Origin: a virus
Direction: 5' to 3' (one strand)
Virus record (IMG/VR): IMGVR_UViG_3300046000_005049
Location: 1 to 35,988 of that record
DNA: 35,988 nt
Shown: piece by piece, positions 1 through 35,988 of the stretch
How the letters are laid out: every line of letters begins with the position of its first letter
Position numbering within the stretch: the stretch's first letter is position 1
Notes under the pieces: generated by a model
The model's input: the letters and a program-made list of their open reading frames with translations, nothing else
Database searches by the model: none
What the model was told of the DNA's origin: nothing
Position numbers and translations under genes: made by a program

Positions 1-2
1 AT

Positions 3-179
3 TGGATCGAGTTCCCTCAGTACACTAAAAGTATTTACAGATGCCATAAAGATGCCTATGGCATGAGTAGCTACACGAATAGTATTCTTAGCGGTTGGCT
101 GGAGCAACTTACACCTGACCAAGGCTCAATCGAGCTTATGGATGAAAATTTTGATATTGCGGCCGAGTTGCAAAAGTGA
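3..179 (+). CDS. C-terminal end of an unidentified phage protein (5' partial)
   Basis: The reading frame that enters at base 3 stays open for 58 codons and stops at TGA 177-179, so this is the end of a gene that begins before the window. The visible part is acidic and soluble-looking, ending DIAAELQK, with no motif that I recognise. It is not preceded by a start that would make it a complete gene. The promoter for the next gene lies inside its last codons, which argues that the following small genes form a separate transcription unit. Function unknown. Confidence is for the gene being real rather than for any role. Confidence 0.6.
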   Translation, partial: WIEFPQYTKSIYRCHKDAYGMSSYTNSILSGWLEQLTPDQGSIELMDENFDIAAELQK

Positions 180-185
180 TATAAT
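157..185 (+). promoter_or_regulatory. Sigma70-like promoter upstream of the PC4-like gene
   Basis: TTGCGG at 157-162, a 17-base spacer and a perfect TATAAT at 180-185. The same TTGCGG/17/TATAAT arrangement is repeated upstream of ligA. It drives the three small genes at 206-871. Confidence 0.65.
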
Positions 186-205
186 AGTCACTCTTTAGGA
201 TTATT

Positions 206-487
206 ATGGAATTTGAACCCGAGCTATACGAAAAACTCGTTTATGAGAACGAGACCAAAGGATACCAGCTTAGGCTGGTTGTTAATGAATTTCGAGGAGT
301 ACAGTATGTACATTTACGTAAATACTTTTTATCTTACGAAGGGGATTACGTACCTTCAAGAGAAGGCGTTAGTATGGAAGCTTCGATGGACAACATTCTC
401 TCACTTCTGGACGGTTTGATGGAGATTGTCTCCAAAGAAGAACGTCAGGACCTAGTACTAAAACATTTTGGAGTTACCGGTGATTAA
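206..487 (+). CDS. PC4/p15-like ssDNA-binding transcription cofactor
   Basis: A 93-residue protein. Residues about 22-60 read like the PC4/Sub1 (transcriptional coactivator p15) ssDNA-binding domain: VNEFRGVQYVHLRKYF, then a turn with GDYVPSREGVSM, which matches the family pattern of a basic beta strand, YVxxRxYY and P-x-(K/R)-x-G-(I/V)-S. A C-terminal helix (ILSLLDGLMEIV) fits the dimerisation helix. PC4-type proteins bind single-stranded or melted DNA and act in transcription or replication. The ATG has an AGGA ribosome site seven bases upstream and a promoter 20 bases upstream. It is the first gene of a three-gene cluster ahead of the ligase. The assignment rests on pattern recognition only; a structural comparison would settle it. 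The phage role (late transcription or replication) is inference. Confidence 0.65.
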   Translation: MEFEPELYEKLVYENETKGYQLRLVVNEFRGVQYVHLRKYFLSYEGDYVPSREGVSMEASMDNILSLLDGLMEIVSKEERQDLVLKHFGVTGD

Positions 488-695
488 AGCAACTATAACA
501 GAAATTATCATTCATAGAGATGAAGACCCTGATCTTACCCAAGACACTACTACTGTCAAGCTAGTAGATGAAGGTGGTGGTAGGTTTATTACGCTAACCC
601 AGTATAACGACAATTATAATGAAATTACCCTGCGTCTAGACCCTACCGAAATCCCTTTACTGGTTGAAACAATTAACAAACTATTAAACCAATGA
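480..695 (+). CDS. Small conserved phage protein of unknown function
   Basis: A 71-residue protein starting at GTG 480. The GTG is preceded by GGAG at 470-473 with a six-base spacer, which I prefer over a TTG at 468 that sits inside that ribosome site. It overlaps the end of the PC4-like gene by eight bases. It has an EDP-rich beginning and a DEGGGRFITLTQ strand-turn-strand element, a pattern seen in small phage proteins without assigned function. No cysteines, membrane segment or catalytic motif are visible. Probably co-translated with its neighbours. Confidence 0.7.
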   Translation: MIKATITEIIIHRDEDPDLTQDTTTVKLVDEGGGRFITLTQYNDNYNEITLRLDPTEIPLLVETINKLLNQ

Positions 696-871
696 AACTC
701 ATTCAATTAACTTATCTTGACGATACAGAAGTTTTTCTAAACCCAATGCATATTGTCGCCGTAGATACAAGTGATAGGGGCGTAACCCAGGTACTAGTTA
801 TTGGAACCGCTGATGTAATCCATGTAAAGGAACTGCCTCAGCGTGTCGCCCTTTTAGTTGAAGAAGATTAG
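692..871 (+). CDS. Very small protein with an FlbD-like pattern
   Basis: A 59-residue ORF whose ATG (692-694) overlaps the preceding TGA (693-695) as ATGA, typical of translational coupling here. It begins MKLIQLTYLDDTEVFLNP and continues MHIVAVDT, which resembles the short all-beta FlbD-like proteins (I-x-L-T-x-L-x-G-x-x-x-x-x-N-x-x-x-I) that are also common in phages. It ends three bases before the ligA promoter. Function unknown; the FlbD resemblance concerns fold only and is tentative. Confidence 0.6.
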   Translation: MKLIQLTYLDDTEVFLNPMHIVAVDTSDRGVTQVLVIGTADVIHVKELPQRVALLVEED

Positions 872-902
872 ACTTGCGGCACTTGCTAAAATTTGATATA
901 AT
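872..902 (+). promoter_or_regulatory. Promoter of ligA with repeated ACTTGC half-sites
   Basis: TTGCGG 874-879, a 17-base spacer and TATAAT 897-902. ACTTGC occurs at 872-877 and again at 881-886, exactly nine bases apart in direct orientation. The -10 box ends seven bases before the ligA ATG, so transcription should start at or within a base or two of the start codon. Confidence 0.75.
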
Positions 903-909
903 ATAGACT

Positions 910-1860
910 ATGAAAAACATTAAAGACTACCTAGACGCAGCAAGTGCCGACTATTACGCAGGCCGCCCTACAATCTCTGACGAGGTGTTTGATAGGCTCG
1001 CGGAGGCTGCTGATTATCAGGCAGTCGGTGCTAAACAACATGACCATCTTAAAAAGCATTTTCGTCAAATGTTCTCTCTTCAAAAATACTATGAAGATGA
1101 AGGTGTTGCCCCTTTACAAGGGTACAATACTACTTGCACACCGAAGCTTGACGGAGCCGCTATTAGTCTTTTGTATATTGATGGACAGCTTACTCACGCT
1201 ATTACCCGAGGCGATGGGGTGGAAGGTACGGACATTACTGATAAGATGTATGCCCGAAAAGACCTAGTTCCACTCAATGTTACCCGCATGGGAGTTTTCC
1301 AAGTGATTGGAGAAGTAGTAGCCCCTAAAACAATTGAGAATGCTCGTAACTACGCAGCAGGTGCACTAAATCTAAAGGATTTGGAACAATTTCGTACTAG
1401 GGCTATTAGCTTCTTTGCTTACGGTGTGTATCCTTATGCTAACGATAAGTTCTCAGCAGACATGCAGGAGCTAACATCATATGGATTTGACACAGTTTAC
1501 GCTAACGACATTCATAATATTTACCCTTGTGACGGCCTCGTTTTTAGGGTTGATAGCAATGATGGCTTTGATACGCTCGGTTATACAGCGAAACACCCGC
1601 GTGGCGCATACGCGAAAAAGGATCGCGCAGAGGCAGTCGAAACCCAAATCATCGGCGTCGAGTGGAACGTCGGAAAGACGGGGAAGGTCACTCCGGTAGC
1701 TATTCTAGCCCCTGTAAAGATTGGTGACGCTTTAGTAAGCCGTGCTACATTAAATAATCCTGGGTTCATCCAGATGTTGGATTTACACATTGGTGACACT
1801 GTAGGCGTGATACGAGCAGGAGAAATCATACCTTGCATTACTCATAAGGTTGACGCTTAA
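910..1860 (+). CDS. ligA: NAD-dependent DNA ligase, N-terminal subunit (Ia, adenylation and OB domains)
   Basis: A 316-residue protein covering the first half of a bacterial LigA. Residues about 5-40 form the NAD-recognising Ia domain (DYYAGRPTISDEVFDRL). The adenylation domain has the catalytic lysine in TPKLDGAA (K79), with RGDGVEGTDIT at 100-110. The last 80 residues form an OB fold (GKVTPVAILAPVKIG, then GDTVGVIRAGEIIP). It lacks the zinc finger, HhH and BRCT domains, which are encoded by the next gene. Phage T5 has the same two-subunit layout. No ribosome site is visible because the promoter abuts the ATG, so the mRNA is probably leaderless. Bases roughly 1585-1690, at the start of the OB domain, are noticeably more GC-rich than the rest of the gene. 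Confidence 0.93.
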   Translation: MKNIKDYLDAASADYYAGRPTISDEVFDRLAEAADYQAVGAKQHDHLKKHFRQMFSLQKYYEDEGVAPLQGYNTTCTPKLDGAAISLLYIDGQLTHAITRGDGVEGTDITDKMYARKDLVPLNVTRMGVFQVIGEVVAPKTIENARNYAAGALNLKDLEQFRTRAISFFAYGVYPYANDKFSADMQELTSYGFDTVYANDIHNIYPCDGLVFRVDSNDGFDTLGYTAKHPRGAYAKKDRAEAVETQIIGVEWNVGKTGKVTPVAILAPVKIGDALVSRATLNNPGFIQMLDLHIGDTVGVIRAGEIIPCITHKVDA

Positions 1861-1892
1861 AATTCCTTTGGGTAAGCATTAAAAAAATACAC

Positions 1893-1921
1893 TTGCCAAG
1901 CCTTCCTAAATGAGTTATAAT
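1893..1921 (+). promoter_or_regulatory. Promoter of ligB
   Basis: TTGCCA 1893-1898, a 17-base spacer and TATAAT 1916-1921, in the 87-base gap between the two ligase genes. The -35 lies within ACTTGC (1891-1896), the element shared with the ligA and 11533 promoters. Confidence 0.72.
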
Positions 1922-1947
1922 AACTACATCAAGACAAAAAAGTAATT

Positions 1948-2697
1948 ATGAAGATTGAAATTCCGACAACATGCCCTTGCTGCGAGTACCCACTGGAACT
2001 GGTCAAGGATCAGTTGTTCTGTCGGAATACCGCATGTAGTGCACAGTTACTAAAAAAGGTTGAGAACTTTGCAAAAGTATTGGGTATAAAAGGTTTAGGG
2101 CCTAAAGCAGTAGAGAAGTTAAATCTAAATGATTTAGTGGAACTATTCTACCTCGATATTGATTCTATTTGCTGCGACTTAGGTACGGCAGTAGGCACAA
2201 AGATTTTCAATGAAATTCAACGAGCAAAAGGAGCGTCATTAGAAACCGTGATCGCCGCTTTCTCTATCCCTTTAGTAGGGGGAACGGCTGCAAAGAAAAT
2301 AGCGACAGTTGTATCCGATATTCGTGAAATTACTCAAGAAACTTGCCAAAGAGCAGGTCTAGGTGCAAAGGTAACAGAGAACCTATTGAACTGGGTTACT
2401 ACAGATTACCAAGAGATGAAAGAATTTCTGCCATTCGACTTTAAGAGTGGCAACAAAGTTACAGTAAACGTAGACGCAAAAAAGGTTTGCATTACAGGTA
2501 AATTAAAGTCCTACAAAAAGAAATCCGATGCTGAGGGGGCGCTCACAGCGGCAGGGTTCACATTAGTAGACTCAGTAACTAAAACTACTGATTATCTAGT
2601 TGATGAAGAAGGCAAAGGGTCTAGTAAACGCGATAAGGCCGAATCATACGGCATTACAATTATAACCGATCTTAATGACCTATTACAGGCTAAATGA
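1948..2697 (+). CDS. ligB: NAD-dependent DNA ligase, C-terminal subunit (zinc finger, HhH, BRCT)
   Basis: A 249-residue protein that supplies the domains missing from ligA. A four-cysteine zinc finger uses C9, C12, C25 and C30 (CxxC-x12-C-x4-C). Helix-hairpin-helix repeats follow (VLGIKGLGPKAVEKL at about 44-58, then FSIPLVGGTAAKKI and AGLGAKVTENLL). A BRCT domain fills residues about 175-249 (KKVCITGKL, AAGFTLVDSVTKTTDYLV). Together the two subunits would rebuild a LigA-type enzyme that seals nicks using NAD+. The split lies exactly at the OB/zinc-finger boundary, and each subunit has its own promoter, so this is a true two-gene arrangement rather than a frameshift. The ribosome site is weak. 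Confidence 0.92.
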   Translation: MKIEIPTTCPCCEYPLELVKDQLFCRNTACSAQLLKKVENFAKVLGIKGLGPKAVEKLNLNDLVELFYLDIDSICCDLGTAVGTKIFNEIQRAKGASLETVIAAFSIPLVGGTAAKKIATVVSDIREITQETCQRAGLGAKVTENLLNWVTTDYQEMKEFLPFDFKSGNKVTVNVDAKKVCITGKLKSYKKKSDAEGALTAAGFTLVDSVTKTTDYLVDEEGKGSSKRDKAESYGITIITDLNDLLQAK

Positions 2698-2719
2698 TCT
2701 AAACAGAAAGAAAAACATA

Positions 2720-3466
2720 ATGAGCGAAATTAAGAACAAGAAATGGTCCGACGAATCTGTTGCCACCCTTCTATCAATCGTAGGTGACACCAGTCCCGTG
2801 ACCGTGGCTTTGGTCGAACAAGCTGCCTCAGCACTAGAAGTATCTGTGCGTTCCGTTGCTGCAAAGCTACGCCAGCTTGACAGGGAAGTTGTTTCTATGG
2901 CTAAGGCTAAAGAGGCTACATTCTCGGACGACGAAGGTGCTGAGTTGACAGCCTTTGTTGAAGATAACGCTGGTGCCTTTACATACAAGGACATTTCGGA
3001 AAAGTTTGCGGGTGGTAAGTTTACTGCTAAGCAAGTGCAAGGTAAGATTCTGGCTCTAGAACTGACTGGTAGCGTTAAGGCTGCTGAGAAGGTGGAAGTT
3101 GCTCGTACTTATAGCGATGTGGAAGAAGCCACTTTCGTGACTATGGCTCAAGCCGGTAAGTTCATCGAAGAAATTGCAGCTACCCTTAGTAAGAGCATCT
3201 CTAGCGTACGTGGCAAGGCTCTGAGCCTGGTGCGTAAGGAACAAATCGACAAGATCCCTGCACAAAAAGAAAGCCATGCAAAGAACGTGGTTGACGGTGT
3301 GGCAGCTTTGGGTGCAGCAGTTGCAACCATGACAGTAGCAGAAATTGCTAAGGCTGTGGATAAGACAGAACGTGGTCTGAAGACCCTTCTGACTCGCCGG
3401 GGTATCAAGGTAGCTGACTATGACGGCGCTGCTAAGAAAGCAAAAGCAGAAGCAAAAGCTGCTTAA
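2720..3466 (+). CDS. Abundant basic DNA-binding protein with four helix-turn-helix repeats (T5 D5-like)
   Basis: A 248-residue protein rich in Ala, Lys and Val, starting at ATG 2720 (MSEIKNKKWSDESVA). Four related helical units can be seen: WSDESVATLLSIV ending in VRSVAAKLRQL; TFSDDEGAELTAFV ending in AKQVQGKILAL; TYSDVEEATFVTMA ending in SSVRGKALSLV; and a shorter MTVAEIAKAVDKTERGLKTLL. The first three begin with a Myb/SANT-like aromatic-S-D-E motif. It ends in a basic tail (AAKKAKAEAKAA). In T5 the D5 gene, in a comparable position, encodes a DNA-binding regulator of early and late transcription; homology is inferred from composition and context. Codon use (CGT, CTG, GCT) differs from its neighbours and a terminator follows, which suggests high expression. 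Confidence 0.72.
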   Translation: MSEIKNKKWSDESVATLLSIVGDTSPVTVALVEQAASALEVSVRSVAAKLRQLDREVVSMAKAKEATFSDDEGAELTAFVEDNAGAFTYKDISEKFAGGKFTAKQVQGKILALELTGSVKAAEKVEVARTYSDVEEATFVTMAQAGKFIEEIAATLSKSISSVRGKALSLVRKEQIDKIPAQKESHAKNVVDGVAALGAAVATMTVAEIAKAVDKTERGLKTLLTRRGIKVADYDGAAKKAKAEAKAA

Positions 3467-3492
3467 TTCTAACCTAACAGGTTAATTTAATA

Positions 3493-3530
3493 AGGCCGGG
3501 AGTTTTAATCAGCTCTCCGGCCTATTTCGC
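3493..3530 (+). terminator. Terminator after the D5-like gene
   Basis: GC-rich stem AGGCCGGGAG 3493-3502 pairing with CTCTCCGGCCT 3513-3523 (one bulge), loop of ten bases, then ATTTCGCTTT. The T tract is imperfect, so termination may be partial. Confidence 0.6.
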
Positions 3531-3542
3531 TTTAAGGTTAAA

Positions 3543-3842
3543 ATGGAAGTAACAATTAAATATACGGACGAGCATTCTCTCACAGTAGAAGAAGTAGTAG
3601 CTCAAGCGACCCATAACTACGGCAAAAATGTAACTGTAGAGATCATGCCAGATTCGACTAAAGCGTACGATCTAATCTATTTTGGGTTACAGCAAATCGT
3701 AACTCACCGTCAACTTAGTATGCTATTTGATGATAAAATAGGGTACCAACCAAAGCTAAAAAGCCTTAGATCAGAGGTCCTTTTTAAAGTACAAGAAATC
3801 CTAGACCAGGTTTTAGTAGATAACGAGAGTAAGGTTACATAA
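3543..3842 (+). CDS. Hypothetical protein
   Basis: A 99-residue acidic protein, start ATG with AAGG seven bases upstream. No recognised domain; a predicted beta beginning (MEVTIKYTDEHSLTVEEVV) and helical second half. It lies between the D5-like gene's terminator and the homing endonuclease gene, and its stop (TAA 3840-3842) overlaps the next ATG by one base, so the endonuclease is translated by coupling to it. Function unknown. Confidence 0.65.
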   Translation: MEVTIKYTDEHSLTVEEVVAQATHNYGKNVTVEIMPDSTKAYDLIYFGLQQIVTHRQLSMLFDDKIGYQPKLKSLRSEVLFKVQEILDQVLVDNESKVT

Positions 3843-4537
3843 TGACATGCGGTATATATTTGCTAAAATTTGAGGGTACTGATAAGGTTTATGTAGGTCA
3901 GTCTATTAATATAGAACAGAGATACGCTATACATAAGCAAAGATTTAAATCTGCTAATACTTCTAAAAAGCTGGTAGAGGCTTATAGCCTGTATGGGGAA
4001 CCCTCATTGGAGATTTTATGTGAGTGTGATGAAAAAGACTTAAATGTAAATGAAAATGAAGCTATAGAAATATTTAATGCAGTAATCTACGGATTTAACA
4101 CTAATGCAGAGGCAGATACTTGTCCTATTTTTTATGGAGAAGAGCATGGAAGATCTGTCTACTCCAACGATAAAATAGAAGAAGTATTTGAGATACTAGT
4201 TAGTAGATTCGATCTTAAGCACGCGGAGATATCCGCATTAACGGGGGTGCCTATAAGTAGGATATCTAGTATTTCACGGGGAGACACACATTCTTGGTTA
4301 AAATTAAAACACCCAGAAAAATGGGGGGTACTACAGAATCGTCCTAAATATCATAATTCGGGTGGGGACAGAGGTAAGGTATTTCCCCCTATACGTAGTC
4401 CAGAAGGCCAAGATTATACTATTACTAATATAACTCATTTCGCTCAAGAACATGGTTTAGGTCAAAGCAACTTAAGTGCTGTGCTAAGTGGCAAAAGAAA
4501 ACAACATAAGGGCTGGAAACTAGCCAAAGAAAGTTAG
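3842..4537 (+). CDS. GIY-YIG homing endonuclease (first of three paralogues)
   Basis: A 231-residue free-standing homing endonuclease. The N-terminal GIY-YIG nuclease domain shows GIY at 4-6, YVGQS at 17-21, R27 and a conserved Glu near 71. A central helix-turn-helix segment follows (VPISRISSISRG), then a C-terminal NUMOD-like DNA-binding module (SPEGQDYTITNI, then LSGKRKQHKGWKL). Two further genes in this window (20605 and 22078) have the same length and architecture and the same MTCGIY start. Such genes cut intron- or gene-free alleles and spread by repair; this one sits in the replication operon just before the helicase, joined by TAATG overlap to the upstream gene. The cleavage target is not visible; the adjacent helicase or upstream gene in related phages is the natural guess. 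Confidence 0.9.
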   Translation: MTCGIYLLKFEGTDKVYVGQSINIEQRYAIHKQRFKSANTSKKLVEAYSLYGEPSLEILCECDEKDLNVNENEAIEIFNAVIYGFNTNAEADTCPIFYGEEHGRSVYSNDKIEEVFEILVSRFDLKHAEISALTGVPISRISSISRGDTHSWLKLKHPEKWGVLQNRPKYHNSGGDRGKVFPPIRSPEGQDYTITNITHFAQEHGLGQSNLSAVLSGKRKQHKGWKLAKES

Positions 4538-4538
4538 T

Positions 4539-5939
4539 ATGGATATTTCCGCCATTCTTATTAATAAGTTACTATCAGAAAAGAACCTTGATATTTGGGC
4601 TAAGCTTAAGCTCGCTTTTCTCGATCCTAGCTATAGTAGCCTATACACACATATAAATCGATATTATACACATTATAGTAGTATACCTAGTTTTGACGAA
4701 TTAGAGGTTACAGTTAGAGAGCTTCCGGTTGCGAAGACTCTAGCTACCTTACGATTACTTGATGAAACAGACGTAACCGCAGAGGTAGCTCTAGACGCGT
4801 TAATAGACCAGTATACACAAAACCAATGCATTCTCTTATTAGACAAGTTTATTGACAAACTACCTATTTACGATAGTTCCGAAATTAAAGAAAGCCTTGC
4901 GTCTATAGTATTGACTCTAGACGAAAAAACCCTTTCTGCCGAAAACGTATTCACGATGGCAGAAGTTAATGTATTCCAACGACCAGAAGAACTTGCACGT
5001 ACTCGTATGCACTTAGGACTAAATAACACATTCGATTCCGTATTGAACGGCGTTGCTAGACAGGAGCTTATCCTTATCGGAGGAAAGCGTGGCTCTGGTA
5101 AATCTATTATTAGTAGTAATATTCTTTGCTCACAGTATGAAGCTGGCTTAAGCTCTGTGTACTTCACAATCGAAATGATTGCACATGAAGTACTACAGCG
5201 GAATATTTCTATTCTAGCTAACGTAGACCACAGGGCGTTGAAGAAAAACGAGCTGACAGACGGCGACTTACTGAAGGTAGTTAAGTGCCGTGCCGAAATG
5301 TTTACGAACGCTGATAAGTATGTTCAAGAGTTTGTACAGGATAGAGATCAGTACAAGTTCGAAGATAGTATTAATCGCTACTGTGAGCTAAAGCCAGATA
5401 ACCAGATGGTTATTGTAGACGACCGTAAGCTGTCTCTTAGCAGTATTGATCTTCACTTAGGTAAGATGAAAGCTAAGTTTGGTGAAAAGTTCGGGGTAGC
5501 TGTTATCGACTACTTGAACCAGATTGTCATTGAAGGCGCTAAATCACAGTTTGATTGGCAACCGCAGGTTGACGTATCTAAGAAACTGAAAGAGTTAGCG
5601 CGCAAGTATGACATCGTGATTATTTCGCCATATCAAATTGACGCAACTGGTGAGGCTAGGTTTGCTAAAGGTATTCTGGACGCGGCAGATATTGCTATGA
5701 CCCTAGAGCCACACAACGAAGATAGTGCTATCTCTATGGAAACTACAAAAATCCGTGGTGATAAGGCTATGAAGTTTACCAGTGGCATGAATTGGGATAC
5801 TCTACGTATTAGCCCAATCCCTATTGATAAGCCAGCAAGTAAAGAAAAACCTAAAGATAAAATTCCACGAGCAGGTAAAAAAGATGAAGCAAAACCAACT
5901 GGAGAATCTGCTGCTGAAGTCCTTCCTTGGGAGGATTAA
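4539..5939 (+). CDS. DnaB-type replicative helicase
   Basis: A 466-residue RecA-fold hexameric helicase. Walker A is GGKRGSGKS at 181-189, the catalytic Glu region is FTIEM at 209-213, Walker B is AVIDYLNQ at 321-328 and a sensor Gln lies in SPYQID (Q366). A C-terminal ISMETTKIRGDK matches the DnaB H4-type segment. The N-terminal 160 residues are helical, as in DnaB-family primase-binding domains. After residue 430 comes a Lys/Pro-rich, apparently disordered tail that ends with acidic/hydrophobic EVLPWED. The enzyme unwinds the fork ahead of the polymerase. Its stop overlaps the primase ATG (TTAATG), so the two are made together. It starts two bases after the GIY-YIG stop. Confidence 0.88.
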   Translation: MDISAILINKLLSEKNLDIWAKLKLAFLDPSYSSLYTHINRYYTHYSSIPSFDELEVTVRELPVAKTLATLRLLDETDVTAEVALDALIDQYTQNQCILLLDKFIDKLPIYDSSEIKESLASIVLTLDEKTLSAENVFTMAEVNVFQRPEELARTRMHLGLNNTFDSVLNGVARQELILIGGKRGSGKSIISSNILCSQYEAGLSSVYFTIEMIAHEVLQRNISILANVDHRALKKNELTDGDLLKVVKCRAEMFTNADKYVQEFVQDRDQYKFEDSINRYCELKPDNQMVIVDDRKLSLSSIDLHLGKMKAKFGEKFGVAVIDYLNQIVIEGAKSQFDWQPQVDVSKKLKELARKYDIVIISPYQIDATGEARFAKGILDAADIAMTLEPHNEDSAISMETTKIRGDKAMKFTSGMNWDTLRISPIPIDKPASKEKPKDKIPRAGKKDEAKPTGESAAEVLPWED

Positions 5940-6790
5940 TGAGTGATCCAGTAGCAGACCTATTAAAAGAACATAATGTATACTACATACCTTCTGGTAG
6001 AGACTACCTTACAAAGTGTTTCAACCCGGAGCACAACGACTCAAACCCTTCCTTCCGTATTGACAAAAGTACCGGAATTGCCCACTGTTTCTCATGTGGT
6101 TTCAAAACCAACATATTCAAATTCTACGGCGTCCTTACCAACAACGTCAGTATCAAAATCGTAAAGCTAAAAGACAAATTGAAAGCGTTGACAGAATCAG
6201 TGAGTGGCTTGGAACCTATCAAAGGCGCTAAGCCTTTCCCTACTAAGTTCCGGGGTATTAGCTTAGCTACCTTAAAGTATTTTGAAGCATTCCATACTAC
6301 TTTAGACCCTGAACTGGAAGATAGACTAGTTATACCAGTTAAAGATATTAGGGATAAGGTTACAGCCTATGTAGGTAGGCATGTATTATCTGATGGTAAC
6401 CCTAGGTATCTTATCCGCCCTGCGCACGCTACCGTGGGTATGTATCCGGCCAAACTGCCAGACCATCCTAGGAATATTATTCTAGTAGAAGGTATGTTTG
6501 ACCTACTAAATATGTGGGACAAAGGCGCTAGGAATGTTGTGTGTACATTTGGTACATCGAAATTGTATAATGACACAGCAGATAAGATGCTCCCGTATAA
6601 GGTTATGGGAGTAGAGAAAGTATTTATACTTTACGATGGTGACGACGCAGGTAGAACTGCCGCCACCAAGATCAAACCATTAATTGAAGAATGCGGTTTT
6701 ACAGTGGAAGTAATTAATTTACCTGACGGAGACGACCCAGGTGACTTAGACCACGAGTATGTAGAATCTATAATTGAATATACAAGATGA
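5939..6790 (+). CDS. DNA primase (CHC2 zinc finger and TOPRIM)
   Basis: A 283-residue DnaG-type primase. The start at ATG 5939 is fixed by GGGAGGA at 5929-5935; a TTG twelve bases earlier lies in that ribosome site. The zinc-binding residues are C27, H32, C50 and C53 (CFNPEH, then HCFSCG). The TOPRIM core has E184 in ILVEGMFD and the DxD motif in ILYDGDDAGR (233-235). It is shorter than bacterial DnaG and lacks the helicase-binding C-terminal domain, like other phage primases. It makes RNA primers for the downstream polymerase and presumably works with the helicase encoded directly upstream. Confidence 0.92.
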   Translation: MSDPVADLLKEHNVYYIPSGRDYLTKCFNPEHNDSNPSFRIDKSTGIAHCFSCGFKTNIFKFYGVLTNNVSIKIVKLKDKLKALTESVSGLEPIKGAKPFPTKFRGISLATLKYFEAFHTTLDPELEDRLVIPVKDIRDKVTAYVGRHVLSDGNPRYLIRPAHATVGMYPAKLPDHPRNIILVEGMFDLLNMWDKGARNVVCTFGTSKLYNDTADKMLPYKVMGVEKVFILYDGDDAGRTAATKIKPLIEECGFTVEVINLPDGDDPGDLDHEYVESIIEYTR

Positions 6791-7041
6791 ATATAACTGA
6801 ACGAATAGCTAAGCAAAGAGCGAAGATAGCTAAAGCGATAGCTAAAATAGAATCTATTAGAGAAGAATGTGATCATATAGGTGTACATGTAAAATATGAT
6901 GCCGATACAGGTAATTACTGTAAACAAGACGACTCTTACTGGATTTACTGGCGCTGCCCGATCTGCGATAAATACTGGACAACCGACCAAGACAGAGAAG
7001 CAGGTTACAAGGTTAGAGAACTAAAAGCAGTTAAAATATGA
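6787..7041 (+). CDS. Small coiled-coil zinc-ribbon protein
   Basis: An 84-residue protein whose ATG overlaps the primase stop (ATGA). The first 25 residues are a Lys/Ala/Glu helix (AKQRAKIAKAIAKIESI). Then come CDHIGVH and, 25 residues later, CPICDKYW, giving a plausible C-x-H/C-x-x-C zinc site. The gene at 12663 has the same plan without obvious sequence identity. It lies between primase and polymerase, overlapping both, so a replication-linked role is possible but unproven. Confidence 0.75.
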   Translation: MNITERIAKQRAKIAKAIAKIESIREECDHIGVHVKYDADTGNYCKQDDSYWIYWRCPICDKYWTTDQDREAGYKVRELKAVKI

Positions 7042-9335
7042 AAATTTGCGTAATTGACAAAGCCCCAAATAAGAATAGATACTCAGATTATTTCAAGTTT
7101 GAGTTTGAGCACTTTCACATGAGTCAAGTGCCTATTACAAAACTACTAAAGAAGGACGTTACTTTAGATATTGATCTAGAGTGCTACGATTACGTTATTT
7201 TAGTAGGATCCGAAGCTGCAAAAGAATACGCGAAGGTCACGTCCGTGACCGACTTCGCGGGGCAGTTGGTTCATGATAAGTTTATTCCTATCAGTAACCC
7301 TGCCATGTTGCATTTTAAGCCGGAGGGCAAACCTGCCTTCCAACGAGCTTGTGACCGTATCCACAAGTATTTAAGTGGAGAAGTTACGAATGCAGCAAAG
7401 ACTGGCGACTTTAAAGGAATCTTGGACATTGATGAAGCCCGAGAGTATTTGTTGGAGGTGCTCGAGAATGCACAAGGCTACGTTGCATTCGACACTGAAA
7501 CCACATGTCTGTACCCACGAGACGGTTACGTTCTCGGAGTCTCCATCTCTTATAAAGCCGGACACGGACGATACATCTCTACCGATGCCCTTGATGAAGA
7601 AAATCTTAGACTTCTTCAAAAGATAGCAGATACGTTTTACATCATATTTCATAACTTGAAGTTCGACTATAAGATGATGGCGTATCACCTTGGCATTACG
7701 TTTAATCGCGCCAAAGTTCATGATACAATGGTAATGCATTACGTGCTAGATGAAAACGACGGCCATGGTTTAAAAGCTCTAGCGTTAAAGTACACCTCGT
7801 ATGGTGATTATGACTCAGAGCTGGACGCATTCAAGAAGTCTTTTTGTGCGTCCAATGGAATCAAGGTAGAAGATTTCACTTACGAATTTATCCCCTTCGA
7901 CATTATCAGTGAATATGCTGCTATAGACACCGCAGTAACATATGAACTATTTATTAAGTTCTGGCCTGTAGTGCAGAAAAATGATAGGCTTCTATGGGTT
8001 TACCAGAATCTACTGATTAACGGTACCTTATTCCTAATGGACATGGAAGAAGTTGGAATTCCGATTGATAAGGTCAGGATGGCTCAAGCAGAGGAATATC
8101 TAGATAAGTGGATAGCCGAAGCTAAGCAAGAGATTTATACTTTTGAAGAAGTAAAGCTATTTGAAAAGGACCAAGGTGGAATATTCAATCCCAACTCAGT
8201 ACAACAACTACGTAAAGTACTATTCGACTACGTGGGCCTGCAGCATACAGGAAAAAAGACAGCAACAGGAGCAATCTCAACAGATGCTGAAGTACTTGAA
8301 GAGCTATCAGAACTTCATGCCCTCCCTGCTGCCATCCTTAAAGTTAGACAACTAGGAAAGATGAAGAATACTTACATTAGTAAGATTTTACCAGAATTGG
8401 ACAAAGATGAACGCATTAGGACTAACTTTAATCTTATTTTTACTACTTCTGGCCGTCTTAGCAGCAGTGGTAAGTTTAATGCTCAGCAAATCCCCCGCGA
8501 TGACCCAATCATCAAAGCCTGTATCAGATCGCCAAACGGCTACAAAATCGTTTCGCAAGACTTAGCAACTGCTGAGATGTTTTATGCTGCGGTACTAAGT
8601 GGTGATAAAAACTTACAACAAGTATTTGCTTTAGGCGGAGATTTTCACTCAACAATTGCAAAAATGGTATTCGATCTTACGTGCGAAGTAGAAGACGTAA
8701 AAAAGCTGTTTCCTTCCTTACGCCAGAGTGCGAAGGCAATCAGCTTCGGGATTTTATACGGTTCAGGACCCCAAAAAGTTTCTGATACGGTTAGTAAGGC
8801 AACAGGTGAATATTATGGGCTCGACCGAGCAAAAGATGACATTAAAACGTACTTTACTAAATTCAGTAAGCTTAAGGGATGGCTCAAAGCTAGAGAAACT
8901 TTTATCCGTGCTAACGGATTTACTTATTCTTTCTTTGGTCGTAAGCGTCGTCTTGTTAACGTCTTCTCTGATGACAAAGGTATTGCCGCACATGAAGTTA
9001 GGAGCGGAATTAACTCTGAGGTTCAGTCAATTGCTTCCGACGTAAACCTTTTAGCAGCTATGGATACAGCTAACGAAGTAGCTGCAAAGAGTCTTGACGC
9101 TAAAATCTTCATGCTAGTACACGACTCAATCGTAGCACTGGTTAAAGATGAAGATGTGGAAGCATACTGTGAGATTGTTAAACGCAATACACAAAAAGAT
9201 AGAGGTTGTAGTATCCCAGGATTTCCTATTGGTGTTGACCAAGAAATTGGGCAAGACTACTCATTTGGAAAGTTTGAGAAAACATATGAACTTATCGGAA
9301 ATTCGCTGGCCCGTATACCTTCTGAGAAAAAATGA
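7038..9335 (+). CDS. DNA polymerase, family A, with 3'-5' exonuclease
   Basis: A 765-residue replicative polymerase. The exonuclease motifs are FDTET (D152, E154), FHNLKFD (H205-D210) and YAAIDTAVTY (Y293, D297). Polymerase motif A is SQDLATAE (D508, E513), motif B is RQSAKAISFGILYG (R562, K566, F570, Y574) and motif C is LVHDS (D696), where most family members have HDE. The N-terminal 140 residues precede the exonuclease domain and contain no catalytic motif; T5 polymerase likewise has extra terminal sequence. F570 is the position that governs dideoxynucleotide discrimination. The ATG overlaps the previous stop (ATGA). The next gene appears to start inside its last 50 bases. A GC-rich hairpin is embedded at 7229-7259. 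Confidence 0.94.
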   Translation: MKICVIDKAPNKNRYSDYFKFEFEHFHMSQVPITKLLKKDVTLDIDLECYDYVILVGSEAAKEYAKVTSVTDFAGQLVHDKFIPISNPAMLHFKPEGKPAFQRACDRIHKYLSGEVTNAAKTGDFKGILDIDEAREYLLEVLENAQGYVAFDTETTCLYPRDGYVLGVSISYKAGHGRYISTDALDEENLRLLQKIADTFYIIFHNLKFDYKMMAYHLGITFNRAKVHDTMVMHYVLDENDGHGLKALALKYTSYGDYDSELDAFKKSFCASNGIKVEDFTYEFIPFDIISEYAAIDTAVTYELFIKFWPVVQKNDRLLWVYQNLLINGTLFLMDMEEVGIPIDKVRMAQAEEYLDKWIAEAKQEIYTFEEVKLFEKDQGGIFNPNSVQQLRKVLFDYVGLQHTGKKTATGAISTDAEVLEELSELHALPAAILKVRQLGKMKNTYISKILPELDKDERIRTNFNLIFTTSGRLSSSGKFNAQQIPRDDPIIKACIRSPNGYKIVSQDLATAEMFYAAVLSGDKNLQQVFALGGDFHSTIAKMVFDLTCEVEDVKKLFPSLRQSAKAISFGILYGSGPQKVSDTVSKATGEYYGLDRAKDDIKTYFTKFSKLKGWLKARETFIRANGFTYSFFGRKRRLVNVFSDDKGIAAHEVRSGINSEVQSIASDVNLLAAMDTANEVAAKSLDAKIFMLVHDSIVALVKDEDVEAYCEIVKRNTQKDRGCSIPGFPIGVDQEIGQDYSFGKFEKTYELIGNSLARIPSEKK
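7229..7259 (+). repeat. GC-rich imperfect hairpin inside the polymerase gene
   Basis: CGCGAAG (7229-7235) pairs with CTTCGCG (7253-7259), and inside it GTCAC (7236-7240) pairs with GTGAC (7245-7249). The loop is GTCC and there is a three-base bulge on one side. It lies in codons 64-74, before the exonuclease domain, in otherwise AT-rich sequence. Function unknown. Confidence 0.6.
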
Positions 9336-9828
9336 TAAACCCATTAGTAAAGGTGGAATGACCTATTACTTAACAGAGGGTTATACAGAAGATGAAGAAG
9401 GTGAGATTGTTACCACTACAAAGCTTCGACTAATAGATGATACGGAGTTACCTGGAGATTCTTTAGCTTTACGTAGACTTCAGATAAAGGCACTTGATGT
9501 GCCATTATTTCCTCTGCGTAAAGCGCTGTTCTTCTTAGGCGATTTGATAAAAGTAGCCGTACCTTCTCAATGGCTTATCGACAGTAATGGCAAGGTATTC
9601 AATTATGCTAAGCAGCGTAGAGTACCTCTTAGAAGCTACCCAATAACAGGCGTATTTGATATTGGAGGTGGGGGTGCTATTATTGAAATTGACTATGCAC
9701 AGAGATTTAAAGTGCTACATAAACCTAAACATACAATGAAATACGCAGGTGTACTCACCCTAGGTCTAGAGAAGATTCTTTACGGTCTATACGAGGAACC
9801 CTTTGACGAAACATGGAGATTAATATGA
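9286..9828 (+). CDS. Hypothetical protein downstream of the polymerase
   Basis: A 180-residue protein if it starts at ATG 9286 (MNLSEIRWPVYLLR), overlapping the polymerase end by 50 bases. The frame is open further upstream to 9148, but that would overlap conserved polymerase sequence by nearly 190 bases, so the internal start is preferred. The ribosome site is weak. The sequence is mostly beta-like, with a GGGGAIIEIDYAQR segment and no catalytic motif that I recognise. It sits between polymerase and the D10-like helicase in a chain of overlapping genes. Function unknown. Confidence 0.7.
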   Translation: MNLSEIRWPVYLLRKNDKPISKGGMTYYLTEGYTEDEEGEIVTTTKLRLIDDTELPGDSLALRRLQIKALDVPLFPLRKALFFLGDLIKVAVPSQWLIDSNGKVFNYAKQRRVPLRSYPITGVFDIGGGGAIIEIDYAQRFKVLHKPKHTMKYAGVLTLGLEKILYGLYEEPFDETWRLI

Positions 9829-10037
9829 ATGAAACAATTGAACATATTGTAATGCAGAGATACAAAGATATACACCGTAATAGGCAGTTTGCTTTTATGG
9901 AAGTAGAACGTCTTCAGGAAGATTTAGCTCGTGCTATCAAAGGGCTAAAAAATATTGATACGGTTCTAGATGCTATTCAAGTTGAGATGATGCCACCTAT
10001 CCCAAAGATGGGTACTATGATGCCGGGGATTATGTAA
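9825..10037 (+). CDS. Small helical protein of unknown function
   Basis: A 70-residue protein. ATG 9825 overlaps the preceding TGA (ATGA) and has GGAG at 9815-9818 with a six-base spacer; an ATG at 9813 is part of that ribosome site. The middle (residues 20-55) is a strongly charged helix, and the end is Met/Pro-rich (MMPPIPKMGTMMPGIM), which is unusual. No function assigned. Confidence 0.65.
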   Translation: MNETIEHIVMQRYKDIHRNRQFAFMEVERLQEDLARAIKGLKNIDTVLDAIQVEMMPPIPKMGTMMPGIM

Positions 10038-10210
10038 TGAACGACGAAACACGATACGTTCTAAATAGAGAACTTATTCGGTTAGATAAGCTCATTAAGG
10101 AAGCGGAACAAGACGCCAAGAGTTTAACTATAGATGTAGCCAAAAAATACGTCGATATTGCTTCATACCAGATCATGTATAAGCAAATCAAAGATGATTT
10201 AGATGCCTAA
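10037..10210 (+). CDS. Very small charged helical protein
   Basis: A 57-residue ORF found by reading the gap: its ATG (10037-10039) overlaps the previous TAA as TAATG, and its stop (10208-10210) lies eight bases inside the next gene. It is almost entirely helical and charged (RELIRLDKLIKEAEQDAK). The coupled position supports translation. Function unknown. Confidence 0.6.
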   Translation: MNDETRYVLNRELIRLDKLIKEAEQDAKSLTIDVAKKYVDIASYQIMYKQIKDDLDA

Positions 10211-11516
10211 AGCAATTATTTCTAACAGAATATACTTAGACACTACACCTGAGCTAACTAAAGTACTACAAAAAGCTTTAACATATAAAATACGAAAACC
10301 CCCACGACCTGGGCTAACACACTTTTCAATGTTTGATATAGTTAAAAGCTACAAAATGATTAGTAGTAAGGTTATCTCAATTCCTATCGGTAGAGGAGAT
10401 CTCATACCGGAGGATTATGAAGTAGTGGATAAGCGAATTAGCCATGATATGCCATTTCCAAACCCTAAGCACCCGCTTAGGCCTGGACAGCAGTTAGTGT
10501 ACGATGAAGTTGACGACAACTGCTTAATTAACGCAGCAGTTGGTTGGGGTAAGACATTTACCGCCTTACATATAGCTAGAAAGCTAGGACAGAAGACTCT
10601 GATAGTATGTCACAATACTATGATTAGAGATATGTGGAAGCAAGAAATTGAAGCGTTGTTTGGTATGGATGCAGGTATTATCGGTTCAGGTAAAATGGAC
10701 CACGACTACCCTATTACAGTAGGTAACATCCAGACCCTAACTAAAGTAGTTGGAGAGATTAGTAAAGAGTTCGGTTTAGTAATCGTTGACGAGTGTCACC
10801 ACGTATCTGCTAGTACATTCTCTACTTTTGTAGACGCTATGTACTGTAGGTACAAGATTGGACTATCTGGTACTATTACTAGAAAAGACGGTAAGCAGGT
10901 TATGTTTAAGGACTTCTTTAGTCCTAAACTGCTCCAGCCAGCCGAATCCGATACAATGACGCCTCGCGTAAGGATTATCAAGACCGGCGTTCACCTAGAC
11001 CCAGGGGCAACGTGGGCTGAGAAGCTTAATAAACTTCTATACGACCCTGAGTACCAGGGGTTTATTGCTAAAGTAGCGCAGATACAAATGGATAAGGGCT
11101 ATAAGGTACTTATCATTGCAGATCGAGTAGAGTTTCTAATTAACGTAGGAGAACTAATTGGTGAAAAATGTGTGTGTATTACTGGGGGGACTAGTTTTGA
11201 AGAGCGGGAAGGACTCAAAGCCCAAATCGAATCAGGCAAAAAAGATTGCGTGGCTGGAAGCCGTCAAATCTTTGCAGAAGGTATCTCCATCAACCCCCTT
11301 AGCTGCGTGATATTAGCTGGGCCGATTTCGGCCCCGGCTTACGCTGATGGGTTAATTGATCAGATCATCGGACGTATTAGACGTCTGTTTCCTGGTAAGC
11401 TCCAGCCTTTAGTACTCGATATGAATTTTGCAGATTCGGGTAGTAGGAAACAGAACAAGGAAAGACTCGACTTTTACAAGCGTAAGGGTTGGGACATTGT
11501 AGAACACGATGTGTAG
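10203..11516 (+). CDS. SF2 DNA helicase (T5 D10-like)
   Basis: A 437-residue helicase. Walker A is AAVGWGKTFTA (111-121), motif Ia follows, motif II is VDECHH (195-200), motif III is LSGTITRKDG (221-230), and motif VI is QIIGRIRRLFPGK. The second RecA domain contains KVLIIADRVEFL and CITGGT. This layout matches the phage UvsW/D10 class, which migrates branched DNA and helps resolve recombination or stalled-fork structures. The position after the polymerase matches T5 D10. It ends the polymerase operon; a promoter and dyad follow within 50 bases. Confidence 0.9.
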   Translation: MPKAIISNRIYLDTTPELTKVLQKALTYKIRKPPRPGLTHFSMFDIVKSYKMISSKVISIPIGRGDLIPEDYEVVDKRISHDMPFPNPKHPLRPGQQLVYDEVDDNCLINAAVGWGKTFTALHIARKLGQKTLIVCHNTMIRDMWKQEIEALFGMDAGIIGSGKMDHDYPITVGNIQTLTKVVGEISKEFGLVIVDECHHVSASTFSTFVDAMYCRYKIGLSGTITRKDGKQVMFKDFFSPKLLQPAESDTMTPRVRIIKTGVHLDPGATWAEKLNKLLYDPEYQGFIAKVAQIQMDKGYKVLIIADRVEFLINVGELIGEKCVCITGGTSFEEREGLKAQIESGKKDCVAGSRQIFAEGISINPLSCVILAGPISAPAYADGLIDQIIGRIRRLFPGKLQPLVLDMNFADSGSRKQNKERLDFYKRKGWDIVEHDV

Positions 11517-11526
11517 CATCTAAAAT

Positions 11527-11549
11527 TTGAACTTGCACAGCAAGTTCAA
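11527..11549. promoter_or_regulatory. Perfect 10-bp dyad over the -35 box (putative operator)
   Basis: TTGAACTTGC (11527-11536), three bases ACA, then the exact reverse complement GCAAGTTCAA (11540-11549). It covers the -35 hexamer and part of the spacer of the 11533 promoter. No T run follows, so it is not a good terminator. The half-site contains ACTTGC, also present at the ligA and ligB promoters. Confidence 0.7.
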
Positions 11550-11561
11550 TCGTGTTATAAT
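11533..11561 (+). promoter_or_regulatory. Promoter of the 11582-12616 unit
   Basis: TTGCAC 11533-11538, 17-base spacer, TATAAT 11556-11561. The start codon at 11582 has AAGGCGG upstream, so this transcript has an ordinary leader. The unit ends at the 12624 terminator. Confidence 0.78.
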
Positions 11562-11581
11562 AGTTATTCAAAAGGCGGATA

Positions 11582-11962
11582 ATGGCACTATTTTTCAACT
11601 TAAAAACCTTAGAGGAGCAGTCATGTAATGATACCAAAAAATTCCTTAACATGCTCTACTATCATTGGAATAAATCTGCACCATTAACCAAATACAATAT
11701 AAATCTGCGCTCTAAAGTTTCCTTAGCAGGCACATCTTATTTACTTAACCCCGGCGATTTCTTCGCTGATAAGTCTACAGATGATCTCTTTAGAGTACAG
11801 TACATAAAATTGGCAGGTAGACGGGACTGGAACTTATATAAACAGTATAAGTACAGAGCCTTGAACACTAGCTTTTTCCCTGATCTAATATACGATTCAA
11901 TTAAACATAATCCGTTATTAGTAATTACAAACAAAGAAATTAAATTCAAATACGAAGGATAA
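11582..11962 (+). CDS. Hypothetical protein co-transcribed with the ssDNA-binding protein
   Basis: A 126-residue, aromatic- and Lys-rich protein with ribosome site AAGGCGG before its ATG. No cysteine cluster, membrane segment or known catalytic motif. It is the first gene after an apparently regulated promoter and ends three bases before the next gene, so the two are expressed together. Function unknown. Confidence 0.7.
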   Translation: MALFFNLKTLEEQSCNDTKKFLNMLYYHWNKSAPLTKYNINLRSKVSLAGTSYLLNPGDFFADKSTDDLFRVQYIKLAGRRDWNLYKQYKYRALNTSFFPDLIYDSIKHNPLLVITNKEIKFKYEG

Positions 11963-11965
11963 CAT

Positions 11966-12616
11966 ATGGCATTAGCATTCGGCACAGCAAAAGGCAAAGC
12001 AGCAAAAAATTCGCACCCTGCATACGCTTACAAAGATGGTGAAAACACAGTACGTCTAATCGGCGGCATTCTGCCGCGTTACGTCTACTGGTTAAAAGGT
12101 ACAAACAACAAAGATATTCCAGTGGAGTGCCTTGCGTTTGATCGTCAGCTAGAAAAGTTCAATAACTTGGAAGTTGACCATGTTCCTGAGTACTTCCCTA
12201 AGGTTAAGTGCGGTTGGTCTTATTCAATGAACTGTATTGCTACAGTTGAGGGTAAGCCCCAGGTTGTGGTACTTAATCTGAAGAAGAAGTTGTTTGAACA
12301 AATTAGTTCTGCAGCTGAAGACCTTGGAGACCCCACCGACCCCGATAACGGCTGGGACGTGGTATTCAAGCGTGCTAAGACAGGTCCTCTGCCTTTCAAC
12401 GTTGAGTACACTCTATCTGTTCTGCGTTGCAAGAAGCGCGCTCTGACAGACGAAGAAAAAGAACTCGTTGGTTCCGCACTTAGTATTGACGAGAAGTTCA
12501 TACGTCAAACTCCTACAGAGATTAAAGCTCTGCTAGAGAAGATCACTAAAGGTCAGCCCGAAGAAGATGCTGCTGACAGCGGTGTTGACGGTGAAGCGGT
12601 CAACGAACTTGGGTAA
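11966..12616 (+). CDS. Putative single-stranded DNA-binding protein
   Basis: A 216-residue protein with AAGGA before its ATG. A basic beginning (FGTAKGKAAKNSHPAYAYKD), then beta-rich sequence with VRLIGGILPRYVYWL and KVKCGWSYSMNC, and an acidic C-terminal tail (EEDAADSGVDGEAVNELG). Basic/aromatic OB-like core plus acidic tail, its own promoter and terminator, and a position between D10-like helicase and SbcD/SbcC genes all fit a phage SSB that coats replication intermediates. Its frequent CTG/CGT codons and own terminator suggest strong expression, as needed for a stoichiometric protein. The assignment is by architecture and context; I cannot name the exact family. Confidence 0.55.
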   Translation: MALAFGTAKGKAAKNSHPAYAYKDGENTVRLIGGILPRYVYWLKGTNNKDIPVECLAFDRQLEKFNNLEVDHVPEYFPKVKCGWSYSMNCIATVEGKPQVVVLNLKKKLFEQISSAAEDLGDPTDPDNGWDVVFKRAKTGPLPFNVEYTLSVLRCKKRALTDEEKELVGSALSIDEKFIRQTPTEIKALLEKITKGQPEEDAADSGVDGEAVNELG

Positions 12617-12623
12617 TTAAAAT

Positions 12624-12657
12624 AGCCGCTAGAAGTGAAAGCTCCTAGCGGCTTTTT
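12624..12657 (+). terminator. Intrinsic terminator after the ssDNA-binding protein gene
   Basis: Perfect nine-base stem AGCCGCTAG (12624-12632) with CTAGCGGCT (12645-12653), followed by TTTTT. The next gene begins only six bases after it. Confidence 0.88.
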
Positions 12658-12662
12658 GCACT

Positions 12663-12902
12663 ATGAAAACAAAAGAACAACGTTTAGTAGAAATAGAAAC
12701 TGCTAAGTTAGCACAAATAGAAAAAATAGCTGATAAAGCTATTAAAGCACAAGAAAATAAATTGCGTGAAGCTAGACGGGCTTTCCAAAAAGTGTGTAAG
12801 CACGAGAAGATTAAAGAATCTGACGCGCATGACTACCACAATAATTGTCCTTGGACACAAAAAGATTGCCTTATATGTGGGGCATATTTAGGTAAGTACT
12901 AA
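12663..12902 (+). CDS. Small coiled-coil zinc-ribbon protein
   Basis: A 79-residue protein. The first 40 residues form a Lys/Glu/Ala helix (KLAQIEKIADKAIKAQENK), followed by CKHEKIKES and, further on, CLICGAYLG, giving the same C-x-H/C-x-x-C plan as the gene at 6787. The ATG is six bases after a terminator and no promoter or clear ribosome site is visible, so expression may depend on readthrough. It overlaps the next ATG by one base. Confidence 0.7.
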   Translation: MKTKEQRLVEIETAKLAQIEKIADKAIKAQENKLREARRAFQKVCKHEKIKESDAHDYHNNCPWTQKDCLICGAYLGKY

Positions 12903-13117
12903 TGAAAATTAAATTCCTAAACAGCATTAGTAAGCAGCTACAAGAAATTGCGTATCATGAAAAAATGAATAGTACTCCTATAGACTATGTGGAATTATCT
13001 ATAGACGAGTACGTGCAGTTACTAGAAGAGGTAGGCCCTTTAGGTTCCATTCTAATTAAAGATGCTTTTACTAAAGATATTAACTATAATGGGTTAAAAC
13101 TAAAGGTACTAAGATGA
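12902..13117 (+). CDS. Hypothetical small protein
   Basis: A 71-residue protein coupled at both ends: TAATG overlap with the zinc-ribbon gene and ATGA overlap with the SbcD-like gene. Acidic helical middle (IDEYVQLLEEVGPLG). No recognisable domain. Confidence 0.62.
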   Translation: MKIKFLNSISKQLQEIAYHEKMNSTPIDYVELSIDEYVQLLEEVGPLGSILIKDAFTKDINYNGLKLKVLR

Positions 13118-14073
13118 AAATTTTATTTAGTGCAGATTTGCACATCAAAATCGGACAAAAGAACGTGCCTGTAGAGTGGACCCTAAACCGTTACAGGCTA
13201 CTACGTAAAGACCTAGTAGAGGCACAGAAACACGCAGATATGTTTGTCATAGGCGGCGACATATTTGACAAGTTACCTAATATGCAGGAACTAGAGATTT
13301 ACTACGATATAGTAGCTGATTGTACTATACCTACATTAATCTACCCAGGTAATCACGAATCGCTAAAGAAAGACACGACTTTCTTTACATACCTAAAAGC
13401 GGTAACTAATAAGCTTAATAAGCTAGTAACAGTTGTAGATGATTACTACACCGATCCAACAAATACTTTTGATATTATTCCCTACAATAAGTTAAAAGAA
13501 TATGAGAAAACCTTGATTAGGTTTGAAACTCAAATTCTATTTACTCACGTTCGCGGAGCTATCGAACCCCATGTCAAACCTGAAGTCGACCTTAGTATCT
13601 TTGATCACTGGCAAACAGTGCTCGCTGGAGACTTACACAGTTATGAGAACTCGCAAAGAAATATCCTTTACCCAGGGTCCCCCGTTACTACAAGCTTTCA
13701 TAGAAGTGTTGTTGCCACTGGTGTTATTCTTTTTGATACTACAGACCATAGCCACGAATGGGTAGAGTTAACATTACCCCAGTTACTACGTAAAACAATT
13801 AAAGCAGGCGACCCAATGCCTGCTACCGAGTATCATCATACAATCTATGAGATTGAAGGGGATCTAGCTGAGCTAGGCGCTATGGAAGATAGTGACCTAA
13901 TCGACAAAAAATTACTAAAACGTGAAACAGATACCGCGTTAATTCTAGACCCTAAAATGACGATGGTTGAAGAGCTTAAGGAGTACCTCCTTTATATTCT
14001 TCAGCTTCCGGATGAAAAGGTAGATGAAGTACTACAGGTATTCAACGACAATAGAGAAAAATTAGATGATTAA
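13114..14073 (+). CDS. sbcD: SbcD/Mre11-like nuclease subunit (T5 D12-like)
   Basis: A 319-residue calcineurin-fold phosphoesterase. The metal-binding motifs are in order: SADLHI (D8, H10), GGDIFD (about 47-52), PGNHES (N and H), LFTHVRG and AGDLHSY. The C-terminal third is the capping and partner-binding region. Forms a complex with the SbcC-like ATPase encoded 250 bases downstream, which cuts hairpins and double-strand ends and feeds recombination-dependent replication (as T4 gp46/47 and T5 D12/D13). The ATG overlaps the previous stop. Confidence 0.93.
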   Translation: MKILFSADLHIKIGQKNVPVEWTLNRYRLLRKDLVEAQKHADMFVIGGDIFDKLPNMQELEIYYDIVADCTIPTLIYPGNHESLKKDTTFFTYLKAVTNKLNKLVTVVDDYYTDPTNTFDIIPYNKLKEYEKTLIRFETQILFTHVRGAIEPHVKPEVDLSIFDHWQTVLAGDLHSYENSQRNILYPGSPVTTSFHRSVVATGVILFDTTDHSHEWVELTLPQLLRKTIKAGDPMPATEYHHTIYEIEGDLAELGAMEDSDLIDKKLLKRETDTALILDPKMTMVEELKEYLLYILQLPDEKVDEVLQVFNDNREKLDD

Positions 14074-14335
14074 CCTATCCTTATACCTAACAAATCCTTG
14101 GGCTAACTCAGATTACAAAGACATGCGTTCCACTACTTGGGTAGTTGCTAAGAACAAGTCTTTGGAATTAGAATTTGCTACACACCCTGCTACTATTATA
14201 GGTCTTAACTTTGATTTAACTTTTAGACGTGATCATGCGGGGTTAAGTTTAGGCGTAGCACTATTTACTAAATACATTGGGGTACAATTTTACGATCACA
14301 GACACTGGGATTACAGCAAGAATGATTACATATAA
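14066..14335 (+). CDS. Small conserved phage protein with DHAG and YDHRHWD motifs
   Basis: An 89-residue protein overlapping the SbcD gene end by eight bases and the SbcC start by 14 bases. It begins with LTNPWANSDYKDMR and carries RRDHAGLSL and a closing QFYDHRHWDY. I recognise this combination from small uncharacterised proteins in many large phages; no activity is known to me. Position between the two subunits of the same nuclease invites a role with that complex, but this is inference. Confidence 0.78.
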   Translation: MINLSLYLTNPWANSDYKDMRSTTWVVAKNKSLELEFATHPATIIGLNFDLTFRRDHAGLSLGVALFTKYIGVQFYDHRHWDYSKNDYI

Positions 14336-16121
14336 AGAGCTACGTTGGAGCGATGCTTTCTCTTATGGTAAGAATAACGTATTGCGATTAGATGCCAACC
14401 CTCTTACCCAAATTGTAGGTAAGAACGGACATGGCAAGAGTTCTCTAGGGCTGATTCTTGAAGAAGTTCAGTTCAATAAGAACTCTAAAGATATGAAGAA
14501 GGCTAGTATTCTTAATAGGTACTCTAAGTCTAAGAACTATTTTATTGAACTGGATTTTGACAAAGATGGAAGCAATTACACTATTAGCACTAGTAGAACT
14601 AACTCTAGTGGTACTGTTAAGCTTAACTGTGGTGGTGTGGATATTAGCTCGCATACTGCTACTGCCACTTATAAACAAATTGAAGCCATCCTGGGGTACG
14701 ACTTTATCAAGTTTGGACAGCTCGTGTATCAAAGTAGTGCAGCGGCGCTTGAATTCCTTACAGCTACCGATACGGCAAGAAAAGCATTTCTAATTGAGCT
14801 TTTAGACCTAAGCAAGTATCCTAAAGCCTCGGATGTATTTAAGAAACTAGCTGCGGATATTAGTAAAGCTGTTAGCGTGGAAGAAGCTAAAGTGGAGACA
14901 GTATCTGCTTGGCTAAAGAAATACGCTAACGAAGACCTTACTCTTAAAGTGCTGACCCAAGAGCCTGAATACCCTTCTGAGTTAGAAACAGAATTAGCAG
15001 GGTTGAATGCCTCTCTAACCAACATTGTTAGTACAAATAAGAAAATTAGTACTAACAATACGTACAAGGCAATACTAGAAGGTATTAACATAGTGAAGGT
15101 TAGTGAACCTAAACTGTCGGAAGAAACAGCTACTGAGCTAAAGGTAGACATTGCTAGTATTAAAAAGGATATTACACATTACCAGGCTCATATTCGTGCA
15201 GGTACTGGTAGTAGTACATGCCCTACATGTAAACAAGCTGTAGATAATAGTTTTGCTGTCACAAGAGTAAAAGACGCTGAGGTTAAGGTCGATCAGCTTT
15301 TCGGTAAACAAAAAGGTTTAGAAGCTAGGCTTAAAGAGCATGAAGTGTCTAACCTAGTGTATCAAGCAGCTCAGAAACAATTAGCAGAATGGGAAAAGTA
15401 CCATGCTCTTTATGATTCTAGTATGTCTTCTGATCTTCTCAATAAAGAGGAAATCGAAGCTAAAGTAATTGACCTTAATAAAACAATAGGTAGCATTAAG
15501 TCCTCTATTAGTGTTATTCAGGCGTTAAATAAGAAGGTTGCAGAGCACAACTCTAAAGTTGCTGTGATTTCGGAACAAATGCAGTCTATGCGCACTGAGT
15601 TAGTAGCACACAATTTAAACCTTACTAGGCTATCAGTAGACTCCACCAATTACCAAGTTTTGGTGAAAGCGTTTAGTTCTACAGGTTTAGTGGCTTATAA
15701 GATCGAATGTTTAGTAAAAGACTTAGAAGTTATTACTAATACTTATTTGTCCGAGCTAGCAGATGGGCGTTTCCAGTTATCATTTAGAATTGCGTCAGCT
15801 GACAAGTTGAACGTAGTTATCACAGATAATGGTCAGGATGTGGAAATTACTGCACTTAGTACGGGGGAACGCGCTAGGGTTAACGTAGCTACTCTATTAG
15901 GTATCCGCTCATTGATGCAAGCCCTTAGTGATAGTCGTACTAATTTGCTTATTCTAGATGAAACTATTGAGAATCTAGACGTAGAAGGTAAAGAAAAGTT
16001 GATTGAGGTTCTACTAAAAGAAGAGAATTTAAACACCTTCTTAATCTCTCATGGTTTCTCACATCCTTTGTTAGAAAAAATCAGTGTTATAAAAGAATAT
16101 AATATATCGAGGATTGAATGA
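14322..16121 (+). CDS. sbcC: SbcC/Rad50-like ATPase subunit (T5 D13-like)
   Basis: A 599-residue SMC-like ATPase starting at ATG 14322 (MITYKELRW); an upstream ATG at 14277 would add a tail overlapping the preceding gene and is less likely. Walker A is GKNGHGKS at 33-40, the zinc hook is CPTC at 300-303 between two coiled-coil arms, the ABC signature is LSTGE at 512-516, Walker B is LLILDE at 542-547, and the H-loop is SHGF (H577). The arms are short compared with bacterial SbcC, as in other phage versions. Works with the SbcD-like nuclease. The stop overlaps the next ATG. Confidence 0.94.
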   Translation: MITYKELRWSDAFSYGKNNVLRLDANPLTQIVGKNGHGKSSLGLILEEVQFNKNSKDMKKASILNRYSKSKNYFIELDFDKDGSNYTISTSRTNSSGTVKLNCGGVDISSHTATATYKQIEAILGYDFIKFGQLVYQSSAAALEFLTATDTARKAFLIELLDLSKYPKASDVFKKLAADISKAVSVEEAKVETVSAWLKKYANEDLTLKVLTQEPEYPSELETELAGLNASLTNIVSTNKKISTNNTYKAILEGINIVKVSEPKLSEETATELKVDIASIKKDITHYQAHIRAGTGSSTCPTCKQAVDNSFAVTRVKDAEVKVDQLFGKQKGLEARLKEHEVSNLVYQAAQKQLAEWEKYHALYDSSMSSDLLNKEEIEAKVIDLNKTIGSIKSSISVIQALNKKVAEHNSKVAVISEQMQSMRTELVAHNLNLTRLSVDSTNYQVLVKAFSSTGLVAYKIECLVKDLEVITNTYLSELADGRFQLSFRIASADKLNVVITDNGQDVEITALSTGERARVNVATLLGIRSLMQALSDSRTNLLILDETIENLDVEGKEKLIEVLLKEENLNTFLISHGFSHPLLEKISVIKEYNISRIE

Positions 16122-16333
16122 AATATACTACTAAACAATTTAGAGTAGATGGGGGCGCTAAGCATATTCAGATATTCCAAAGCGTTAAATTCATAGAATT
16201 ATACAGCACACTAGTGTACTTATGGGGCGATTACACTGACTTCTCTAAGATTCCGTTTCCTAATCCTGTTACAAAGTTATTCCCTGTAACTTCAGAAACA
16301 ATGCTACCCGCGGGTAAGGAGTTTTCATGGTAG
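16118..16333 (+). CDS. Hypothetical small protein
   Basis: A 71-residue protein in ATGA overlap with sbcC and overlapping the next gene by seven bases. Pro/Phe-rich middle (FSKIPFPNPVTKLFPV). Its end carries the AAGGAG ribosome site of the nuclease gene that follows. No domain recognised. Confidence 0.62.
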   Translation: MKYTTKQFRVDGGAKHIQIFQSVKFIELYSTLVYLWGDYTDFSKIPFPNPVTKLFPVTSETMLPAGKEFSW

Positions 16334-16782
16334 TTGATAGTCGTGCTAAAGGTGCTAGAGCAGAAACCCTAATTAGAGACAGCCTTCGTGTACACACGAA
16401 ACTTAATTGGGAGAGGGTACCTAGCTCAGGTGCCCTTGACCCTAAACATGGGCTAAAGGGCGACCTTTACGTCCCAAACGAAAAGAACCTTTTCTGTGTA
16501 GAAGTTAAACACTATGCAGACGATCACCTTACTAGTAAAATACTGACAGACAGGAATCCGCAACTTATTGAGTGGTGGAAACAAGCATTACGTCAAGGTA
16601 TACAAGTGGAAAAAATCCCCTTGCTTGTGTTTAAGTTTGACCGTAGTAAAATCTTTTGCGCCTTCGCGGACCTACCAACAGGACTATATGATTCTATCTC
16701 AATCGGCGCTAAAGATCACTTCTTTACAGTAGCATTGTTAGATGACTTTATGGTGCATGAGCGACCAAAATTTATCGCTTGA
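16327..16782 (+). CDS. PD-(D/E)xK nuclease, Holliday-junction-resolvase-like (T5 D14 position)
   Basis: A 151-residue protein with a good AAGGAG site before ATG 16327. It starts SRAKGARAETLIRDSL (helix with the usual early Glu). Then come WERVPSSGALDP, KGDLYVP (active-site Asp) and FCVEVKHY (the ExK motif). This is the order seen in archaeal Hjc and phage PD-(D/E)xK resolvase-type nucleases, which cut branched DNA. It lies between the SbcC and flap nuclease genes, matching T5 D14. Substrate not provable from sequence. Confidence 0.75.
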   Translation: MVVDSRAKGARAETLIRDSLRVHTKLNWERVPSSGALDPKHGLKGDLYVPNEKNLFCVEVKHYADDHLTSKILTDRNPQLIEWWKQALRQGIQVEKIPLLVFKFDRSKIFCAFADLPTGLYDSISIGAKDHFFTVALLDDFMVHERPKFIA

Positions 16783-16807
16783 TTACTTATTTAAAATATA
16801 GTATAAT
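16779..16807 (+). promoter_or_regulatory. Promoter of the flap endonuclease-dUTPase-nrdJ unit
   Basis: TTGATT 16779-16784, 17-base spacer, TATAAT 16802-16807. The spacer is AT-rich. The first in-frame ATG (16814) begins six bases after the -10 box, so its mRNA would have no leader. Confidence 0.7.
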
Positions 16808-16813
16808 ATATAC

Positions 16814-17665
16814 ATGACCGCAAAAACATTTAAACAAATAAACACAATGCAAGAAGGCAATCTTATGATTGTCGACTCGCTAAACCTAGCTTTCCGCTAT
16901 AAACACGCTAAGGCAGTTGACTTCTGTACAGACTATATGCGTACAGTAGAAAGCCTACGTAAGTCATATAAGTGCGATAAGCTAATAATTGCTGGAGATA
17001 TGGGCTCCTCTTCCTACCGTAAGGCTCTGTACCCTGAGTATAAACAGAACCGGAAAGATAAATTTGCAGATCAGACACCTGAAGAAAAAGCAGAGTTTGA
17101 AGAGTTCTTTGGCGAAGTCCAACGAATCCTTGAACAATATGAGTCCGATGGAGTTTCTCCGGTTCTTAGGTTTCCCGGAGTTGAGGCTGACGATATCGCA
17201 GCGTACATCGTCTCAAAACGAAAACGCTTCCAATGTTCCCAAATCTGGCTAATTTCATCAGATAGAGACTGGTCACTTTTGGTAGACACCAACGTAAGCC
17301 AGTTTAGTTACGTTACTAGAAAAGAATTTACTGTGGAGAACTGGCATGAGCATTATGAGTGGGATCGTGATAGCTATATTAGTATTAAGTGCCTCATGGG
17401 CGACCCTGGAGATAATGTACCTGGCGTGCCCGGAATTGGCCCAAAGAAAGCTGCTAGTTTGGTGGAAGAATACGGATCTACCTACGATATCATTGCCTCT
17501 CTACCCATTAGTAGTAAGTATAAATATATTGCTAATCTTAATGCTTTTGGTGCTGATGCTCTAATGCTAAACTATAAGCTAATGGACCTAGTAACCTTCT
17601 GCGAGGATGCTATTGGTAAAGAGAATTGCAAGAAGATTGATGAAGTATTGGGGTTATATCTATGA
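16814..17665 (+). CDS. 5'-3' flap endonuclease/exonuclease (T5 D15-like)
   Basis: A 283-residue FEN-family nuclease that removes primers and flaps. Recognisable elements in order: LMIVDSLNLAFRYKH; GDMGSSSYRKALYPEYKQNR (helical arch entrance); PGVEADDIAAYI (metal site); WLISSDRDW (second metal site); LMGDPGDNVPGVPGIGPKKA (H3TH with GDxxDN). Layout and length match T5 D15. The start is uncertain. ATG 16814 would be leaderless. ATG 16847 begins MQEGNLMIVD. ATG 16865 (MIVDSLN) has AGAAGG with a seven-base spacer. T5 D15 also has an extension before the MIVDG motif, so I keep the longest form. Confidence 0.92.
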   Translation: MTAKTFKQINTMQEGNLMIVDSLNLAFRYKHAKAVDFCTDYMRTVESLRKSYKCDKLIIAGDMGSSSYRKALYPEYKQNRKDKFADQTPEEKAEFEEFFGEVQRILEQYESDGVSPVLRFPGVEADDIAAYIVSKRKRFQCSQIWLISSDRDWSLLVDTNVSQFSYVTRKEFTVENWHEHYEWDRDSYISIKCLMGDPGDNVPGVPGIGPKKAASLVEEYGSTYDIIASLPISSKYKYIANLNAFGADALMLNYKLMDLVTFCEDAIGKENCKKIDEVLGLYL

Positions 17666-17823
17666 ATAGTGAAGCTGCGGTACTAAGAGCGTTAATGCAT
17701 TTCTATAGCGTAACCTCTTTAGAAGAAGTTGTAATAAAACAAAATGAACATATCGAGAGATTACAGCAAAAACTCATGGCTAAAGCCAATTGGATGTACG
17801 TAAATAATAATAGACAAGGATAA
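17662..17823 (+). CDS. Very small helical protein
   Basis: A 53-residue ORF read in the gap between flap endonuclease and dUTPase. The ATG (17662) overlaps the nuclease stop as ATGA and the TAA (17821-17823) lies one base before the dUTPase ATG. It is helical with a short coiled-coil (KQNEHIERLQQKLMAK). Coupling at both ends supports a real gene; function unknown. Confidence 0.6.
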   Translation: MNSEAAVLRALMHFYSVTSLEEVVIKQNEHIERLQQKLMAKANWMYVNNNRQG

Positions 17824-17824
17824 A

Positions 17825-18268
17825 ATGATACCAATAACAATTAAACTAGACGACCCTAGGTGCACGCCTGTACGGGCACACCCCTCAGACGCTGGATGCG
17901 ACTTAGTATCTAAAGAGTCTATAACTATTTACCCAGGTGATCAGCACCTGCTAGATACCGGCTTAGCAGTTAAAATTCCTAAGAACCACGTGGGCTTAGT
18001 ATTCAATCGCTCTAGCCAAGGTAAGCTAAGAGTTCAGATTGCTAATGGAACAGGGGTAATTGATTCCGACTACCGCGGTAACATTAAAGTTCTACTAATC
18101 AATAACGGGCTTGATCCATATGTAATTACAGAGTTTAATACACGCATTGCACAGTTAGTAATTATGCCAATTCTACTGCCTGAGTTTAGGGTATTCAACC
18201 CTAATGTAACAGGCTTATGGGATGATACAATTAGAGGTACCGGCGGTTTTGGGAGTACAGGCGTATGA
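17825..18268 (+). CDS. dut: Deoxyuridine triphosphatase (dUTPase)
   Basis: A 147-residue trimeric-type dUTPase with all five motifs: AHPSDAGCDL; NRSSQGKL; GTGVIDSDYRGN (catalytic Asp); RIAQLVI; and C-terminal RGTGGFGSTG. It converts dUTP to dUMP, lowering uracil incorporation and feeding dTMP synthesis. Good AAGGA site before the ATG. It lies between the flap nuclease and ribonucleotide reductase, forming a nucleotide supply unit. Confidence 0.95.
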   Translation: MIPITIKLDDPRCTPVRAHPSDAGCDLVSKESITIYPGDQHLLDTGLAVKIPKNHVGLVFNRSSQGKLRVQIANGTGVIDSDYRGNIKVLLINNGLDPYVITEFNTRIAQLVIMPILLPEFRVFNPNVTGLWDDTIRGTGGFGSTGV

Positions 18269-18447
18269 ATGAAGTAGAACAAAAAATCCACACAGCAATT
18301 TCCGAAATTAGAAAGCTTCTACCTACGCTAGTTCATGATGTAGAAGATACTGATGAAATCCGCCACTGTACCACAAATTTATGTAATCAACTAATGAAAG
18401 TAGTTGGTAATAGAGTTATTAAAGAAAGCATAAAGAATGCCAGATAA
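18265..18447 (+). CDS. Small hypothetical protein before nrdJ
   Basis: A 60-residue helical protein, ATGA overlap with dut and 11-base overlap with nrdJ. Two cysteines (CTTNLC) five residues apart. No function recognised. Confidence 0.6.
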   Translation: MNEVEQKIHTAISEIRKLLPTLVHDVEDTDEIRHCTTNLCNQLMKVVGNRVIKESIKNAR

Positions 18448-20299
18448 ACAAGCACTAGCGGATATAACCGTATTTAACAAATATGCACGATTTAACCATG
18501 GTGTTAAACGTAGGGAGAACTGGACCGAGATTGTAGATCGAAATGCAGAAATGCATAAGACTAAGTATCCGCTAATGGCTGACCAAATCGACTTCATTTA
18601 CGAGAAATTTGTAAAAACAAAGTTGGTACTACCGTCCATGCGATCTTTACAATTCGGTGGACGCCCCATCTTAATGGCTGAGAATAGGATATTCAACTGT
18701 GCTTACGCTCCTGCTGAATCTACTAAATTTTTCTCGGAACTAATGTTTTTACTTTTAGGTGGAACAGGCATGGGCTATTCAGTTCAGCATCGCCACGTAG
18801 ACAAACTCCCTAAAATTAAAACACCAGAGTCGGATGGTGAATACAAATATCAGATCCAAGATAGCATTGTGGGTTGGTCAGATGCCGTTAAAGTCGTATG
18901 TAAGGCTTTCTTTAACGCTGGTACCCTGCCTATCTTCGATTACCGAGATATACGTGATAAAGGAGCGGAACTTATTACAACTGGAGGTCAAGCGCCGGGT
19001 CCAGAACCGCTACGAATATGTGTAGAGCAGTTAATTACATTATTTCGTGTAGCAGTGGGTCGTAAATTACGACCTGTCGAAGTTCATGACGCGGCTTGCA
19101 TTATTGCCGATGCAGTCTTGGCCGGTGGGATTCGTCGTGCGGCTATGATCTCTCTGTTTGATCGTGACGATGAAGAAATGTTATCATGTAAAGCAGGTGA
19201 CTGGTGGAAGACACACCCTTATCGTGCTAGAAGCAACAACAGCGCAGTTCTTCCACGAGGGGAGGTCAGCGAAGCCGAATTTAGTCAGCTCATGAAGCGA
19301 ATTGAGGAGTCTGGTTGCGGAGAGCCTGGAGTATATTGGACGAACAACAAAGATTGGGGCACTAATCCATGTTGTGAAATTGCGTTAAGACCTTACCAGA
19401 TGTGTAATCTGACGGAAATCAATGCCGGAGCTATCAAGCATCAAAAAGACTTTAATAAGGCGGCTACTGCGGCTGCGTTTATTGGTACACTACAAGCTGG
19501 TTATACAGACTTTCACTATCTGAACCCTAAGTGGAAGATCGCTTGTGAGAAGGATGCCTTGCTCGGCGTTAGTATGACAGGTATTGCTAGTGGTACAGTT
19601 GAGAAGCTAGATATGGATTGGGCTGCTGAGTGCGTAGTTGAAACTAATGCAATAGTGGCTAAGCAACTTGGAATCAACTCTGCTGCTAGAACAACCTGTG
19701 TTAAACCGGCTGGAACAACAAGTTTAGTACTGGGGACAAGCTCAGGAATTCATGCATGGCATGCTCCTTTCTATATTCGTAGAATGCGTGCAGGTAAGGA
19801 TGAAGCTCTGGCTCAGTACATGATGAAAGCAGCTCCCGGACTAGTTGAGCAAGACGTTACTAAAGATAACCAAGTAGTTCTTAGCTTCCCCCAGAGAGCC
19901 CCAGAAGGTGCTACAGTAAGAACTGAGTCAATGATGAATTTACTAGAACGTGTCAAAAACGTATCCAGTAAGTGGGTGACTACTGGGCATACTAATGGTA
20001 TTAACCAACATAACGTATCTTGTACTATTTCAGTTAAAGATGGTGAATGGGGTATTCTAAAAGACTGGATGTGGTCTAATAGGGACTTCTACAATGGAAT
20101 ATCTGTGCTGCCTTACTTTGGTGCAGAAGCATATCCTCAACTACCCTTTGAAGATATTACAGAAGAAAAGTATTTAGAGATGCTACCTTTACTAAATGGC
20201 ATTGACATTAGTAAAGTATTTGAGGAAGATGGAGTATCTATCGACCTTAAGGCAGAGTTAGCTTGTAGCGGAGTAGACGGATGTGAGATTCAATTTTAA
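18437..20299 (+). CDS. nrdJ: Class II adenosylcobalamin-dependent ribonucleotide reductase
   Basis: A 620-residue monomeric B12-dependent reductase. The finger-loop motif is NPCCEIAL (N310, C312, E314), and C323 follows exactly 11 residues after C312, the same spacing as C408/C419 in the Lactobacillus leichmannii enzyme. C88 (FNCAYAP) is the likely partner of the redox pair and C610/C616 at the C-terminus (ACSGVDGCE) the shuttle pair. GGTGMGYSVQ is the usual glycine-rich N-terminal segment. Provides dNTPs for replication without a separate small subunit. T5 itself uses class I and III enzymes, so this is a replacement, and it implies that the host has or imports cobalamin. Confidence 0.93.
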   Translation: MPDKQALADITVFNKYARFNHGVKRRENWTEIVDRNAEMHKTKYPLMADQIDFIYEKFVKTKLVLPSMRSLQFGGRPILMAENRIFNCAYAPAESTKFFSELMFLLLGGTGMGYSVQHRHVDKLPKIKTPESDGEYKYQIQDSIVGWSDAVKVVCKAFFNAGTLPIFDYRDIRDKGAELITTGGQAPGPEPLRICVEQLITLFRVAVGRKLRPVEVHDAACIIADAVLAGGIRRAAMISLFDRDDEEMLSCKAGDWWKTHPYRARSNNSAVLPRGEVSEAEFSQLMKRIEESGCGEPGVYWTNNKDWGTNPCCEIALRPYQMCNLTEINAGAIKHQKDFNKAATAAAFIGTLQAGYTDFHYLNPKWKIACEKDALLGVSMTGIASGTVEKLDMDWAAECVVETNAIVAKQLGINSAARTTCVKPAGTTSLVLGTSSGIHAWHAPFYIRRMRAGKDEALAQYMMKAAPGLVEQDVTKDNQVVLSFPQRAPEGATVRTESMMNLLERVKNVSSKWVTTGHTNGINQHNVSCTISVKDGEWGILKDWMWSNRDFYNGISVLPYFGAEAYPQLPFEDITEEKYLEMLPLLNGIDISKVFEEDGVSIDLKAELACSGVDGCEIQF

Positions 20300-20312
20300 C
20301 ACAGAGAAAAAC

Positions 20313-20477
20313 ATGGAACCTAAATTTAGCCTATCATTAACCCAGAAAGAATGGGATACAGTTCTTGGTGCTTTAGCAGATAAGCCATTCAAAGACGTAC
20401 ACCAAATAATTGGAAGTCTTATTGAGCAGTTTAAACAAGCTAGTCAGCCCAAGATAGAGCCGGTTATTACTGAGTAA
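20313..20477 (+). CDS. Small conserved phage protein
   Basis: A 54-residue protein if it begins at ATG 20313 (MEPKFSLSLTQKEWDTVL). An in-frame ATG at 20283 has a better GGAG site but overlaps nrdJ. The pattern of a beta strand, LTQKEWDTVLGAL, Pro and an IIGSLIEQ helix resembles short uncharacterised proteins common in phages. Last gene before the 20481 terminator. Confidence 0.65.
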   Translation: MEPKFSLSLTQKEWDTVLGALADKPFKDVHQIIGSLIEQFKQASQPKIEPVITE

Positions 20478-20480
20478 ATG

Positions 20481-20518
20481 AAAAAAGCCCGCTTAGAGCA
20501 ATCTAAGCGGGCTTTTTT
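20481..20518 (+). terminator. Strong intrinsic terminator
   Basis: A 17-base perfect stem, AAAAAAGCCCGCTTAGA (20481-20497) with its complement at 20502-20518 ending in six T, and a GCAA loop. The A-run on the left arm lets it work in both directions. Confidence 0.93.
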
Positions 20519-20541
20519 GTTAGGTTTCAAAAATTTATATA

Positions 20542-20570
20542 TTGACTTTCTCTAGGGATAGTGATATAAT
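20542..20570 (+). promoter_or_regulatory. Promoter of the second GIY-YIG gene
   Basis: TTGACT 20542-20547, 17-base spacer, TATAAT 20565-20570, followed by alternating AT. It sits directly after a strong terminator, so this endonuclease is an independent transcription unit. Confidence 0.82.
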
Positions 20571-20604
20571 ATATATATATGACAGAAAAATAATTGGAGA
20601 CGTT

Positions 20605-21300
20605 ATGACATGTGGTATATATAAATTAAATTTCAAAGGTACAGATAAGGTATACATAGGTCAATCTATGGGTATAGAAACTAGATATAAAGCGCATTTG
20701 GACACCTTCAGTAGCAAAAAACATACGGCTAAGCTAATGGAGGCGTATAATTTATACTCGTATCCTGATCTAGAAATTTTACTAGAATGCGACAGGGGGG
20801 AACTAGACGAACTGGAACACTTAGCTATAGAAGGATTTAACTCAGTGGTAGAAGGGTTTAATACTACTTCTAAAATTTGTGGAGGCATTTCGCCCGGAGA
20901 ATTAAATGGTAATTCAAAATTCAGTAATTCTCAAATTATAGAAGTATTTAACATGTTAATCTATTCTAGTAACTATTCCTATAGAGGTATCAGTAGTATA
21001 ACAGGTGTATCTATAGATACTATAAAGCAAATAGTTAGGGGTAAGAATCATACTTGGTTATCGGAGTACAATACTATAGGGTATCAAAAAATGCTACAAG
21101 CTAAGGGCTCTAAAGCTAGTTTCTCCAACTCACTGGAAGGTATTGGTAGAGTCCATCCTGATATTATTTCTCCAGAAGGTAGAGCCTATACAATTACCAA
21201 TATTAAAAGCTTTGCTGAAGAACACAATTTAACCCCTTCCAATTTAGGCTGTGTTCTACGAGGGTCTAGGAAGTCGCATAAAGGGTGGAGGTTGGCATAA
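20605..21300 (+). CDS. GIY-YIG homing endonuclease (second paralogue)
   Basis: A 231-residue enzyme starting at ATG 20605, preceded by TTGGAGA; a longer frame reading through the promoter is not expressed. GIY at 4-6, YIGQS at 18-21 region, Arg in ETRYKAH, conserved Glu in ELDELEH. Central helix-turn-helix (VSIDTIKQIVRG) and C-terminal NUMOD-like module (SPEGRAYTITNI, then RGSRKSHKGWRL). Close in plan to the genes at 3842 and 22078. It is flanked by two terminators and has its own promoter, so it looks like a self-contained mobile cassette placed at the junction between the early and late arms. Confidence 0.9.
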   Translation: MTCGIYKLNFKGTDKVYIGQSMGIETRYKAHLDTFSSKKHTAKLMEAYNLYSYPDLEILLECDRGELDELEHLAIEGFNSVVEGFNTTSKICGGISPGELNGNSKFSNSQIIEVFNMLIYSSNYSYRGISSITGVSIDTIKQIVRGKNHTWLSEYNTIGYQKMLQAKGSKASFSNSLEGIGRVHPDIISPEGRAYTITNIKSFAEEHNLTPSNLGCVLRGSRKSHKGWRLA

Positions 21301-21338
21301 ATAAAGCCACTAAACGTACTACGTTTAGTGGCTTTATT
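21300..21338. terminator. Bidirectional terminator between converging units
   Basis: AATAAAGCCACTAAACGTA (21300-21318) and its exact complement (21320-21338) around a single C, so in RNA a stem with a small loop. The flanking TTTATT on both strands suits termination of both the plus-strand endonuclease and the minus-strand phoH. It overlaps the endonuclease stop. Confidence 0.88.
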
Positions 21339-21339
21339 A

Positions 21340-22074
21340 TTATCTGTACGCCATAATAATGGCTTTACACATTTTAGAACGCACAATATCTTCGTCCATA
21401 AAATCGATTATCTCAATACCGGAAATACCTTCTAAACGATTTACTGCATCCAACAGGCCAGAGTCTCTACCAATATCACTCTGATCACAGTCGCCTGAGA
21501 AAATCATCTTGCAATTCTTTCCGATTCTGGAAAGAAGCATTTTCATTTCTTCTTTAGTACAGTTCTGAGCTTCATCAACTAGAACAATACAGTTTTCAAA
21601 GGTCATTCCTCTGAGGAATCCGAGCGGGGTTGGTTCGATTGTTTTGGATTTAAGGGCGTAGTCATAAAATCCTCTGCCCAAAGCTTTGGAAAATATAGCA
21701 TCAAAAGGTAAAAGGTAAGGGGCATATTTCTCTTCTAAAGTGCCAGGTAGAAAGCCTAAACCTCTACCTGTTTCTACATTGGGGCGAGTTAATACGATTT
21801 TATTAACTCTGCGATGAAATAACTCACTAGCAGCATACATAGCAGCAATATACGTTTTACCTGTACCTGCTGAACCTACGCCGAACACGATTTCATTATG
21901 TTTAATAGCTTCGTAGTACTCGCCCTGAATGAAGTTCATGGGCTGTAATTCCCTAAACTTCTCGTTAGTTTGATACACTTCATCTACTTCTTTAGCAGAA
22001 CCTCTTTTAGTAGCATAATCTGCCTTAGGTTCTTGTTGAAATTTACGTGCTCTTTTACCAGAATTTCTACTCAT
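21340..22074 (-). CDS. phoH: PhoH-like ATPase
   Basis: A 244-residue protein with the PhoH P-loop core: GVGSAGTGKTYIA (Walker A, residues 65-77), VLTRPNVETGRGLGFLPG (the PhoH signature stretch), and VLVDEAQNCT (Walker B), followed by FSGDCDQSD. The N-terminal 45 residues are basic and polar. Common in large phages; the role is thought to involve RNA handling or phosphate stress, but is not established. Ribosome site AAAGGG precedes the ATG. It follows the third GIY-YIG gene by three bases and shares its promoter. Confidence 0.93.
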   Translation of the reverse strand: MSRNSGKRARKFQQEPKADYATKRGSAKEVDEVYQTNEKFRELQPMNFIQGEYYEAIKHNEIVFGVGSAGTGKTYIAAMYAASELFHRRVNKIVLTRPNVETGRGLGFLPGTLEEKYAPYLLPFDAIFSKALGRGFYDYALKSKTIEPTPLGFLRGMTFENCIVLVDEAQNCTKEEMKMLLSRIGKNCKMIFSGDCDQSDIGRDSGLLDAVNRLEGISGIEIIDFMDEDIVRSKMCKAIIMAYR

Positions 22075-22077
22075 ATA

Positions 22078-22776
22078 TTACCCTTTATGTAATCGCCATT
22101 TCTTATGTGATAAGCGAGAACCAGATATAACCCTCCCTATATTAATAGGGTCTAAATTATACTCTTTACAAAAATTACTAATCGTATTGCCTACTTCTAT
22201 AATATCTCCATTTGGACTAATTAAACTAACTGTATTACTATTTGAAAATTTACCCATAGATTGGGTTCTTCTACTACTCATATATTTAGTATACTCTACA
22301 GGGTATTTAGAGTATAAAGACCTAACATGTGATTTCCCTCTAGATATATCCGTTACGGTATCCTCAGTAACATCACACTCTACGGCAATAGTTTTAATTG
22401 AAAAGGTACTATTTACTAGCATATGAAATATCTTTTCGTATGTTTCATTACTATATCTAGCTAATACATTATCTGAACCTAGTACTCCGCCACTATTAGC
22501 TTTATTTGAAATATTTAAACCATGAGAAGAAGCTTTAAATATTTCAAAAGCTTCTTCTTCATACTTATTTAGATCTTCATAAGTACATTCACATAGTATT
22601 TCAAGAGTAGGCTCCCCGTATTTAAGATACGCATTATATACTTTATAGTTACTTTTACCGTTATTACTTTTTAAGTTTCTGAGATGCTCTTTATACCTAT
22701 CTTCAATATGTATACTTTGACCTATATAATATTTATCTAGCCCTTTAAAAATTAATCTGTAAATTCCGCAGGTCAT
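22078..22776 (-). CDS. GIY-YIG homing endonuclease (third paralogue)
   Basis: A 232-residue enzyme of the same plan as those at 3842 and 20605. GIY at 4-6, YYIGQS at 16-21, Arg in IEDRYKEH, a conserved Glu in LNKYEEEAFEIF, a helix-turn-helix segment (VTEDTVTDISRG) and a C-terminal SPNGDIIEVGN/SGSRLSHKKWRL module. It is more AT-rich in wobble positions than its neighbours. Located directly upstream of phoH, with its own near-consensus promoter, so phoH expression probably depends partly on it. Nearest likely target: phoH alleles lacking the insertion. Confidence 0.9.
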   Translation of the reverse strand: MTCGIYRLIFKGLDKYYIGQSIHIEDRYKEHLRNLKSNNGKSNYKVYNAYLKYGEPTLEILCECTYEDLNKYEEEAFEIFKASSHGLNISNKANSGGVLGSDNVLARYSNETYEKIFHMLVNSTFSIKTIAVECDVTEDTVTDISRGKSHVRSLYSKYPVEYTKYMSSRRTQSMGKFSNSNTVSLISPNGDIIEVGNTISNFCKEYNLDPINIGRVISGSRLSHKKWRLHKG

Positions 22777-22804
22777 AACTTACTCCACTATATTAGTAAA
22801 GTAT

Positions 22805-22833
22805 ATTTTAACATTTCCAGTATTACTTGTCAA
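22805..22833 (-). promoter_or_regulatory. Promoter of the third GIY-YIG gene and phoH
   Basis: On the minus strand, consensus TTGACA (22833-22828), 17-base spacer, TAAAAT (22810-22805). It begins right after the lysozyme stop; no terminator separates it from the lysis genes, so readthrough is also likely. Confidence 0.85.
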
Positions 22834-22851
22834 GAGGATAATTTTTAAACC

Positions 22852-23547
22852 CTAAACCCAACCATTTTTACGTTGCATTACGCGTTCGTAAATAATGTAC
22901 CCTACAGAAACTATTGTTAGTACCAATAAGGCGGGTACTAACCAATCACCTAAGCTAGCAATCGAATACTTTAAATTATTTACTGTATCGATAGTTTGAG
23001 AAACACCTGCAATAGTTGCAGTTCCTCCAGCTATAACTCCAGCCCTATTAATAGTACTGGACGTCATAGGTCTTTCTTCGTCAACTCGTTGCGGCATATC
23101 CAGTTTAGGTTCATATGCTTCAGGAGTTAGGTACAGTACTGATTCAGCAGCTCTACGTCTAGTTAGGCCTGCAACTACTTTACCGCCTGCTTTGTTCCAT
23201 AGCCCGAAAGCTCTAGCAGCAGCTTGATAATCGCCACGAACATGCGCTTTAAGGACACTAGATTTACGGAATCCAGCAATACCAATGTTCCATGCTAAGG
23301 ATACCATTGCATCGAATTGATTTTGCGTGTATTCTCCACCTGTGCCTTCGTGCACCGCTTGCTCATACGAAGCCAATTCCTCAAGCAGACGTTCTTCACA
23401 TTCTGTCTGAGTCATGGTATCGTTAGGGCTTACACCTTTAGTGAAGCCATAACCAATAGTCCAGACGCCTACAATATCTTGATAAGACTTTAATTTACAG
23501 CCTTCAAACTCTTTAATAACTTGAATGCCTTTTTTACTAGTTTTCAA
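22852..23547 (-). CDS. GH24 lysozyme (endolysin) with C-terminal membrane segment
   Basis: A 231-residue muramidase-type endolysin. The catalytic triad has the spacing of T4/P21-type lysozymes: E15 (KEFEGCKL), D24 and T30 (WTIGYG). The GH24 domain ends near residue 150 with LTRRRAAESVLYL. After a linker rich in charged residues there is a weakly hydrophobic stretch (GVIAGGTATIAG) and a strong transmembrane helix (LVPALLVLTIVSVGYIIY) followed by a basic end. No N-terminal signal or anchor. The start codon is TTG, with AAAGGAG six bases upstream. It follows the spanin genes. The C-terminal anchor is unusual for a soluble endolysin and could delay release or act as a holin-like part. Confidence 0.9.
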   Translation of the reverse strand: MKTSKKGIQVIKEFEGCKLKSYQDIVGVWTIGYGFTKGVSPNDTMTQTECEERLLEELASYEQAVHEGTGGEYTQNQFDAMVSLAWNIGIAGFRKSSVLKAHVRGDYQAAARAFGLWNKAGGKVVAGLTRRRAAESVLYLTPEAYEPKLDMPQRVDEERPMTSSTINRAGVIAGGTATIAGVSQTIDTVNNLKYSIASLGDWLVPALLVLTIVSVGYIIYERVMQRKNGWV

Positions 23548-23558
23548 ATTATACTCCT

Positions 23559-23831
23559 TTATTTAATATTACCAAATTCTTTGATAATTTTTACGCTATT
23601 ATATTGCTTGTTAGCACATATAGCATATTTGTTGGCTGTATCTGCGTAAGCTGCTTGCACATTTTCAAATGTAGGTGTTATTACCTTATCATCCAAAGCA
23701 GGGCATAGTTCTAAAACCTCTTTATCAAACTGCATTGGCTTGATTAGCTCGACAACTGGTTCATCTAATTCAACTGTCGCGCAGCCAAAAAGTAGAAAAG
23801 TTGAAAGGATTATAGAAAGGATAGTTTTCAT
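23559..23831 (-). CDS. Outer-membrane spanin lipoprotein (Rz1-like)
   Basis: A 90-residue protein with a lipoprotein signal peptide (SIILSTFLLFGC, lipidated C17). The mature part has ELCPALDD and YAICANKQYNSVKII. It overlaps the i-spanin gene by four bases (ATGA), immediately downstream, the usual Rz/Rz1 order. It would reach from the outer membrane to the inner spanin and fuse the membranes in the last step of lysis. Assignment is by signal, size and position; o-spanins share little sequence. Confidence 0.68.
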   Translation of the reverse strand: MKTILSIILSTFLLFGCATVELDEPVVELIKPMQFDKEVLELCPALDDKVITPTFENVQAAYADTANKYAICANKQYNSVKIIKEFGNIK

Positions 23832-24211
23832 TTTACTTTACCCTTCATCTTCTCATTCACCTGTTTATTTATCTCAGAAATGCTATCTGTAAAAGTTGGA
23901 CTTGGTACACATCCGCCATCTTTTACAATTACCAAAGGTTTGCCTTTTGTAGAAGCTAAAATAGTGTTAATACCTTTAAGTGTATCAACATTACTTTTAC
24001 GCGACTCTACTAATAAAACTTCCGAAGTCTTTACGATACTATCAAGCTTAGTCTGATGGGAGTCAACATACTCTTTGTATTTAACCTGGTACTCCACTTT
24101 AGCTTCTTCGTATCCAATTTGTTTGATCTTTGAATACCCTAGGTACCCAAAGCCTGTAACAACTGAGAAAACCAGGCTAATAACGCCTAGTTTTAGGTAG
24201 TCTATAATCAT
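23828..24211 (-). CDS. Inner-membrane spanin (Rz-like)
   Basis: A 127-residue type II membrane protein: one N-terminal transmembrane helix (GVISLVFSVVTGFGYLGY), then a charged periplasmic region with a helical, coiled-coil-like part (residues about 30-85) and a Lys-rich end. This is the i-spanin plan. ATGA overlap with the o-spanin gene downstream and with the tail gene upstream places lysis genes in the tail operon. Confidence 0.7.
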   Translation of the reverse strand: MIIDYLKLGVISLVFSVVTGFGYLGYSKIKQIGYEEAKVEYQVKYKEYVDSHQTKLDSIVKTSEVLLVESRKSNVDTLKGINTILASTKGKPLVIVKDGGCVPSPTFTDSISEINKQVNEKMKGKVK

Positions 24212-24759
24212 TTAAGTCCTAAGAATTTAGCTACAGTTAGTAGCTTGTTTGCAAAAGAATGGGCCCATGTTGCATCGGCAACTTCACTAGCAGTAGGTGG
24301 GTTAACACTTAAAGCACGGGTACTATGAGACCATATATCATTTGCGGATACCGTAGCAGCAACACTAACTGTAGATACTAGGGCAGATACTGTGGCAGGG
24401 TATTGTGCTACTAAAGAAGGAGTATAATAAGCAGTATCATAGTTATCAGAGAATAACACTCCTGTAACTCTAACCTTAGCCAAATCAACGCTTAGTTTCC
24501 ATCCATTGATCAGGAAGTAAGAGTCACCAGTATACTGACCCCCACCAATAGGGTCGAAACCTGTGTAACGCATAGCGGGTAGGTATTTAGCATTATCTCT
24601 AAGTACTACCCAATCTATCCAAGCCGAATAAACTTCAGAGCGTATATCTAATGCTGTAACTTCTGGGTGTACATAAATTATCCTATTTATGCCATCAAAG
24701 TCTACTTTATTTCCAAGGGCCCAGTCGGGTGACCAGGCCCCCCATACTAGGGCCGCCAT
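24208..24759 (-). CDS. Virion/tail-associated structural protein
   Basis: A 183-residue protein rich in beta strands, with W-rich beginning (VWGAWSPDW), IIYVHPEVTALDIRSEVYSAWIDWV, and an Ala/Ser/Val-rich linker, then a short helical end (HSFANKLLTVAKFLGLK). It abuts the preceding structural gene with no gap. I recognise the VHPxVTxLDI-x-YS-x-W-x-x-W pattern from tail-module proteins of other phages, but the exact role is unknown. Confidence 0.65.
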   Translation of the reverse strand: MAALVWGAWSPDWALGNKVDFDGINRIIYVHPEVTALDIRSEVYSAWIDWVVLRDNAKYLPAMRYTGFDPIGGGQYTGDSYFLINGWKLSVDLAKVRVTGVLFSDNYDTAYYTPSLVAQYPATVSALVSTVSVAATVSANDIWSHSTRALSVNPPTASEVADATWAHSFANKLLTVAKFLGLK

Positions 24760-26124
24760 TTACCACAGCTCTCTATATGCCAGGTTTACACCTGTAGTTA
24801 CTGTAGTACCAGACAACTTAGTGGCAGTAATGCTCCATATCTCCCCAACTCCACTAGCAGTAGACATAATACCTTCATCATTAACTTCAAAATAAGGTGT
24901 TAGGTCAATATTAGCTACGCCTTCTGCTACAAAGAAAGTAGCAAATTTACGCGCACCAGTCAGATTTATAGTACCTGCTGCAGATCCTAATATGGAAGTA
25001 TTTCCGCTGCCGATAACCCATGAAGGGGAAGTAATTTCAACTGTTTGCCATAGCGTAACTGCAACCGCACCTCCGATAGCCACTACACTTAGTACTTCTG
25101 GGTACGCCTGCACAGCATTATGTTTACCGTTAATAGTAGGAATAGACTGCATACTAATTAAGTGGGTATCTGTAGTAGTCGTAACACCATAAACTTCCAT
25201 ATCAGCTGAGCGCCAAAACGTATAATCTATAGGGTCTGCTTCAGTAGCGACGGACATAACGACTTCTCGCAACTCGCTAGAGCTACCAGTAGCACTCGTA
25301 TTTAAATTTTCAGTTCGTAATGGCAGAGTAGCTGTACGAATAGATGGGTATGGGTACACATTACCTGTTTGAATAGTATAGGCTACAAGTCTAGCACCGT
25401 TAGGCTCATAGACTCCAAAACGTACTCTACCTGCTCCAGAAAATGTATAATCCGCCCAGTAGTTATTTACTTTAGTTACGTCAAGATTAAAACCTGATAA
25501 TCCGGTACCGTCCATCTTATCAGTCCAAGCTGCCCGAGGTACTGGAGTATCCACAATACTACCAGAGGTAGAACTACGTATAACTACCCTTACTTCAGTT
25601 CCATTTAATTCAAAAAATATACCGTCACTATCATCGTAGCAACCCCAACGACGTTTATTACCAGTCTTACCAATGTCCCCGCAAGCTACAGAGATACGTG
25701 CGAGATTACTAGTACCTGGTAAGTAGTAATGGTACCTATTAGTTGTTCTAGTACAGCGCGATCCGCTATCTGTAGTAGTAGCTAAAACTACAGAGGACTT
25801 TACAGCGTCATACGTACTAGTACCGCCGGTAGCTAAGTCGATAGTAAATAAGTCATCATAAGTATCTAAGCTGGCCTCATAAACCCCCAATTGTCTTTCA
25901 GACTCAGTTTTTAAAGATCCAAATGAAGTAAGGATACCCTGACCTTCAGTAAATCGTACTTGAGCAGCTCCACGGTTATCTACGCTAAGCGCATTTGCAG
26001 CGTTATCTCCGGAAGCTATATGCATTAATTGGGCTTCTACAGCCAAAGCATCAACAGTATGTTGGCGTGACGCTAATCGTTTGCCTGTTGAATCAGGAGG
26101 CACCTGTACATAACTATTTGTCAT
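24760..26124 (-). CDS. Virion structural protein, likely tail or baseplate-associated
   Basis: A 454-residue, mostly beta protein with no membrane segment. N-terminal PPDSTGKRLASRQHTVD and GLxxESERQLGVYEAS-like segments, then a long central beta domain (residues about 90-310) that resembles a carbohydrate-binding or jelly-roll domain, and a C-terminal beta domain. Ribosome site AAAGGA. It is one of a run of large beta-rich late proteins and is presumably part of the adsorption structure. Domain-level assignment is not secure. Confidence 0.65.
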   Translation of the reverse strand: MTNSYVQVPPDSTGKRLASRQHTVDALAVEAQLMHIASGDNAANALSVDNRGAAQVRFTEGQGILTSFGSLKTESERQLGVYEASLDTYDDLFTIDLATGGTSTYDAVKSSVVLATTTDSGSRCTRTTNRYHYYLPGTSNLARISVACGDIGKTGNKRRWGCYDDSDGIFFELNGTEVRVVIRSSTSGSIVDTPVPRAAWTDKMDGTGLSGFNLDVTKVNNYWADYTFSGAGRVRFGVYEPNGARLVAYTIQTGNVYPYPSIRTATLPLRTENLNTSATGSSSELREVVMSVATEADPIDYTFWRSADMEVYGVTTTTDTHLISMQSIPTINGKHNAVQAYPEVLSVVAIGGAVAVTLWQTVEITSPSWVIGSGNTSILGSAAGTINLTGARKFATFFVAEGVANIDLTPYFEVNDEGIMSTASGVGEIWSITATKLSGTTVTTGVNLAYRELW

Positions 26125-26138
26125 TATTATCCTTTAGA

Positions 26139-26158
26139 TACAGGGCCGTAGCCCTGTA
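26139..26158 (-). other. Stable cUACGg-tetraloop hairpin between structural genes
   Basis: In the minus-strand RNA, UACAGGGC-UACG-GCCCUGUA: an eight-base perfect stem closed by a C(UACG)G loop, one of the most stable RNA tetraloops. It lies between the stop of the 26166 gene and the ribosome site of the 24760 gene and has no U run, so it may stabilise, process or attenuate the transcript rather than end it. Confidence 0.72.
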
Positions 26159-26165
26159 GTTATGT

Positions 26166-27806
26166 TTAAGCGTAAACGCGATCTGCTTCAGCAACTAATG
26201 ATAGAGAAATTGCCTTGCTACGAGTTAGAGTACCTGTGGCAACCACGAACTTACCACTACCTGGGCGAACGCCAACTAATGTAACTGGACGATCTGTACC
26301 GCCGGTAAATCCGCCTTGTACGTTACCATCGTAATCGTAATCAAAGTTAATTGATGCCGCACTAATAGTACCGGTAATAGGCGTACCTGACGCGTTATTA
26401 ACAGTGATAGCACCTGACTCGCCGTAGTCATTACCTGCTCCAGGAGGTGCAGTAAACATTAGACGGTAGCTAGAACCTGCACCCACTAATGGTGTATTGA
26501 AGGTAATAGAACCTGCGGCAGCATATGGGTAGCTGCGAGTAATAGCAGTATTATCGTAAGATACAAAGCTATTAGTATCTGCAGTACGGTAACCCATAAT
26601 AGTTACGCCGTTTCCACCTCCGTGTGGGTTTGTAGGAGCGAAGAAACCTGCTTTAAGTTCAGAACCTACGAAGTTTAATAGGATACTGGCAGTTTTACCT
26701 GTAACAGGACCTGTAGTAGGTAAGTCATTGATGTTACTATTTTGGCGCAGTTGGTACTGAATTTTAGTATAAATCTGCTGTAACGTAGCAGAAATAGGTA
26801 CCGCCCTATACAGAGTAAAACAATGGTCTGAGGCTATACCTAGTAGCCCTGTAGTAATTGGTATACTATTGAGACCCCCGCCTGAAGCTGCAATAGTATA
26901 CGACCCTTTAGCCGCCCCATTATGAATAACTAAGGTACCACCATAATAAGTACTAAGAGAAGGTATGCCCTCTGCGGTGGATAGGGCAGTGGCTGCGCTA
27001 GCTCCGTTACCATCTATCCCCGAAAAAGTACCTACATCTACAACAATACCAAAATCCCTAGGCGTTCCTATAGCGTCTACATCCTTAGTGAATGGGTAAG
27101 GAAAATACTTTACATTAATTTCAGAATAAGGACTAGCAGTGATACCTGCGTCATTAGAAGTAATATCTAAGTCAGCTTCATTAGATAGTAGCAAGTTAAC
27201 TAAGTTCGCACCAGTTGCAGTTTTACCTGTATCGGCTAGAATAGAGTCCTTGTACTTATAATTATATTCGCGTACGAAGCCTTTGAAATACGTTCTATTA
27301 TCGAAAGTAGTAGTAGTCGCATCAGCAGCGATATCACCATAAACTTGAATACCTTCATTACATTGATCAGTAAAGGTAAAGTTTGTTGGAGATCCTGTAG
27401 AAGTACGTTGCCAGTAAAGCTGCGCACCAGAAGATACGGTACCAAGACCTACAATACCAGCATATTGGCGAGCTAAAGTACCTGCTGAGTTGTATTCTGA
27501 CCAACCACCATCGCGTAACATTTGACGAGTAGCATCATTAGCAGGTTTCCATCCACTATATGTAGCACCGTCAGTACCGAACTGGAACTGACCAGACAAC
27601 GCGTCAATCGCATACATTGGGAACGGAGAGTCTTGATATGTAGACGTAGCCCACAATTCAACAAACTTAGAGTATAGTGCCTGTAGAGTTACACCGTCTT
27701 TGGCGACTAATCCACCAGCTACGTTTAAAGTAAACGTTTTTAATGTTTCGTCAATGGTTAATTCTGTGCCTACGTTTAAGCCAGCACGGGAGGTAATTTT
27801 TGCCAT
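26166..27806 (-). CDS. Large beta-rich virion structural protein
   Basis: A 546-residue protein beginning MAKITSRAGLNVGTELTID. N-terminal residues to about 220 include LWATSTYQDSPFPMYAID and GWSEYNSAGTLARQYAGIV, aromatic-rich elements. The rest is Gly/Ala/Thr-rich beta sequence with DFGIVVDVGTFSGIDGNG. The C-terminal 100 residues (LMFTAPPGAGNDYGESGAI, then RDR-free beta strands) look like a separate domain. No enzyme motif. Frequently used optimal-like codons near the start suggest high expression. Role: tail/fibre network component, inferred from context. Confidence 0.7.
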   Translation of the reverse strand: MAKITSRAGLNVGTELTIDETLKTFTLNVAGGLVAKDGVTLQALYSKFVELWATSTYQDSPFPMYAIDALSGQFQFGTDGATYSGWKPANDATRQMLRDGGWSEYNSAGTLARQYAGIVGLGTVSSGAQLYWQRTSTGSPTNFTFTDQCNEGIQVYGDIAADATTTTFDNRTYFKGFVREYNYKYKDSILADTGKTATGANLVNLLLSNEADLDITSNDAGITASPYSEINVKYFPYPFTKDVDAIGTPRDFGIVVDVGTFSGIDGNGASAATALSTAEGIPSLSTYYGGTLVIHNGAAKGSYTIAASGGGLNSIPITTGLLGIASDHCFTLYRAVPISATLQQIYTKIQYQLRQNSNINDLPTTGPVTGKTASILLNFVGSELKAGFFAPTNPHGGGNGVTIMGYRTADTNSFVSYDNTAITRSYPYAAAGSITFNTPLVGAGSSYRLMFTAPPGAGNDYGESGAITVNNASGTPITGTISAASINFDYDYDGNVQGGFTGGTDRPVTLVGVRPGSGKFVVATGTLTRSKAISLSLVAEADRVYA

Positions 27807-27815
27807 TATAGGTCC

Positions 27816-30395
27816 TTAAATAAAATTTCTATCGGCCGTCATAGCCACCGGGATGCTAGAATCTGTCGTACTTAGCGATAGATTTCTTATATAATAGGGC
27901 ACATATCCAGTTTTAATGAAGCCAACATCAACTGTCTGAGCTCCAGAATAAGTGTATGTGAATGTGGAAGCTGAATCTACTGAGTAAAGAACTGTAGTAG
28001 TACCTGCAGTCAAAACTACCATATCCGTTCCAGTTGGGGGTCCTGTAAAGGTTACAGTATTAGAAGATAGAGGGTATAGGTTATCGCGTTGAGCATTACT
28101 AGTAGTAGTCATAGCTACGCGCATATTTGTTATTACGTTACCCGCTGCAGCGATAGCACAGGTTGCTCGTATCTTTAATTTATACCCAGTAGTTGCAGTA
28201 ATAGTCTGCGCTATTAGATTTGCAGCAGTTAGGTTTAACCAAGAGCCACCATACCCTGACCCAGTATCGATCTGGAATTCTATATCATGATTACCCCAGC
28301 GAGTTCCAAAAGTAACGTTAGTTCCTGTGATTGTAGGGGCGCTATTAGTAAACGCAGTATACCCTAAAGCGAAATAAGGCATTTCCCAAGTTACAGAGTC
28401 CCCAACTTTAGTAAGCAGTACAGAACCACTAGAGTTAAACTGAGGTATACCACCACTAACGAAGCACTGAGCGACACTGGCACTGGTAGGTTCATTACAA
28501 GTAACTTCTGTAAATCCTGCAGTAGTTGAAGTAAACCTAGTTTTCCAATGTGTACCATAAACAGACACTTGACCTGTTGTAGCACTAGTAATACCTACGT
28601 TTTTCTCTATGGCGTTTAGACCTGCCATCACTGTAGTATCTGCGTAATCACCCATACAGTTTTCAATAACAATACCTGTATCTGAGTTAACAAACACATA
28701 CGGACCTGTACGAGTACCTGAAAGAAACATACGTTTAATGGTTATGCCAGAATTATTACCCGCTCCGTTAACTCCAAGACCTGTAACAGTATTAGTCATT
28801 ACTAGAGGGGCCACTGTACTAGTACCAATGCTGTTAATAGTAGTATTGTAACAAGCATTTAGTGATATTAGGCCAGCATATGGGCCGTTATTTGGTAAAG
28901 GCAGTGTAAATCCACTTATTGTATTACCGCTGCCGCCAGTAGTAAAGTCCAATATATACATTGGATTCGTACTAGTAGTTGTTGTAGTTAAAGTATGATC
29001 ATAATAAGTTATGCTACTGAACGTACAATTCTGAGCTCCAACGAATACCCCTCTACCACCTACATGAGTATTGCTTGTAAAAGTGCAATTAACTGCCTGA
29101 GTACTAGTCAATGCCCCTGTTGTAGCATTAGCGCGTAGTGTAAGGGACCCATACAAGTTACTAGAAAAAGTAACTCCTGTGGTATAATTAATGGAGCCAA
29201 TATATCTACCTGTAGCAGCTAAAGAGAATGACCAGAAGTTACTGTTTTGAACTGTGCCTCCGGCAAAGCAAGAGGAAATTTGTAGAGCAGTATTAATCTG
29301 TGCCTGGGTTGGAGCCACGATGCAATTATCAACGTCTAGAGGGGAGGCTACCTCGGACAGGATCATGGCATCACTGATGGCACATGATTTGTACTTAACG
29401 TAGAACGGCTGTACCAGATTCATGTACCACTGAATAACGCATCCGCGCATATCAAAGTATCCTGCACCTGTTGTAATCATTTCTTGACGTGTAGCAATTG
29501 TAGCATTAGGAAGTACCCTAGGACCCGAGCCGCCTACAACACGTGTGCAGTTAGTCAAAATAACTGCAGGAATGCGTACCTTACAGCCTGTTGGAGGTAA
29601 ATACCCTACCCCATTTGTACCGTCGTTACCTATTCTAATACCGCCAGTAGTTTGCCAGAATATTTTTGTGGAAGCGTCTGTACGGGTAGTGCTAATAGCA
29701 ACTTGTGTACCCGCTCCTCCGTATCTCTCATATATTCCTGAACCTGCAGAAGACTCAATCCACACACCAGTCCAAACAAAGTTATTTGTTACACAAGTAG
29801 GGCAGGGGATCAACTGACCTCTAGCTCCATTAGTGGTACCCAGTTCAAACCAGGCCTCAACAGATGTAACGGCTCCGATACGAGGCACAGTAATAGTAGC
29901 AGTATCAGGGCCTTTAATTTCAATCCAGCCCTGCACATCCGCACCAGAGCATGTGGCTGTAATACCAGTCAGTGCACCTGCAGCAAAATTACCTCCAGTA
30001 ACTCCACCAATCTTCATATATCCAGTAGCACCTATAGCAGCGCCTGCTACAATAGGGTCAGATAACCAGTTAGTCCAGCACCCTAGGAATACACCAGATA
30101 CCCCACCTTGGCTGATTGCTGCACCATACGCTGGAGAGTTACCGGATCCTCCTGTATACGCAATTACACGTACATAGGTAGGGTCAAAGCGTAGTTCGCC
30201 TCCAGTACCTGTAAAGGTAACTGTATCTAATGAACCTCCGGCAATACTATGATTGGCGCAAGCATATGTATCTGTACGTACTATAAAGGTAGTATCGTTA
30301 CTAATTGCGTGTGTATCCAGCGTGGCATTGACACTTGGGGTAGTTAAGGCATCATAATAGACTATTCCGCCAGTATTGTGCGTATACGCTGTCAT
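27816..30395 (-). CDS. Large right-handed beta-helix tail protein
   Basis: An 859-residue protein, Gly/Thr/Ser/Asn-rich. From about residue 270 to 640 short strands recur with turns such as NCTF, NCIV, SCFAGG, NSNFWSF and NNSGITI, the look of a parallel beta-helix, often a host-polysaccharide-binding or -degrading fold. Cysteines recur at turn positions (NCT, SSC, KSC). The last 100 residues form a separate domain ending TGYVPYYIRN-LSLSTTD that I have seen at the end of other phage tail proteins. Probably a receptor-binding or tailspike component. Catalytic residues cannot be located by eye. Confidence 0.72.
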   Translation of the reverse strand: MTAYTHNTGGIVYYDALTTPSVNATLDTHAISNDTTFIVRTDTYACANHSIAGGSLDTVTFTGTGGELRFDPTYVRVIAYTGGSGNSPAYGAAISQGGVSGVFLGCWTNWLSDPIVAGAAIGATGYMKIGGVTGGNFAAGALTGITATCSGADVQGWIEIKGPDTATITVPRIGAVTSVEAWFELGTTNGARGQLIPCPTCVTNNFVWTGVWIESSAGSGIYERYGGAGTQVAISTTRTDASTKIFWQTTGGIRIGNDGTNGVGYLPPTGCKVRIPAVILTNCTRVVGGSGPRVLPNATIATRQEMITTGAGYFDMRGCVIQWYMNLVQPFYVKYKSCAISDAMILSEVASPLDVDNCIVAPTQAQINTALQISSCFAGGTVQNSNFWSFSLAATGRYIGSINYTTGVTFSSNLYGSLTLRANATTGALTSTQAVNCTFTSNTHVGGRGVFVGAQNCTFSSITYYDHTLTTTTTSTNPMYILDFTTGGSGNTISGFTLPLPNNGPYAGLISLNACYNTTINSIGTSTVAPLVMTNTVTGLGVNGAGNNSGITIKRMFLSGTRTGPYVFVNSDTGIVIENCMGDYADTTVMAGLNAIEKNVGITSATTGQVSVYGTHWKTRFTSTTAGFTEVTCNEPTSASVAQCFVSGGIPQFNSSGSVLLTKVGDSVTWEMPYFALGYTAFTNSAPTITGTNVTFGTRWGNHDIEFQIDTGSGYGGSWLNLTAANLIAQTITATTGYKLKIRATCAIAAAGNVITNMRVAMTTTSNAQRDNLYPLSSNTVTFTGPPTGTDMVVLTAGTTTVLYSVDSASTFTYTYSGAQTVDVGFIKTGYVPYYIRNLSLSTTDSSIPVAMTADRNFI

Positions 30396-30403
30396 TTATA
30401 TTC

Positions 30404-30838
30404 CTAGCTGTAAATTAATGAGGCTCTGTCAGCCCAAACTTTATCAAACAAAGCAGTACCGTCTGCCCATGTTTCTGTCATATCGCCGTCGACACCTAGT
30501 ACGATTTTACGTACGCGCCAAACACCTGAATTCTCTGAGCTGCCAACAGCAGCTTCGCCTTTATACAGTTCAGTCTCTGATATAAAGTCTACTCGTTTAC
30601 TGTACATAAGGTCCTCTTCGGGTACGCCTGGCTGGCCCTGTGGGCCGACTAGGCCGGTTACTACTACGTTAGTAGTGCTAGATTCTACTAAGATAGTGTC
30701 TGTAGTAGATACTACAGCATAAGTACTGAATTCTGAATTAACTAGTACTGAATCTACACTAGCAGTATTTACTACTCCGTTAGACTCTACAGTACTAACT
30801 ATATTCCCAGTATTTTCACTAATAATAGTATCAGCCAT
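30404..30838 (-). CDS. Small tail-fibre-like protein with a short collagen-like motif
   Basis: A 144-residue protein. Residues 1-70 are beta-like repeats of Val/Thr/Ser (TVESNGVVNTAS, SVLVNSEF, TILVESSTTNVVV), then one collagen-type stretch GPQGQPGVP, then a compact C-terminal domain (GVWRVRKIVLG, ETWADGTALFDKVW). Collagen-like triplets and beta repeats are typical of trimeric fibre connectors. It lies between two structural genes with gaps of one to eight bases. Confidence 0.65.
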   Translation of the reverse strand: MADTIISENTGNIVSTVESNGVVNTASVDSVLVNSEFSTYAVVSTTDTILVESSTTNVVVTGLVGPQGQPGVPEEDLMYSKRVDFISETELYKGEAAVGSSENSGVWRVRKIVLGVDGDMTETWADGTALFDKVWADRASLIYS

Positions 30839-30839
30839 G

Positions 30840-31427
30840 TTATCTAGTTATTTCTTTAACTAGGGTTAATGTTCCATATACAAATGGAATCACTTCCGCC
30901 CCGTCAATTAGCTCTAAACTGTATACTGCAGAGCTAAAATCATATAAAGCTGTAGCTGTAGCACTAACTAATATAGTAATAGTTTTTAAAGCATCATCAA
31001 TTACTAATTTACCATTTTCCGTGGTAAGTTCGTCAATAACAACCGAGTCAGTTAAGGTGGAGCGTATTTGCATTCTAGCTGTAACACCGCTTAAACTACG
31101 TGGCGTATTGTACTCAAGCACGCCCCCACTCACATACGCTGTGTATGAACTGGAATTTATAGCGTTAATAGTCACAGTATCTGTAGTAGCACTAGTGACT
31201 GTGTGGTATACGTCAGCAGAGTTAATCTCTTTCATACCTACTACATCAGTTACTTTGGCTCTCCAGCCTACAGGGATGCCGTGACCCACAGCCGTAATGA
31301 CAATAGGTGCCGCCTTAGTGATAGCTGTAATAACTTTGTACGTCTTAGAAGATGTTTCCCAGCGCAGAATTTCCTTAAAGGTACCGCCTTGGTGTATTTT
31401 GAAGTTTACTTTCGTTGGTGCCGCCAT
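30840..31427 (-). CDS. Beta-rich structural protein, first gene of the late tail operon
   Basis: A 195-residue protein whose ATG is about 67 bases downstream of a strong late promoter. It begins TKVNFKIHQGGTFKEILRW, a pattern I associate with N-terminal baseplate/fibre-adaptor domains, followed by a VGHGIPVGWRAKV/DTVTINAIN segment found in Ig-like or fibre proteins, and a last domain with ITILVSATAT. Assignment as a tail component rests on composition and operon position. Confidence 0.65.
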   Translation of the reverse strand: MAAPTKVNFKIHQGGTFKEILRWETSSKTYKVITAITKAAPIVITAVGHGIPVGWRAKVTDVVGMKEINSADVYHTVTSATTDTVTINAINSSSYTAYVSGGVLEYNTPRSLSGVTARMQIRSTLTDSVVIDELTTENGKLVIDDALKTITILVSATATALYDFSSAVYSLELIDGAEVIPFVYGTLTLVKEITR

Positions 31428-31493
31428 AATTTTGTCCCTCTGTATCTAGTTACGTGCACGCTATATTTACAGTGCGTACCTTTATTTTCTACA

Positions 31494-31522
31494 ATTATAC
31501 TATGTTACCTCAGTAAAGTCAA
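31494..31522 (-). promoter_or_regulatory. Late promoter of the tail-lysis operon
   Basis: On the minus strand, TTGACT (31522-31517), 17-base spacer, perfect TATAAT (31499-31494). It stands directly downstream of a terminator and leads into about 8.5 kb of structural and lysis genes. Confidence 0.88.
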
Positions 31523-31527
31523 GACAA

Positions 31528-31561
31528 AAAAATTCCCGCCTTTTAAGGGGCGGGAATTTTT
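31528..31561 (-). terminator. Intrinsic terminator of the small membrane-protein operon
   Basis: Thirteen-base stem AAAAATTCCCGCC (31528-31540) with GGCGGGAATTTTT (31549-31561); on the minus strand it ends in a T run. Symmetrical A/T flanks make it potentially bidirectional. Confidence 0.92.
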
Positions 31562-31575
31562 ATTATTTACTAGAT

Positions 31576-31938
31576 TTAATATTCTTCAGGGTCGTCTTTA
31601 AGTTCATTAATTTCGTCTTGTAAGTCTTGCGGAATAGGGATATTATGAAACATAAGCAAACTTTCTAGCCTGATCATAACAACTACTAGCTTTGTTACCT
31701 TTACAGCAAACCTATGTATTTTATGATCTTGCTCAGAATTCTTTTTTGCTTGGGCTGAGGCGTAGGCCTCCATCTTTTCTAGCCTGTTAAGAATATTACC
31801 ATCTAATTTATCTGTTTTAAACGCGTTCATAAATTTAGGTAGGTATGTTGCTACTACTACTAAAAAGATTGCTAGCACGGCTGCTATGAATGCTAGGGAG
31901 CCTCCAGGGGTGTTTAGTATTAGTAGAATATCACTCAT
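31576..31938 (-). CDS. Membrane-anchored coiled-coil protein
   Basis: A 120-residue protein: one transmembrane helix at about 11-31 (GSLAFIAAVLAIFLVVVATYL), then a basic/acidic helical part (LDGNILNRLEKMEAYASAQ) and a second mildly hydrophobic helix (VTKLVVVMIRLESLLMF), with an acidic end (ELKDDPEEY). Overlaps the upstream membrane-protein gene by eight bases. Size and topology would suit a holin or holin regulator, but the cytoplasmic coiled coil also suits a membrane scaffold. Not assigned. Confidence 0.65.
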   Translation of the reverse strand: MSDILLILNTPGGSLAFIAAVLAIFLVVVATYLPKFMNAFKTDKLDGNILNRLEKMEAYASAQAKKNSEQDHKIHRFAVKVTKLVVVMIRLESLLMFHNIPIPQDLQDEINELKDDPEEY

Positions 31939-32398
31939 TTTTATGCCTATCCTTATAGATCGAGTATGAAACTATAGCTCTACTTAATAGCCATACTTCT
32001 ATCATACAAGGTATAATTAATAATAACCCTAGCCCAAAGTCTACAGCAATAGCGGAGGACACAAATAGTATAGACCAAACAATAATACTGAAAACACTTA
32101 TTATAATGCTACCTACGCTTCTAGCGCAAGTACAAGGGCCAATTTCTAAGCAGTCGTATTTAGGATAAATTAGGCCATATAGTCTAAACAAACCTGTAAT
32201 AGTTAACATAATAGAATATACGTACCAGGGGGCCAACTCTAGCATTAAAGCTATATCCCCTTGTGGTGTATGTGTTCGTAATGATATACCTATAGCAGCT
32301 AAAATGCTTACCGGTATGGAAATAAACCTTAAAGACTTAGTAGACTCCCAGTATAATGTAACTAAAGGGTGTCTAACCCTTTTTCTAGATGAATTCAT
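31931..32398 (-). CDS. Four-transmembrane protein of unknown function
   Basis: A 155-residue protein starting at ATG 32398 (MNSSRKRVRHPL), with AGGAAGG upstream. The frame remains open to 32470, but that longer start lies upstream of the -10 box (32435-32440) and cannot be on this transcript. After a basic N-terminus there are about four hydrophobic helices (FISIPVSILAAIGI, WYVYSIMLTITGLF, SIIISVFSIIVWSILFVSS, GLGLLLIIPCMIEVWLL), with a C-x-C pair (CTCAR) in a loop. It could be a holin, a superinfection-exclusion or a host-membrane-modifying protein; nothing decides between these. Confidence 0.65.
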   Translation of the reverse strand: MNSSRKRVRHPLVTLYWESTKSLRFISIPVSILAAIGISLRTHTPQGDIALMLELAPWYVYSIMLTITGLFRLYGLIYPKYDCLEIGPCTCARSVGSIIISVFSIIVWSILFVSSAIAVDFGLGLLLIIPCMIEVWLLSRAIVSYSIYKDRHKNE

Positions 32399-32434
32399 TG
32401 TTTCTACCTTCCTGAAAGTATACTCATAATCTCT

Positions 32435-32463
32435 ATTATAACATTTAGGCAGGTAAAAGTCAA
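32435..32463 (-). promoter_or_regulatory. Promoter of the small membrane-protein operon
   Basis: On the minus strand, TTGACT (32463-32458), 17-base spacer, TATAAT (32440-32435). Follows a terminator closely and drives only the two membrane genes before the next terminator. Confidence 0.86.
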
Positions 32464-32468
32464 GGGGC

Positions 32469-32499
32469 AAAAAAATACCGCCCTTTCGAGGCGGTATTT
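32469..32499 (-). terminator. Intrinsic terminator after the lipoprotein gene
   Basis: On the minus strand, AAATACCGCC (32499-32490) pairs with GGCGGTATTT (32482-32473), loop of seven, then seven consecutive T (from 32475). Confidence 0.92.
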
Positions 32500-32501
32500 G
32501 C

Positions 32502-33107
32502 TTATTTCAGTACAGTTGAGGGTACTGGAGTTGTAATTACTGGAACAGTATCGTGACGATCAATAGGTGCGAAAGTTCCGCTACCTAGAGTACCTGTTCC
32601 ACTTAGCGTAGGATTAGCATTGGTAGTATAAGAACCTGAGCCCATGGTACCGTAACCAGATAACACGTTAGTAGTAGTGGTATTGGTTGGTGCAGCTTGA
32701 ATCTTACTTGACATTCCAAGGAAGGCATCATTCGTCGATACAGCCACTTTGGCAGAATTATCAGATTGTACAATACCTACACGCATATTAGCTGCAATAC
32801 TTGCTACTTGAGTTAGACCAGGTACAAGTACTTGAGCCCATTGTAGAGCGGTACTAGCTTGTGGGGCTTGCAACGAGGTTTGTTGATTGCTAGATTGATT
32901 ACCTAATGCAAGTGCCATAACTGCTGCCACTTTCGCGGCTTCGGTTCCGCTGGCTGCAATTTCGCCCATGGCTTTATACTTGGCAGCTTCTGCGTTATAC
33001 TTAGCAGTTTCTACAGTTGCCTGAGATTTAGCATAGATTGAGTAATCATTAGTAGCGCACCCAACTAGGCCTAAAGATAGTAGCATAGCTACAAGAAGTT
33101 TTTTCAT
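32502..33107 (-). CDS. Phage-encoded outer-membrane lipoprotein
   Basis: A 201-residue protein with a clear lipoprotein signal (LLVAMLLSLGLVGC, lipidated C17; Ala at +2 predicts the outer membrane). The mature part starts with an Ala/Lys helix (YNAEAAKYKAMGEIAASG), continues with a QSSNQQTS linker and SIAANMRVG, and ends in two imperfect repeats (SGYGTMGSGSYTTNANPTL and SGTGTLGSGTFAP). It may be a virion or tail-tip component, or modify the host surface like T5 Llp; sequence does not decide. Downstream of the SGNH hydrolase gene in ATGA overlap, then a terminator. Confidence 0.72.
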   Translation of the reverse strand: MKKLLVAMLLSLGLVGCATNDYSIYAKSQATVETAKYNAEAAKYKAMGEIAASGTEAAKVAAVMALALGNQSSNQQTSLQAPQASTALQWAQVLVPGLTQVASIAANMRVGIVQSDNSAKVAVSTNDAFLGMSSKIQAAPTNTTTTNVLSGYGTMGSGSYTTNANPTLSGTGTLGSGTFAPIDRHDTVPVITTPVPSTVLK

Positions 33108-33754
33108 ATTTGTCCTGTTATTGCTTTCGCAACGTGAGTAAAGATAGCCTCAGAGTACGCTTGATTAGGGTGTACTAAATCCCCCGTAATTCCTACTAGA
33201 TCATGTTTTACGTTATTTCTAATATCTACGTAAGGATAGCCTTTGATAACGCATACCTGCTTTAAGGTATCTGAATTATAAGCAAACCTACCTGTTTGTT
33301 CTAGATATGGTAATATATCTCCGGTATAGTTAGTATTCTCAATACTTTCTTTTACACATATATCTACTAAACCTACAAAGGCAAATAGTTTATTTTGGTA
33401 TTTACAAATATCTGCTACAATATCGATATTACTTATAAGAGTGGCCCCACTGAAATCGTTGCCACCTAAATTAATTAGTACCGCTCCAGCATCAGGATGT
33501 ACATCCTCTAGTAAATCAAATAAGGGTACACCATTAGGCATACCATTAGCTGTTCTTATTAAAGAATCCGCGCTTAATACCCCTGCGAAGCTAGCTCCTG
33601 GCATAGCATAGTTATAGCAGAAGTCAAACACTCCTTGATGTGAGTTTAATACTTCTTGTGGATGAGGGGAAACTCTGCCGCATCCTAAAGGCCCTGTGCC
33701 TTCACCTAATGCTCCGTAAAGGACAGAGTCACCTATCATTATAGTCTTAATCAT
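33104..33754 (-). CDS. SGNH/GDSL-type hydrolase
   Basis: A 216-residue esterase. Block I is MIGDSVLYG (catalytic Ser in GDS, near residue 9), block III is NLGGNDFSG (oxyanion Asn), and block V is DLVHPNQ (catalytic Asp and His). Length fits the SGNH family. No signal peptide. In a tail gene cluster such an enzyme most plausibly removes acetyl or acyl groups from host surface polysaccharide. Its ATG overlaps the upstream gene's stop and its end overlaps the lipoprotein start. Confidence 0.85.
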   Translation of the reverse strand: MIKTIMIGDSVLYGALGEGTGPLGCGRVSPHPQEVLNSHQGVFDFCYNYAMPGASFAGVLSADSLIRTANGMPNGVPLFDLLEDVHPDAGAVLINLGGNDFSGATLISNIDIVADICKYQNKLFAFVGLVDICVKESIENTNYTGDILPYLEQTGRFAYNSDTLKQVCVIKGYPYVDIRNNVKHDLVGITGDLVHPNQAYSEAIFTHVAKAITGQI

Positions 33755-34017
33755 CTCATATCCTCTGGTAAATTAAATTTAGAGTAGTAGTACGCATACC
33801 TACAATGCTCTTTCTGGCCTAGTAAAGTAAATAGGCCATCTATAGTAGGACGAGCTATTTTTCCGTATATACGGTTATGTAGCTCGCCCCTATACGCAGC
33901 GGAACTAAAAGACTCATACGGATACGAGCCTCCTAGTGTACATAGTGCAAATAACGCACAGTCAAAAGCAAATAGAATATTAACTACTCTAGTTACAAGC
34001 TTCCTGAGTAGGTCCAT
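33751..34017 (-). CDS. Small conserved phage protein with hydrophobic N-terminus
   Basis: An 88-residue protein. A hydrophobic stretch (VVNILFAFDCALFALCTLGG) is followed by YPYESFSSAAYRG and ends with GLFTLLGQKEHCRYAYYY. The GG-x-x-P-x-E-S/T-x-S-x-x-A-x-R pattern with a later His-Cys recalls an uncharacterised family common in tailed phages. Overlaps the upstream gene by 25 bases and the hydrolase by ATGA; ribosome site weak (AAAGG). Function unknown. Confidence 0.68.
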   Translation of the reverse strand: MDLLRKLVTRVVNILFAFDCALFALCTLGGSYPYESFSSAAYRGELHNRIYGKIARPTIDGLFTLLGQKEHCRYAYYYSKFNLPEDMR

Positions 34018-34496
34018 AGATCGTCTAATTGCCTTTCTGTAACATTAAGTGCAGTTGCTAGTGTTAGCACTAAGGGGTTGTTACGTTCAAAAGTGGTAGC
34101 AAATTCATACCAATCTTTAGTATCTTGATTAGCTACAGCAATTGCAGCCTCTACTGAAGCACGTAAGCCAACTGCAGTAAGCCCTTGGCGAATTTGCCTG
34201 GGACTTACTGCGTAAGGTATAGCGCTTAAACGAGATTGCTCAGCTCTAGCATCGATTTCTTCTTGAGAGAAGGGCACTACATTCCAGCGTTCCTCCCAAT
34301 GCCCTAGAACCGTTAGTTCTGGAGTACCTGGGATTACGTAACTATTAGGTTCCTGCGGTTTAGGGTAAGGAAATACATACATCCAGCCTTCTGGAGGGAC
34401 GAAAGGTATAGAGAAGCTGGTATTCGGAAACTGAGCGCGAAGCTCAGATTCCGACGCCTGCTGTAGTGTTGTAGTATTTATATACATATTATGCAA
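33993..34496 (-). CDS. Tail-fibre-associated protein (possible assembly factor)
   Basis: A 167-residue protein immediately downstream of the fibre gene (eight-base overlap). N-terminal part is Pro/aromatic-rich with GHWEERWNVVPFSQEEIDAR, like the domain of tail-fibre assembly or tip proteins. The C-terminal 65 residues have QIRQGLTAVGLRASVEAAI, DTKDWYEFATTFERN and LNVTERQLDDLW, a helical module I have seen at the end of phage fibre-associated proteins. Chaperone or virion part cannot be decided. Confidence 0.68.
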   Translation of the reverse strand: MHNMYINTTTLQQASESELRAQFPNTSFSIPFVPPEGWMYVFPYPKPQEPNSYVIPGTPELTVLGHWEERWNVVPFSQEEIDARAEQSRLSAIPYAVSPRQIRQGLTAVGLRASVEAAIAVANQDTKDWYEFATTFERNNPLVLTLATALNVTERQLDDLWTYSGSL

Positions 34497-35988
34497 TCGC
34501 TAAAAAGATATACGTCGCTGACGTGACATTGATATTGGTGGCAGCTACTTGATTTACTATGAAACCTACTGTACTAGGGTCAATAGAGTCATCGGTTGTA
34601 ACTTCTGCGGCAGTGGTGTTCAGGCTCAGGTGTGGGTCATTACCTGCCACGATTCCGCGAGCTGTATCCCACACGAACCAATCGCCTGTGGAGTCGGTGC
34701 GCTTGACTAGGATGAAACGTGCACCTGTGGTGAAGCCGCAATTGATTACCTTGCCAGTTGTGCCGTCGCCTGTGTAGCTGCCGACCTTGGAAATGCCAGC
34801 CTTGCTGGCGAAGAGGTAGGCAACGTAGGTGTTAGTATTGGCGTTAAATGATGAGTCAGTTGGGTTGGCACTACCGATGCCGAAGGTAGTAGCACCAAAG
34901 GTCTGCCAGATATTTGCAACGGAGCCTTTTGCAGATGTTGCTTGCAGAACTAGGTAGTCACTTGTAGGCGTTGGGAAAACATTACCGCCAACAGCCCAAC
35001 CTGCTGCTGCACCACGACTCTTGATAATCACTAAGTCTGGAGCCACACCTAGTCCGTGATCTACTGTTCTAGCTACCCCCGTGCCCGTGTAGCACACCTC
35101 GTCAAAGACGCCGGGGGCGCGTTTGAAGAACCAATTGATGTATGTTCGTAGGCCGTTTATGACTTCGCCACTGTCTACCCCAAAACTCAAGCCATCCATG
35201 TCGAACGACAAAATGGCGTCGGTTGTTGCTAGTGCCTGATTTGTAAAGTCGGTTCTTAACTTTTCTTTCCCCCGTAATCTGTCTTGGAACCAACCATACG
35301 CAGTGCCTGTCCGGGCTTGGTCAACTACCAAATCCGGCGCAAACCCCACCCCCGTCACCGTAGCCGCCGCGCCTGTGCCCGTCCGTGCAATCGCGTTGTA
35401 AACCTGCGTGCCCAGTGTTGGCGGCTTGTTGGGGCGACGGATGGCTAGGTAGATCAGTGTTGCGGACGCGGTGTACGCGGAAAAGCTAAATCCGGTTGCA
35501 CTTGGCATTGGACCAACCCCAACACCTTCCGCAGCACTTAGGTCTGGATACAACCGGGCCGCAGACCCAGCCGTAGCAGGCATACCTCTCGCACTGTCAA
35601 CAATATGCCAGTCGCCCGTACTGTCAGTCCTCTTGTACATCAAATACTGCGGCTCCCATCCCAACGTCACCGAAGCGTTCCCACTTCCATCAGTCGTAAA
35701 ACTACCACACTGAATCAGCCCATCGGTCGCTGTGTCGTGGGCGAATAGGTAGGCGACGAAAGTACCCGCATTAGCATTTACGTCCGCCCCAGTACCTAAA
35801 CTGAACACACTGCTAGTAGGTGTAGTACTATTCCATACAGTAGCTACTCCGGTAGTTTCAGCTGCAGTAGATTGAAGCTGTAAATATGAAGTATTAGCTA
35901 AACTACGGTGGTACACTATCCATCCACCAGCAGCATCAGTGCGTTTAATAATAATCATGCCGGGCACACTACCTAAGTTATGTGCTAT
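34489..35988 (-). CDS. Tail fibre protein with repeated beta domains (5' partial)
   Basis: The frame stays open to the window edge, so the N-terminus is missing; a GTG at 35967 is not a start, because the codons before it (IAHNLGS) continue the repeat. About 500 residues remain, built from at least four copies of a module with GxG-(beta)-GxxPxLVIxKxR/D-(beta)-W, for example HNLGSVPGMIIIKRTD, FAPDLVVDQARTG, HGLGVAPDLVIIKSRG and CGFTTGARFILVKRTD. Each is followed by a strand with VAYLFA or IYLAIR. The pattern fits trimeric receptor-binding fibres of environmental phages. Bases about 35090-35760 are visibly richer in GC than both sides. Confidence 0.82.
   Translation of the reverse strand: MAHNLGSVPGMIIIKRTDAAGGWIVYHRSLANTSYLQLQSTAAETTGVATVWNSTTPTSSVFSLGTGADVNANAGTFVAYLFAHDTATDGLIQCGSFTTDGSGNASVTLGWEPQYLMYKRTDSTGDWHIVDSARGMPATAGSAARLYPDLSAAEGVGVGPMPSATGFSFSAYTASATLIYLAIRRPNKPPTLGTQVYNAIARTGTGAAATVTGVGFAPDLVVDQARTGTAYGWFQDRLRGKEKLRTDFTNQALATTDAILSFDMDGLSFGVDSGEVINGLRTYINWFFKRAPGVFDEVCYTGTGVARTVDHGLGVAPDLVIIKSRGAAAGWAVGGNVFPTPTSDYLVLQATSAKGSVANIWQTFGATTFGIGSANPTDSSFNANTNTYVAYLFASKAGISKVGSYTGDGTTGKVINCGFTTGARFILVKRTDSTGDWFVWDTARGIVAGNDPHLSLNTTAAEVTTDDSIDPSTVGFIVNQVAATNINVTSATYIFLAIA

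Follow-up and report, generated by a model that had tools for sequence, protein, structure and literature searches.

The ACTTG promoters of an uncultured T5-like phage lineage as a probable variant of T5 early promoters

Introduction

Promoters of T5-like phages have a published consensus, described for phage AKFV33, which consists of TTGCTw at -35, a spacer of 17-18 bp and TATAATA, together with AAAAATT upstream of position -43 and a TAAATT motif at +1, and promoters of this consensus were termed host-read (PMC3326045). For T5 itself, a further study states that all three temporal classes are transcribed by the host sigma-70 polymerase, that the discriminator is the main difference between early and late promoters and that the mechanism of transcription class switching is unknown (PMC7472727). 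The elements of sigma-70 promoters, including the UP element and the extended -10, have been reviewed elsewhere (PMC2613000).

Here we describe the promoters of a single viral record, a contig of 35,988 bases analysed over its whole length (the window), alongside a comparison set of 80 related viral contigs. A near-identity search of the phage collection found no near-identical record. The contig comes from a T5-like phage; its DNA polymerase (PolA) shares 49% identity with the enzyme of Salmonella and Escherichia phages of the T5-like group, and its genes include ligA, ligB, a D5-like gene, a DnaB-like helicase, a primase, a second helicase, ssb, SbcD, SbcC and the DNA polymerase. The genes most relevant here, all on the plus strand, are those of the NAD-dependent DNA ligase subunits ligA (910-1860, phrog_3359) and ligB (1948-2697, phrog_3498) and the ssb operon, made up of the ORFs 11582-11962 and 11966-12616, the latter encoding the single-strand DNA-binding protein (phrog_1607).

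Results

A preliminary description of the window had reported ACTTGC-N19-TATAAT before these three transcription units, at 872-902, 1891-1921 and 11531-11561, with the TTGC of ACTTGC opening each -35 box and exactly 17 bases leading to a perfect TATAAT, and all of these coordinates proved correct. The ligA promoter (858-902, plus strand) has an A/T-rich upstream part, AC, TTGCGG (874-879), the 17-bp spacer and TATAAT (897-902). The ligB promoter (1870-1921, plus strand) has the A-tract TTAAAAAAATAC followed by AC, TTGCCA (1893-1898) and, after the same spacer, TATAAT (1916-1921), while that of the ssb operon (11519-11561, plus strand) has CTAAAATTTG, AC, TTGCAC (11533-11538), a 17-bp spacer containing TGT and TATAAT (11556-11561). 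About 0.1 matches to ACTTGC-N19-TATAAT would be expected in the window by chance, against the 3 present. With the spacing relaxed to N15 to N22 there are 4 matches versus 0.13 expected, a number reached in 0 of 100 shuffles, and the fourth of them (32100-32131, minus strand, spacer 18), which lies within the ORF 31931-32470, is probably due to chance.

Two plus-strand promoters can be added to those listed in the preliminary description, namely a further TTGC-type promoter without AC, TTGCGG-N17-TATAAT at 157-185, which precedes a PC4-like gene (206-487), and TTGATT-N17-TATAAT at 16779-16807, which precedes the 5'-3' exonuclease gene (16814-17665). Two late-type promoters lie on the minus strand, CCTTGACT-N17-TATAAT at 32435-32463, on the same strand as the structural genes, and TCTTGACT-N17-TATAAT at 31494-31522, which precedes a tail gene (30840-31427). 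As a separate observation, the gene at 206-487, upstream of ligA, encodes a PC4-like single-strand DNA-binding coactivator (PF02229), and T5_ev212 has near its ligA a gene annotated as a ssDNA-binding transcriptional regulator. We also observed that CGGCACTTGCT at 877-887 recurs in exact reverse-complement form 51 bases further downstream, at 939-949, within the start of ligA.

The preliminary description had named a scan of relatives as a check, and we searched each gene for TTGn3-N17-TATAAT in a region reaching from 130 bases upstream of the ORF to 60 bases within it. Promoters recur before ligA (48 of 53 loci, of the ACTTG type in 44), ligB (56 of 57, ACTTG type in 52) and the first gene of the ssb operon (78 of 80, ACTTG type in 76). 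The 5'-3' exonuclease gene is preceded by one in 36 of 43 loci, with ACTTGA or ACTTGC in 27 of the 43, and polA in 34 of 80, with the ACTTG type in 27 of the 80. The same search found no TTGn3-N17-TATAAT upstream of D5, dnaB, primase, ssb, sbcD or sbcC in the loci of the relatives. The idea of an early promoter family with a common -35 is thus borne out, with identical genes and layout in the 80 relatives and in T5. The sixth letter of the proposed ACTTGC varies among lineage sites (138 ACTTGA, 108 ACTTGT and 47 ACTTGC), and the final C is outside the signal. At individual genes the fourth -35 base is specific: in the ssb operon all 76 ACTTG sites have C or T and ACTTGA never occurs, and at polA all 27 have A.

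A count that presupposed no -35 gave CTTG as the top four-letter signal at this exact distance from TATAAT, with 338 occurrences versus 7 expected, or 48 times over. The exact pattern ACTTG-N20-TATAAT occurs 7 to 17 times per record in the 8 larger relatives, and a backwards control gave 1 occurrence across all 8. A logo built from 120 non-redundant sites shows an upstream block from about -47 to -40 in which an A-tract passes into T, with A in 79-87% of sites at two positions, and then A (69%) and C (72%) ahead of TTG. At the fourth -35 position A, C and T all occur but G almost never, the fifth and sixth positions are weakly constrained, the spacer has an A/T-rich patch and then TG (TGn) ahead of the -10, and TATAAT is followed by A in 80% of sites. 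The heights of TTG and TATAAT in this logo are not evidence because both were fixed by the search; the CTTG count is. The conserved unit is therefore not ACTTGC but an entire sigma-70-type promoter, comprising the A/T tract, ACTTG, the 17-bp spacer, TGn and TATAATA, so that the lineage promoters include both a UP element and an extended -10. This anatomy, like the positional conservation, is directly observed. Compared with E. coli sigma-70 promoters that have a UP element and an extended -10 (PMC2613000), the lineage has all four elements at the correct spacing, but -35 positions 4-6 of the early class depart from ACA.

The closest likeness is to the early promoters of T5 and T5-like phages (Demerecviridae). 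Counterpart promoters precede ligA (or the operon that holds it), ligB and the ssb operon in T5_ev212, Yersinia phiR2-01, Proteus phage 1, Vibrio Javier and Vibrio 70E37-4, except that the same positional comparison found none at ligA or its operon in Vibrio 70E37-4; in Aeromonas Akh-2 no promoter with TATAAT was found at ligA and ligB. Most -35 boxes of these T5-like phages read TTGC and then T or A. Measured against the published consensus, the lineage matches in its A/T-rich block near -43, in its spacer, which is exactly 17 bp, in TATAATA and in the conserved position ahead of the same early and replication genes. The window sites (TTGCGG, TTGCCA and TTGCAC) carry the TTGC of TTGCTw but lack its Tw, whereas the lineage as a whole has ACTTG[ATC], strongly conserving AC before TTG while -35 bases 4-6 are relaxed. 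A second difference lies at +1, where the A/T-rich region (TAAATT) and the discriminator ATATT, clear in T5, are weak in the lineage logo. At position 45952 of one relative (L092) there is a site matching what we take to be the sequence of the strong T5 promoter PH207. That promoter is described as recognised by the host polymerase (PMC6127294).

Beyond these elements, the spelling of the -35 box tracks temporal class: early promoters have ACTTGn in this lineage or TTGC in T5-like phages, and late promoters have TTGA, mostly TTGAC. We delimited early and late regions manually, according to gene content, when the promoter lists had already been seen. Among promoters having an A/T-rich upstream part, ACTTG occurs in 22 of 33 early but 0 of 17 late promoters of the window and four large relatives, and TTGAC in 4 of 33 early but 15 of 17 late promoters. 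The corresponding count for TTGC in five T5-like phages is 30 of 42 early versus 0 of 9 late promoters. The P-values of these directly observed contrasts, about 1e-4 to 1e-7, overstate the evidence, since the regions were drawn afterwards and related phages are not independent. A late-gene search with the tail gene at 30840-31427 yielded six relatives, and TTGAC promoters lie near its counterpart in relatives; in three of the six (L118-L120) the late tail-gene promoter has AC ahead of TTG, which weakens the notion that AC is early-only. The -35 box thus separates the classes in addition to the discriminator, in an uncultured lineage as well as in T5-like phages infecting several hosts.

A third promoter class was seen outside the window, with TTGACA, mostly an 18-bp spacer, and TATAAT directly followed by TTTGGCGC. 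Its 18 distinct sites fall in four contigs (G001, G002, G003 and G005; for example L107:4684(+), L115:12410(-) and L100:15490(+)), and the -10 often lies within a palindrome, CCAAAATTATA-tgt-TATAATTTTGG, that looks like a repressor operator across the -10, possibly of pre-early genes.

The preliminary description had also pointed to second half-sites nine bases further on, a direct ACTTGC at 881-886 and an inverted GCAAGT at 11540-11545, and both are present. The inverted half-site sits at the core of a perfect 23-bp inverted repeat, TTGAACTTGC-ACA-GCAAGTTCAA at 11527-11549, which extends beyond that half-site, spans the -35 box and spacer and may be a local operator. One other relative (L106) has the same layout, TACTTGA-AAC-TCAAGTA. 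The palindrome is absent from the ssb-operon promoters of the nearest relatives (L006, L005 and L007), though a different palindrome, of shorter length, is present in L005. At the ligA promoter, neither L005 nor L007 has the direct repeat. The conserved pair of half-sites at fixed spacing expected of a dimeric regulator was not found in the relatives. As a null for repeats, each upstream half was paired with spacers from other promoters. Inverted repeats with arms of at least 7 number 5 versus 1.5 expected (0 of 500 shuffles), those with arms of at least 6 were equalled in 19 of 500 shuffles, and those with arms of at least 5 show no clear excess (107 of 500); because several arm thresholds were examined, the excess of long arms is only a hint. 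The five long-arm cases differ in centre and spacing, and an inverted-repeat operator was set aside as a general reading given this small excess, the unfixed geometry and the lack of conservation. Direct repeats at promoters show no excess over the null. In phage lambda, CII binds TTGC-N6-TTGC around the -35 region. The site at 872 likewise has TTGC twice across the -35 region, but at a spacing of 5 rather than 6 and in a direct repeat that is not conserved, and a CII-like reading was rejected as direct repeats are not in excess. ACTTGC itself is not enriched in the window (17 copies versus 14 to 21 expected). The preliminary description had proposed a sequence-specific phage or host regulator of early and replication genes. 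With half-sites unconserved in the nearest relatives, an unconserved sixth base and no enrichment, a dedicated ACTTGC-binding regulator is not supported, and none is needed to explain the three boxes.

The candidate regulator of that proposal was the D5-like DNA-binding protein encoded at 2720-3466 (plus strand, phrog_323). A structural model of it (mean pLDDT 73, pTM 0.36) consists of four three-helix units, a predicted chain of helix-turn-helix domains. The last unit of T5 D5 matches Sigma70_r4_2 with 28.8 bits, above the Pfam cut-off of 25.7, and the window protein reaches 22.4 bits, below it. A PDB sequence search using a D5 profile returned nothing significant, and Foldseek with the D5 model gave no match at E<=0.001. 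The D5-like protein may be a factor that acts on the early class, and its features offer a lead rather than a demonstration.

Discussion

Given that T5-like phages have promoters at the same places, that their published consensus is similar and that they are read by host sigma-70, we file the three sites under T5-type early promoters. They are very probably read directly by the host RNA polymerase with its main sigma factor, and we regard them as a lineage-specific variant of the known T5 early promoters with a -35 spelling of its own, ACTTG. Sigma use, contacts, strength and timing would follow T5 and general knowledge of sigma-70 promoters, and early kinetics and host reading in particular would be those described in PMC3326045 and PMC7472727. 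By this analogy, the alpha subunits would grip the A/T tract, sigma region 4 would read the -35 box (ACTTGn in this lineage and TTGCTw in T5), region 3 would read TGn and region 2 TATAATA, and the promoters would drive ligA, ligB and the ssb operon. The -35 core of the lineage would have shifted to A-C-T-T-G with the last three hexamer bases weakly constrained, and most likely the host polymerase binds unaided, with the UP and TGn contacts offsetting the weaker -35. What counts against such host reading is that the early -35 lacks the AC of the sigma-70-preferred TTGAC, which is present in other classes of the same phages, so that sigma preference alone fails to explain the early spelling. It is possible that the early class avoids TTGAC because this eases escape from already tight promoters, or that the spelling is the handle of a factor.

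Several other readings have to be weighed against T5-type early promoters. That A/T-rich DNA produced the three matches by coincidence is next to inconceivable; simple promoter scans do give no more matches than shuffles, but the specific pattern far exceeds its expectation in the window and its orthologous conservation in relatives already refutes chance. ACTTG might instead simply be the -35 consensus of the main sigma factor of the host, in keeping with its strong over-representation across the lineage. We consider this very improbable, as late promoters and the class with 18-bp spacers in the same phages use TTGAC[AT], which contradicts a host-sigma spelling. Local operators at 872 and 11531, serving a dimeric regulator through half-sites at a nine-base distance, would account for the perfect palindrome at 11527-11549, the same layout in L106 and the excess of long-armed inverted repeats, but centres and spacing vary over the five cases, the nearest relatives lack the palindrome, arms of at least 5 are not clearly in excess and direct repeats are not in excess, and we find this reading decidedly doubtful.

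A regulator of the class as a whole is also unlikely, although the early/late split in spelling speaks for it. Here a phage protein, likeliest the D5-like one, would bind the early -35 (ACTTG, or TTGC in T5) and turn the class down or up, the promoters themselves still being sigma-70 promoters. T4 middle promoters, which have a MotA box and lack a normal -35, offer a parallel in their class-specific bases near -35, but the promoters studied here retain TTG and the exact 17-bp spacing. The four predicted helix-turn-helix units of D5, the last resembling sigma region 4.2, fit such a role. Against it, the sigma-4.2 match is short and perhaps that of a generic helix-turn-helix, the structure search gave no match at its threshold, the late tail-gene promoter of L118-L120 likewise has AC before TTG, and PMC7472727 links the switch partly to gpT5.026 and the discriminator. 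A bolder form, to which we give only a slim chance, is that the -35 encodes class throughout T5-family phages and that a D5-type protein with a sigma-region-4-like reading head recognises the early spelling and shuts those promoters at the onset of late transcription.

Apart from the promoters, the window encodes three mutually similar proteins with MTCGIY... (3842-4537, 20542-21300 and 22078-22776) that, judging from the motif, are probably GIY-YIG-type homing endonucleases. Most relatives lack them, and the second and third lie close to the early/late border. Long perfect inverted repeats of terminator-like appearance are found at 20481-20518, 21300-21338, 31528-31561 and 32473-32499, the last two directly upstream of the two late promoters of the window.
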